64,000 nucleotides of DNA from Agroathelia rolfsii (Eukaryota > Basidiomycota > Agaricomycetes > Amylocorticiales > Amylocorticiaceae): assembly GCA_018343915.1 (NCBI GenBank), contig JABRWF010000004.1:372001-436000 (forward strand), read 5' to 3'. Every line of letters begins with the position of its first letter. Positions within the stretch are counted from its first letter, which is position 1. Positions 1 to 64,000 of the stretch are shown one piece after another. The notes beneath the pieces are model-generated. The model made no database searches and was not told the DNA's origin. It saw only the letters and a list, made by a program, of their open reading frames with translations. The translations under genes were made by a program, and so were the position numbers.

Positions 1-919
1 GCTCTGGAACGCTGCCGCGATCATTTCTCGATCGATTGTCCAAAGCAGAACTGAAGCCCGTAGTCCGTACAGATTCGTCGCGTTGAGGCGAGTGTTTAAT
101 GTCGTTGTGCCCATTTCTGTACTCTTCTGATGGCGTAGACATTGACACCTCACGATTGTAGACCAATGGAGAGTCTTCAGATGCGGTAGGCACCTGCTTG
201 GAAGGATGGATCTGACGCGAATCTTTCCTGTGCGAATCCTGACTCTGAGATGCAGATTCGGGACGATAGTGGCGGTCGTCGTAGGTCATAGCAGCTTGCC
301 TGGTATTTGGGCGAGATACCTCCTTGCCACGAAATGCGTCCTTGCGTTCTTCCACAGGCCGGTCCCAGGTTGTTTCATGTGTCTTGGTGTTGTAGAAATA
401 CGTACCATTCCCCTTTGTCGACTGTTTGGTAACCCATCCGAGCGGTAGGCGATTGCTGTCAGAAGAGGGTCGCATAGCTGTTGCAGAGTACATATGGTCC
501 TGGTGACGAGGTATAGGAGCTGCCACTTGGGGTTTGGCGGGTAATGGGTGAGTCACGGACACAGTTCGTTCACGATTAGAAGATTTAGAAGCAGAGTTTT
601 TTTCCACCGAGCCTGCTTTAGTCAGGGAAGCACCGGAAAACTGCGCTGTCAGATCGCTGTAGCTGGGTTCGGCAGACATTTGAGCAAGAGAGCGAGTTTT
701 TGGTTTTGGGGTCGACACCTCTGCAGCCTGTTCAATTTGGCGTTGAAGATCTTGCATATCTTCGTCATTGCCGTCAAGAGAGACAGTGTCTTCAACATCA
801 TCTGCCTCGTCTATTTTTGTGGTGGTGTCGTCCGTTTCTGGGATAGTTGAGCCCGGGTATGGGTTGAGCTGCTCGTCCTCGTCATTTCCCCAGTCGAGCT
901 TCTCGTGCTCTGAGTCCAT
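1..919 (-). CDS. WW-domain protein, 5' part (runs off the left edge)
   Basis: An open frame runs without a stop from the ATG at 919 to the left edge, about 306 codons, so only the N-terminal part is present. The first 60 residues are strongly acidic (many Asp and Glu). A single WW domain sits at about residues 158-190, with Trp near 161 followed by an aromatic Y-F-Y strand and the second Trp near 184 before an Arg-Pro. WW domains bind proline-rich ligands. The rest is Ser-, Arg- and Pro-rich and probably disordered. I do not recognise the subfamily. The gene diverges from the UNC-50 gene with 221 bp between start codons, so the two probably share a promoter region. Confidence 0.8.
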   Translation of the reverse strand, partial: MDSEHEKLDWGNDEDEQLNPYPGSTIPETDDTTTKIDEADDVEDTVSLDGNDEDMQDLQRQIEQAAEVSTPKPKTRSLAQMSAEPSYSDLTAQFSGASLTKAGSVEKNSASKSSNRERTVSVTHPLPAKPQVAAPIPRHQDHMYSATAMRPSSDSNRLPLGWVTKQSTKGNGTYFYNTKTHETTWDRPVEERKDAFRGKEVSRPNTRQAAMTYDDRHYRPESASQSQDSHRKDSRQIHPSKQVPTASEDSPLVYNREVSMSTPSEEYRNGHNDIKHSPQRDESVRTTGFSSALDNRSRNDRGSVPE

Positions 920-1140
920 GGGGGGCGAGGGATGTTGTTGGAGGGCGGGCAGGTGGAAGGGATGGACAGGAGAAGAGACAAGGTGTGTTTTGGCGCACAC
1001 GGCTCGGTCGGAGTTGCCACTTCTAATAAGCTACAGTCCAAACTCCGCCAACAATACTCAAGTAATTGTTACGTTTACTATTGTAGTCTATTACCTATAC
1101 TAGTAGTAGTAGGACTTGTATACCCAAGTCTACCTTGCTT

Positions 1141-2426
1141 ATGTCCCTACCAACCAGTGTCTATTCCACAGAAGATGGCTCGGGCGCACGTAGGCATTCG
1201 AGTCTACTAAGCAATGTGCCCGTCGCTTTCAGACGCCTGCATCGCTTCAAGCAAATGGTACGAATGACCTACCACCATAGCTGCTTCGAATCATATACCG
1301 AATGATCGCGATTCCGTACAGGACTTTGAACAAGCCCTATGGCAGCTGACGTACCTGTGCATTGCGCCCAAACGAGTGTACGTACGCTCGTAGCTGACCC
1401 ATGCAACCAGGTTCTGACTCTCATTCTAGCTATAGGAATGTCTACTTTCATAAGCGTACGTATTAGTGTATGCACTATCCTGCGAGCATGCGCTCAGCTG
1501 CCTTGCAGAGACAAAAAATACCTGGCAACGAGACGACCCAGCCATTATCATCCTGATATCGTGGGCAAGGCTTCATCATCATTTATACACCCTTCTAATA
1601 TAATTGTCCCCTTACAGAGCTGCACTTTTCAGTGAGCACTCCCTGTACTTGCCATTGACAATGGTCATTATAGATCAACTCTCCTAGTCTCTGCCCTGAT
1701 GTGGTCGTTTGCCTATTCCCTCGGCATGCTCGCGGCCATTCAATTAGCACTGGTCATGGTGCTGCGCGATTTTGTGGTCGTAGGACTCATTGTCGCATCC
1801 ATTCTATGGTATCTAGTCCCCTATATGTATATAATACATTAACCTCACCGAACTACTGCTCTAGGCTGTTCTCCAATCGAGCACTACTTTCCCCGCCCTC
1901 TCACTCGACGCCCGCCGATTCCCGTGTAGAATGGGGCTACGCATTCGATGTTCACATAAATGCGTTCTTCCCATTATTTCTAACACTTTACGTGGCACAA
2001 CTATTTTTACTACCAATTGTCCTCAAGACCAAATGGGTTTGCTTATTCCTAGGAAATACGTACGTTTGATTTATTTATTTTATTTTTGCTCTTTTCATCC
2101 ACTCTGATGTTCACAAATAATACCTCAAAGACTTTATTTTGTCGGGTATGTCTTCTCACTGAAATAACATCATCCCCATTCTCAATGCATGCTCAATCAG
2201 GTTCGCGCAATATATTTATGGCATCTACCTCGGTCTCAACGGTACGAGCAATTAATCTTTCCCGATGACACCTTCTTCACAAAAATTCCCAAAAACAGCC
2301 CTGCCCTTTCTGAACCGCACAGAACTGCTCCTAGCCCCTCTTCTACCTCTTCTTGTTGCTTATGTACTATCTCTCCTGGGCTTCAATGTCGCAAAAAACG
2401 TGCTTCTTGCTTACTTCGGCTCCTAA
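1141..2426 (+). CDS. UNC-50 / GMH1 family Golgi membrane protein
   Basis: Nine exons give a 254-aa protein, the usual UNC-50 length: 1141-1257, 1322-1377, 1430-1455, 1509-1560, 1674-1808, 1865-2059, 2131-2145, 2201-2241, 2299-2426. All junctions are GT-AG and in frame. Family blocks are clear: DFEQALWQLTYLC, TKNTWQRDDPAIIILIS, VEWGYAFDVHINAFFPLF, FAQYIYGIYLGLN and the C-terminal hydrophobic FNVAKNVLLAYF. Several membrane segments are evident. UNC-50 proteins act in the early secretory pathway (yeast Gmh1 binds the Arf-GEF Gea1; the animal homologue supports acetylcholine-receptor trafficking). Exon 7 is only 15 nt, which simple gene callers may drop. The start is the first ATG after a stop-rich upstream stretch. 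Confidence 0.9.
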
Positions 2427-3622
2427 ATCTCAATCACCGAACACAATCCCCCATCCACCATCTGGTAGACAATACTATGCTCATTTTTAGAATTACTCCT
2501 GTTCTTCCTGTGCTTCGCATGATCTTGTATTCTTCTCTAGTTTCGTGCATTTGGTTTCAATTTCACAACCAGGAAAACATGTTCAGAGCATACGACGATC
2601 CAACCTAAGTCCTTGAAACGAAATAGACACGCTTACGAGAGCAAAGTTGTTCTGTGAATGGCTATTTCTAGCATGCGTACTTGTCTTAAGCAATACCTGC
2701 CATGGCGATGTCAAAAATTGGCTCTCGTTGATCTCCTCAATATTGTTAATACCTTTCCTTGTAGAAAAGAGAAAGATTAAAAACTCCGGAAGACTTGTGT
2801 CGTCAGTACGGCAGTGCAGGGCACATTATGTCAGCCTTGTAGTGTGGGGAAAGGAAAGGAGCAGCCTTAGTAAGTGGCTTGACTAAGGCTGCCCCCTTTT
2901 GAACCCCAGGAATGCTCTGAGAATAGCTATACTTCGACACCTCCCAAATCTGGACCCATGCTAGGTGTGCTGTGTGATAGGAGGTGGGCGGGAGAAACAA
3001 AACTATCACTGTGCTATTGCACAGCTGTGAGTGAGAGCAATGAGTGAGTGCTTAGTATGAAGGCAGCGGCAACCCTATCAGCGCACGCTCTCGGAACGCG
3101 GTGGGATGTGAATTCGAGCCTGTGACTATGCCTCGTAGGCTCGGAATCGTTTGACGAAATACGAGTCTTATCAGCCAGAACTGGTAACACGACGTGCAGG
3201 AATATATACGGTACAGTACTGGAAGTCGAAATGAAGTTGTCAAGTCACATATTTCAAGAAATTTAAAATGGACGAAGCCAATTGAAGATTAGGAAAACGG
3301 GCATCGCCTATTCATATCACGCGACATATCCATATCCACAAGATTTTTGTTATTCCAGAACGTCACTACATTAAACTGTACAAGAAAAATGAATCCCAAT
3401 AGTAAAGCGCTAGTATTCGGCATATGTCTCCAGATATCAAAAAGAAACCGTCAAGTGTATGCCTCAAGTAATAGAAGCTGTACCTATAAAAGCGTGATTG
3501 TAAAAGAAGCTGAAAACATATTTGATTATTCATAGACTTGCAAAAGAAAAAAAAATCCAAAAACAAATGAGGGCGATTGGGCCCTTGGATACGTAAACTA
3601 AACTAAGGCACATTGGAAAGTT
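2427..3622. other. Intergenic region between convergent UNC-50 and calcineurin genes
   Basis: This is the 3' side of two convergent genes. Short open frames here (60-80 codons) show no family resemblance, no credible splice pattern and no start context. I see no RNA gene or repeat I can support. Confidence 0.5.
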
Positions 3623-6065
3623 TTATCGGCTATTCTTCTTTGTCGTATCGTTCGTCAATGATTCAGCAAACTCAGCCAGTTCCGGGATTGACTTGTCATT
3701 GCCGTCGAGAGCAGATTGAATCATCGACATGGTGCTCTCAATGCTCCTGCGCCTCGTACTAGGGCTGGTCATCGTCGTGCCCAAGCTGGCTTGTCTTCCA
3801 TGACCACGTCTAAATGGAGCAGTGGGCGGTGAGATTGGTGACAATGGCAAACCAGATGGCTGTACAGGTGACGCCATAGACGAAGAGTTTGGTGAAGTGG
3901 GGGCCGTAGTGTCCAGAGCGGTTTGCAAGCTTTCTACCGAGAAGACAGAGTTGCGATCCTCAGAAGGTGTGGTGGGTAAAGATGATGTCATAATGGCTCT
4001 GCCCTCCTCAGAGTTAGCATCCACGAGATCGGGTGGAAGGCGTTCATTCTCGATATCAGACTTGCGTCTATATGGGGTCACGTGAGCAGCAGTATTAGGC
4101 CTTAAAGACGATGGGAACCTACGCGTCTTCGAAGTTATTGATGGCTTCCTTGATGCCCTCAGATCCCAAAGCCAGTGTACCGTACGGAAGCTTGCCGTTG
4201 CCACTGACGCTCTTAAGTTCTGAGACTTTCTCGGATTCCTCGCTATTGCAAATGAGGATCAGCATCCGGGTTCTCACTCAAAAGTACATGATAACAAACC
4301 GAAGAAGTGCAAACACGCGAGCCATTCTACCAACAGCGAGGATTTTGTTGCGAATAACGGTCCTCCTCTCACGATGCTCGGGGTGCGAGACAGGTATGGG
4401 TATTTCCTCTTCTTCTGACAATTCTTCTTCTAGCTCCTCCTTTGTGCATGTATTGAGAACTGCAACAAGCATGTCCGTAACTGCGGTATGATTAGCATAC
4501 AACTCCACAATTATACAGGGGAAATGTTTACTCTTCTCTCCAACGAAGGGAAGACTCCAGGTGAAAACGTCCATGAAATTGGGCAACCAATACGGGTGTG
4601 GGCTGCAATTGAATTGCCTGATATTCATGACATTACTTTCGTATTTGACGACAGCGGCCTTATTATTGTAGACGTCGAGATAATTAGGAGCAGAAAATAC
4701 AGTCATGACAGACGGGAAGCCCGTAGTTTTTGTCTTGCGGTACATACGATAACTTCGAGAGGATAATCAAAATTTAGATAACAAAAAAAAATCAAGTGCA
4801 AGCATACCCTGCGTCCTGAGCCTCATGTGCACGGATGATAGATAGGAGATTGTTACGTTCCAGGAATTGACAAGCAGCCTGATAACTGCACAGAAGATGA
4901 GAACGCAGAGGTGAAATGATCAGTCTCAGCTTACGTGAAGAAATATGAGCAGCCGCGGACGTGATTATGAATGAAGCTATCGGATGTCTTTTCTTGCCCA
5001 AAATCCTCGATTGGATCGGACCAGAGAATATCACACATAAGTCCATGTGTTGGTGGTTCTCTGAATCGATCGAGCTAGGCGGCAACGGGTTAGACCTTTA
5101 ATGGCTAAATGAGGAAACTGTCGTACAGCTCTAATATCATCGAGAGAGTTCAATTCGGGTGATAAGCCTCCGTGGATACAAAGGAACTGCTTATTCATGA
5201 CAGCGGCCAGAGGAAGGCAGCAGAAAGACGCCATGCACGCTTCATAGATGCGGTCGCTGTACTTATGCTTGCATTCCAGTTTGAAAGTGAAGTAATCCGT
5301 CAAATGCCTGCATTCGTGATTACCACGAAGTAGGAATAGCGTATCGGGATACCAGATTTTCAGTGACCATAGGTACAGTACACACTACACGTGTGATAAG
5401 TATTACTTGAGCGCTCGCACAGGAATTGTGCACCTACCTCGATACTGAAATACCCTCTATCAACATAATCGCCTAAGAAGAGGTATCGTGTGTCTGAAGG
5501 ATTACCACCAATCTCAAACAATTTCATCAAGTCATACTATACCACAGGTCAGCACAGCCAAGATAACAAATACAGATCCAGGCTTACATATTGGCCGTGT
5601 ATGTCACCACAAACTATCATAATCATGAATACATTTAACGATTTCCGGATGCATTGAGACGTACCAGTTATGGGCGAGTCGACCGTAAGTACATTAGGCT
5701 CTGCTCTCAGAACCTCTGTGCCTTTTTCGATGATATATAAAGCTTGTTCTTCGCTTAAACGGCCTTCGCGGTAGAAGTGGTTCTTAAGAAACGCGATATC
5801 CGGTTTCTCAGGGTCAACTCTTGAGAAGAACTGGGCTTCAGTAGGAACGTTCATTGCGGGAGCTTGAACCTATAGCATCTCATCAGTTCAACAGAATCAC
5901 TAGAAGTTCCCTAGTACAGCGCACATCCTTGATCACTCGTTCCTGCGTACTGATGAAGTTTCCATCTTCGAGTTGGTGCTGAGTGAAGTCGATGTCAATC
6001 TTAGGAATCTGTGATTTGTCGGCTATTTGGTGGATGGCCTTTTCGATTTGAGCATGCCGCGACAT
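3623..6065 (-). CDS. cnaA: Calcineurin A, catalytic subunit of Ser/Thr phosphatase PP2B
   Basis: A multi-exon minus-strand gene. The start at 6065 gives an N-terminus [19 protein letters not shown] typical of basidiomycete calcineurin A. The first intron (donor GTGCGC) joins IKD to VQAPAMNVP. The metallophosphatase signatures appear in order: GDIHG near 5600, GDYVDRG near 5470 and RGNHE near 5320, then CIHGGLSPE near 5170. The [15 protein letters not shown] block and the calcineurin-B-binding helix follow. The calmodulin-binding segment [18 protein letters not shown] lies near 4320, and an autoinhibitory-like acidic segment [13 protein letters not shown] near 4140. The Ser/Pro-rich tail ends at 3623. 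Calcineurin links Ca2+/calmodulin to dephosphorylation of Crz1-type factors and is the target of FK506 and cyclosporin. The gene diverges from PIG-A, 238 bp away. Confidence 0.93.
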
Positions 6066-6303
6066 GATGACCTTTGTATCGGGTATGAAGGCAGAGCTCC
6101 TCGATGGCGAAGAACAAGATGAGCCTGAGTTAGGGAAGTGGTGGCAACGCTTGCTGTGACAGGTGGATGGCGCTGCTTGTGACCGTGACCTGACTTGACT
6201 GGTCCAAAGTGTTACAATTAGCACTTACAATAGCTCTTACAGTGTATTGACACTTGTTGTTTCAAGTCCATCCAGCTGGTCATCCGGAAAATAGATAGGA
6301 ACA
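6066..6303. promoter_or_regulatory. Divergent promoter region, calcineurin A / PIG-A
   Basis: This 238-bp stretch separates the two start codons and must hold the core promoters and 5' UTRs of both genes. I see no convincing TATA box, which fits housekeeping expression. Confidence 0.5.
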
Positions 6304-8157
6304 ATGGATAGATTATCGATTGCGTATGGCTTTCTTGGTCTTATTCGAGTCATGTGCTGAAATGGCTGGCAAGCATGGTCACCGACTTTTTCCATCCAAA
6401 TGTAGGGGGAGTAGAAAATCATGTGTATATGTTGAGTGCAAATCTCATCCGACGGGGTCATAAGGCATCGCATCGTCATATCCTTGGGTGTCTGGCGTAT
6501 CTGACACCGCCAGTATTAGGTCATTGTTATAACCCATAGCCACCCACCCGACCGAGTAGGTGTTCGGTGGATCCTTCCTTCTCTGAAGGTGTATTACATA
6601 CCTTTCAAGACACTGGTCTCTTCGGCTACCTTGCCCAATTTCTTCACCTCTTTACCCTACCTCAGGACAATCATACTGCGAGAGCATATCACCCTCATTC
6701 ATGCTCATGCAAGCTTGTCGTCTATGGGCCATGAAGGCGTTCTACATGCTCATCTTTTCGGTGTACGTACGGTATTTACTGATCACAGTCTATTTGGTTT
6801 CGAAGATGCAGCCAGCATCTTGACCAATAAATTACTAGCTGGTATGCTCAGGAATGTAGATGCGGTTATCTGTGTCTCTCACACAGGGTATTTTGCTCAT
6901 CATACTTTCATCAACACTGTTGTTGAACTATAAGATATACAGCCGAGAAAACACTGTTCTTCGCGGGCAACTTTTCGAGAAGACAAAGCCAGGTGGCCCC
7001 TCTGTGGTGAATTCAAATGTTTATGTGATTCCAAATGCACTTGTTGCAGGCCAATTCACACCTGCATCAAGAGAACTACGAACTAAAACCGATACAAGTT
7101 CGCAGCTCATTTCATCAGTGTTTGTGTATGAACTGAATGTTTGAAACCAGTCACCATTATTGTGCTTTCACGGCTAGTTTATCGAAAAGGCATAGATCTC
7201 CTTGTGGCTACGGTACCTCGAATCTGCGCCATGTTTCCCCAGGTTCGATTCCTCATTGGTTTGTAGTCATTCAAATTGCTATTCGCGGAGTTCTCCTCAT
7301 CTAAAGTATCTTAGGTGGTGATGGACCAAAACTAATTGAACTGCTCCAAATGCGAGAAAAGCACCTGTTACAGGATCGCGTCGAGTTGTTGGGCCCCGTA
7401 AAGCACGAGGACGTGAGAAACGTGAGTGGCATAATATCATTCTCCCCCACCGATAGTTGACGGAGTGGACAGGTGCTTGTACAAGGTTCAATTTATATGA
7501 ACACTTCGTTAACAGAGTCCTTTGGTATCGCAATCTTGGAGGCGGCTTGTGCCGGTTTATATGTTGTATCTACCCGTGTTGGTGGCGTTCCCGAAATACT
7601 TCCCGAAGACATTGTCTCATTTGCTAATCCTGACGAAGATGGTAAGGCTCTAGTAAGTGGTATAAGTCTTATATTAACTTTGCGGCAGATGTAGTTCGGG
7701 CCATGTCAGAGGCCATCCAGCTTGTGTCCCGCGGAAAACACGATCCCCAGCGAGCGCATGACCGGGTTCGAGACTTTTACAACTGGGACAACGTTACCAC
7801 AAGGACGGAAAATGTTTATCACGCCGTACTAGTGTCTCGGCCGAAAGATCTTTGGACACGTATGGTCAGGTATGCTTTGTTGTTCTTTATTGTAATTCTT
7901 CTGACTTGACGCATATCAGGACAATGGACTTGGGACCGTTTGTTGGACCGATTTACACCATCATCCTAATTGTCGACTGTCTTTTCTTCTTGGTTCTAGA
8001 ATATTGGATGCCCAGAGAAGACATTGATTACGTAGAACAGCATTGGGATCAGGAGAAATTTGTTAATGCAAGTGTATTCATTCACCCTGTGAAGTATCTC
8101 ATCTTATTCACCGTATCTCAAGACTGTCAAGCTCAAGCAATGAGACAAATTGCATAA
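6304..8157 (+). CDS. GPI3: PIG-A/GPI3, GPI-anchor N-acetylglucosaminyltransferase catalytic subunit
   Basis: Nine exons give 478 aa (human PIGA 484): 6304-6323, 6374-6464, 6520-6887, 6943-7097, 7151-7258, 7315-7421, 7473-7641, 7689-7869, 7920-8157. The first coding exon is only 20 nt and yields MDRLSIA joined to [16 protein letters not shown], the family's N-terminus. The intron at 6465-6519 starts with GC (AAG|GCATCG) and has a CTGAC branch site. It is the only splice that keeps RRGHK next to VIVIT. The family-4 glycosyltransferase EX7E region lies in [14 protein letters not shown]-terminal hydrophobic segment ([20 protein letters not shown]) is the ER membrane anchor. The enzyme transfers GlcNAc to phosphatidylinositol, the first step of GPI-anchor synthesis. 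The last exon could instead contain another intron after FVNA, so the final 20 residues are less certain. Confidence 0.92.
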
Positions 8158-9542
8158 TCAATAAATTCTATTACAACACTATTTACAACTGCATAATACT
8201 ATAATCATAATCGTGGTCTTAGTCTATTGATATCTAGAGAGAAGAAATTAGCATGAAGTTGCAAAAAACAAGACAAAATTACAATGAATCAGCAAAGCCG
8301 TTGTTTTCTTGTTCCTCCAGACTCATACCCACAGAGTCGGAGTGTATGTACCAGGACGATATCTACACTCACTACCATGTCTGAAGACAGGGTGACTCAT
8401 GAAAGCACGAGGAGCCAAAGGCATTCAAAGAATGGATGAACTTGGTTTTCATCCTTGAACAGAAATTACAGTCAAAAAATATCACATACCAATTTACTAT
8501 ATCTTTCAAAAGTTTGTAGATAAATCGGAGAGAATCTAGCAATCCAGATAAGTAAAAGGGTATGGAACAGTTTTTTTTTCAAGAAAAACGGAGATCAGTG
8601 TAGAGTTTTTGGTAAGTTGTTGTCCACAAGAGATTGCTCTCTCTTCGGAAGCAGAACTGAATATTGTGTCATCATAGAAGGGAGGTATGGCAGGAAGGAG
8701 ATGTAATCAATAAAATATGGAAACTCACGCATGGAGACGTAGATGATGGATGCATAAGAACAACAGAGGCAGCAGATGAATCGAAGCGGAAAAATCGCAC
8801 AGCGGTATTCCAAATTATCCAATCTCCGCTTCCTACTCCGCTTCGGGATCGAATAAAAGAGACGCTGAAAGTTCCGTAACGTTCGATAGTCAACGAGGTG
8901 AGAATCTTTTTCAGTCGTACCTATTGATGATACTGTTCCATTCCTTGAGTTGGCGACGCTCTGCGATGAGCCGTACTCAAACATGCATCACCAACTGATC
9001 TTCATCATATTCTATATGAACATCTGAAGTTCTGACAACACGATACAGATTTTCAAGGCACCGTGAACAAGTTGCTCAAGACATGGACTATGAGATTATG
9101 GTAAGCCTCGTATACATCGTCTTTCGTTATCCTACGATGCTTTCAAAATATACAAGCATATGTCCGACATTCATGAAGGACAACTAGTCATGTCTGAGGA
9201 TCTGCTCTTCAGGCTCATTCGTTTTGGATTTTGCTGACTTGCCTTTCAGATGCTTATCCTCGTCAAATGTTTGAATGGTTGGAATAATGTAGAATGTTTA
9301 ATAGATCTGGTTAGTTGCATAGTCAAAGGCATCTATCGCCTACTATGGTATCTGCATATGGTAAACTTTAACAAATCAGGATCAGTAATTTTATTCTGTT
9401 TACACCGGTGGTCTTCATCAAACTGACTTGATCTACTATTTTATCTTTTGTTTGAATGCCCGAGTGGGAATCCTGTTCAAAGTACATCGACTGCAAAACA
9501 CCTTATTCATACTGCAAATATTTCTGAAATTTGACACATGAG
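8158..9542. other. Segment with a piece duplicated at 16.98-17.36 kb; coding status unclear
   Basis: From about 8900 to 9240 this segment is clearly homologous to 16,990-17,350. On the plus strand both copies read VPFxELATLCDEPYSNMH after a CTTTTTCAG acceptor-like motif. Further down both read YKHMSDIxEGQL and end in stop codons at the same aligned position (9236-9238, TGA; 17,345-17,347, TAA). The differences fall at wobble positions on either strand, so the strand is not settled. An open frame on the minus strand (8595-8984) is not conserved over its length. I cannot name a family. It may be the remains of, or a short exon set from, an accessory gene of the peptide locus. Confidence 0.35.
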
Positions 9543-10647
9543 TTACTGGTACAAGACTGGGAATTCGAGGTCGTCTTGGATGTGGATTGTCATGTTGAAG
9601 TCTTGCTTAGCATGATGATCCCGAGCCCATGCCCAGATATCATCAAAATTCCTGCACGTGTGTATTTCACCTACACTGTTGGTGTGGATTGACATCGTGG
9701 GGTCAGCAGCAATCTTATTGCAGCTTAAGAATACACACCTCATGTCCGCCGTACACATAAGGGACTGCCGGATTGAGTCGACACAATGGGATAGATGCTG
9801 GCCCCAGTTAATACGACCTACGCCCGCTACCCAGCCGGCGTAATCGTATGGCCAAGGATAATAGTCTCTATCTAGAGCCTGTCGCAAAAGGTCCAAACTA
9901 AGTAAATCTTGTCAGAATGGGCATGAGGTGTGAGACAATTGGAGTGGAATATACCAATGTAATTGGTGGAAAACATCTATTGCAATTATGTAGTAGCCAT
10001 CCACGTCACCGGGGATTGGCAGGGTCCTCTGTTGTCTAGGAATCAGCACTGGATCCATTTATAGTGAATAATCAAACGTACATTGGCCAGACGGCTCGCC
10101 GACTCTTTGGGTATTCGAGAATACCCATCTGAAAATTATTCATTCAAGTTGACAAGGAATAGACACGCATACGAATATCGATAATAAATACATTTTGTGA
10201 GATTATGCCAGGTTCGGTCAACACCTTTGGACGATGGCTGCGCATATATAGGCAAATCTGGACCTGGAAACCCGTCGTTAAATTTCTGGAGCTCGTAACG
10301 AACCACATCCTGAGCTGGAGCTGTGACGAAGTTAGCATGCATATCGTTATGAGATATCCAACCGCTGATTACTTACAGTATAACAGTTGTGGGAACGGCG
10401 AAGTAGAGTTTGTTTTACCCAAAAAACGCCAAAGGTAACCCAAGGAGACAAGAATAGCAATAGTTTGGATAGTTGCTATTGTGATAAGGAGTCTGCTATC
10501 TAGCGGATGATGCAGAATGGAGAGCCAATTCTCAGTTCCCCTAAGGACTTTGGTCTTCCATGAGCTACTAGCTTGATTAGCATCTTCGTTGGGATTGTAT
10601 GATTCCTGAGACCGCAAGAGCTGGTAGTCTCCGAGCTGCGTCCTCAT
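9543..10647 (-). CDS. UstYa-like (DUF3328) oxidase, copy 1 of type I
   Basis: Six exons: 10419-10647, 10192-10320, 10082-10128, 9955-10028, 9739-9897, 9543-9675, giving 256 aa. Exon 1 encodes a cytosolic tail and one membrane segment (LLITIATIQTIAILVSLGYLW). The UstYa core follows: PAQDVVRYELQKFNDGF, then YSRIPKESASRLAN, then FHQLHCLD (first HxxHC), HLSHCVDSIRQ (second HxxHC) and IHTCRNFDD near the end. UstYa-type proteins are heme-free oxidases that, in ustiloxin, phomopsin and asperipin pathways, cyclise tyrosine-containing core peptides; substrates here are inferred. An alternative first donor at 10376 would lengthen exon 1 by 42 nt, but the aligned donor at 10418 also works in the paralogue at 17.5-18.6 kb, so I prefer it. 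Confidence 0.87.
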
Positions 10648-11668
10648 GTTTGAGGGGGGCTCACGTCGAAAGGATCCTACTAGCGGCAGCATTGACGAAT
10701 AAGAATCAGAGCAACATGCGAAACGTTCTAGCCAGATCCCCAAATCTAAGGCAGACATCATCACGATTCTCATTAGACAACAACTGTTGGCATGATATCA
10801 AATACTAGGGGTAGCACCATCGGGAATACTCAAGGCCGCAATTTGAGTCACCGATAGAATGTTTGTATCAATCCCGCCTGACTTTTGAGACAACCCAGAT
10901 GCCCCTTGGCTGCACCGAATGACTAATTGATGACCGTATATCAATATATCAATGCCCGATGGTCCTTCTGACAGTGGCTGGTAGGACCGGTAAGGCCTCT
11001 GCCGGTGTCGGTTAAAACTGAATGTAATTGAATAGAAACCTTGGCTCAAAGCGCCCATTTCCATGTGGGACACCTTTGCGTGATGGTTGGCATAAACTGA
11101 ATGATCAATGTCGGAGTAATAGCAGGTTCAATGTCAATGTCAACATCAACGTCAGCGATCTTTTGAACCTTGGACTGGTCACTTGCATTGATTATTGACA
11201 ATACCGTGCCTGTGACCGGCGGCCGCAGCCTGAGGTTCTTTAAGTTGCTCGGAAAGGGGAAAAAAACCTCGCATGATATAGTATTTTCATTGCTGCACCA
11301 ATTCAGTTGATCAGGCCAGTAGATAAGTTGTTTATACGGTACTACTGTTCTATCAGCAACTTTACAATTTCAGCGCTTTTGCTTAGTCCCGGAGCCTGAC
11401 ATTTTTCGAGGATAAGGAAGAGGAACTAGGGACTCGGAGAAAGCTAAGCTATGAGCAGAGCACTGACACAGTGACACTGTGGCCGCCGGTGCCGGGCCGA
11501 CTCTCCGACCCGTAGTCGTGGTATAGCACACTACTGTGTAACATGCACTGGCACTACTAACACCCAACACTTACTGTGCTCGTGTTGCGAACCACATACA
11601 GATGCTACATAACAATGGTTCTTGAAGCTCAAAGCTTGTATTAACAACGCCGTTACGGTGATTACCAA
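10648..11668. other. Spacer between the two UstYa genes of block 1
   Basis: This region holds the promoter of the type I gene and the 3' end of the type II gene. It is partly alignable with 18.6-19.9 kb, as expected for a duplicated block. I see no gene; the one open frame of 91 codons (10798-11073, minus) lacks a conserved counterpart. Confidence 0.4.
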
Positions 11669-12647
11669 CTAGCCTGAGCTTGTATATGTTTGTACCTGCT
11701 CGAACTTCCTACATGTATGGGCTACCAAATAGCAAATCGAATTGGAATTGTGCCAACGCTGGGTTGGTTGTCATACTCACCTACATCCATGCGGATTGTT
11801 GCCTCATTAGCATCTGGTACCCATTGCCATACAATCTATTGTCTCAAAAGCGATTCAAAATCATTTTGAGGATATGCTAACAAAGAATCGGGCTTACAAC
11901 ACTGATATCTGCCATGCACATCAGACTCTGGCGCAGTATTTCGACACAATGTGTAAGACGAGTGTTGTTGGTATTCGTCGTCCCTCTGCCCTCTGTCTCG
12001 TTCAGATAGTACATATCGGTTTGGAGGTCTTGTCTTATGGTGTCCTAATACATTGCTTTTTAGTGGAGGCACCGGAATATGTCAGCTCATAGTTACCAGA
12101 CACTCCAGACTGTAAAGAACCGCTGGAGGGTGAGTGCTTTGCCCTTCATGGATCACATACTAGTAAGCCTCCTTGAAAAGTATACATAGTCCATAATTTC
12201 GCACAAGAGCTATTTACCTGAGTATAGGCTTTTCCAGGCATTATTTACTACATCTGAGTCTTTCTGTTGGTAGATGGGGGTATCTTCACCAAAGCCCCAG
12301 GAGAAAGTTCTGATTTCATAATCGACAGGGGGACCTTTGCGGTACATTCTATTAAATAGTGTCAATAGATTTGGTAAGTACTGGCTCTCACCTTTCAAGA
12401 CAAGTTGATTGGTAGGCCCTTGCCATACCCAGATATAGGCGAAGTATGCAGCAATACAAAGGAGGAGGACACTTTGGAGAGAGATGGCATAGTGAAGGAA
12501 GTCTCTCCTTATTCTGAATCCCATTCTTCCTAGAGCAGTTTGCTGTAATGGTTCTTCTACATTGATACTCAACCCTGCAACTTGAAGGTTGGGGTGAAGA
12601 AATGGTGCGCTTTCGATTTCCGAGTCTTGCCAGCGCTCTTCATGCAT
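11669..12647 (-). CDS. UstYa-like (DUF3328) oxidase, copy 1 of type II
   Basis: Six exons: 12392-12647, 12218-12334, 12097-12143, 11898-12044, 11781-11835, 11669-11721, giving 224 aa. An acidic tail leads into one membrane segment (AISLQSVLLLCIAAYFAYIW). The core begins GPPVDYEIRTFSWGFGEDTP and continues AWKSLYS. The first metal-type motif reads LYSLECLDTIRQ in place of HxxHCLD, the second RLTHCVEILRQSLMC in place of HxxHC, then MDVAHTCRKF. The gene first looks broken, with a TGA and a frameshift near 12,080-12,050, but a 52-nt GT-AG intron at 12045-12096 removes both and restores CLDTIRQ. I chose the MHEE start at 12647 because it is conserved in the paralogue; an in-frame ATG also exists at 12680. 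It probably acts with the adjacent type I oxidase. Confidence 0.82.
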
Positions 12648-14013
12648 ATCGGAGTGCGAAGATATGATGATGCTGCCCATGTATCGCGGTTAGTATCAGA
12701 GCAAACCTATAGCACTACTAGCCTGCACTAGTTTACGTTAGCGCGAAAAGGGAAAAAAAATCAACTGTCAATTGAACTATGACTCGGAGTCCATCGTATC
12801 CGGGAGTGTATACATGTGGATGGCTGAGTAAAATGATGGTATATTACCGGCAATGAGGGAGTCCAGGACCGCAGCAAGTAGTGACACATACCTGCCAAAC
12901 ATAGGCTATCAGTAGGGGATAAGTTGAATTATCAAGCTATCAGGTACTATTGCATCTTTCTCCTTAGGTGGACTTTAGAGTACTGGGTATGCTACCATAG
13001 TTTAGTCGGAACATATCGTGGGAGTGAAATTTCAATAGAGCCTCGTGATCACGATACTGATAGGGTAAGTTAATTCATACCCCACATCATGATAACCAGC
13101 GACGCTCGCAGTCCCAATTCAAACCAGGTCGGTCAGGTCCATCATGTCACGATTACATACCTAACCTGAATAGAAGGAATATCAGTAAATTTTCACTTGT
13201 TCCAACACCCCCCTCCCCGGGATACCCTCGGACGCATGAAAGTCATTGTGGAATCGTAACAATATAGACTCGGGTGAATGGCTGGCTAGTGGAGATTTTT
13301 TTCAGCCTTTAGGTTACTAATATCAACCCACGCCTGCTGATACGTAGTGGCCTTTGATAAAGATATACTTCCAGTCTGATTGAGGAAACGGAATTCAAAT
13401 ACGGGTAAAAATTCACGTTCTTTCTTCAAGCCTGACTCTGAGAGCGCCGATACCACAAAAGTTGCAACTTACATAAGTTATAAGATGATAGGGCGGCCCA
13501 GCCTCTTGTTTGCATAGATGATATATAATGCCCCTGAGCAACTACTAGAAGATCATTCCATCATTTCTTTAAGTTATCGTTGAATTGAATACCAAATCAA
13601 CTTGAAGCCCGTTATCCCGATATCCCGATATCCGTGCTTTCGTCAGCGGCTGTTGCTAATATTGGGTGGTTTAGGCGGCCAAGTCCTGCCAGTGGACTGC
13701 CTACGCAAGACTAGTATTACACACGACATGACTAGACAGGCCATGATATCACCAGCAGAATGAGCACATGATATCAATTATATACCTTTCGGGGATAACC
13801 ATCCTGGTAATGTTATCTACAAGGGCACTTACACAAATACTAACCGGCTATATGGAAACAGCGAAATTAGATATAAAAAATTAGAATATTTACTGAACCT
13901 CTACTATATAAGCAGGTGTTTCATCTGAAGGGAGACATCAGCTCCTAAGCCGTTGTTTGGTCAATTCGCACTCACATACCACCTATCTTTATCCATTCAC
14001 ATCCATTGGAACG
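12648..14013. other. Intergenic: promoters of the type II UstYa gene and precursor peptide gene 1
   Basis: The divergent upstream regions of the oxidase (minus) and peptide gene 1 (plus) lie here. A TATATAA motif at about 13906 is 108 bp before the peptide ATG. No gene is evident. Confidence 0.45.
13906..13912 (+). promoter_or_regulatory. TATA box of precursor peptide gene 1
   Basis: A TATATAA motif lies 102 bp before the start codon of the small secreted-peptide gene. Comparable AT-rich boxes precede the other two peptide genes (TATAAAAA near 15,862; TTATAA near 22,156). This suggests strong, regulated expression, unlike the TATA-less housekeeping genes nearby. Confidence 0.5.
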
Positions 14014-14203
14014 ATGAAGCTCTACATGACAATCCTTTTTGGGCTTTTGGCTAGTGCCATGGCGCTTCCCCAGCCTGAATCAGTTCAACGCGTGAGTCTT
14101 GGACTCCTTTAAGGTCATATATCATATTTGACTTTGCAAACAGAGAGAGGAGTCGGTGGTCACCGACGAGGATTGGTATGTGGAATTTGGATACAAAAGG
14201 TAA
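14014..14203 (+). CDS. Secreted precursor peptide 1 (putative RiPP precursor, single core)
   Basis: Two exons (14014-14091, 14144-14203) give 45 aa. Exon 1 is a signal peptide of MKLYMTILFGLLASAMA type followed by LPQPES and an Arg. Exon 2 starts Arg-Glu-Glu, so an Arg-Arg pair forms at the exon junction. It runs through an acidic spacer to a core-like WYVEFGY and ends exactly at Lys-Arg before the stop. The same signal peptide and exon split recur in the genes at 15.9 and 22.2 kb. The core holds two Tyr and one Trp, the kind of residues UstYa enzymes crosslink in known dikaritins. The product and its activity are unknown. The intron is GT-AG, 52 nt. No homologue is recognised by name. Confidence 0.75.
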
Positions 14204-15937
14204 AGGCGTGTAGTCGGGTGATCTTGAAGTCATCTAATCTATGATCATTGTGACTAGTTGAACTTGAAGTATCTGTGAAGCCTGGGACGTGGTCGATTCT
14301 TGGGATGTATATTTTTTAGGACTGAAACATGAAGTAGCCCGAATTAACATTAACTTGCGAATTTGTGATTGATTTTTTTTATTGAATGCCTCTAAATTGC
14401 ATTTACTAGTCTTTCTGTACTAGATCATAAGCGCATAAAAGGACAAGAGTGATAGAATAAAATCTGAGTAATTATAGCGATAGCAGATTGATCTACCAAC
14501 GGGTCAAAATAATGTTGGCGATTTTTGAACCTTCCATTGTCAATTTGATTGACGAACAAATAAATACACTAAACTCGCGTGATGGACGTAGTATTAGTAG
14601 TGTTCAAACATCCCGCTTCAGGGTCACTTCAACTGCCGCTTCAGGTCTCCCTTCAGTGAAATCTGGCGCGTCTTGAACGACCTGCTTCCCTCCGAGTCAA
14701 CTGTAGATATCATTTCAATACCAGTGGTCATGCAAGCTATTGTACTAGACTTTTGTACTTAAATACCTATAAACCTCATCCTTCCATCATGCCTACACAA
14801 TTGAAAGATTCAAAACCCAATGCGCTTGCATAAAAAATTGGTCTTTGACTACTTATCCTATTGCAGATGCCACTATCATGCCAGTGGAAGAATCGACAAC
14901 TTCAAAGTTCTACTGTAGGCAAAATTTTGCTGTCTTTTGGGTTAGTAATATTCTCTGCAGGGTTAATACTGTTTAATTTTTTTTCTTTGGTGGTATAATA
15001 GTGTCATACGGAAAAAAAAATGGCTAAGAGCTAGATGTGTAGATAGATGGGCCCCCATTTAACTATGCACAATTGCAATCGACAAATCCCACGATTTCAC
15101 GTGATTCCAGCGCGAAGTAGGGTAGGTAACTAAAGCGGGAGGGGCCGAAGCGAGCGGCATCTGAAGTGGGCTCTAAAGTCACAGGTTTGAACGCTACTAA
15201 TATACTGGAGCACCTGGAAAAGACGGGAAATTGTCCACAGAAGGACAACAGTATGCAATGCTATGCCTCTTGATGCCTGAGTGCGTCAAGGTTATATATA
15301 TATATATATATATCACGCAAGCTTGTATTTTCAAGTATATGGGAGACAAGAACCACTAGCGCGAGCATAGGTGACGATTCTAGAAGGGCAGATGTTGCTC
15401 TAGCGCTAGCAAGCATTCAGAACCAAGGTTTCCTGGATGACTGCTAGTGTCACATCTACGACACTGCGAGTCGCTATCTCCATGATCAATAAAATAATGA
15501 ATCAAAATAATTGAAGCAGGTACAAGATTACAACTCAGATTTTTGGGTTGACATATCCTTATCTTTAGGCCTATGCCGATGCCATCAGTGATTGCACCTG
15601 AGATGTGATCATAAGACGTGTTTAGTAATTAAGTAGGAAGTCATGCGTAACTCGGATCATTCACTTCAAGTTCTTGGAAAACAAGACCACCTCCAAACCT
15701 GTCCATGAATGATGAATGATGACTCATGATATCTACAAATTACGCAAGCCTTTCATGATGTTAGGGTAAGTTGCTGTGTACCTGATAAACACTCGGTCTT
15801 GTTAATCAAAAATCACAATTGGCGTCTCGAGATATAACAAACATGCTTTGAGCCCGAAAATCTATAAAAACCATCTCAGACTTCGGGAAAAAAGGCTAGT
15901 CAACAATCCTCAATCCGACATACCCAAGACGAACAAC
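14204..15937. other. Intergenic between precursor genes 1 and 2; contains a (TA)n microsatellite
   Basis: No gene is supported. A (TA)n run lies at about 15293-15313. A 61-codon minus-strand frame at 15063-15248 has no recognisable feature. The last 100 bp hold the promoter of peptide gene 2, with TATAAAAA near 15862. Confidence 0.45.
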
Positions 15938-16141
15938 ATGAAGTTTTACATGGCAGTTCTGTTTGGCCTTTTCGCCAGCGCCATCGCACGACCCCAACCA
16001 GAGTCCCTACCCGTAAGTTTTCCATTCAGATTCATATAGTAAGATAATAATGGGTCCATTAAATTATGTTAGAGGGAAGACGCAGAAGAAGATAGCTTCC
16101 CAATCAGTGTTGGCATACTCTTTGATTATCCGTATCAATGA
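15938..16141 (+). CDS. Secreted precursor peptide 2 (putative RiPP precursor, C-terminal core)
   Basis: Two exons (15938-16012, 16073-16141) give 47 aa. Exon 1 encodes MKFYMAVLFGLFASAIA then RPQPESLP, clearly homologous to peptides 1 and 3. Exon 2 begins Arg-Glu-Asp, passes an acidic spacer and ends in a hydrophobic, aromatic stretch (SVGILFDYPYQ) at the stop codon. Unlike peptides 1 and 3 it has only one Arg at the exon junction and no terminal Lys-Arg, so processing must differ or the gene may be decaying. The intron is GT-AG, 60 nt. It sits between the two duplicated UstYa blocks. Whether it is a substrate of those oxidases is inference. Confidence 0.7.
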
Positions 16142-17488
16142 AGGTGAGACCCAGCTGTATGATATCTAAAGTAGTCCAGCAGAAGTCCTTACGCAGGAAC
16201 ACGTTTTGCAGTTTGAAAGAAACCCTTTGTGGAAAGTGAATCTAGCAATACGACAAGCTGTAATGATTTTCTAGACACATATCATGTAAACAACCACAGT
16301 TGAAATGCATAACAGCATGTTTAATTTAAAGCGCCTTGAGATGAGAATTATTATTATTGTAGGTATTATGATCTTGATTGTACTAAGAAACATGTAACCT
16401 TACCAGTCGGTTGTACGCGTGAGTACCATTAGTAGTAATAGCAGTTGTTACTAGTATCCAGAAATAACAACACTATCTTGAGCCTATGAGGGACCCCAGC
16501 AGAGAAAATTATAGCACTAAAAAATAAGCACTACACTTAGCTGAGCATGCAACTACAACTAGCAAAGCTACGAGTTTTGCCAGACAACTGCAAGTTGTGT
16601 CGCCGAATCCGATTCCGAGATCACCAAGCGGCTGGACAGGCCAGGAGCATCAGGTTTCAGATTCCGCTCTGCGAAGTTTGCCCGCACAGCTCGGCTACTG
16701 CACAGTTTGCGGCTTGTTCTTCGACAGTTAGGAGCATAGCGCATACAGTCAGCGTTGAGTTGTGCTCGACCCACCCACCTACCCTAGTGGGTACAATAGC
16801 GCAGCTGGTTAAGGGGGGTATCGAGATACCTTCTCGACGCTACATACCTTCTCGCCTGCAGCTCGAGCGGTGCCTACCGGCTACACCGGCAGCACCTCTC
16901 CACCCTTAACCTGTCTTCTGCCTCCCTTGCCGTCGCAGCGCCGGCCTGACCTACTGTTATCAGATGGTCTGCAAGCCTTGCTTGTATGTGTTATCAGTTT
17001 CGTGCGTGAATCTTTTTCAGTCACAACTGTTGATGATACTGTTCCATTCGTTGAGTTAGCGACGCTTTGCGATGAGCCGTACTCAAACATGCATGACCAC
17101 TTCATTTTCATATTCTATGTAAACATCCCAAGTTCTGGAAAAACTCAGCACAGATCTCCTAGCCCCTGCAAACAAATAATTGACTTGGAAGATATGGGCT
17201 ATTAGATTGAGGTAAGTCTTCTATTCATCATTTTCCATCGTCCTATGATGCTTTTCAAAATACAAGCATATGTCCGACATTCGTGAAGGACAATTATTTC
17301 TGTCCGGAGATCAACTTTTCGAGCCTATTCATTTCGGATTTCGCTAACCCGCCTTTCAGATGCCTATACTTTTTAAATGTTAAACATTAGGGTTTGAATA
17401 AGTGGGATAACGTAGAAGGTCTGACTAGCTGCATAACCAAATAGCTCTCACATACTATACTGTAAATACTTGAAATATGAAACATGAG
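16142..17488. other. Intergenic with a tRNA A-box-like motif and the second copy of the conserved short segment
   Basis: A motif matching the tRNA A box (TAGCGCAGCTGG, 16797-16808) lies in a GC-rich patch unlike its surroundings, perhaps a SINE remnant. From about 16,990 to 17,350 lies the second copy of the segment at 8.9-9.24 kb, with the shared ELATLCDEPYSNMH and YKHMSDI plus-strand readings. No complete gene can be built. Confidence 0.35.
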
Positions 17489-18605
17489 CTACTGGTACAA
17501 GATAGGAAACTCAAGGTCGTCCTGGATATGGATCGTCATGTTGAAGTCTCGTTTAGCATCATTATCTCGAGCCCATGCCCAGATATCATCAAAATTCCTG
17601 CAAGTGTGCATTTCACCTACACTATTAATGTGAATCAACACAGTGGTGTCAGCAGTAATCTCATTGCAGCTTAAGAAGAATATACACACCTCATGTCCGC
17701 CGTACACATAATGGACTGACGAATTGAGTCGACACAATGGGATAGGTGTTGTCCCCAGTCAATGTGGCCTGCACCGGCTACCCAGCCAACATAGTCATAT
17801 GGCCAAGGATAATAGTCTCTATCTAACCCCCGTCGCAAAAGATCCAAGCTGCCAATGAGTAAATCTAGTCAGAATGAGCATCAAGCTGAGATAATCAGGG
17901 TAGAATCTCACCAATGTAATTGGTGAAAGACATCTGCTCCAACCATGTAGTAGCCATCGGGGTCACCGGGAATCGGGAGGGTCCTCTGTTGTATGAGAAT
18001 TAGCGCTAAATATATGTTCAATGAGTTGTCAAACCTACATTGGGCAGACGGCTCGCCGATTCTTTGGGTATTCTCGAATATGCGTCTAAAAATGGTCGTC
18101 GAGCCTCAGAAGGAGCGGATATATACGAACAGCGAGACGATAAATACGTTTTGTGAGATTATGCCAGGCGTGATCAACTTCTTCAGACGATGGTTGCGCA
18201 TATATAGGTAAATTAGGTCCTGGAAACCCATCATTGAACTTCTGAAGCTCGTAGCGAATAACTTCTTGAGCTGGAGCTGTAACGATGTTAGGGCTGTATA
18301 TCATGAGATGCTTGAGCAATGGTTACTTGCAGTATAAGAGCTGTGGGAATGGTGAAGTAGAATCTATGACACGAAAAGCGCCAAAGATAGCCTAACAAGA
18401 CAAGTATGCCAATAGCTTGCAGAGTCGATATTATAGCAAGGAGTCTATTATCCAATGGCTGATATAGACTGGTGAGCCAAGTCAGAATCTTATGAAGAGT
18501 CCCACCAAAGTCTCGTATCCTCCATGAATTAGTGTCGTCGTTTACGTTATGTGGATCCTGAGATTGCAAGGGTTGATAATCTCTCACTGGCAGCCAGGTC
18601 CTCAT
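17489..18605 (-). CDS. UstYa-like (DUF3328) oxidase, copy 2 of type I
   Basis: Six exons with the same phases and nearly the same lengths as the 9.5 kb paralogue: 18371-18605, 18148-18276, 18039-18085, 17912-17985, 17690-17848, 17489-17621, giving 258 aa. There is one membrane segment (LLAIISTLQAIGILVLLGYLW). Core motifs are PAQEVIRYELQKFNDGF, YSRIPKESASRLPN, FHQLHCLD, HLSHCVDSIRQ and MHTCRNFDD, so both HxxHC motifs are intact. The first donor (GTCATA) is weak. It is chosen because it aligns with the donor in copy 1 and is the only one found that keeps the frame. If it is not used, the gene would be frameshifted. Its neighbour 1.3 kb upstream is the type II oxidase of the same block. Confidence 0.82.
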
Positions 18606-19883
18606 GCTTGACGATAGCTCGCGAAAGTTCGTCGAAAGAGTCTCACTGACGGCCGTTCAGTATCAAAGGCAGCAGTGACAAGCACAAATTGAAGTAATAT
18701 CCAAACTTTTTGGCTGGACCCCTGAGTCTGAATCAGACATCATTGCGTAAGACAATAGCTGCCAGTGTAGTACTTGCATGATCACATCAAATACCAGGGA
18801 CACTGGCGTTCTTGTGTTAAGGCCGCAAATTGACTCACTGATGAAATGGCATATGATGGCAGGCTCGGATATCACGTCAATCCTATCATGAGACGGTCTT
18901 GATACCCTCAAACTGCAATCCTATTTGAATAATTAGTTGATGTTTTTATCGCTTGTATATCAATGCCTTAGGATGCTACCTGTCTGTCAGTACCTGAGGC
19001 TGATAAAAACTCAGTCGCTTAAAGCTGAATGCTACTAGATAGAAATCTTCGCTTATAATGTCCACTAGAATCGTAGGGAGGATCTGGCGTAGCAGGGCCT
19101 AGAAATTACCTCGTGATGAAAGATGGCTGATATAAATGGTCGGAGTTACGGCAAGTTCAATGATGCCAGTGTACATATTGGGTTAAGTACAGCCAACGGT
19201 TTCTTGAACCTGGCTAATCATTTGAGCTTTGATTGATGCCAGTGGGGGAACGACTCACGGGTAGCTAATATATTCATTTTGTCGTTGATTGTGCGCTGTA
19301 CAGGCAATCTTCAATATCCCACTGGTGTAACCACAACTTGAGTTCTTCCTAGAAGTTGCGTTGGAGAGGAAAACAAGAACCTATTGTATTTGATTTGTAT
19401 CTTGTTTCTACGGCGCGAACTTATCAGATCAAGGGATACAATACTTTGATAGCACCCTATTTCTATCAGAAGCTCTAGAGCCGTAATGATTTTGTAACCT
19501 GAAATTTCGAAGGCAAGTGATTACAAAGGTACTCCGGAGCTCAGGCTAAGGACTTGGAGGAAAAATATTGACAGGAAGCTCATTGCCAGCGATTCGGAGC
19601 AATTAGGGCACTCCATCCGAGTCAGGCCGACTCCGAGTCTCTAAGTCAGAACAGTGACACTAACTTGAACGCTGGCATGCACCAACACCTAACGATATCT
19701 CACGGTCGTTGTGCTCAGACCGTACATTCCAGTGTGGTCAGTTTCAAGTTGCGACTGGTATAAACAGTCGCTACTAATAGTACATTGACAATGTGTTGCA
19801 CTCTCACTAGCACAATGTATTACTGCATTTTATACGAACGATACATTACGATAAAACCGTGAGTTGTATCAAGAACGCCGTAA
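18606..19883. other. Spacer between the two UstYa genes of block 2
   Basis: The counterpart of 10.65-11.67 kb, about 250 bp longer. It holds promoter and 3' UTR sequence; no gene is supported. Confidence 0.4.
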
Positions 19884-20840
19884 CTATTCTCGGGCTAAAT
19901 TCGCTAGAGTTTTTGCTTGATCAAACTTCCTACACGTGTGGGCTAATCCAATAATTAATCAAACCGGAATTGCGTCAATACTAGTATTTGTTCTTACACT
20001 CACCTACATCCATGCGTATCGTTGCTTCATTAGCCTCTGGTATCCATTGCCATACAATCTGGAGTCCCAAAAATCAAACCATCATCATCTTTAAAGATAA
20101 AGCAGCTTGCACTTACAACACTAATATCTGCCATGCACATCAAACTCTGACGCAACGTTTCGATACAATGTGTCAAGTAAGTGCTGTTATTCACCACACC
20201 CCTGCTTTCTGTCTTGTTTGGATGGTACATGTCTGTTCCTAGCTCCTGTCGGATAGCATCCTGACCATTGCTTTTTAGTAGATCCACCAGAAAATGAGGG
20301 TTTATAGTCACCAGACACTCTAGGTTGTGGAAGACTGCCGGAGTGTGGGTGCTTTGCTCTCCAGAGGCTGCTGATATTTTTTTTCTTGAAAATCATAGTC
20401 CATTGTTCTATACAACGTGAGCTACTTACTTGAATATAGACTTTTCCAGGCATTGTCTACTACCTCTGAACTTTTCTGTTGATAAACTGGCGTATCTTCA
20501 CCGAATCCCCAAGAGAAAGATCTAATTTCATAATCCACAGATGGACCTTTGTGACAAATTCTGTCAGACAATCTTAATGGATGCCGGTCAGTACTGGCTT
20601 GCCTTTCAAGAGAAGTTGGCTGGTGGATCCTCGAGATGCACGAACATAGGCGGCGTATGTAGCAATGCAGAGAAGAATGATGCATTGGAGAGAGACAATA
20701 TAATGAAGGGGATTTTTCTTTAGCCTAAATTCCAATTTTCCCAGAGCAGATTGTTGGGTAAAGTTAGAAGAGCTATTAGGAGGGAGGAATGGCGCGCTTT
20801 CAATCTCAGGCTCTGAGCCTTGCCAGCACTCTTCATGCAT
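19884..20840 (-). CDS. UstYa-like (DUF3328) oxidase, copy 2 of type II
   Basis: Six exons: 20603-20840, 20430-20546, 20312-20370, 20117-20260, 20004-20058, 19884-19942, giving 223 aa. The first intron (20547-20602) starts with GC (AAAG|GCAAGC) where the 12.4 kb paralogue has GTGAGA. Without this splice the frame ends at a TAA. Features: one membrane segment (IVSLQCIILLCIATYAAYV), then GPSVDYEIRSFSWGFGEDTP, FHNLECLDAIRQ (HxxEC instead of HxxHC), YLTHCIETLRQSLMC and MDVAHTCRKF. It forms a pair with the type I oxidase just downstream and lies 1.4 kb from the multi-core precursor gene, which is transcribed in the opposite direction. Confidence 0.82.
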
Positions 20841-22241
20841 GTCTGTGTGTATCAGCAGCTCAAGCGTGTGGACAGACATGAGGACATATCACTACTCATA
20901 CTAGTAGTATCGCAGCTATCAAAATGTTATCATTTGCCGCTCAGGAAGCATGAGCCGGCGCTGGTTCCTATGAATCCATCAGTTCCAGTGTGCGCGTGGA
21001 TAAATGAATTTAGACAATTGAATGATTTGATGGTGTATTCTCCGCAATCAGGGAATCCAGGTCCGCAACATGCCCTGATATATTTGCTAAACGTAGTTAT
21101 CAGTAGGCGATAAGTTGAATCATCAAACAAGCTAGGTACACATACTACGATCCATATTGTATCTTTTCCCTTTCGGTGAATTTCGGAGGCTTGGAGTGCC
21201 GATTACCAATGCAACGTTTTTTTTTTTTTTTGAATAGACCTCAGTCTTGTCTACGAAGATATGTACCTATCAGAACATGATAATTTTCATTGATTGCCCT
21301 GCGTCGTAACAGTTACAATCCCGGATCCCTATTGGCAAGAAAACATCCCACGATCCGCTACGTCTTACCATTGCATCAATGGTTTACGTGTTCATGGAAG
21401 ATAATGGGATGAAGTGCTTTCACAGCATCACAGTTTCTATCAGAAACGCTACAAGCCTAATACACAGGCCTTCGAATTCAGGCAGGTTTTGAAGATAGGG
21501 AGTTGAGAACATAGCCCCGAAGCAACACTCACTGGCAGGCTCGGTAACTGGGCTAATCAGGCCCGGGATTCAGGAGAGCACCATCACTTCGGGCCGGAGG
21601 CTGCTGAATATTAATTGTCGCAATCCAAGTACAGAGGTTACTGGTGACAACTCGGAGTTGAGTCAATTATCTTTAGTGCTTTCAAGAATTTGTTCAGGTT
21701 GCTCCCTGAAATGGCAATGGGAAATTTTGTTGTATGCTTAGTAAAATTTCCTTATCACAGTCGGATACAGAATATGTGTTGATAGATAGTTGTTATACGA
21801 AACAGCTTGAGTGCTTCAAGTTTACAATTCAATATCTTTGGTCTTGTCGTTCTAATGTCTATCAGAAAGCATGATAGATGGGACCTGTATCAAGGTCATG
21901 GGATCTATAGGATGCGAAGATGAGTAAAAGGCACAACGTGCGATCTTGAGTATTCTGTGCAATCTATCACTGTTTTCATCTTCTGATTTATAACATCATA
22001 CTGACCTGCAACTGAATTATCAAGCCCACAACATTGTTCGAGTCGATGCACATTACCCGAAGCCTTTATTTCTCCGTGAATGCCTCGGTCCAGCCAGTCG
22101 GAAACTCAGCCTCTCCTGTAGTAGTAAAATAACGATAGGCCAAACTTGAACGCCTTTATAAGTCATCTTCTCTGGCTTGAAATTTCCTAGCTCAGCCCCG
22201 CACTCCAACGCACCATCCTAAGTGCACAAACCTTAGGCATT
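20841..22241. other. Intergenic: divergent promoters of type II UstYa copy 2 and precursor peptide 3
   Basis: The equivalent of 12.65-14.01 kb in block 1, with patches still alignable (for example near 21,000-21,120 against 12,830-12,910). A TTATAA box lies near 22156. No gene is evident. Confidence 0.45.
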
Positions 22242-23294
22242 ATGAAGCTTTACATAGTAGCTCTTCTTGGACTTTTTGCTAGTGCTATGGCACTGCCCCA
22301 ACTCGAATCGCTTCGACGCGTAAGTTGTGAATTCTACCTACTGCACCGGTGAATTACTAGATTCTAAAATATTAATACTTATCCTGCTCAGAGAGAGGAT
22401 TTACAAGTGGCAGACGATGATACCAAGTATGGATATACCGTCACTGTTGAGAACAAAGCAAGTCTAGATTTTGCCTTTAGTAAGGAATGGGTGCAAGAAA
22501 ACTGATGCAATCCAAATTACCTAAAATTTAGAGAGAAGAATCAGAGACAGAAAGCGAAGACACCAAGTATGGGTACACTGTCACTGTTGAGAACAAGGCA
22601 AGTTTGGATTTTGCTTTTGGTAAGGAATGGGCGCAAGAAAACTGATGCAATCCAAACTACCTAAAATTTAGAGAGAAGAATTGGAGACAGAAAGCGAAGA
22701 CACCAAGTATGGATACACTGTCACTGTTGAGAACAAGGCAAGTTTGGATTTTGCTTTTGGTAAGGAATGGGCGCAAGAAAACTGATGCAATCCAAACTAC
22801 CTAAAATTTAGAGAGAAGAATTGGAGACAGAAAGCGAAGACACCAAGTATGGATACACTGTCACTGTTGAGAACAAGGCAAGTCTAGATTTTGCCTTTAG
22901 TAAGGAATGGGTGCAAGAAAACAAAACTGATACAATCCAAACTACCTGAAATTTAGAGAGAAGAATTAGAGACAGAAAGCGAAGACACCAAGTATGGATA
23001 CACTGTCACTGTTGAGAACAAGGCAAGTTTGGATTTTCCTTTTGGTAAGGAATGGGCCCAAGAAAATTGACGCAATCCAAATTACCTAAATTTTAGAGAG
23101 AAGAATTAGAGGCAGAAAGCGAAGATACCAAGTATGGATATACTGTCACTGTTGAAAATAAGGCAAGTATTAGGATTTACTCTCAGTAAAGGATGGAAGC
23201 GAAGAACTTGATGCAATTTCAATTTGTAGAGAGAAGAGCTGTGGTATTAGACAGTGATACCCAGTTTACATACACTGGACCTGTCGAAACTTGA
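22242..23294 (+). CDS. Secreted precursor peptide 3: multi-core RiPP precursor with one core per exon
   Basis: Exon 1 (22242-22319) encodes a signal peptide (MKLYIVALLGLFASAMA) ending in Arg-Arg. Six exons of exactly 66 nt follow: 22392-22457, 22532-22597, 22672-22737, 22812-22877, 22957-23022 and 23097-23162. Each encodes Arg-Glu-(Glu/Asp), an acidic spacer, the core-like YGYTVTV, and a final ENK. Joining them in phase 0 makes Lys-Arg at the junctions, a Kex2-type site. The introns that follow these exons begin GCAAGT, a consensus GC donor, and contain an in-frame stop. The terminal exon (23230-23294) reads in frame only if the last intron uses a GT donor four bases later (23167). With the GC donor, translation stops at 23250. 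Total about 164 or 180 aa. Adjacent UstYa pairs are the likely tailoring enzymes. Confidence 0.8.
22392..23162 (+). repeat. Six tandem units, 140-145 bp, each one exon plus one GC-AG intron
   Basis: Units start at 22392, 22532, 22672, 22812, 22957 and 23097. Four of the five steps are exactly 140 bp and one is 145 bp, because of an AAAAC-type insertion in the intron. Introns are as conserved as exons, including the GCAAGT donor and the AATTTAG acceptor. This points to recent unequal crossing-over or gene conversion of whole exon-intron units. Confidence 0.92.
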
Positions 23295-23965
23295 AGTTAA
23301 ATTTTTACTCGGTATGAATATAAATTATCATAGCGGAAGAGAGGGGGCTAATTAAACGCGTATCGTATTTGATAAACACGGCAGCTGTATCTACAAATTG
23401 AAAGATGCAATGATAGAGAGATAAATATACTATGTAATCATGAAACAACTCGCACATCAGCCTTCATTAATATCTGGAGATTGCTGTAGACTTAGTGAAA
23501 CGCTTGGACTCGTAAGTAGTCTTGCCAACGATGCTAGTGCTTATGGAGGCAAAATTCATGGATCCTAAAGTGCCCCGGCCAAGGGATAGCGTATTTAACC
23601 AACAAACCGCCAAATTCTAGAGACAATAATAGATAGAAAATTTTAACAAGCCGTGTTTGCAAGCAATACTGACTCGGAATGCATTGATAGCATTTTGTAG
23701 TAGTCATAGATGTTTATTAGTATCACGTACCTAACGAAGACAAAAAACTTATAGGTACGACAATCTGTAGCCATAGTATGTTGTTTGATAGTAAGTTCTG
23801 TCATATTTCCGCATTTTGACTTTTCTGATTGGAGATAGGATATGAGTCATCAGAGCCTCTGGCTTGATCAAAGATACTAGTAGTAGAGCTGATTCCAAAA
23901 GGGCTCGAAGTCCTTGAGCAAGCTGAAATGTAATCTAGGAAAGTTCTGCAAACTCGTCCGAAGGA
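23295..23965. other. Intergenic between precursor 3 and tRNA-Val
   Basis: AT-rich sequence containing the 3' UTR of the precursor gene. I see no coding or structured feature. Confidence 0.45.
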
Positions 23966-24067
23966 GGACTGATGGTGTAGTTGGTTATCACGTCCGTCTC
24001 ACATGATTGTAGTTTGGTGCGATTGAGTGATCACGGGAGGTCCCCAGTTCGAGCCTGGGTTAGTCCA
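23966..24067 (+). tRNA. tRNA-Val (CAC anticodon) with a short intron
   Basis: Acceptor strands GGACTGA and TTAGTCC pair with one G-T wobble. The A box (TGGTGTAGTTGG) and the B box (GGTTCGA-like, CAGTTCGAGCC) are in place. The anticodon stem TCCGT pairs with ACGGG across a 7-nt loop whose anticodon is CAC. About 28 nt of extra sequence after position 37 is the intron, at the position standard for nuclear tRNA genes. The T arm CCCAG/CTGGG is perfect. Confidence 0.85.
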
Positions 24068-24408
24068 TTATTTTTCTGCCCATTGGTTTTGATTTTTGAG
24101 TTTGCCGGACTAGTAATCACGTTCACGTTGGACTGGAGGTGACTTTCGAAATGTGAAGTGCATGGATCCAGCAGGGATGCTGCGAGGCCTGAGGTTGCCA
24201 GTGAGCGAATAGCTTGGACCCCGCTGTGCCGGATCGGAGGGGTGATACATAATTGGATCCAAGCCCAAGTCCTGCTGGATACAGCTGCACTACCATCATC
24301 TTCCTGCATCCCACCAGGGTTTGTTTCAAACCACGACTATCTCTTCTATACGACACCCCTTATAATAATTACTTTTACATACCCGTTCGAGCTAGCACTA
24401 CTATCACT
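24068..24408 (+). promoter_or_regulatory. 5' region of the oxysterol-binding protein gene
   Basis: No gene in this 340-bp stretch. The last part is pyrimidine-rich and carries TATAATAATTAC about 50 bp before the ATG, as expected for promoter and 5' UTR. Confidence 0.4.
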
Positions 24409-26296
24409 ATGGCCAGCACCTCCACGTCCAAGAACGACATCGATAATACAGCCCTCGACACCGAGGACGGCCCTGCGATATCAGTCCCCGACACCAGTGA
24501 TGCAGGCGAGGGCGGCAAGCTCAAGATGATCATACAGCTCGTCAAGAAATGCTTGGGTGTCAAGGACATTGCATCTATGTACGCGTACCCTTTTTTTTCT
24601 TGCCCCACCAAACGCTGACGTCGTGGACCCTCTCATTGCACAGGCGCCTTTCGCTCCCTGCTTCCCTGCTTGAGCCCATACCAAACCTCGAATATTGGCA
24701 TTATCTTGACAGACCAGACCTATTTGCTGCGTGAGCAACCAACCCTTTCGCTTTCGCTTGTGGATTCGACCGTTGATTATGTGCATCAGCATCAATGATT
24801 CAGATGATGAGCTTGAGCGCATGCTCGCCGTTTTGCGTTTCACGTTTACCAAGGACCTGAAGTTCATTGTGAGTATGGGGAGGCCTTCACGCTCGAAGGG
24901 CGTCGTCAATCTCATATTTTCCCGCAGCATGGCAAAGTGGTTAAGCCGTACAATTCTGTGCTTGGCGAAACATTCCGTTCCCACTGGGATGTTGTCCCCG
25001 TTTTGCACCCCGGCTCGGCGGACACACCTATCCCCATGATCTACACTTCCGAGCCCGCCCCGCCATCTCTGCCCCCGTCCGCAATCTCATCTGGCACGGC
25101 CGTTAATACTGCGGGGCTCGGCCCCTCAGATGCATCCAGCATCAAGAGCGGCAAGAGTGGAAAGAGCTCCAAATCTGCTCTTAGCGCCAGCGACCTCCGG
25201 AGTCCGTCCACCGCGGCGACTTCCTTGGTTGAATCCAACGTAGATGCCCAGATCAGCAACCTCAGCTTGGCAGATGACTCCGATGACGAAATGGACGCGA
25301 ATGTGCCGCGCCTGCGCGTGGTTTATTTGACGGAGCAAGTGTCCCATCATCCACCCATCTCGGCGTACTATGCCGCCTGCAGAAACAAACACATCGAGAT
25401 GTCTGGCATTGACCAGATCTCGGCCAAGGTGTCCGGCATGACCGTCCGTGTCGCGCCCGGCTCGTTCAACAAGGGCATCTACATCAAGCTAACCGGCGGC
25501 CCCGGGGAGGGAGAGAACTACAGGATCACGCATCCCATCGCGTCCGTGAATGGAATTCTCAAGGGTAGCTTTTACATTACAGTTGGGGACACGAGTATCA
25601 TTACGTGCAGTGGAGGCAAGCCTGGCGAGAAGCTGAGGGCAATAATTGAGTACAAGGAAGAAGTAAGCCCCCTTTTTTTCTCTGTCCATCAGCTTGGCGC
25701 ATGTAATTAATTGAATTGTATGGTGCTAGTCCTGGATTGGCAAGGCGCTCTTCCGCCTCGAGGGTTGCATTCACAAGTACACCGAGGGAGAGGCCGATGT
25801 GGAGAACTGGACAAAGATTAAACATGTCCCTCCCTCTCGCATCGTAGCCACCTTTGATGGTTCTTGGAGACACCTGATTCGTTGGAGACGCGCTGGTGCA
25901 CCTGTGGAAGAGTCGGAGACGTTGTTGGATCTTTCTACGCTTCGCGTCATCCCCAAGGTTGTTCGTCCCCTTGACAGGCAACAACCGCATGAAAGCAGGA
26001 AGCTCTGGGATAGTGTCACATCGCGCTTGCAGAAGAAGGAGTATAACGAGGCGACGAAGCACAAGCTCGCTATCGAGCAGAGACAAAGAGACGAAGCGGC
26101 AGAGCGCAAGAGGAAGAATGTCGAGTAAGTGATCCCACCTCTGTCCTCAAGAATTGATATTTATCTGCATACCAAAAGATTCGTTCCCAAATTTTTCGAT
26201 CGCGATATTGACTCGGGCATCCCGACATTGACACCAGCGGGCTTGGCTGCCTTTGAGGAAGAACTTAAAGAAAGCTCTACATACCCTCTGTTATAG
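24409..26296 (+). CDS. Oxysterol-binding protein (OSBP-related protein, short form)
   Basis: Six GT-AG exons: 24409-24578, 24644-24730, 24790-24868, 24928-25662, 25730-26124, 26179-26296 (527 aa). The lipid-binding domain fills the protein, with no PH domain or ankyrin repeats, as in yeast Osh4-6 types. The lid/core start is MRLSLPASLLEPIPNLEYWHYL and is followed by KPYNSVLGETFRSHW. The OSBP fingerprint EQVSHHPPISAYYA is at about residue 230. A Ser-rich low-complexity insert interrupts the domain between VVPVLHPG and LRVVYLTEQ. Members exchange sterol or phosphatidylserine for PI4P at membrane contact sites. The gene is not linked functionally to its neighbours. Confidence 0.93.
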
Positions 26297-27117
26297 AGGT
26301 ATATTCCATTACAGAGATCATGATCTTTTTACAATTTCATCCTACTCATAGCTACGAGTAGAAGTTTTACGGATATCTTTTTTTTTCTTAGTCTATTTCA
26401 TATCAAGATGCCTTTATCACTTTTCTCACCTTTCACTCTTCATTTCTTCTTTACATCTTAACGAATAGTTACGACGGACATAAATATAAAGCCTAGTCTG
26501 CTAGTGGTCGTAAGACTCTGGCACGTATCTTTCCTTCATTTGATGACTTGAAGACTGGGGCAGGCAGGATCATGAGAGTGGCACAAGGATTTATATTGAG
26601 TGAATACCACTGGCAGTAGACTCAATATCTCATCTGAACATAGGCTGCATGGGGCTATGATCAATAGATGAGCGAAGTCAGCTGGTGTGCTCCACCATAT
26701 GCACAGAATGCCCACTGGCACTCACTGATAGGACGATTCGCTATTGATAGTCGCGATAAATGTAACTTGAAATAGATGGCAATGGAAGCGCATAGTCGAC
26801 CGAGTAAGACCACTCATAGGCACAATTCAAGTCGAGATACAAGGAAATTGAGACTACTGTAGGTATAGTCCAACAATTGAGATAACTGGACATGTCTTTG
26901 TTCGCCGTATCATTGGTCGCCATCACATGGACTTCCGCTTGCCTCAGACCTGTGCGAATGCCATTTCCAAGACTGATACCTGATCATGAGATGATCCTAT
27001 ACTGGTCCGGTGCAGCTTATGCAGCACTGATGCACTCATGTTCCATTCTCTTCTGGACTACATAAGAGGAGCGGAAGCACTGTCGTGGGAGTTGACCTAT
27101 CTCTTCATCATCTCACC
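26297..27117. other. Intergenic, OSBP to dipeptidase
   Basis: 3' UTR of the OSBP gene and promoter of the dipeptidase gene. Two 61-codon minus-strand frames show no family features. Nothing else is seen. Confidence 0.45.
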
Positions 27118-28958
27118 ATGGCCAACCACCCCCAGCCATCTGCCCCAGCCGAGTTCCTAAAGTACATCGACAGCCATGCCAAACAATTTATTGATAGGCT
27201 GGAAGAAGCCGTCGCGATCCCTAGGTTCGTATTGTCGAAAATGAAAAAAAAAAATGAACCGAACTTGAAACTCATCTATGATCTGTACAGCATAAGCGGA
27301 GAGGCGCCTCGTCGCGATGATGTTATCAAGATGACCAAATGGATGCAGAAGCAGCTCGAAAGCTACGGCGTCGAGACCAAGTCTGTTGATCTCGGAACAC
27401 AGAATCTCGATGGCCAGAAGCTGCCCTTGCCTCCCGCCATCCTAGGCCGACTAGGTAGAGACAAGCACAAGAAGACAGTGCTGATCTACGGCCATCTCGA
27501 TGTGCAGCCGGCGAAAATCGAGGACGGCTGGGATACTAATCCGTTTACACTCGTTCGCGCGGAAGATGGCAGGCTGATTGGACGTGGAGCGACGGACGAC
27601 AAGGGCCCAGTGTTGGGCTGGCTTAATGTCATCGAGGCCGTCCAGAAGAGCCAACTCGATTTGCCTGTGAACTTGCGATTCTGCTTCGAGGCTATGGAAG
27701 AGAGCGGAAGTGAAGGCCTCGACGATCTTATCATTTCCGAGGCCGCGAAAGGCGATGAAGGCTTCTTCGACGGTGTTGATTGCGTCTGTATTGTGAGTTC
27801 TTGATGTTCCCCGGGCCCTTCTTCTGTTCAAATGGGTTGACATTCTTTCCCGGCGGGTGCTTTACTAGTCGGATAACTACTGGCTTAACACTCGTACTCC
27901 TGTTATCACCTATGGCTTGCGTGGCCTGACGTACTGGAAGGTCACGGTCTCTGGCCCAACGCGCGATCTCCATTCTGGCGTGTTTGGTGGTATGGTGCAT
28001 GAGCCCATGACGGATCTTATCTTGCTCTTGAGCAAGCTCGTCGAAACGAACGGCAAGATTTGCATCGAGCCCGTTGCTAACATGGTCGAGGCCCCTACCC
28101 AGGAGGAGAGGTACGGGAAACCTCGGATTTTGATCTTATCTGGGCCAATGTTTATATAAATACTGCACAGAGAGATCTACGAGAAAATGGATTACTCCAT
28201 CTCAGACGTGGAGGAGGCCGTCGGCGCTAGTATTTCCCTTTCAGACGACAAGGCCACTGTGCTCATGGGACGTATGCGCAACCCATCGCTCTCTTTGCAC
28301 GGCATCGAAGGTGCTTTTGATGGAGCAGGTGCAAAGACTGTTATCCCTGCTAAGGTCTCTGGGAAATTCTCTATCCGGTGTGTATTCAACCTGCGGCCTT
28401 TGAGATTGGGTTACTGAAAACTAAAATGAACGTGCAGACTGGTACCTCCCCAGACACCCGAGATTGTTGACCCTCTTGTCGAGAAATATTTGAAAGAAGA
28501 GTTTGAAAAACTCGGCACAAAGAACACTCTAACCCTGGAGAACTTACATGGTGGCAAGCCGTGGGTGGCGAGTTACGATCATTGGAACTATGCGGCTGCG
28601 ATTAAAGCAACAAAAGTATGTTTTCTTATCTTTGTCAAGTGGATAGCTGATCAAATGGACTTGCAGGCCGTGTATGGGCGGGATCCCGACCTCACTCGCG
28701 AGGGTGGTTCTATCCCAGTCACCCTGACTTTTGCAGATGCACTCAAAGTGAATGTGCTCCTGCTCCCCATGGGTCGTGGTGATGATGGTGCCCAGTAAGC
28801 TCACATTCACAATGGCTTAAAATAAAATCATGACTGATCTGATATTTTATAGTTCCACAAACGAGAAGCTCGACAAATCAAACTTTATCGAGGGTTCAAA
28901 ATTGTTAGGAACGTATTTGTTCGAGCTTGCCGCCCTGACCGCTGGCAAGAACGTTTGA
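27118..28958 (+). CDS. DUG1: M20 metallopeptidase, DUG1-type Cys-Gly dipeptidase
   Basis: Seven exons, all GT-AG: 27118-27224, 27291-27792, 27869-28110, 28171-28377, 28438-28615, 28667-28794, 28853-28958, giving 489 aa (yeast Dug1 481). M20 metal and catalytic motifs are present in order: GHLDVQP (His and Asp), GRGATDDKGP (bridging Asp), EAMEESGSEGL (catalytic Glu pair) and SDNYW. The C-terminal GAHSTNEK carries the last metal His. The dimerisation domain lies between. Dug1 hydrolyses Cys-Gly in glutathione degradation. The start at 27118 gives the typical N-terminus, with EFLKYIDSHAKQFIDRLEEAVAIPS reached across the first splice. The enzyme is cytosolic, with no signal peptide. Confidence 0.94.
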
Positions 28959-29252
28959 AGCAGGTCTGAAGAGTAGGGGAAGTGCAAAATCACTGTACGA
29001 TAAGAACATGTACTTGATGCGCGACTTGTGTATGAGTTATATCGCTGAACGATAATAAATGACCCGTTTATCCTATAATACTGTCCGGTCTGCAATTTGT
29101 TAGTTTCTGTACCATGTACTCGATGAGTGACCTGGATACCACGTGACCGCGTGTGGATGGCTGCCACCGATCGCCACCAGCGCGTAATTGCAGTTAGACC
29201 TCGATCATCATACTCTCTCGCTGTTAGCAGCAACACACCAGCCGTCTGCCTA

Positions 29253-31364
29253 ATGCCTCTCAAGCGTGCTCATAATGCATCAGACACACCAGATAGAACA
29301 CCTTCGTCTCCTGCAAAGAAGAGACAAGTACTACCGCCTTCCACACCGTTTTCAACCATCTCGGCCTCTGCTTCGTCTTCCCGTACAACCTAGTCTGTCT
29401 CGTCCCCTTGTCTATCTGGATCACGGCACTAACTTACCTGTTATTAACATAGTGCTACTCCTGCAGATTCTCCTCGCAACCCATTTGGGCGCCGCCGCCA
29501 TCTCGTCTCTATTACTACGCCACTTAAATTGCCGCCGATTTCCTCGTTCTCTCGTCATCTGGCACTCCACTTTCAGCTTCATGCGCCCGGCTTCAATGAG
29601 GAGGGTGCATGGAGGATTGTACAGGTTCCCCTCAACTACTCTTTCAAGCATCTACATAAATTGATCATCTTCCTCTTCTCTGAGGGTGATGTTCTGGGGA
29701 GGAATGGAATCGAGAAGAAGCGGCAGTACAGCGAAGAAAGTGGAGATGATGTGTCTGACGAGAGACCATCTCCGAGGAAGCTGCGCAGCAGCAAGCGAAA
29801 GCGTCAGACAGACACTCCGCTCAAGGGCAAAGGGAAGAAGAGCATCGCACCACTCTCGGATGTACTAGGTTCTTCCTTGTTCGTTGACACTATGCCAGCC
29901 CAGGCCAAAGACAAGGGCCACATTTTCCTTGTCCGGAAAGACGTCGTCATGTGCCCTACCTCACCGACTGCTAAACTGAGGATAAAGCCGGGCGACAAGC
30001 GCCATTTCATTCGCACAGGAACGACTGTGGTTAAGCTGTCCAGTGTCCGCGATCCATACCGACATGGTCGAGATGCGTCCAGTGAGAGTGGGAGTGATAG
30101 TGACGGCGAACAGGCAAGTCTGCCCGTGGTAGATTGCGCTAGCACGAGTCATGAGGCCACAACTGGGCTGGGACGACAATCGAGCACAAGTACGGTGGTA
30201 AATGACATCGATGACGATGAAGAAGGCGAATGGCGTTGGGAGCCGGAGGAAGACTTTACGCTGGCCGATGCATGGCCCGAGGGCGGCAGTCTTTCACGGG
30301 GCATTACATATGTAAGTTTGTAAATCTTTTGTTTCTGTGTAACCGATCCTTAATTCTCATTGCCACACCAAGGTCCACTCTTCTATATCTGGCATTCGCA
30401 TTGACATCACTTGCAATCGGGCACCTTTACCGGTCCGCAAAGGAACAGGCAACAAACCTTTCGTATTTGCTGCCCACGCGTGTGTCAGCTTGCCCCTCCC
30501 AGAATCAGCCGCTACCCAGCTCACCCAGGCAAGAAAGGGCAAAGCGATTGACCTTGATTCACTTCCGTTAGCGGCAACAGCATTACATCCCTCTCCTGCA
30601 ACGAACGCTGGTAGCAGCAAGCCCAACGGGACATCCAAGTTAATCAAAGCAAATAACGGCATTCCCAATATAGGATCACAGACTCACGGAGAAAAAGAAA
30701 TGGCCCGTGTCCTCAACGCACCAGATGCGTTCGAGACATTCTTGCAACGCTTTACGTGGCCGTGGCCCACCTCACGCATGGGCTCTCCGTCTTCCTCGGC
30801 CGCCATGTCCTCACCTTCAGCTTCTCCAATATCGGGGCGTCGGTATTCACGACAGCGCCGGCAATCGCAATCGGATGGTAACGACGATGAGGGCACTCCT
30901 GGTTCAGAGCCGGATGAGGTCCCCCTGGGAAGCGATATGCGCACGAGCCCGGCGTTTACGCTCGATGCATCGTCTTCACCGGAAAAAGTATACGTAAGGA
31001 TTTGTTTCTTATGCCGTTTTACTCAGAGCCATCAATAACATATTTATAGTCGACATCATTCTCGGATCCTTTCCTGCCATATACGCCCTTTCCTGCGCGG
31101 GCGCATACACGCAAGCGGATCGACAGCGCTCGTGCGAGACTTAGGCGGCTCAGTAGGGAGAGTTTAGGAGCATCTGCGGACTCAGATGAGGAAGAGGGTG
31201 ATGGTGGTGGAGATGAGACGAATAAATCATCGGCGGACAAACAACATAGCGATCATGAGTCTGGAGACGATGTTGGTGATAGTGGCGACCATGACAAAGA
31301 CAAACAATCAAGGTCGATGAGAAGAAAATGTTCCGCGGTGTTTGATGACGAGCAAGAAGTCTGA
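29253..31364 (+). CDS. Acidic, Ser-rich hypothetical protein with a possible pRiA4b ORF-3-like fold
   Basis: The start is MPLKRAHNASDTPDRTPSSP. An intron from about 29385 to 29466 (acceptor CCTGCAG) joins to HSPRNPFGRRRHLVS. Later introns follow GITY (about 30313) and KVY (about 30993). One globular-looking stretch (LALHFQLHAPGFNEEGAW, then VQVPLNYSFKHLHKLIIFLF) resembles the start of the plasmid pRiA4b ORF-3-like fold, but this is a weak match by eye. The rest is low-complexity and Ser/Asp/Glu-rich, with basic KRKR and RRLSR clusters that could be nuclear-localisation signals. About 600 aa, ending in an acidic His/Asp/Gly-rich tail. The function is unknown. Confidence 0.72.
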
Positions 31365-32453
31365 CCTGGTTTTTCTACGGTCAAAGTTTGCCTTTTTTTC
31401 CTTTTTTTTCTTTTCATCTCCGTTTGTTTGCTTGTTTTTCTCTACTCTATCTTTTATCTTCTGAACATTGTATGCATTTACTGTATGGACATTTCGCCAG
31501 ATATTCGTCACATTACCAATAGCATGAGAATGCATAATTACTGTAAGATCATTTTCAGCTACGCATATTATGATAGGTTCAGTTGCAGTCAGGAATTTAT
31601 TATCATCGGTACTCATTGCACACTTGCATTCGTAACCGTCGGCATAAGGTATTGTTTTGGGCACTTGTACATTAATATCTTTGTGATATCCAGCCCCTCC
31701 CTGAGGCCTCCTAGTAGACGCATCTCTTATCGAGGTTACGGTCTGCATATTTGACCCATAGGGTCTGGATTCCTGCTGGTAGACGACTATGCACTATGAC
31801 CACCATGTGTTTTCGTACATACCTTATGGTGGGAACTCTGATGAGTAGCGTGAGCCACAAGACTTATCAGGTATAGGAAGCGCTATCAGAAGCAGAATGC
31901 CTTTCTCATCTTGATTGCAAGCCCCCCCCCCCTCTATTCGCTGGCGTCTCTTGCTCAGAGTGCTCTGTTTCATATTTACACCTTCAAGGGCCCACGCTTG
32001 GAAGTGATGCACGCTTTGGTATACTACTGCCGAAGAATTAAAAGCAGAAATTCGGGGGTGAAAACACACCAAAAAGTATCCATATCCATTAAGCGTATTA
32101 GCACAAAGCTCAAACTCGAACAACTCACATACCATGTATGTAAATAAATAAACAGAAAAGAATGTATCAGGGGAAGCGGAGAAGGTGGAGGAGAAAAAAT
32201 CCGAACAGATGAGATAGCTATGTAATAGGAAAGGGTGAAGGGTGGGTATATGTGTAAGTATATATTCAAGAAGGGGGGAAATGTCGCGTTATAAACGGTT
32301 ACTCTAAATCAGGAAAAACACGAGAAAAATGATTGAGAGATCCATCTATAAGAATGTTACAAATCGGGGTAACGATAAACTGTTTTTGAGTTCAGTGATA
32401 TGAATGTACGTTGAAGTCGCGAAAGGCGTAGACGAAATCTATTCATCACTTCC
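31365..32453. other. Convergent 3' intergenic region
   Basis: 3' UTRs of the hypothetical protein (plus) and the phosphatase (minus). A C9-10 homopolymer lies near 31922-31932. The frames of up to 146 codons here are not conserved families and have no splice-supported structure. Confidence 0.45.
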
Positions 32454-34534
32454 TAGTACGTGCGTACTCCCCAGCCGAGAAGGGAGAAGATGATGGGTAC
32501 AAGCTCGGAACCGAGGAAGGCGATGCCGGTGTAGACCACAACCTTGGTCAACACTAAGAGAGACAAAATACCAATCAGCCAAGACAAACACGATGGGCAA
32601 GTCATGACATACCATCAGCATCATATCGCTTGACCGCATCAAGTTGATCGATAGCCCTCTTCTCACTGAGCAAACGCGACGGCGAAGGTCGCCTCGATGT
32701 AGAAGATGATCTGGACGACGACGATGATAATCCATGCGCGCCACCACTGCTAGGGTAAATCCCGCCAGCGCCTCTCACCGATGAAGCAGCACTACGGCTC
32801 TTTACGTTCCTGCTATTACCGTGCATGCTCCACCCGCCGACACCGAGGCCGAGACTGCTACCACCACCATGCACGCGGCCGACCTCTTCACCAACTTCAA
32901 GTTGGCTAGGTAGATCAACGACGGAGGGAATTGGACGGAGAGCGTGCTCGACGGGAACGGATTTGTAGTCCGTGGCGGGAGTGTAGAATCGTCGGTTCGG
33001 TAACGTGAAGCCTTGTGCAAGTAGACGGAAGGTGGGTGGGAGAATAGTACTCAGTGTGGCCTTAGCGGCGATACGCCAGACGAAGATGATGAGGATACCT
33101 ATAGGAGGTTGGGAATGAAGAAGTTTAGTGCATTAAATTTGTATTAAGGTGAATATATGCGGCCGAAAAAGGGCTCGGTTCACCCACCTACGACGAGCTT
33201 GAGCATGGCGACTCCACAGAAGATAGCCATGTCAGTCCAGGATTCCCACGCTGCACCGGGCATGACCGATGCCAGATGATGTGATGCAAACTCGCTATGG
33301 ACTGAATGCCATCGAGCCACAATCATACCCATCATCACGGATACGAACGCGATGGCATCCTCGAAGCATGGGCAGTCGTCAACTGGTTGCGGGTGCTGAT
33401 TAACCATAACGAGGCACAGAGGTACGATTATAAGGGGAACTGTATGACAGCATAAAAAATTGAGACACGGGTATCGCAAGCTGGGTGAATTTTTTATTAC
33501 CCGTCCAGCCAGTGTTATCCAACCATGTATCGAAAATGTCACCCCAGCGGTGCCATGCTATGGAAATGCCGGCACCCATGAGCACTCCCATGATGCAGTC
33601 GGTGAAGCTATGCATGGCGGTGTAAAGACGGCCATAGACGATGCTAAACGTGTAGAAGCCTAACACGGCGCAACACCACCAATAATAAGGCGAGTCATGT
33701 GGGAGGTAAGTATACAGAGATAGCGCAATAGAAACACTGTTGGTCGAATGTGTTGAGGGGAAGCCGTATTCGAGATGATGCGTGCCGATGGCTACGAGGG
33801 ATAATCAGATTAACGGATTTTAGTGGGACAAAAATTGACTTACTCAGCCGGGTAACGGGAGGGGCAAATGGCCGAGGTGAACAGATAAGGTCCTTGAGAA
33901 AGGAGGTGGTGTACACGCCCAATGCAAGTACCATCAAGAGACTAGGAACACCGTTATTCTATGAAGCGACAGCACGGTTGGAAAACCCACTCTCTGCCCA
34001 TTTTTTCGTATCCGAAGAGGAAAAAGATAGGAAGGAAGATCATGAAGAATGTGTGGGTGCCCAGAGTGGATGTATATACGAAGTATGTATCAAGCCAAGG
34101 TGTACGCACGACGTCCTATTATTCAGGTCATGAGTGACATTGATACAATGAAAATGAATGTCTATTACTCATACTTGCATGCGCGCGATGACTTGGGTCT
34201 CCCACTCAACTCTACGCACGAGTGCCCTGCGAATAGCAGCGCGCCATCGCGGCAAGGTCGCGTCGTAGACATCTGGCAGCTCCCTGCCTGGTGTAGAGAG
34301 CAAGCCTTCAACGCCTCCAGTTTTTTCGGAAAGATAAGATGATTGGACGGGGGCAGCCGCTGCCTCCCTATCAGATGCATTGTGCGGCACGGCAACGCCA
34401 TCCTTGTCGTCCGTCGGTGTATACGCTGGCGGGTGCTCGTCCACAATGATAGTGCCAGTCTGGACAATCTCACCGAATGGCTGCCCAATTAAGATGGAGG
34501 TAGGTCCTTGGTACGGTACTGAATCTCCGGCCAT
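32454..34534 (-). CDS. PAP2-family sphingoid-base-1-phosphate phosphatase (LCB3/SGPP-like)
   Basis: A multi-exon gene from ATG 34534 (MAGDSVPYQGP) to a stop at 32454. All three PAP2 signatures are visible. KDLICSPRPFAPP is C1, GFPSTHSTNS is C2 and YGRLYTAMHSFTDC is C3, holding the nucleophilic His-proton-relay Asp pair. Upstream, DATLPRWRAAIRRALVRRVEWETQVIARMQ is the characteristic N-terminal block of fungal dihydrosphingosine-1-phosphate phosphatases. Several hydrophobic spans place it in the ER membrane. The Ser/Arg-rich segment 32,640-32,880 is a cytosolic loop, followed by a last hydrophobic span ending LGWGVRTY. The enzyme returns phosphorylated long-chain bases to ceramide synthesis. 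Confidence 0.9.
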
Positions 34535-35983
34535 TGGTCCTTCTCAGAGACAAGCAATTTGCGCTATTCTCTCTCTCTTTCCCTTATCTCTGGACGGATG
34601 TTGCCTAGCAGTAACCTAGCCCTTCTGGGATTCGTAAGTTGCGTTGTTGATTTCGTGAGGTGTTGTACAGGTTATTATATGCGGCGGAGGAGGAGGGGCA
34701 GACGGTCGGTTGGGGACAAGGATGAGACGACAACGACGGTCATCAGAAGACGGAAAATCGCATATTAATATTCACTCATATTTTCCAACAACGTAATGGG
34801 CCGGCGGCACGTGCCTATTACGTAATAGTATTCCATCATGATTCACCTCCCGAAGACGTCAACAACGCCTGTCTCACTCTCACACGATTGCGCTTCATGC
34901 TTGCAATCGGACGGGCCTGGGTGGCCACATTGGCAGTGCGGATGGATCACATGGGATGCACAGTATCAGTCAATCAATTCTTCGCATACATCCACTAAAT
35001 TCAACCTCTGAGACGATTTATGTTCCATCCGGCACCCATGCCTTGGAGGTACACAATGGTGGCAGTGTTAAGAAAGACAGTGGCTTCTGCGAGATGTATC
35101 CTAGGGCATACTCTGCAACGGGTCAAAGCATAGTCCAGAAAATCAGAATATAATCAGACCTCATTTCGTTTATCCTGATAAGTGCAGCTGAGACAGTAAG
35201 TAGTCATAGGTTGTTCTGAAAATATCCCAGACACCGTCGTCGATTATAATAAAAGGTTATATATATATTATAGACAAGTGTAGTGTATCTTTATGTACAC
35301 TACTGTAGACCTTGTTTAAGCAATTACTTACTTGTGTAGAAAAGTAAAGGCTTGAGATTTCTTTATAGATTTAAGGCAAATAACTATAAAGAGTGGAAGC
35401 GATTAGTCTACCTTGTAATGCAATCAAATATTAGCCAGTACCACTTGTGGTTACTTACTTGATGTAGTTTCTTGACTACTAGGCTTGATTTGTCTTGCAA
35501 AGACTTTGGTAAGTCCTAATGAGTTGATTAGTTAGCTTGATAGCTAATGTAGGGACTTATCCCTGTTCACTCACGATTTCTGATGTGAATTCAACTTGTA
35601 TTTTCATGCTATCTACTACAGGGTTTATATACATTTCCAAATATTCAATTTTACATGATTTTCTGTATGTAAATATAGGATTGCTGTGCTCCTATCTATT
35701 ATTATCCTTATCTCTGACTCAGAATGACTCACTCCTGTGTATCTAGGTTATTCTTAGTCGCTTTCATGTGTGGATAATCTATCTATAGTATTATCTATGA
35801 CTCAGAGTGACTCACTCCTGTGTAGATAAGCTGTATCTATATAGATCAGCTATCTTTGGCTTTATCAGTGAGTCAGGATGACTCACTCCTGTGTAGATAT
35901 GCTAAACATAGCTTTTATCAGCTGTGCATCGATTATCTATAGCATCAACTGCTGTACAGGCTATATTTACTTTATCACATGCT
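34535..35983. other. AT-rich intergenic region with an AP-1-site-like tandem repeat
   Basis: There are no genes. A unit of about 30 bp containing TGACTCA-like and GTGTAGAT sequence recurs at 35714-35744, 35797-35827 and 35866-35899. The rest is AT-rich sequence, probably old transposon debris. Confidence 0.45.
35714..35899 (+). repeat. Three tandem copies (about 80 bp period) with paired TGACTCA-like sites
   Basis: Each copy contains a (G)ACTCA or GAGTCA element, a three- or four-base gap, then TGACTCACTCCTGTGTA. TGACTCA is the palindromic core bound by AP-1/Gcn4-type bZIP factors. It lies at the edge of the retroelement nest and may be repeat debris rather than a regulatory array. Confidence 0.55.
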
Positions 35984-35988
35984 ATATA

Positions 35989-36396
35989 TGTTATGAGTTC
36001 ACTAACCTTAGCCTAATTTTTCTTTTATTTTTCCTTTATTTTATCCCTTCTTTTTATTGATAGTTAAGTAGTACTACTTAGGTTAGAGTTTGGGTCATGT
36101 GATTTGCACATCACATGACTATTACTATATCAACCTTATTATGTACACCTGTAGACTTTAGACTGTTGTCTTTGTCTACAGGTGAGTAACCTATGTATTT
36201 CTACTTTACTTCAATTTAACTTTGTCTACAGTTCCTTTCTCAGCATCACTAAGAAGTGTGAAGCTAACCTAGAGAGGTAGCTAGCCCAGAGAGGTAGCTA
36301 GCCCAGAGAGGTAGCTAGGCCAGGTGGACAAGGAGTCCAGCCTTGAGGCTATCTTAGTGAGAGCATGAGTGGTGTTGGGAGGGGGACCTCCTGACA
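35989..36396 (+). repeat. Left LTR of the outer element
   Basis: 408 bp. It contains an AT-rich TATTAT box near 36138, a self-primer sequence AGACTGTTGT at 36160-36169 about 20 nt later, and an intron-like segment 36182-36231 (GTGAGT to TCTACAG). Three AGAGAGGTAGCTAG repeats lie near the 3' end. Confidence 0.88.
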
Positions 36397-37604
36397 TTAC
36401 AACAGTCTCACCACTTTCCCCTTGCCTGGTATGTCTTTGTGACTGCCAGAAGTTGTGATCGGCACAGTTGGTGTCAATTAGTGCAATTGATGTGACTTTG
36501 GTGCAGGGATGTTGCTTGGCATGGAAATGCGCGCAACCCCTTGCACAATCACTTTTTCCCCATTATTTCACTTCACTCCGTCACCCCTAAGGCCTAGGGC
36601 CTTCTAGGATTTTTCCCGCATTTTTATATATTTTCTATGGACCATAGTAGACCGAACACAAGCGCACGGCCACTGCCTTGAGTTGGCAGCAGGGCTCCCG
36701 GATTCTTCCGCGCACCCCGCACAACGCAGCCCTTACGCTTGGGCACTCTCTCACTTACTCCAACTGCTTTTGACATTATGTCTGGCTTTTTCATTTCTCT
36801 CTGGCAACTCCGTGTCTGGAACCGGTAGGCAGGGACCCTCTGGTCACCAAGCACCACCTTTCTTTTGCCTCAATACCGCTCTAAACGCCGCCGACACTCG
36901 CACAAACAAGATTGAGCAGAAGTGCTCATCCCACCTCAATCTCATCTACCGGCCGTCGACCTCGAATCAACCGGCGATTTAGCACGCTACACGCACCGTT
37001 GGAAGGACTCACATGCAACACCACGCGCACGCCGTTTGCAAGAAGAGAGCCCGGCGCCGTATACGTCATCGGCAGGGCTATCACGCATGCATTACGTACG
37101 AGCAGGTACATGTCGAATCGTGTGAGTAGGCAGGCATGAGCCGTCACTTACAAACAACCACCCACACGTTCATCGCCGCCGTTGGCACGCACACATTGCC
37201 GACGTCCACACCGCTCGATTGCCATGGTCGTGTGTGCATGATTTCGCGCGAATTCGTACACGCAACAGCAAATGAATCACCGGTCGTCGATTTTCATATC
37301 GACCAGTGATTGCTCGCACGGCACATGCATGACTGAGCATGTGCGCGATCGGTCGCAATCGTCGTCATCATTATTTCCCACCGCCGCCGCCGCCGTCTCG
37401 CTCAGTCAAGTTTATTCATGCATTGTTGTTGTCATGCTCCCACCATCGGCAGACGCCGCTGTCTCACGCGCGCGATGTTCGTCAACGCCAACGCCAGCGC
37501 CAACATTGCTCAAGTGCAGCACAAACGCGCATGCAAGGTTCAGCACAGAATATGTACACGCGACCGCCGTCATCACCATTCCCACACCGTCGTCGTGCAC
37601 TATA
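36397..37604 (+). mobile_element. Outer element interior, left part (no genes)
   Basis: The primer-binding site ACAACAGTCT (36399-36408) is exactly complementary to AGACTGTTGT in the LTR. The remainder is GC-rich and has no protein family. One copy of a hairpin module lies at 37281-37330. CTATA at 37600-37604 is the target site of the nested element. Confidence 0.7.
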
Positions 37605-38590
37605 TGTCAAGAGCACACCTGCCTCTTGTCACCAAAACTCAACTAGTGTCTACGTCAACCCCTGTAAGGTGCGGGGTAGCCAGTAAGGCTATTTTACAAC
37701 TCCTAAGACCTAGGATGCGCGGGTATACACTTCCTTGCCCGGTCTCTGCTGTCACGCAACTTCTAGCTCTTCAATCACCAGGTGTTACTCCAAGCTTACT
37801 AAGCTTTCACACGAGGTCTATTGTCAAGACAAGAAATATCTTGTGTATGCGGATAGGGGTGCGATGTATCTTAACCGCGACAAATGCAGGGCAACGCCTT
37901 TGTTTGCTTGAGTGCACTAAGCACTATGTTGTGTATACAGCGATGCAAGTGGTCAGCCAAAGGCCCGGACCTGTATTATGCACGCTAACAAAAGAGGGGC
38001 ACTAAGCGACCTCTTTAACTACTGTAGCACAGAGCTCACAGTAACCCTCTAGCACAAAGCCCTAAGGGATTTGGGAAGGGATGGAGAGAGAGAGAAGGAA
38101 GGGGGGAGATAGGCAGTCACGCCTTAAGAGATAATGGCTCTGAAGACAAAGATTTATTATGTCAGCATTTACTTAATACAAAGCACTACTGTGCTTACCT
38201 AAAGACGAAGAGAACGAATCTGAGGTCTTCAGGTAGAGGCACTACAGGGTTATATACTAATTCTACCTGGTCTGTGCGCAGTTACATAGTCTGTGCGCAG
38301 TAATGCTAAGTATAGCGTGATATTGCGCCATTATTTATTATAATGAGTCTGAAGTGGTGTCATGATCCGGACCCATGTTCTAGACTCTGCTTACATGATA
38401 TGTCACATGACTAGTGGTCACATGATGGCCAGTCACATGGTCGACTGGTCACATGACTGCTTAGTCATCAGAGTGTGTGCTTACGTAATATACAATATAT
38501 ACATCAAAAAATAGAGAAAAATTAGGAAAAATTCAGAAAAATAGTGAGAAATTCGAAATAAAATTATAATACAACGAGCGACTCGTAACA
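37605..38590 (-). repeat. 3' LTR of the chromovirus
   Basis: 986 bp, near-identical to 44848-45833. Open frames inside it, such as the 195-codon plus-strand one, recur in the other LTR and have no protein meaning. Confidence 0.93.
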
Positions 38591-38601
38591 TTACCCCCTC
38601 C

Positions 38602-41600
38602 TTAGGGGCAATCCGCCTCGGGTTGCCATTCTGTCAAATTGTCCCAGTTTTGAAAGGGTAGAAGTCCAAAGGTTGTCGCACTGATCTTTCTTGGTGCACT
38701 TGGGTTGGTTTTGTAGAAATCTCTGATAGCGTCGTCTGCATGCATATCAGATTCTCTAACCCAGGTTTGTTCTCCTGGGTATCCTTTCCAAGTGACTAAG
38801 AATTCTAGTTTTCCACGCCGTAATCTTGAGTTGAGCACCTCCTCCATTTCGTACTCTTCTTCTCCTTCTACTTCTACGGGGGGCAGTGGTTTCTGGTGAC
38901 GATCTGAAGCATGATGGGGCTTTAGTAGATGAACATGGAAGACATTGTGGATCTTGAGGTTATCTGGAAGGTCCAATTGGTAGTTCAGGTCGTTCAACTT
39001 CTTTTGTACCTTATAGGGTCCAATCCATTTTTGACTTAGTTTTTTGGATGGTCTATCAAGTTTCAAGTTTCGTGTGTTGAGCCAAACTTCCTGTCCTTCC
39101 TCAATGTCAGGGAACATCTTCTTTCCTTTGTTGTATGATTGTTCCATTTGTTCCCTTGCCATTCCTAAAGCTGCCTGTGCTTCTTTCCATGCTTCCTTGG
39201 CATTTTCTATCCAGTTGAAGGCTTCTGGAGTTGGATCTTGGATGTCTTTGGCTTCCCAATTTGGAATATAACCATAGGTAAGTTCGAAAGCACTTGTGCG
39301 TGTGCTTTTGTTTTTTCTATTGTTATGCATGAATTCTGCATATGGTAACCAGTCCACCCAATTTGTTTGTCGGTGATTGCAGAAAATCCTGAGGTACTGT
39401 TCTACCTCCTGATTCACACGCTCAGTTTGTCCATCACTTTGTGGGTGATACGCTGTGGACAATGCAGTCTTGATGTGTAAACTAGCATGTATATCTTTCA
39501 TCACCTGACTTGCAAATTGGGGGCCACGATCCGAGGTCCATGTTGACGGTGTACCATGAAGTTTGAACACGTTTTTGACATATAGTTCAGCTACGTCTTT
39601 GGCAGATATGTTTTCATTGGTTGGTATGAAGTGTGCCAATTTTGTTAGCCTATCTACTACCACCAGAATTGAGTCAAACCCATGTGACTTGGGTAGTTTA
39701 ACAATCAAATCTGAGGTTACGTGTTCCCATGGTTTGCCTGGTACGGGGAGAGGTTGAAGTAATCCGGGTAATGCTTGTCTACTAGGTTTATTTGCTTGGC
39801 ATAGTAAGCATGAATCTACATATTGGTTTATTTCTTTCGTCATATTGATCCAATAGTAATTTCTGCTTATGAGCTCTAGTGTTTTTGTGCGTCCCGGATG
39901 TCCTGCTAGTGCTGAGTCATGGTATTTGGCCAAAATCTTTTCTTTCAGACTTTTATTGGGGGGCATAAATACCTTTTCCCTATATAGCACTAGTCCGTCT
40001 TCTGTTTCCCAATCCTGTAACCCCAAGGCAATTCATCGTGGACCTATCTTGACAATCTGATAGAGGGATTCCAGCAACTCGGTGCTCTCCCGTCTAACTT
40101 CTGCCAGGATCTCCTTTTCTCCTTCAACCAAAACATGTCCTCTTTTTGCAGCCATGATTTTAAAATGGGCGGGTTGTAAGACGGTGACATTGAGATTGTC
40201 CTGAGAATCTTCCGTATAAAAATCTGGTTGTCGGGATAGGGCATCAGCTCGTCCATTGGTCGATCCTTTTTTGTAGCACAGGGTAAAATTGTATTCTTGT
40301 AGGATCCTGTACCACCGTGCTTGTCGTCGACTCAAATGCTGACTTGTTGCCCAATACTCCAAATTCTTATGATCAGACCAAATTTCTACCGGTTTGGGCA
40401 ATCCAATGATATAATGACGCCATTCTTCCAATGCTCGGATAATTGCCAGCATTTCCTTATCCCAGATGTCATAGTTTCGTTGAGCATCATCCATGGATTT
40501 GGAATGGAATGCAATGGGGTGCCATTCACCATCATCCTGCAACTGGGAAAAGACTCCACCAGTTGCGTAACCCGAGGCATCAGTTTCAATTCGACTTTCT
40601 CTCTGGTGATCGTATATTGCTAACACTGGGGCTGTAGTGAAAGCCTTTTTGAGATCGTCAAATGATTTCTGTTCCTCCTTTTCCCATTTCCAAGCACCTT
40701 TGCCTGTTAATTTGTCGAGGGGTTTAGTAATATCGCTGAACCCTTTGATAAATCTCCGATAATAATTAGCTAGACCTCTGAATTTTTGCACATCTTTGAC
40801 TGTCTTAGGGACGGGCCAGTCTAGGATTGCTTGCACCTTTTCATTGGTCATCTGTACGCGGTTGTAGCTAATTATTATGCCTAGGAATTCCACCTCCGGT
40901 ACTTCGAATAGGCATTTTTCTAGGTTTGCGAATAGGTCGTTTTCCGCTAACCTTCTTAAAACCTCATGTACCAGTCTTCGATGTTCTTCCAGGTCGGCAG
41001 TGGCAATTATGATGTCATCTATGTATACATACACCAATCCTTGCGCGATTAGGTCTGCAAATATTTCGTCCATCATGGCTTGGAATGTGGCTGGGGCGTT
41101 GCATAAACCAAAAGTCATTACTAGGGGTTCAAAGAGTCCTCGAGGGGTTATGAATGCTGCCCGCTCTTGGTGTCCTTCTTTGATAAGTACATTATTGTAT
41201 CCCCACCGCAGATCTAATTTGGTAAATATTTTAGCCCTAGAGAGTCCATCAACGATAGAGGAAATGAGCGGTAATGGATAGGAGTTCTTTATAGTGATAT
41301 TATTTAGTCGGCGATAATCCACTATAGGCCTTAATTTTCCATTTTTCTTAGGTATGAAAAAGAAAGGCGAGGCATAAGGGCTTTGGGATTTTCTTATGTA
41401 GCCCTTTGCCAGATTCTCCTCTAAGTACGCATCCAGCTCTTTTAACTCTGGGATTGACAGGGGGTATACCTTGGCTCGTTTCATCTCTACCCCTTCTACC
41501 AGTTCGATTTTATGGTCATATGGTTTACTGGTAGGAAAGTGTTGAGACTCTGCCTCGGAAAATACCCTGGCATGTTGTTGGTATTGGGGTGGCAAACCCA

Positions 41601-42105
41601 CAGTTGCAGCCAGTTTTGGAGGGGATTCCTCATCTTTTATGATTTTGTTGATTTTTTTGTATTCCTTATCTTTTAGCAAGTCGTCCATTAAAGTTACATT
41701 TCCCTTTTTCCAGTTAATAACGGGGTTTTCTAGCCTTAGCCAATCAATACCTAAGATTACATCCTCGGTACCAATGTCCACTACTAAGAACACCAATCGT
41801 CGTTTTTCCTGTCCTATCTGGGTCAAGAGCGTAACGTATTCTGAAATGAAACCAATCGCATTGGGAGAATTGTCTATATTGTACAAAGGAATTTTTTTAT
41901 GTAATTGTGAAGTTTTTATGTTATGTTTTTCTACAAATTTTTTGTTTATAAAGGTGGAGGTAGCTTCAGAATCGATCATAGCTGATAGGGAAATAGTAGA
42001 GAAGTGTCCATGGAACATAATAGGTATATTTAGGTGTTGTCCATGCACACCTTGTACAGAAGAGGCAGAAATAGAAAAAGAGGAAGATGTAAAAATTGAA
42101 GACAT
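38602..42105 (-). pseudogene. pol: pol of the chromovirus: protease, RT, RNase H, integrase, chromodomain; one in-frame stop
   Basis: One reading frame runs from 42105 to 38602, broken only by TGA at 40033-40035 between RNase H and integrase. In order: a retropepsin-like motif AMIDSEATS (the usual Asp-Ser-Gly is Asp-Ser-Glu here); RT with YIDDIII; RNase H with ETDASGYATGG and DKEMLAII; integrase zinc motif (HDSALAGHPGR, CLLCQ) and D-D-E core (TSDLIV, TSDRGPQF, QTERVNQE); and a C-terminal chromodomain (EEVLNSRLRRGKLEFLVTWKGY). The chromodomain places it among fungal chromoviruses, which target heterochromatin. The stop and the Gly-to-Glu change are both C:G to T:A transitions, consistent with repeat-induced or deamination decay. 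Confidence 0.9.
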
Positions 42106-42131
42106 TTTATTTTGTACAAATTGGTCAGTAG

Positions 42132-43125
42132 CATTGTGTTACGAGTCGCTCATTGTACTATAATTTTATTTCGGATTTTTCATTATTTTTCTGATTTTTC
42201 TCTGATTTTTCTCTATTTTTTGAGGTATATATTGTACATTACATAAGCACACATTCTGATGACTAAGCAAGTCATGTGACCAGCCAACCACGTGACTGGC
42301 CATCATGTGACCACTAGTCATGTGACATATTATGAAAGCAGAGTCTAGAACAAGGGTCCGGATCATGACACCACTTTAGACTCACTATAACAAACAATAG
42401 CGCAATGTCACGCCATACTTAGCATTACGGTGCACAGACCATGTAACTACGCATAGACCAGGTAGAATTAGTATATAACCCTGTAGTGCGTCTACCTGAA
42501 GACCTCAGATTCGTTCTCTTTGTCTTCAGGTAAGCACAGTAGTGCTTTGTATTAAATAGATGCTAACGTAATAAAAACTTTGTCTTCAGAGCCTATATTC
42601 TCTCTAGGCTTCAGAGCCTGTCTCGCCCCCTCTCTCTCTCCCCACTTTCAAAATCCTCTCTGCTTCGTGCTAGGAGGTAACCAGTGTGCTTAGTGCTACT
42701 GGTTGTTTAGAGGTCGCTCAGTGCCCCTCTACGTTAGAACGCATAAGACAGGTCTAGCCCTTTGGGTGACCATTTGCGTCTCTGTAAACAAACTCATAGT
42801 GCTCAGTGCACTCAAGCAAGCAAAGGCATTGCCCTGCGCTTGTTGTGGTTAAGATACATCGCACGCCTAGTGGCATACACAAGACAACTTGTGTTCTGAG
42901 TGTAGACCTCGCTTGAAAGTCTTGCAGACTTGGAGTAAAGCTTGGTGACATAAAGACTCGAGTTTGCGTGATAGCTACAACAGCGCAAGGAAGTGTACAC
43001 CCACGCGTCCCTAGTCTTAGGAGTTGTAAAATAGCCGATACTTGGCTACCCCGTACCTTTGAGGGGTTGACGTAGACTTAGGTTGAGTTTTAGTGGCAAG
43101 AGACAGGTGTGCTCTTGATACATTG
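42132..43125 (+). mobile_element. Inverted solo LTR nested between gag and pol, TSD CATTG
   Basis: Positions 42137-43120 (984 bp) match the reverse complement of the flanking chromovirus LTRs with visible divergence. CATTG directly flanks both ends (42132-42136 and 43121-43125), so this is an independent insertion that later recombined down to one LTR. It ends in GATA where the others end in GACA, another C-to-T change. It keeps the self-primer sequence and the intron-like segment. Confidence 0.9.
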
Positions 43126-43144
43126 GCCGCATACTCTGACCGAT

Positions 43145-44446
43145 TTAAAAACCCAGCTTGTCTTTTAAGGCCGCAATCATTTGACCTTGTTCTTGGATTA
43201 TGTTAAACATGTCGTCCTGAGTCATTGGGCTACTTGTTGGCCCCTGGTTTGCTGGTGGTGGTGATGTTGGTGTTGGCGCTGATGCCGCCGCCACCTTCTG
43301 GAAAGGATTGTTTGAGCTGCCTTTATCAGCTTTTGGACTTCTGCAGTCCCGTGCTATATGCCCTTTCTTTTGGCAATTGTAGCAAATGATATCCTTCCGT
43401 CGGAAGGGGTTGTTGGATTGTGTGGCTGGATTATTTTGCGTTGCAGCCACTTGCAACGGGGAGGTCTGTTGAACAGGACCTGCGCTCAGGAATGGGTTTT
43501 TTGATGTATTGGGTGTCCTTCCCAATATGGTAGCCGAAATATCCATGGCATCAGGATCATTTCGCTGGAGATCTGACTGGGGGTTATTGTTATACCAGTA
43601 TCTTTTACTGGATAACATCTCTTCCTTCATTAAATTGACTTCTGCATCATGTACTGCATTCATCAATTTTGTTAGGGTTGAGGTATCCCTATCCCAACCA
43701 GTGATGATTCGTCGTAGTTTGACATTCATCCTCTCCAGGTACTTTTCTTGAAGGTCATTGTCAGATAACCCTGTCCTTTTACCCAGCAACATAAAGGCCA
43801 TCCCGAAATTTCTCGTGGATGTGGTGCCCTGTCGTAGGTGACGCAGTTGGTCTCTTGCTGCTACCTTTTCATCAAAGGCCCCAAATAAGGATTTGAAGCT
43901 TTCGATTACTTCCTGGTATGTTACGGGCCCAGGTACCCGGTTCTGTAGTCCTAATTCGGTGTATCACAGGCTGGACCAAGCCGTGGCACCTTCCACCATT
44001 AACCCTAAAAGGTACTTGACCTTCTCCTCATCCGTGACATACACCCTTGGATTCAATTCCAGGTAAGCCTGAAATTTTTGAAGGAATGGGTGATAATTAA
44101 CCCATTGTCCATCGAATGTAGGTGGCGCATGGCCAATTTCTTTTGGCTTGCCTTGCGACTCGCCTTGCTGCTGCATCCACTGCATCATCATTGTCTGGTT
44201 TTGGATGAGCTACTGCATAAGTGCAGCATTGTCAACTTGTTGCGCCATGGGTGATTCTGGTCGAGGTGATACGTGGGCTGAGGCTTGTGCTGACGCGTGA
44301 GCCGATGGGAATGGGGGTAAGAATGTAGGATTTTCCTCGTCAGAGGATTCGGCTTCAGATGATTCTTCTTCGGAAGATTCTTCTGACTCAGCAGGGGGAG
44401 TGGGTTCTCGAGGTGGGGTTTGGTGTGAAATGGTGGGCAAGCTCAA
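43145..44446 (-). pseudogene. gag: gag of the chromovirus, with two in-frame stops
   Basis: One frame from 44446 to 43145, about 430 codons, interrupted by TAG at 44210-44212 and TGA at 43964-43966. It starts with an acidic Glu/Ser-rich region, then a capsid-like domain (PPTFDGQWVNYHPFLQKFQAYLE; KYLERMNVKLRRII) and ends in one CCHC zinc knuckle (CYNCQKKGHIARDC). Both stops could come from C-to-T changes in CAG and CGA codons. The frame ends about 60 bp before pol once the inserted solo LTR is removed, so gag and pol were separate open frames. Confidence 0.87.
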
Positions 44447-44834
44447 TAGTAAAGACTGGAGACTCCCAAAGTGATTTATACAAGATAAAAAGTTTTTGTT
44501 TTGCCCTTTGAGCTAGGCCTAATTCTACTGAATGTATGCTACTTGTTTTGGGCTACTTGTAGCGACCGGAGTCTTTTTTGTCTATCCACTCGGGTGATGT
44601 TCCCTTTAATAGCTCGAAAAAACCAATGCAACCGTGGATACTAATACCACTTGCAAGCTGGCCAAGAATACTCCCAAAACAAGAGATGTGCGAATGTGAA
44701 AACTACTACTTAGTATCGTATTTGACCGTGGTAGTTTACGAAATTTTCTACAGTAATTGTTTTTTGCTCAAAATAATGTGGCTCATGACACCACCTCTAG
44801 TTGCACGGAGCAGCTAGCGCAGAAAGGGGAGGGG

Positions 44835-44845
44835 AGATTCGTTCT
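44835..44845 (-). other. Self-primer-type primer-binding site of the chromovirus
   Basis: On the element's sense strand this reads AGAACGAATCT, 2 nt inside the 5' LTR edge. It is exactly complementary to AGATTCGTTCT at 45454-45464 in the LTR, about 28 nt after a TATATAA box, where transcription should start. This is the arrangement known from Tf1, where the mRNA 5' end folds back and primes reverse transcription. No match to the usual initiator-tRNA site is visible. Confidence 0.75.
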
Positions 44846-44847
44846 AA

Positions 44848-45833
44848 TGTCAAGAGCACACCTGCCTCTTGTCACCAAAACTCAACTAGTGTCTACGTCA
44901 ACCCCTGTAAGGTGCGGGGTAGCCAGTAAGGCTATTTTACAACTCCTAAGACCTAGGATGCGCGGGTGTACACTTCCTTGCCCGGTCTCTGCTGTCACGC
45001 AACTTCTAGCTCTTCAATCACCAGGTGTTACTCCAAGCTTACTAAGCTTTCACACGAGGTCTATTGTCAAGACAAGAAATATCTTGTGTATGCGGATAGG
45101 GGTGCGATGTATCTTAACCGCAACAAATGCAGGGCAACGCCTTTGTTTGCTTGAGTGCACTAAGCACTATGTTGTGTATACAGCGATGCAAGTGGTCAGC
45201 CAAAGGCCCGGACCTGTATTATGCACGCTAACAAAAGAGGGGCACTAAGCGACCTCTTTAACTACTGTAGCACAGAGCTCACAGTAACCCTCTAGCACAA
45301 AGCCCTAAGGGATTTGGGAAGGGATGGAGAGAGAGAGAAGGAAGGGGGGAGATAGGCAGTCATGCCTTAAGAGATAATGGCTCTGAAGACAAAGATTTAT
45401 TATGTCAGCATTTACTTAATACAAAGCACTACTGTGCTTACCTAAAGACGAAGAGAACGAATCTGAGGTCTTCAGGTAGAGGCACTACAGGGTTATATAC
45501 TAATTCTACCTGGTCTGTGCGCAGTTACATAGTCTGTGCGCAGTAATGCTAAGTATAGCGTGATATTGCGCCATTATTTATTATAATGAGTCTGAAGTGG
45601 TGTCATGATCCGGACCCATGTTCTAGACTCTGCTTACATGATATGTCACATGACTAGTGGTCACATGATGGCCAGTCACATGGTCGACTGGTCACATGAC
45701 TGCTTAGTCATCAGAGTGTGTGCTTACGTAATATACAATATATACATCAAAAAATAGAGAAAAATTAGGAAAAATTCAGAAAAATAGTGAGAAATTCGAA
45801 ATAAAATTATAATACAACGAGCGACTCGTAACA
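44848..45833 (-). repeat. 5' LTR of the chromovirus
   Basis: 986 bp. On the minus strand it carries TATATAACCC near 45499-45490, then the predicted transcript start and self-primer (45464-45454), then an intron-like segment at 45441-45383 (GTAAGC, branch-like GCTGAC, TTCAG). Confidence 0.92.
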
Positions 45834-45838
45834 CTATA

Positions 45839-47389
45839 CGTCGGTTGCTGGTCCAGCATCGATGTAAAGGCACCTGCCGCACACTGCCATCACCCGCGAA
45901 CGCAGCGCGCACGAGTTCATGAAATCGCGCGCGGTTTGGGTATTCAATCCCAACTCAACCGCCGACCATCGCCGGGTCAAACAATCTCGTACGCAGGACT
46001 CACGCACGGATGCGTAGATGCCGCATTATGCATGGATAGGCTGGACAGAGGTGTGCCCGCCGATTTTTGTCTTTCTATTTCATTTTTCTTTCTGTTTCTT
46101 TTATTTCTCTTTCTTTTCTCTTCCACCATTGTTCCCAGTGCCGAGACGCCACGTATGGATTGTACACGCATTGCTGCCGACCGCCTTTGCTACCTGCTTG
46201 GGCATACGAAATTGAGCATGCGGTACTCGTCATCACCACGTCGCCATCGCCATTCGTTGTCGCCGCATGCACAAACTTGTATATGCATGCCTCAATTCCA
46301 TCATCGGCCGTCAATTTGATTATTGACAGGCTTTTGCCCGCATATCGCAGCCTTTGATAGGGTGTTCATACACAGATGGACTATACGTACGCCGCCTCGC
46401 CCACTGAGAACTTGACACAAGTTCATTTTATTTTATTCATTCATTCCTCTCCATTCACATCATTATTCCTAGTGCCGAGATACCACTCAAGGATCGTCGC
46501 GCGTTCCGCGCTCGTCATGCTGCCATTACCCCATCACTCGCAAGGCCACCGCGAGCTATCAAGCACTGGCCCTCATTACATGCTCACGACGCACAAGCTC
46601 TTGCCGCCGTATGGCAGGGCGACGGATCTATCTCGCTACCACCCGCCAATACCCCCCTAGAGTGCTTCGAAAGCACTCGAGGATTTTATATCAAGTACGA
46701 CCAACCGCCGGCCGTTGACTTGATTGTCAACGGGCCTTTGCCCGCGCACCGCAGCCCATCGATTGGGCATACCCACCCTATACCTACCGTGCGCACTCTG
46801 TGAGTGCACGGATCTTTTCTTTGCCGCATACACCACCGCAGGCCGTTAGCTTGAAGGCTGACAGGCTTATTGCCCGCACACGGCAGCCTGTGCGTGTGCA
46901 TGCGCATTTTCTTTCTTTTTCATTCATTTTCACTTGATTTTCATTATTTTTCATGATTTTTTTTTTCCTTTTTCCCTTTTTTTTTTTTTTTTTTTCTTTT
47001 CCCACCTACTGCACCCTACTACGCACAAACCTGAGCAGGGCTATGTTGGTCATGGAGGCCATGCCTAGCTAAGGAAGGGGTAAGGGATGAGTCTAGGGCC
47101 TAGCTCATAGAAGCAATGTAGGGGCTGGTAGGGCTGCAAGGAGAAAAGCACTACCTGGAGGCTCTGCAGCAGCAGTGCAGTGCATACTAGGCTTCCATGG
47201 ATAGGCTCTAGATGTGGTGAATAGGACCAATTTTTTTCCTTTTTCTTTTTTCCAATTTCTTTCATTGATTTTGTGATTTTTCTTTTTTTTTTCTTTTTTT
47301 TTTCTTTTCTTTTTTCTTTCTTGTGTTCTTTTACTCTCCTACCTGACTTCTATGGTCATGGAGACCATGCCCAGCTAAGGAAGGGGTAA
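45839..47389 (+). mobile_element. Outer element interior, right part: hairpin modules, poly-T tracts, polypurine tract
   Basis: No protein family is visible; open frames here are low-complexity. Three copies of a hairpin-plus-GCCCGC module lie at 46305-46362, 46708-46770 and 46839-46900. Long T-rich tracts occur at 46,905-47,000 and 47,230-47,330. A segment of about 35 bp holding the purine tract (AAGGAAGGGGTAA) is duplicated at 47051-47085 and 47354-47389; the second abuts the right LTR. Confidence 0.6.
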
Positions 47390-47797
47390 TGTTATGAGTT
47401 CACTAACCTTAGCCTAATTTTTCTTTTATTTTTCCTTTATTTTATCCCTTCTTTTTATTGATAGGTAAGTAGTACTACTTAGGTTAGAGTTTGGGTCATG
47501 TGATTTGCACATCACATGACTATTACTATATCAACCTTATTATGTACACCTGTAGACTTTAGACTGTTGTCTTTGTCTACAGGTGAGTAACCTATGTATT
47601 TCTACTTTACTTCAATTTAACTTTGTCTACAGTTCCTTTCTCAGCATCACTAAGAAGTGTGAAGCTAACCTAGAGAGGTAGCTAGCCCAGAGAGGTAGCT
47701 AGCCCAGAGAGGTAGCTAGGCCAGGTGGACAAGGAGTCCAGCCTTGAGGCCATCTTAGTGAGAGCATGAGTGGTGTTGGGAGGGGGACCTCCTGACA
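47390..47797 (+). repeat. Right LTR of the outer element
   Basis: 408 bp, with two visible differences from the left LTR (GATAGTTAAG against GATAGGTAAG, and GGCTATC against GGCCATC), indicating a recent insertion. Followed by ATATA. Confidence 0.88.
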
Positions 47798-48117
47798 ATA
47801 TAGATAAGTTTATACTTAGATATCAGTGAGATAAGAGATATTAGGACTGATTAGGATTGATATGGATCAGATAAGGTTTTATCTTATCACTGTAGTAGAT
47901 AATCAATATCTTTTACATAGTAAAATTGCATATATTCATTTAAATATTCATTTATTTGACTATATGCTATATAGACTAAAACTTATTTATCTCTGTAAGT
48001 AAAATCCGGATAAATTCAAATAAATTTGTGTAAGTTCATAAGATGGTCTTTTATTTATTTAAGTATTCATTGTACATATATATGAAGTTGTTTCATTGTA
48101 ATAAATACAACTTTCAA

Positions 48118-48770
48118 CAGATTACAGCATTCTTTCTGGCAATGACCATGTACCCAGAAGTCCAGGCCCGTGCGCAGCAGGAACCTGACGCCGTGCTTAG
48201 CAGCACAGGTTCAGAGCGACGCCTCCCCACGGTTCTATCATCAAGATTGCATTTGAAGATATTGGACCAGTAGGTCCAAGGGTAGGAAGGAGTGACCCTG
48301 AAGGGGTCACAAGATAAGGTTAGAGGGTCACGTGATAACTTAGTATTTAGGGCCGTGTGACCACCTCATGTACCTACATCTGCACTTGTACCGTACTACG
48401 ACGGTTATTTACTTGTGTTAGGTCCTCTAGGATCCCTTTGGGAGGCCCCCAGGGCCTCTCCAATATCCCTCATGATTTGCACCGATTTAGGTTTAGCCCA
48501 TATGCTTACCCAAGATAATATTTATCAATTAAGTGGTGTGGGCTAACATCTGGTTTGTCATATTTTTGAAAAATCTTAGAAGTTGCTAATGTATTTTGGT
48601 GACAGGTCGATGTTACACGACCCGAATCTCTACCCAGATCCATTCAACTTCAGGCCTGAGCGATTTCTTGATGACACGACAGGCTATGCAAGTCGAGAAA
48701 ATATGAAGCTCTTAAGACCCGACCCAAATTGCCTTTGGTTTTGGACGTAGGCAAGTAACTGAACATCATT
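48118..48770 (+). pseudogene. Inverted 3' half of a cytochrome P450 gene (I helix to heme loop)
   Basis: On the plus strand, 48118-48245 reads TAFFLAMTMYPEVQARAQQE, the region after the I helix in the neighbouring P450s. About 350 bp later (48608-48700) comes MLHDPNLYPDPFNFRPERFL, then a frameshifted heme-loop sequence (IAFGFGR). These pieces are exactly what is missing from the minus-strand P450 fragment that starts at 48,780. The simplest reading is that an inversion flipped the 3' half of that gene. The K-helix ExxR exon and the heme-Cys exon are not found. Confidence 0.75.
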
Positions 48771-48774
48771 GTTG

Positions 48775-50110
48775 TTTACTACACATGCCTGCATACAACG
48801 ACGCTGCAGCAGCCTTGGCAAACTCTTCTCGCTCTGATGTTGGCATATCACCTTCGCCACTTTCACCAAGGTACATAGAAACAACTGACGTTTTGGCTAC
48901 GCCGGCAGCCTCAGGTTATATGCGTCAGAATCAAGAGTATATGATTTCAGGGTATGTGCTGATGTCTGGTGCGCTCACCATTTGCTGCTCGACAAACGCA
49001 TATGGAACCCCAAATAATCTCTCGCAGTCCTGGTGGTAGGCTCGCGCAGCAGTATTGAACATGATACCAGGGATTCAGTCGGGAATGCGTTTGACTATCT
49101 ACAAGCCATCCAGGTTCGGCAGCTTTGGAGAAGCCAGCGAATGAGTCCTCCGCAATCTGAAAAAAGGAATCCGAGACGTCTTTGGTCTTGTAGCTATAAT
49201 TAAGGCGCAGAATCACTTCATTTGAACCTAAGGGGAAAAAAAAAAACATCAAGATGAGCGCGCACAGCAGAGCTTTCATTAATTTTACACATTATGAGTT
49301 TTTCGTTATAAAGGGAAAGAAACTCACTTGTGAACAGCATTCGCTATATCCCTATCTTTCCTGTTCAGCAAATTCCTCACAATCCTGTTGGTCTCACTCT
49401 GGGCGATGCCTTGTATTTTGACATTTTCGCAGGTATGCGAGCCAGTGAAATAGTGAGAGAGTTTGCGAAAGCCGCGAAAGCGCACATTCGGTGGACCGGG
49501 CGTGAAGTCCATAGTTTTGTTTTAGCCTATACTAGAAATGAACAAAGTGGTTGTACGTTAGTACTACGATTCCCCGAGTTATGCGCATACAAAAGCAAGG
49601 CTTGTTTATTTCTTTTAAAATCAGTGAGACTTAGGGTCGATGAGCCAAAAATGGATGTGTATTGGATTGTTTCTTTATGGCGAGGGCTTTTTTCTCAAAA
49701 AGAAAGATAAAAAGGAAGAGATACACAAAATTCTCCTACCATAGTGGCTGGCGGTCGTTCAGAATAGATAGCACCTATAAATCAAGTCTTGTATAAAAAG
49801 AATAAATATTCATACGGGCATTCAGAAGACGACAGACCTCCTGTATCTAACAAGTCGAACGCGACCTGAGCTGAACCAACAACAAGCATCCGGTGACGAA
49901 AAATTCCTAAAAATACAAGATCGCCATAACGCTGACGCTACTCGTCTAATTTTGAGCCATTGACGCTCTTTTGAGATCTGGTGCGCATTGCCGAAGATAG
50001 GGACTTGGGCGGGACTGGGTAAGGTGAGTCCGGAGATAACAAATCCATGATAGAGCAGTAGGAAAGCCAAGAGAATACTGCCAGAAAGCAGTCAGGACAA
50101 TTCAGAGATA
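48775..50110 (-). pseudogene. Cytochrome P450 pseudogene A, 5' half
   Basis: The N-terminal half of a P450 in the same orientation as the others: SPAQVPIFGNAHQISKERQWLK near 50,000, then FTPGPPNVRFRGFRKLSHYF near 49,500, VEQQMV near 48,980 and AKTSVVSMYLGESGEGD near 48,880. It ends at the ALYAG-type exon before the I helix. It is broken by a frameshift after WLK and a TAG in place of the Trp codon of the DEW motif (about 49,945). Its 3' half lies inverted at 48.1-48.8 kb. Closest relatives are the P450s at 50.4-56.2 kb. Confidence 0.8.
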
Positions 50111-50442
50111 TCGGCGAGGATATGATAACTTCGAGACTAGAGATGGGTGTACAAATTTAGGCGCTTCAGGTCTTTCACATTGTATCTTGTGTCTTTTTAA
50201 AAGACGAAAGGACATCCACCAGTACGGCTTAGTATGGTGCCTTAGTCATAGTAAAAAATGTATTCCAAGTAATTAGTACTTAGTCAGAGTAGGCAAGATC
50301 GTGCATCATACTTCCGCCATTGGCCGCTTCCCAAGCCAACTTGGAACCCAAGGAATAAAATGACACCAATCCACTGGGTTGCCCTTGACACCCCCAAAGA
50401 TCTTTTTCCATCTAATTACATTATTTACTTAGTCAGGACATT

Positions 50443-53010
50443 TCATGATTCCAAAGACATCGACAACAGTGTCTCTATTTCCTTTGACCGTGTATCGATA
50501 TTGCATTTGAATGGTCGTGGTTGACTAACAAAGCAAAGATTTGTCAGATACCTTCGTCTCTCGGAAAAGCCAGCGTATGCAAAGAAATAGGGCACGGATC
50601 GACTCCAAGTAATGATGGAAGAAGAAAGTGCATACCAGACTAAGCCGCTGTAATCAATCATCGGAACAATCTCCGATCCGTCTGGTGCCCGTTGCTTGGA
50701 AATGCGTAACGTGTATAAGATAGTGGCGATATTGAGGAAGACAGAGGCGTCTATAAGGTTAAACCCGGGGCATATTCTGCAGAATGATAATTCATTACTG
50801 TGGTTGGAAGTGCAAATAGCGCGCGATTGCTTGCCTACGCCCGAATCCAAAGGAAATATGAGCCGGATCTTCGACCTTGTTTAGTTTACGCAACTGCCCC
50901 GTGGCTTGGTCTAGGAATCGCTCGGGTTTAAATGTGAACGGATCCGGAAAGACTTTTGGATCGTGTAACATGGTCCTGTTGAGAAAAATTAAGCCGTACT
51001 GTTAGCTCATGGTCTACGCTTTTGTCGTTGAGAGCATAACATACCAGATGTTTGCATACACTGCAGTGCCTTTCTTAATCTGACAACCGTGATAGGTGTC
51101 ATCCTGCGTAAGCATATGAGGTAGACCTGTTAATCAAGCCAAAAATTAATCCGTTGCTTCTCAGAATGTACTTTTGATACTACTCATGCAGAGATGAGAA
51201 ATAGGAAGACGAGCTACAACTCACTTATAGTCACAGGTGGACTCCACCTCCATATCTCTTTCATGATTGCAGTAATATAAGGAAGCTTCCCCCGATCTGC
51301 CAGAGTAGGCAAGCGATGCTCATTGGAATCTACGCAGCCAAGCACAGCATCGAGCTCCTGCTGTGCCCGAGCCTGGATATCTGGGTAGAGGGTCATAAGT
51401 AGAATAAACGATTTGATTATAGACGGGGTCTTAACGACCAAATGAGGCATCGATTAGTAAACGTAGGTCTTAGCTAGGATATATCTACTTACCGCCTCAA
51501 ATGCGCCTATTAATGTCGTGAAAACGAGAGCATAAACCGTTAGATTATACTATAATTCTCGAGCTTGTGTTCCACATGCCTGCATAAAACGACGCAGCAG
51601 CGGCCTTGGCAAATTCCTCTTGTTCGGCTGTGGGTCCATCATTTCCGGTTGTTTCGGTAAGGCACGTCGAGATGAAGGAAGGTTTAGCCATGCCAGCAGC
51701 CTGTGGCAGTAGGTAAGTATACAGACCGTCGCACAGTGAGTAATATCCACATGTTTACGACATTATATTGCAATAAAGTTCAGAGCTGAATTAGATAGAA
51801 TAAACTGACCATCTGTTTCTTAACAAACGCATGCGGAACCTCACGTAGCTTATCAAGATCTTGGCGGTAGGCCCGTATGGCAGTTTGGAACGTGACACGA
51901 AGAACCCACTCGGGAATGCATTTCACTAACGGCAGGTAAGATTAGCACATTATATTATGCATGTGCGTGCGCAGTGAAAAATCGGGCATACGGAAACTTG
52001 AAGGCAAAATGTCTATGAGCAACCCTGGCTCGACAGATTTGACGAAGCCATGCATAGCGGTTTCCGCGATCTCGACAAATGGGTCTGCCCTGTCTTTTGC
52101 TTCATAACCATACATGAGACGCAGGGCCGTAGAGCTTGTGGTGCTGAGAAGGGAAGGGAATTTTTAAACATGATAAGATGTCCTTAGTGCGCTCTCATCT
52201 CCAAAGACTTACCTATGACAAGCATCCGCGAAGTCCTTGCCTTTCCCATTCATAAGCTCGGATACAAATTTTCGTGTCTCGCTTTGGAGGATCTCTTGCA
52301 TGTCAGCGTTTTCGTACGCATGTGAACCAATATATTGATGGAAGACCCTTCGGAAGTCACGGAAGCGCGGGTTAGGAGGTCCAGGGGTAAAGCCCAAGAC
52401 TTTGTTCCAACCGGTGCTGGAAGATGGAAAAAGACGGTTAGTGAAGCGCCAGTTGAGTCCATTCAAATCAGATTGTATGCAAGACTAGTAGAAGGCGGGT
52501 GAAGGTAAAAACGAGATTTCTATCTCTGCAAACATTTCTCCACGAGCAAAAACAAGCAAACAAAGACGCATAATCGATGCTTACAGTTCTGCCACCATGA
52601 AAGCCGGAGGTCGATCTGAGTAAATCGCCCCTGAAACATGTCCTCATGTTTAGTTCAGTTAATCAGGAGAAAAAGCATGGTAGCTAAGAACCTCTAGCAT
52701 CTAGTAAGTCAAAGGCAACTTGAGCCGAGCCAATTACGAGGGTTGGTTGCCGAAAGATTCTGAAAAAGACAAGGTCGCCGTAACGTTTGAGCCATTCGTC
52801 GAACTTGAGCCAATGACGTTCCTTGGGCATCTGGTGCGCATTACCAAGGATGGGCAACTGTGCAGGCCCGGGCAGCCTCCCAGCCGGGGAAGAGGCGAAA
52901 CTGGATAAGAATGCGAAGACGATACTAGTAGCACGCCGCGAGATTAGAGTCAAAACCAAGAAACCTGAGAGTAGCAAGGATAGTGCAGAGATGTTCGAGC
53001 TTTCTAGCAT
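50443..53010 (-). CDS. Cytochrome P450 B (basidiomycete microsomal type)
   Basis: Starts at 53010 with MLESSNISALSLLLSGFLVL, a membrane anchor, then GRLPGPAQLPILGNAHQMPK (Pro-rich hinge). Downstream exons give FTPGPPNPRFRDFRRVFHQY, the K-helix MKEIWRW (ExxR), FTFKPERFLD and the heme loop FGFGRR-ICPGF with its Cys. It ends at 50443. The introns before ICPGF and after the FYAG exon start with GC (AG|GCAAGC, AG|GCATGT). The I-helix exon reads AGAFEAT, so the usual Thr after the acidic residue is Ala. At least ten exons, about 500 aa. The family looks like fungal O-methylsterigmatocystin-oxidoreductase-like P450s; the substrate is unknown. Confidence 0.85.
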
Positions 53011-53653
53011 TGTGTGTTGTGGGGAGTATGCATATGCATTCGAGATCTAATAAATACCCATTCCGGAAATTAGAATTAATGGAGAAAAAGGCACTAGAAA
53101 GATACATCAACGCTTAAGTTGCTCAAGTATTAGTAGCCGAACGGTCCTCAACTAGATCCGATGATAGGACTGTCGAAAGTTCTTGGGCGGCAATCGGTCA
53201 CTATCCCAAGATGGCGGTTGGCTGTCCATACACAGCATGACGTTCGATCTTTCTGTTCTTTTGAGCACAATATATGCACAGACGATATTTCTCGATTAAA
53301 GGTGCTAGTGCACTGACAAATGTGAATCTATCAGAGTGCTATCGATAATGCCAGCCCATACCATGTATTGTGCTAATGGACAATAAGATAGATCATTTCC
53401 TTGGTGATGTATGAAAGGTCTACTGGGCGGGTAATCATCACCGCCCAGGCACCATTTCAGGTGAAGTTTAAATATTATCTGGCCGCTTGGGCCACGCGGC
53501 AAGCGGCAAGCACTCAGCTGCTCGGAAACCAGTGGGCAAGTTATCGTATATCATGTATCTATCTTGGTTTCCAAGCCGACTGAAATGCTGAGGAGCATAG
53601 CATCCCAAAAAGTGAACGTCCGGATGATTATCTGTTAATTTATTGACACCGTT
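53011..53653. other. Intergenic between P450 B and P450 C
   Basis: Upstream sequence of P450 B and the 3' end of P450 C. No gene is seen. Confidence 0.45.
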
Positions 53654-56215
53654 TCATGGATCCAAAGACGTTGACAACAGTATCTCCATTTCCCGAGACC
53701 GCGCATCAATTTTGCATTCAAATGATCGTGGTTGACTAAAGTAAAAATAAAAATAAAGGCTTGTCAGAAGTGACTCCAGCAATCGAGAATACCGAATGAA
53801 CGACAGAAATACGGTATGGATCAAGTCAAAGCAGTAAATTAAAGGATAGATATATCGATACATGACTTACCAAACCAAGCCATTATAATCGACAACCGGA
53901 ACGATCTCCGATCCGTCCGGGGCTCGTGCCTTGGAAATGCGTAATGTGTATAGGATAGTGGCGATGTTGAGAAAAACAGAAGCATCTACGAGACTAAATC
54001 CAGGACATATTCTGCGATATAGTAGTAAGACCATTACGTTAGATGTAAGTGAGATTAATGTACGATTACTTGCCTACGCCCGAAGCCAAATGTGATGTAG
54101 GCTGGGTCCTCGGCCTTGTTTAGCCTGCGCAGTTGCCCTGTGTTCTGATCCAGGAATCGCTCCGGTTTAAACGTGAATGGGTCCGGAAAGATATCCGGAT
54201 CATGCAACATAGACCTATCAAGGAAAGTGAGGTCGCGCCGCTGTTAGCTCGAGTTCGACATTTATTTTCGGGAGCGCGACATACCAGATATTCGCATATA
54301 CTACAGTGCCTTTCTCTATTCGGCAATCGCGATAGGTATCATCTCGTGTGAGCATATGAGGAATGCCTAATAACAGTCAAACCGTCCCCCTCAGAATATG
54401 TCTTTGAAGCTACTAGTAAAACTATAGGACCGAGACCGGGGTGGGGGCATTACGACTCACTGATTGGTACAGGCGAGTTCCACCTCCAAACCTCTTTCAT
54501 GATTGCGGTGGTATACGGAAGCCTCACCCGATCGGCCAGAGTGGGTAAGCGGTGTTCATTTGAGTCTATACTGCCGAGCACAGCATCGAGCTCTTGCCGC
54601 GCACGGACCTGGATATCTGGGTTGAGGGTCATAGCCAAAATGAACGATTTGATCAAAGAGGGTGTCTTGATGGTCGAAAAAGGATTTATTAGTGGAAATG
54701 AGTCTCAGTTGAGACAAGTCTATTTACCGTCTCAGCAGCACCTATTGAAAGCAGAATCAGTCATACTAGATGGCGATGGTTGGATTTATTTTATACATGC
54801 CTCCATAGAGCGAAGCACCAGCAGCCTTAGCAAACTCCTCTTGCTCGGGTGTGGGTCCATCTTTTCCAACGGTTTCAGTGAGGTACGTTGAAATGAAAGA
54901 AGGTTTGGCCACGCCAACAGCCTATGAAAGTAGGTGAATATATGCGTCGTGACAATCGAGAGAAAATTCCCGTGTTCGCAAAGTCGAATTGCCACCGAGC
55001 ATAGATTGGATATACTCACCATCTGCTGCTTGACAAACGCATAAGGAACTTCGCACAACTTGTCGAAATCCTGACGACAAACTTGCGCGACACTCTTGAA
55101 CATGACACCAGGAACCCAGCCCGGGATGTGTTTGACTGTGGTGATGATGAATCGGTAAATTATATCGCCGTGGCGAAACATGGAACATACGAAAGGGGAA
55201 ACTGTCGACGAGCCATCCAGGTTCCACAGCTTTGGCAAAGCCACGCAAGGCGTTTTCCGCGATCTCGACAAACGGATCTGCCTCTTCCTTGACTTTATAG
55301 CCATACACAAGATGTAGGATCATCGAGTTTGTTGTACTGATACAAAAATAATGAGACTTTTCTGATATGCACATGCTCTAGGGAGGAGACCCACCCGCGG
55401 CAAGCATCCGCAAAATCCTTGCCTCTCCCATTCAAAAGTTTGGTGACGAACCTCCTGGTCTCGCTCTGAAGGATCTCTTGTGTGTCCGTATTCTCGTAAG
55501 CATGCGGGCCAATCAGATGATGAAAGACTTTTCGGAAATCGCGGAAGCGCGGGTTGGGAGGGCCGGGGGTAAAGCCCAGGGCTTTGTTCCAGCCGGCACT
55601 AGAAAATATAAGATGAAACATGGGACGAGAGGTGTCAGTTATGCATCGGTTGAGCACAATCAAGAAAAGACTTTTGTTATGAGACGAGCAGAGGGCAAGT
55701 GGAAATATAACCAAGCTTGGTATCTCCACCAGCGTTTCTCTACTACTAAGAGGGAGAATATGAGGCGTACAGTTCTCCCACCATGATAGCTGGGGGTCTA
55801 TCGGAATAGATCGCACCTATAAATATGCATATGAAAGTTATTTGGTTAAGAAGAAAAAAAGTTAGGATAGTTGAGAACCTCTCGTATCTAACAGCTCGAA
55901 TGCCATTTGGGCTGAGCCAACTACAAGCACTGGTTGCCTGAATATTTTCAAGAAGACGCAATCGCCATATTTTTTGAGTAGTTCGTCGAACTTGAGCCAC
56001 AGACGGTCTTTTGGCATTTGGTGCGCATTACCAAGGATAGGCAAATAGGCGGGTCCAGGCAAGCGCCTAGCTGAAGAGGCGAAGTTGGGTAGGAATACAG
56101 AGATAATACTTGTAGCATGCCGCGAGATTAGAGCCAAGACCAAGAAGCTAGAGAGCAGCAAGGATAGTGCAGAGACGTCCGAGTTGGCCAGCATCGTATT
56201 AGCGATTGAGGGCAT
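53654..56215 (-). CDS. Cytochrome P450 C (tandem paralogue of B)
   Basis: Starts at 56215, or at the conserved MLANSDVSALS Met at 56194, with a membrane anchor and RRLPGPAYLPILGNAHQMPK. The same exon pattern as P450 B: FTPGPPNPRFRDFRKVFHHL, AGAAETT-type I helix (GGAAETT, with the conserved Thr kept), MKEVWRW (ExxR) and FGFGRR-ICPGFSLVDASVFL with the heme Cys. It ends EILLSTSLDP at 53654. GC-AG introns occur at the same two positions as in B. About 500 aa, ER membrane-anchored. Of the four copies this is the one with all canonical residues. Confidence 0.86.
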
Positions 56216-56815
56216 TCAAGCACAAGGGTATACACCCCTAGTACATGAGGCGTAATATACACATTACAAGTAAGCAATTAGCATCATCACAGACACATGC
56301 GCGACTTGGCACGGGCGACAGTTAGAACCGACAACGACGCTGTCAAGCGCTCTTCTTCGGCGAACTGCTCCGCTGACATGAGCCAACCTTCTCCTGATAC
56401 CACTGAACTGTCCTTAACATTGTCATGTGCAATGCTTTCTAGCATCTAAGTTTGTGTCAGAGGAAAGGTGTTGTTCATTGAGTACCAGCCTACATGCAAA
56501 GTAAGTGAAAAACAACTGGCGCATGTCAGTGTTCTAATCAACAAGCCGACCATAGCTGCTGCGAACTGCTGCAAATGAGGCGTCTTACATAAGCTTACAC
56601 GTGACCCTAATTGGCTCACACGCATATGCCACTCAACTTGCAGTACTTTGAAATTGGTTCTCCAAAGACTTCTGAATGTGTTTTCGAGCTTCAGGCATAA
56701 TATCAATACGCTTATGGGCTTTTTTCTCAGGTATCACATCGACATGCAAAGCTTTCAAAGCTAAATACATGCATGAATAATAACAAAACATGACAGTATC
56801 AAGTTACGCACCATA
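56216..56815. other. Intergenic between P450 C and P450 D
   Basis: Upstream region of P450 C. An 86-codon minus-strand frame (56446-56706) has no recognisable features. Confidence 0.45.
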
Positions 56816-58920
56816 TCAAGCCATTGTACTCGACCACGGGAACGATCTCCGTTCCATCCTCCGCTCGCGCTTTGGAGTGGCGATGTTGAGAAAGACGGAG
56901 GTTTCCGCGAGATCGAGGTCAGGACAAATCAAATTATCATTAGTGAGATACATGTAAATCGTGTAACAGATCGATTTAGCTAGTAAAGATAGTATATGAT
57001 ACAGACCTACGACCGAATCCAAACGCAATCTGAGCCGGATCCTCTGCCTTGCTCAGCTTGCGCAGACGTCCTGTGGTCTCGTCTAGGAATCGCTCCGGCT
57101 TAAAATTAAATGGGTCAGGGTAAATATTCTACATCATGAAGCATCGACCTGACAAGATTGTTTGAGCTTGATCAGAAACTTTCTGAGAGGATAAAGTAAC
57201 GGACCAGATGTTAGCCCATATTATCGTGCCTTTCTTGATTTGGTGTCTCTTGTAAACGTCGTATTGCACTAGCATATGTGGCAAGCCTACATAGGGTGGT
57301 TAACACCTCTGGAAAAAAGGCTGTTTTAATTTTAAAATACTCACCCAAAGGTACAGACGGATTCCGTCTCCACACCTCCTTCATCAGTGCATTGACATAA
57401 GGAAGCTTTGGCCGGTCCGCAAGCGTAGGTAAGCGAAACTCGGAGTTAATACTAGTGGGGCTGCCGAGTGCAGGGTCGAGCTCTTCCTGCGCACGAGTTC
57501 GCACGTCCGGATAGAGTGCCATTGACTAATTAACCGAGGATGGTGTCTATGTAATGAAGAATTTTGTTAGGTGGATAGGATTGAATGAAAGGGAACATCA
57601 CCCACCATTTCAGCGGCCCCTGTGGGGAATTTTAAAGACGCGAAGGTATAGATCATTCGAGTGCAAATATTACGCTTGATTTGCTTTTTTTTTTTTTAAC
57701 AAACCCGAGTACAAAGAGGCAGCAGTAGCTTTAATGAACTCTTCTTGTTCCAGTGTAGGTTCATCGCCACCTTCGGAGAGGTAAGACGAAACAAAGGATG
57801 TTTTAGCCAATCCAGCTGCCTAGTAGTCAGTCAATGTATGCAGGGATTTTCAGTACCGAGTCATATCTATTTTACAGAGCGCATACACCATTTGTTCCTT
57901 GACGAATGCAAACGGAACGTCGTAAAGCTGCTCTAGATCTTTGCGGAACGTTTGTGCAGCGGTCTTGAGTGGAATTCCAAGGATCCAATCAGGAATATAT
58001 TTGACTATGAAGGCAACAAATTATTAGTCGGTAGTACATTCACAAGGCGTAAATCTACGAAAACTATCGACAAGCCATCCAGGCTCGGAGGCCTTGGAAA
58101 ATCCGAGCATGACATCTTCAGCGATATGAGCGAATGGCTCTGACTTGTCCTTGGCTTCGTAGCCATAGGTGAGGTATAAGACCATTGAACTCGTTGAGCT
58201 AAGGAGCATGGTTTCTCGTTAATTTCTCATCCGCATATCCAAACCATGCTTAGAACTCACTCGCGTGCGGCATCTACGAAATATTTACCTTTGCCTTTCA
58301 AAAGCTTGACTAGCAGCTTCCTGTTTTCACGCCGCAGGATGCTTGTTATGCTTGCATCTTCACAGGCATGCGGACCGATGGAACGATGAAAGAGTTTACG
58401 AAAGTTGCGAGAACGTGTATTCGGCGGACCGGGATTGTAGCCCAGGCCTTGATTCCAACCGACACTAGAATATACAACACGGTTTTGATTTTCTGACTCT
58501 ATTTCTCACACCAATTTGGGGTCAGATGGTAGATACATACAGTTCCCCCACCATAGTGGCCCGAGGACGGCCGGAATAGATGGCACCTGTGTAATTCAGG
58601 GTTGTTTGTAAATCGACACGTATCGATTATTTAGCTATCAGAATGACCTCTTGTAAATCAAAAGCGGCCTGGGTTGAGCCAATAACTAAATTCGCCTGCC
58701 CGAAAAACTTTCAAGAAAACAAGGTCTCCGTAGCGTTTATGCCATTCGTCGAACTTGAGCCATTGACGGTCTGGGGATCTGGCGAGCATTTCCAAATATA
58801 GGCACACGGGCAGGTCCAGGCTGGGGACAAGAGGCAAGCCTGGGGATACCAATAGAAATGACGGCACGCCGGGAGATTATAATCAGGACTAGAAGGATAG
58901 TCCAGAGATATCGGTCAGCA
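56816..58920 (-). pseudogene. Cytochrome P450 D, degenerate
   Basis: The same P450 family as B and C, but decayed. The N-terminal ATG near 58921 runs into a stop after about ten codons. The hinge region (GPARVPIFGNARQIPRP) continues only by changing frame before QWLKFDEW. The heme loop reaches FGFGRR at about 57,020, but the next exon lacks an AG acceptor before ICPDLDL. The following segment is shortened (VFLNIA then PKRERR). The I-helix exon carries Met where C has Thr. It probably makes no functional enzyme. Confidence 0.75.
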
Positions 58921-59600
58921 TGTCTGAAACCTCAACAACGAAGGTGCGTCCTAGAGCCGCGCTGCAGAGTCATGTTTTTCGTCGGTGATTATGTACATGC
59001 ACACAGATTGGATGAGAAGCCATCGATAAGTGCGATAATCATGAGCCGACAGCATCGACGGCGATACGCGTTACACGACGTCAGGACCCTATTGACCTTG
59101 CTGCCGCTATAGATGGAGCAGACCTGGGACGACGGCCGTGGTGGTGACGACGCGCAAGTGCGTCTGGTGGCGTGCCGGGCGATGACCAAGCCGCTCAATT
59201 GTCAGCATCATCATCATCATCATCGTCGTCGTCGCCCGGCACTAATCGGGCATATCCCCACTCCTGGCCGCATATAAAAAGCAGTCCAAGAGAGTAGATA
59301 CAGAAAAATCAGATAAAATTTGCGATAAAAAATGGACATTGATATGCATGGTCAGCTGGCAGTAGTATGTGTCCCTGCCGGGGCTTTTGTGCTGAATAGA
59401 GGCAGACATGCGCCCAACACGAGCAGCTGCGACGATGATTGGAAGTTGATGGAACCGGCACCATGATGGCTGACGTAAGCAACGCCCCCCGAGGGAGATC
59501 AAGTCATCGCGGCTACGCTGCGCAACTGTGCCAGTGCTCCTTGTCTTTCTCCCACTACCATCCATATCCATATCGCATCGCTCTCTCAAGCCATCCATCA
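58921..59600. other. Intergenic upstream of the bZIP gene
   Basis: A run of CAT/CGT triplets (about 59206-59234) is a microsatellite. The rest is promoter and 5' UTR of the bZIP gene. In-frame upstream ATGs exist at 59439 and 59463. Confidence 0.45.
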
Positions 59601-61669
59601 ATGCAGGTCGACAGTCAGTCACCGCTGTTCGACTTTTCCTCCTCCTCGACTTCGGCTACCGCCTTCTCCAGCGCGCCCTCTTTCGAGGATTTCTTCAACT
59701 TCGACTTTTCCCACACTGGCAGCGCCACTTCTCCCTCCTCGCCCTCTTCATCCCCTCGTACTCCGCGTACTCCCCCATCAGCCTATGCTTTACCCCCCGC
59801 TGTCGCAGATGATGGCATCTCCAGCTCGTTCTTCAACCTCTTCACAGAAGACGAGCTCACCAAAGCCTCGGCGTCCGGCCAAGTCCCTCCGTCCTCGTCT
59901 ACCGCAGCGGCCTCGTTCGACTTCCTAGGCTCGCTCACGTCTCTATCCCCATTTGCACCCTCTCTCTCCTCTGGACCATCAAATGCATCACCTTCATCTG
60001 ATACCACATCACCTTCTGCTCCATTTGCGATCGATCCTCAGCTCGTAGATAGCCCTTCGACCGGCAATGGTGGCAGCGAATTCAGTGATGATGAACACGA
60101 TCATGAGGCGGATCACATAGACGAAGATATGCTGGCTCAGTTAGAGCCTGCACCGGCCAAGACTACTGCCAAGAGCAAGAGCCGCAAGGGCACTGTTCAC
60201 TCTGGTGGCATCACGAAGCGCGCACCTGCTCACAAGGACAGGGAGGGCTCGCATATGCCCACCTCTTCCGTCGTCCGCGACCCTACGAAGGAGCCTGAAG
60301 AGCCTGGAGATGAGTGGCGTCCTACTCCGGAAGAATACAAACGGATGTCTAGCAAGGAAAAGCGGCAGCTGCGGAATAAGATTAGCGCTCGCAACTTCCG
60401 TGTCAGGCGAAAGGGTTTGTGTTGATTGTAAACAAATTTGATATTTTCATGCTAATATTTTATCCAGAATATATCTCGACACTCGAGGGCGATATTGCTG
60501 AGCGTGATAGGCTCCTGTCTGCCATCAGGCAGGAGCTTGGCTCGACACAATCTGAAAACCAGGCGTTGCGCGAGGAAGTCAATGCGCTCAAGAAAGCGCT
60601 TATGGCCGGTCGTGGTCTCGAGTCTCTACCTCCGCCCGCACCGATCCCGATTTCTATGCCTTCGGAGACTACAACTCCTCCGGCTGCGTCGGTATCTTCG
60701 TCATCGTCATCGCCATCAACCTCTCAACCGTTGTTGACTCCCAATATTCACAAAGACCTGCCTACGTCACCGCGTGTTGGCAACCGCGGATTCTGGGGCG
60801 GTTTGGGCGTTGGTGGCATTACACCGGTTCATACCACTATCGTTCCCGAGATGGGAATCGCAAACCTGTTGAAGAAACCACGTCTGCAGGAGAACTTGAA
60901 CCCGATCCTCAATAATCTTCCTCCGGCATCGAGCCCGAGCCCTCCACCGAAGCAGAACTCACTGTTGTCCTCACCTGGACTCGATTCATTCGTGGACACA
61001 AATCCGTTCACGCTCAAGATGCTGGATGCGTACCGCATGCAACTATGGACTAAGATGGGCTCCATGCAACAACCTCATCAACAGCAGCAACCATACCATC
61101 CTTCTACGCCGTCATCGCCCGCTTTGCATGGGCTTGCAGGCCAGCTGCGGCCTCACTATTTCTCATCGTCCAAGACGCTTGCCAACAAACCCGCTTCATC
61201 ATCGTCTTACCTATCTCCCTCGTTGCCATCGGTCAACCCGAAGGACAGCCTTGCACCATCTATGGACAACAAGCCTGTTATCAAACAGGAGGAGGCAGAG
61301 GCATTCGCGCTCGCAAGCCATACGCTCACGAAGCGCCTCGGAATGGCGTTCTGGGATGCGTTCTCCGGCAACTCATCGCCGCGCAACGTCGACACGGACA
61401 AAGTCCGTCGCGTACTCGAAGGTCGTGCTGTTGTGCGCATTGTCGATGTCGATGAGGTCCCTGCTGCTTCATCAACGTCCAACAAGGCGTCTTCCTCGCT
61501 GTCGCCGCCCTCGCTGCCTAGCAGGAGTATGCCAGCATCGCCTCGGATGCCGGCAGCGTCGATTTCCTCGCCACCGTCATCACAATCACAGTCGGAGAAG
61601 AAGTGCGAGAACTTCTTGACGAGCATGCTTGAAGAGAGCATGCGCAGTCTGACGATTAGCAAGAAGTAG
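59601..61669 (+). CDS. bZIP transcription factor
   Basis: Two exons (59601-60414 and 60468-61669), about 670 aa. The single 53-nt intron splits the bZIP domain between the basic region (LRNKISARNFRVRRK) and the zipper (EYISTLEGDIAERDRLLSAI, then QSENQALREEVNALKKAL). The N-terminal half is Ser/Pro/Thr-rich with short acidic-hydrophobic patches (FEDFFNFDFSH) typical of activation domains. The C-terminal third is Ser/Pro-rich with a conserved-looking segment KRLGMAFWDAFSGN. The preferred start is MQVDSQSPLFDF; an in-frame ATG 162 nt upstream is possible. The targets are unknown, and proximity to the P450 array does not by itself show control of it. Confidence 0.87.
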
Positions 61670-62369
61670 GGAAGAAGCTCTGTTTCTGTTTCTGTTTTGT
61701 TCTTTTCTTTTTTGCATCATAGTTCTCGCTTTTATTTTTTCTGGCGTCTTTTTTTCTTTACATTGAATTGAAATCATTACACAGTAATTGAATAGTTGAA
61801 ATACTAAATCCCTTTCGCCTTCCCCTGTTATCTCCCTCCTGGCATTCAATCATCCTCTATCAGCAACTATATTTATTCGTCAACAGCCTTCCCATCGTCA
61901 ACCTTCTCTTCCTCAACGTCGTTCCTCCCCTCTTCCCCTTCCCCCAGTCCCCGAAGTATATAAGCACGGACATACGAAGCCCCGTAAATCCCCACTCCCT
62001 CATCCTCTTTTTCTTCCCTTCTCTTGAGGTATTCGAAACCCCATCGTATATACATACCTACTATCTCTTTTATGTGTACAATCTTTTCCTTGTTTTGTTT
62101 TATTTCTTCCTCCCCTCTAGCGATGAACAACAATCGTCGACGACAACCACTTTCTTTTTTCTTGTCAATTTCGTCTTTTTTGTTTTTGTTTTTTCTTTTG
62201 TTTCTTGTGCTGTGACTCGTGAAAAGTTTTTCTTTTTTTTTGCATTTCTGCTTATAAAGGTTGTACCGTACGTAGTTAAAGATGAAAAGGATCTTATCTG
62301 TTACATCAAGCTAAATGGCGGCGGGAAAAAACAAGAGGAGGAATATATCAATGTCGTCGTCGATGATAC
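61670..62369. other. Intergenic, T-rich
   Basis: 3' UTR of the bZIP gene and low-complexity T- and CT-rich sequence. Frames here are translations of the low-complexity sequence. Confidence 0.45.
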
Positions 62370-62575
62370 CTCGCGGTTCGCAAAAGTATCCGTAAATGTA
62401 TATTTGCCTATTTCAGTCACTTCCACACCGTTTCACTTCAAATAAAAATTCACGGGTGCACGTGGATAAAGGATGTATCGAAGGTCTCTCGTGAATTTTT
62501 ATTTGAAGTGAAACGGTGTGGAAGTGACTGAAAATATGCAAATATGCATTCATGGACACTTTTGCAAACCGCGAG
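62370..62575. repeat. Foldback element (MITE-like) with 85-nt inverted arms
   Basis: Arms 62370-62454 and 62490-62575 are inverted copies with few mismatches, around a loop of about 35 nt. The ends read CTCGCGGTT and, inverted, the same with TTTGC. The central part of each arm (CACTTCCACACCGTTTCACT) is perfect. The size and structure fit a miniature inverted-repeat transposable element or a hairpin RNA source. I cannot define a target-site duplication with certainty. Confidence 0.75.
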
Positions 62576-63097
62576 TATTATAATAAAGACTTGATAAATG
62601 GATTGGTTCAAGAAAAGATGGAAACTCCGGTCACCTGAGGAAAGATTAGCAGCGAACTATGAAGCTTGCACGAAAAGGTGATCATCCTGGGGTTAAGAAA
62701 ACTTCGACAATCAAATTTTCGGGCTCGTCGTCGGGCATTAAAAAAAAAAAAAAAATGGCGTAAGTCGAATGCCATCGTAGCTCAAGAAAAATAATAGAAT
62801 AATAGTATTCGAGTTTGTCAGGTACATTTTCAAGTTAGCGTGAGCGATCTCTTTTGGGGAGTTAATGGTATAGTGTAGCATGTGTATACAAGAATAAGAT
62901 CCAAAAGAATTTTTGGAAAAAGAAGATTCGTCGGATGGATAAGGTGAAAGCAAGTATTCGTAAAAATAGATGTACAAAGTGCCGATATGGTGCCCTGAAA
63001 TACCGATCAGTTTTCATCCTTCCCGAGGGGCGCTTAGAGGAAAATTCCTGAAATACATACATGAACAACTCGGACATGGTAAATTGGTAATCATCTA
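62576..63097. other. Intergenic between the foldback element and the WD40 gene
   Basis: AT-rich 3' flank of the WD40 gene, with an A15 tract near 62740. No gene is supported. Confidence 0.45.
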
Positions 63098-64000
63098 TTA
63101 AGGCTGATAGCATTCCGTCCAATTTTCACCGTGAGAAAGATTCGTAATATCAATACGGAAAGGATTATTCGCTATAAGTGCAACCTGTGTAGCAACCTGT
63201 ACGTGAGGGTAAAATTGCTCAGGTGTCCAGAATAGGCGCTTCTTATTAGTCTCTCTTAAAAAAATCCATCCGTTTTCATATTGGAATCCAGGGCTAAACA
63301 AAACTGCAAAAATAAGAAAATAATAATTAGGGAAGCTAGAATAAACTAAGAATTGAATGGTTGAAAGGATGTGCCTCTTACCTATGCCACAAATATTAAA
63401 GCCAGTCACATATATAATATCCAGAGAAAGGTGTGATATACAACAGTAGAATATAAATAAGTGTGAACTCGGTATAATAATAGGCAATAAAAATTAGGGA
63501 CATACCAGGCAAGGCACTAGAAAAGTCCTGCAAGCTCCAGATCCTTGCTGTATTATCTCCCGAGCCGGAGATGACTCGCTTGCCATTAGGCGAGAATCCA
63601 ACGGATATAACGCAATCAGTGTGGCCTTGAAATGCGCTAGCTACGAGCTCGCCTGTATTAGCATTCCAGATCCTCACTGTGTTGTCGTCTGAGCCAGAGA
63701 CGACTCGTTTGCCATCGGGCGAGAATCCAACGGATGCGACGCAATTAGTATGGCCTTGAAATGGGCCGGCTACGATCTCGCCTGTATTAGCATTCCAGAT
63801 CCTCACTGTGTTGTCGTCTGAGCCAGAGACGACTCGTTTGCCATCGGGCGAGAATCCAACGGATGTGACGCAATTAGTATGGCCTTGAAATGGGCCGGCT
63901 ACGAGCTCGCCTGTATCAGCATTCCAGATCCTCACTATGTTGTCGTATGAGCCAGAGACGACTCGTTTGCCATCGGGCGAGAATCCAACGGATGTGACGT
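63098..64000 (-). CDS. WD40-repeat protein, C-terminal part (NACHT-WD40 type), runs off the right edge
   Basis: Enters from the right edge. WD40 repeats of exactly 43 residues read VGFSPDGKRVVSGSDDNTVR, then IWNANTGE and VAGPFQGHTNC. Three and a half units are visible between 64000 and about 63530, nearly identical at DNA level (129-bp period). The last repeat ends ARIWSLQDFSSALPG. Introns then lead to a C-terminal exon (FQYENGWIFLR, then RLFWTPEQFYPHVQ) ending at 63098. That tail resembles the end of basídiomycete NACHT-WD40 proteins, which finish with a short FW-P segment after the propeller. The NACHT and N-terminal domains would lie beyond the window. Such proteins are NLR-like; a recognition role is inference. 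Confidence 0.8.

Follow-up and report, generated by a model that had tools for sequence, protein, structure and literature searches.

The window (a stretch of 64,000 nucleotides from one Agroathelia rolfsii contig) probably harbours UstYa-dependent RiPP loci built from a three-part block, in which an oxidase with intact motifs (type A) is accompanied by a conserved, motif-degenerate relative (type B) and by divergently transcribed secreted precursors. Two such blocks are present, A1-B2-pep1-pep2 and A3-B4-pep3, each made up of one type A UstYa gene, one type B UstYa gene and the secreted-peptide gene or genes transcribed divergently from them. The contig carrying the window (C4) and a second contig (C5) are homeologous copies; C5 carries diverged counterparts of both blocks, with the gene order inside each block kept though block 1 sits elsewhere, plus an additional block, Ax-Bx-pepX. 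Given this homeology, the C5 copies of blocks 1 and 2 (marked with a prime below) are counterparts of the window locus and not independent clusters.

A preliminary description of this DNA had proposed a UstYa-dependent RiPP locus in which four intact UstYa genes are interleaved with small peptide genes. The conserved blocks and the prediction of pepX strengthen the RiPP reading, which appears well supported, and four PF11807 genes do lie in the window, on the reverse strand. They are not four intact oxidases, as A3 is frame-broken and neither B2 nor B4 has HxxHC motifs, and one of the peptides, pep2, has no Kex2-type sites.

Intact and degenerate UstYa genes

A1 (9543-10647, reverse strand) encodes 270 amino acids in six exons (10377-10647, 10192-10320, 10082-10128, 9955-10028, 9739-9897 and 9543-9675), with a hydrophobic, transmembrane-like stretch and two HxxHC motifs, HQLHC (completed by splicing) and HLSHC. 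Once spliced, it matches PF11807 at 153.8 bits (cut-off 25); its best named matches, from Mycena, Panus, Cristinia and Cerrena, share 39-44% identity with it, the top match reaching 45%; this lends indirect support to an agaricomycete affinity. The same pair of motifs is found in A3 (17489-18605, reverse strand) and in A1', A3' and Ax on C5, so that what had been said of HxxHC in these intact-type copies stands. A1, A1' and A3' are open reading frames; the frame of A3 is broken in exon 1, past the hydrophobic stretch, and its intron 1 has a GC donor. Selection on type A is evident from NG86 dN/dS values of 0.08-0.15 in all six pairs, A3 being left out of these, and exons 2-6 of A3 give 0.14 against A3'. 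Among solved structures no UstYa relative was found (the best match, E 0.053, is an antibody domain), and NCBIfam gave no match for A1, B4 or pep1.

The type B genes are B2 (11669-12647, reverse strand; six exons, 224-aa model), with YSLEC and RLTHC where the two HxxHC motifs would stand, and B4 (19884-20840, reverse strand; 222-aa model, GC donor at intron 1), with HNLEC and YLTHC. B4 is nevertheless a clear member of the family, scoring 91 bits against PF11807 (cut-off 25) in a 219-aa model that differs from the 222-aa one in its exon 3 acceptor, and among the matches that cover over 25% of B4, identity reaches 35%. The double HxxHC is absent from B2, B4, B2', B4' and Bx alike, both motifs having lost histidines.

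Such losses could mean that the type B genes are functionless, decaying UstYa pseudogenes: residues that are invariant or almost so among 48 homologues have gone, and the proteins appear shorter at the C-terminal end as well as ahead of motif 1. This seems very improbable, since dN/dS (NG86) is 0.17-0.26 in 10 of 10 pairs, which led us to reject the idea, and since none of the five models has an inner stop (that of Bx being without a settled end) and each of the five genes adjoins a peptide gene. The B proteins are under purifying selection despite the loss of the motifs. We know of no characterised counterpart of such a degenerate partner.

Precursor genes and their splicing

The three small genes that had been described as sharing a signal-peptide exon do so, at 14014-14203 (pep1), 15938-16141 (pep2) and 22242-23250 (pep3), all on the forward strand. 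This exon is in fact common to all seven peptide genes of the family found in the genome, the signal peptide itself being predicted with a crude hydropathy and AxA rule. Putative TATA boxes can be read in the sequence upstream of each of these genes: TATATAAG (13905-13912, forward strand), about 110 nt 5' of the pep1 ATG, CTATAAAA (15862-15869) ahead of pep2 and TTTATAAG (22155-22162) ahead of pep3.

Two of these genes carry no array. The two exons of pep1 (14014-14091 and 14144-14203), separated by a 52-nt GTGAGT/CAG intron, encode MKLYMTILFGLLASAMALPQPESVQR and REESVVTDEDWYVEFGYKR followed by a stop; an Arg-Arg spanning the exon junction and a Lys-Arg at the end bracket a single core, and the C5 copy, pep1', likewise has one bounded core. 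The exons of pep2 (15938-16012 and 16073-16141) encode MKFYMAVLFGLFASAIARPQPESLP and REDAEEDSFPISVGILFDYPYQ followed by a stop, with no dibasic site in either pep2 or pep2'. Neither these two peptides nor their C5 copies are repeat proteins; dN/dS (NG86) is 0.31 for pep1 and 0.33 for pep2.

The third gene, pep3, is a multicore precursor with one core per exon, a feature that, like the lack of a dibasic site in pep2, was absent from the preliminary description. In the preferred model it has eight exons and 164 amino acids: the signal exon (22242-22319), six phase 0 core exons of 66 nt each and of the REELETESEDTKYGYTVTVENK type (22392-22457, 22532-22597, 22672-22737, 22812-22877, 22957-23022 and 23097-23162), and a terminal exon (23230-23250) encoding REELWY and a stop. 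The six inter-core introns (within 22458-23229) are 67-79 nt long in this model and would all use GC donors (AA[AG]/GCAAGT), a Lys-Arg being rebuilt at each junction. Our searches of the literature on GC-AG introns gave no relevant title.

It could also be that pep3 on C4 is spliced at GT donors lying 22-23 nt downstream of the GC positions, with slightly shifted acceptors. One core per exon would stay, with an ASLDFAF-type tail added, and no Lys-Arg would be formed, hence no Kex2 cut between cores. Every one of the six units of pep3, together with the first unit of pep3', offers such a donor in frame, and the resulting introns would measure 46-64 nt, closer in length to the introns of the other genes than are those of the GC model. 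Yet unit 2 of pep3' has no GT[AG]A alternative donor, and unit 3, its last, has GTAAGT exactly where pep3 has its GC donor; in unit 1 the offset of the alternative donor is 22 in pep3 and 17 in pep3', with a different phase as well. The intron units of the two genes moreover differ by 1, 5, 6 or 10 gapped positions, as introns would, and pepX builds its Lys-Arg pairs with GT-AG introns. Splicing at the GT donors therefore seems distinctly unlikely, and the GC-AG model is preferred on these comparisons. Within the array, the exons resemble one another no more closely than the introns do, as expected for any young tandem array.

In the preferred models of the seven peptide genes, all 22 exon junctions are in phase 0 and 20 of them join a dibasic pair; when the eight GC-dependent junctions (six in pep3, two in pep3') are excluded, 12 of 14 do. 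Multiple cores, repeated between Kex2 sites, are then found in the spliced pep3 (six), pep3' (three) and pepX (six), a layout that depends on GC donors in pep3 and is independent of them in pepX. The dibasic sites earlier reported around the cores of peptides 1 and 3 are thus real in pep1, and exist in pep3 in the preferred splice model only. The four pep3 exons chosen for comparison give a dN/dS of 0.29. Against Pfam, pep3 had eight matches, all under their cut-offs, and a search of its precursor against 5.8 billion proteins left none of 8000 scored candidates at E<=10.

Distribution of the blocks in the genome

To find further members of the family, we searched the 37.7-Mb genome with four family peptides as queries (E<=10), scoring the best candidates. 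Seven peptide genes were found among these, and all seven adjoin UstYa genes; homologues of the peptides without UstYa neighbours, which the preliminary description would have counted against the locus, were thus not among them within this genome. A search with B4 as query found five B-type genes, each with a family peptide gene alongside. One of the seven, pepX (C5:3935595, reverse strand), was found after a peptide gene divergent beside B had been set as the search target. It has six 69-nt core exons with one core each, the cores being unlike the others, and its introns are all GT-AG, with a Lys-Arg formed at every junction. When the crude signal-peptide rule was applied to 19 stretches at other UstYa loci, four of the resulting 31 rows were judged to be precursors: three C5 members of the family and one single-exon Kex2-processed repeat protein (KEP) of a different family on contig C3.

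The pepX block was found on C5 only, and the number of cores differs between homeologues, six in pep3 and three in pep3'. Differences of this kind between homeologous chromosomes may point to fast turnover. The A tree and the B tree disagree over the position of block X.

These associations bear on whether the enzymes act on the peptides at all. The genes might encode plain secreted peptides that stay linear after Kex2 processing and serve as signals or effectors, with the adjoining UstYa proteins acting on other substrates. The KEP products detected in the 2022 peptidomics of Coprinopsis cinerea and other agaricomycetes, which, as is predicted for the present peptides, are secreted and Kex2-processed, were linear and minimally modified, some with STE13 motifs, and the main text of that report does not contain "UstY" (PMC9769878). 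DUF3328 neighbours were reported for just 6.1% of basidiomycete KEPs (103 of 1680 with such genes within 15 genes; Umemura 2020, PMC7329392), and pep2 has no dibasic site to be cut. Against this stand the UstYa neighbours of all seven peptide genes and the peptide neighbours of all five B genes, the preserved inner order of the blocks in spite of the different place of block 1 on C5, and the residues after the dibasic sites, which are EE, ED, DE, DN or DD and never an STE13 dipeptide (XA or XP). We consider the linear-peptide explanation improbable. A role as sexual pheromone was rejected, there being no STE13 motif and, by eye, no CaaX-like end.

Proposed pathway and related systems

The precursors would enter the secretory path, lose their signal peptide and be cleaved at dibasic sites by a host kexin; two loci in the genome carry kexin-like genes with S8 and P_proprotein domains. 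Most of these sites arise only on splicing, as a core exon starts with Arg and the preceding exon ends in Lys or Arg. Kex1-type trimming might then leave cores of about 16-21 residues, such as EESVVTDEDWYVEFGY, EELETESEDTKYGYTVTVEN and DESETDGTDISAFAYGGRAIE. In linear form these three have calculated [M+H]+ values of 1966.823, 2336.030 and 2203.963, respectively. A would oxidatively modify the aromatic C-terminal half of the cores, assisted by B, which would either present the substrate or take part without catalysis of its own. A side-chain crosslink involving Tyr appears the most likely modification. Against this scheme stand the lack of a dibasic site in pep2 and pep2', the lack of the ED dipeptide before the core in pepX and the broken frame of A3, the type A enzyme of the pep3 block.

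Since DUF3328 proteins also hydroxylate and chlorinate, family membership alone does not imply a crosslink, and A and B could belong to the same RiPP system and yet hydroxylate, chlorinate or otherwise oxidise the peptide. The pepX cores hold one Tyr each, and, as noted, no characterised counterpart of B is known to us. Hydroxylation and chlorination by DUF3328 proteins are on record for cyclochlorotine clusters (PMC12048977). On the other hand, at least one Tyr is kept in the pep1-, pep2- and pep3-type cores of both C4 and C5 copies, and the ED...KR frame recalls UstA, in which ED and KR lie on either side of the cores (PMC6514808): ED immediately precedes TK[YF]GY in eight of nine pep3-type cores and WYV in both pep1-type cores (0 of 6 in pepX). 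Oxidation of another kind is accordingly a minority possibility, which we rate as rather unlikely.

The closest known systems are the dikaritins (ustiloxin with UstA and UstYa/UstYb, the phomopsins, and asperipin-2a with AprA and AprY), which are described as likewise combining a secreted precursor, KR-bounded Tyr cores and adjoining UstYa oxidases; in the ustiloxin pathway two UstYa-type proteins are reported to be required together (PMC6514808). Unlike in dikaritins, each core here has its own exon, one UstYa of the pair is without the double HxxHC, pep1 and pep2 are without multiple cores, and the system comes from a basidiomycete and is known from its genes alone. It also differs from the ustiloxin/phomopsin type in its neighbourhood: no S41 peptidase was matched in the genome and no P450 in the window or the C5 loci, and a tyrosinase search, which had no positive control match, found nothing. 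As the asperipin-2a cluster is presented in the pertinent section of PMC6514808 as four genes, with neither a tyrosinase nor a peptidase mentioned there, their absence here is not decisive against the dikaritin class.

The preliminary description had also considered a basidiomycete system of this kind to be new. That holds only in part, as UstYa-linked KEPs of basidiomycetes had already been reported computationally, with a signal peptide, repeats, Kex2 sites and UstYa-family neighbours (PMC7329392). What is new here is the encoding of cores by separate exons and the pairing of an intact with a degenerate enzyme; neither exon-per-core genes nor degenerate partners are described in the available text of that study, where "intron" has 0 occurrences. 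Single-core genes and intron-split arrays would probably escape a repeat search of predicted proteins. The literature searched held no characterised basidiomycete UstYa product.

Precursors that are hard to find are also a feature of lichen-forming Lecanoromycetes, whose DUF3328 clusters have UstY genes (two in Clan R1) and, according to the sections concerned, no recognised repeat precursor, the authors suggesting that the precursor has just one core or is encoded outside the cluster (PMC12048977). Cores that each occupy an exon of their own, in some cases perhaps preceded by a GC-AG intron, would be hard to reach by mining predicted proteins or one-frame repeats. This layout adds to the ways in which a precursor may evade detection, and could partly account for some UstYa clusters that apparently have none.

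We tentatively raise the possibility, on balance short of being probable, that the blocks represent a splice-built RiPP class, with symmetric core exons, protease sites formed only across exon junctions and an obligate pair of intact UstYa and conserved pseudo-oxidase for each precursor. If so, exon duplication or skipping would alter the number and mix of cores with the frame kept, and the choice among competing donors could turn cut sites on or off. With five UstYa-like proteins that are conserved yet lack the presumed active-site motif, the question of how paired UstYa proteins share their tasks becomes directly testable, and the exon-per-core layout offers a simple route to altering a peptide library through exon duplication.

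Arrangement of the locus and of its peptide genes

The genome analysed comprises 37.67 Mb in eight contigs, the window being C4:372001-436000, and the named relatives of its UstYa proteins suggest that the host is probably an agaricomycete. In the window, four PF11807 genes lie on the minus strand, and three small plus-strand genes are located between or next to them, in the order A1, B2 (-), pep1, pep2 (+), A3, B4 (-), pep3 (+), which agrees with where the preliminary description had placed the locus. Type A denotes UstYa genes with intact HxxHC motifs and type B their motif-degenerate partners; the predicted splice models are based on splice sites conserved across the A-type and B-type genes, five of each.

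The three peptide genes have a signal-type exon in common, spliced in phase 0 to a next exon with Arg first. pep1 encodes a single core, or presumed peptide product unit (REESVVTDEDWYVEFGYKR), and pep2 (REDAEEDSFPISVGILFDYPYQ) has no dibasic site. pep3, initially taken for a third small peptide, does share the signal-type exon but is a multi-core array rather than a simple small peptide: a 140-bp tandem unit occurs in 5.4 copies and, in the preferred model, consists of a 66 nt exon and a 67-79 nt intron; this yields six cores (REELETESEDTKYGYTVTVENK and variants) before a short terminal exon, REELWY*. As Lys closes each core exon and Arg opens the following one, splicing would create a Kex2-type site.

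All six inter-core introns of pep3 start with GC in the preferred model. The alternative is splicing from GT donors further downstream to shifted acceptors, and such a donor does lie 22-23 nt past the GC site in every one of the six units, keeping the frame when paired with an acceptor 2-7 nt after the usual AG; exons would then be longer, introns 46-64 nt, and no Lys-Arg would be made. However, in pep3', the copy of pep3 on contig C5, the third unit has GTAAGT exactly at the GC-donor position, the second has no GT[AG]A alternative, and the alternative donor of the first is at a different distance (17 nt) and phase. Indels also separate pep3 and pep3' units in this stretch, and pepX, a further C5 peptide gene, has the identical layout with GT donors. 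The GC model is preferred on these grounds, and one core per exon holds under both models.

Across the seven peptide genes of both contigs, all 22 exon junctions of the preferred models are in phase 0, and a dibasic pair is formed at 20 of them, the exceptions being pep2 and its copy pep2'. A GC donor is needed at 8/22 junctions (six in pep3, two in pep3'); 12 of the 14 others are dibasic. GC donors are also found at intron 1 of both A3 and B4 (window 17489-20840), where the C5 copies have GT, and pep3 unit 6 likewise has GC on C4, the contig of the window, and GT in its C5 copy. They seem to have accumulated in the A3-B4-pep3 block on C4.

Counterpart blocks and an additional block on contig C5

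Window 1-10665 matches C5:3961-3951 kb (87-91%) and window 23965-27931 matches C5:3932-3928 kb (87%), both mirrored. Two more C4/C5 pairs and one C2/C8 pair are alike, at 85-90% in the longest alignments; similar match patterns suggest a C6/C7 pairing. The assembly appears to comprise two haplotypes or subgenomes, and a diverged dikaryon or hybrid would explain the pairing of contigs. A caution on INDEPENDENCE is that C4 and C5, judging by these alignments, are homeologous or haplotype copies.

Block 1 (A1-B2-pep1-pep2) recurs in mirrored order at C5 3870-3877 kb, with pep2' and pep1' pointing left and B2' and A1' pointing right, and block 2 (A3-B4-pep3) at 3945-3952 kb, with pep3' pointing left and B4' and A3' right. 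Given the homeology, these are diverged counterparts of the window blocks, not separate clusters, and can be compared with them much as orthologs would be (dS 0.25-0.35 for both enzymes and peptides). Block 1 is displaced by tens of kilobases on C5 relative to C4, and there are six cores in pep3 versus three in pep3', with the inner order of each block unchanged.

An extra pair pointing right, Bx and Ax, lies at C5 3939-3944 kb, at first without a known peptide gene. The block rule, set down beforehand, predicted a minus-strand peptide gene just left of Bx, where pepX was then found (C5:3935595, minus strand): MKLSMTVIFCLLTSVMALPQPKSLQVEK and, after it, six core exons of 69 nt of the RDESETDGTDISAFAYGGRAIEK type, separated by five GT-AG introns of 58 nt each, with a terminal RDNA*. 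This block X is found on C5 only. Blocks 1, 2 and X separated from one another earlier (dS about 0.8-2.0), and this is the independent evidence for A, B and peptide genes travelling together.

Intact and degenerate UstYa proteins

The UstYa genes of the locus are of two types. A1 and A3 have HQLHC and HLSHC, and the two motif positions read YSLEC and RLTHC in B2, HNLEC and YLTHC in B4, and DSLKC and YLTHC in Bx. Among 48 UstYa homologues, out of 123 proteins found by homology searches, both His and the Cys of motif 1 are invariant, as are the last His and the Cys of motif 2, the first His of which is at least 90% conserved. In every one of the five B types, motif 1 lacks its second His and motif 2 its first; in B2, its C5 copy B2' and Bx, the first His of motif 1 is gone as well. 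In our reading of the comparisons, the B proteins also have less sequence ahead of motif 1 and a shorter C-terminal end.

The B genes do not appear to be decaying, with a dN/dS of 0.17-0.26 in 10/10 pairs and a lack of inner stops in the five models (that of Bx without a resolved end). The corresponding values for A are 0.08-0.15 in 6/6 pairs, A3 left out. The A3 frame is broken in exon 1, whereas A1 and the C5 copies have open frames; as exons 2-6 give a dN/dS of 0.14 against the C5 copy, the break is either recent or an assembly error. A proteins form one clade (100/99) and B proteins another (100/100), with weak support for their sister relation (81/55), and the A and B trees conflict over block 2 as the nearest relative of block X.

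Genomic setting and relation to known systems

Queries of the genome with pep3, pepX, pep1 and pep2 (E<=10, best candidates scored) gave no family peptide gene beyond the seven. B4 retrieved five B-type genes, every one in a block, the remaining matches being weaker and to other UstYa genes. PF11807 has 36 exon-level matches genome-wide. A crude signal-peptide scan of 19 stretches covering UstYa matches outside the window (pepX lies outside these stretches) returned 31 rows, four of which were judged precursors: pep1', pep2', pep3' and a single-exon KEP from a different family (C3:5318347-5318948; L036 7347-7948), with signal exon MKPSFFTFVLLGLFAGLASAIPMPEPI and roughly a dozen [DE]DLDITLKQPYKR-type repeats within one exon. 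About 2 kb from it lies a minus-strand UstYa gene (C3:5315638-5316485) with HQLHC and a second motif that is not resolved; the two are a classic dikaritin-like pair within the same genome.

Kexin-like loci (PF00082 with PF01483) occur on C6 and C7. S41 had no match anywhere in the genome, and P450 none in the window or at the C5 loci; tyrosinase likewise had none anywhere in the genome, in a search without a working control. Of 27 window open frames outside the locus compared with Pfam, those named were UNC-50, PIG-A, an oxysterol-binding protein, an M20 peptidase and a Ty3/gypsy-type element; the others had no match above cut-off, so an intron-interrupted tailoring gene could have escaped.

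The Ty3/gypsy-type element (window 35988-47688) encodes, on the minus strand at 38602-43960, gag, protease, RT, RNase H and a chromodomain-bearing integrase. Its flanking direct repeats, at 35988 and 47389, are at least 300 nt long and 100% identical, so the insertion is recent. Within this pair lies an inner direct repeat (37604-37903 and 44847-45146; 300 nt, 99% identical); possibly these are the true LTRs, the outer pair then being another insertion's. At 63536-63999 on the minus strand, 129-bp tandem units (92% matches) code for near-identical repeats that we take to be a WD40-like family in an NLR/HET-type setting.

A review places dikaritins under ascomycete RiPPs (PMC9233826), and Umemura 2020 reports DUF3328 genes within 15 genes of 103/1680 basidiomycete KEPs, the Ascomycota counterpart being 1647/5372 (PMC7329392). 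Basidiomycete KEPs also figure in a survey of 250 fungal secretomes (PMC6339444), linear KEP peptides were detected in agaricomycetes in a 2022 study (PMC9769878), and Pleurotus is reported to have 16 UstYa-like genes, 6/16 developmentally expressed (PMC8893723). A double HXXHC motif has been proposed as a mark of RiPP-related DUF3328 proteins in a study that describes two lichen cluster clans with no recognisable repeat precursor (PMC12048977). In the open-licence PMC literature, as far as its available text goes, we found neither a characterised basidiomycete UstYa product nor a paper that uses the terms core peptide, exon and Kex2 together.

In the ustiloxin pathway the first cyclic intermediate is reported to require UstYa, UstYb and the tyrosinase UstQ, all essential, and the cores are flanked by ED and KR (PMC6514808). 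Here, ED directly precedes TK[YF]GY in 8/9 pep3-type cores, as it does WYV in the two pep1-type cores, but it precedes none of the six pepX cores. We propose that the signal peptide would be cleaved first, that Kex2 would cut at the dibasic sites created by splicing and Kex1 then trim, and that A, with B as partner, would oxidatively modify the aromatic half of the core. GC-donor use is inferred, as are the product and its chemistry. The locus is a well-supported candidate RiPP system, and what is new here are the exon-per-core precursors and the pair of intact and degenerate UstYa proteins.
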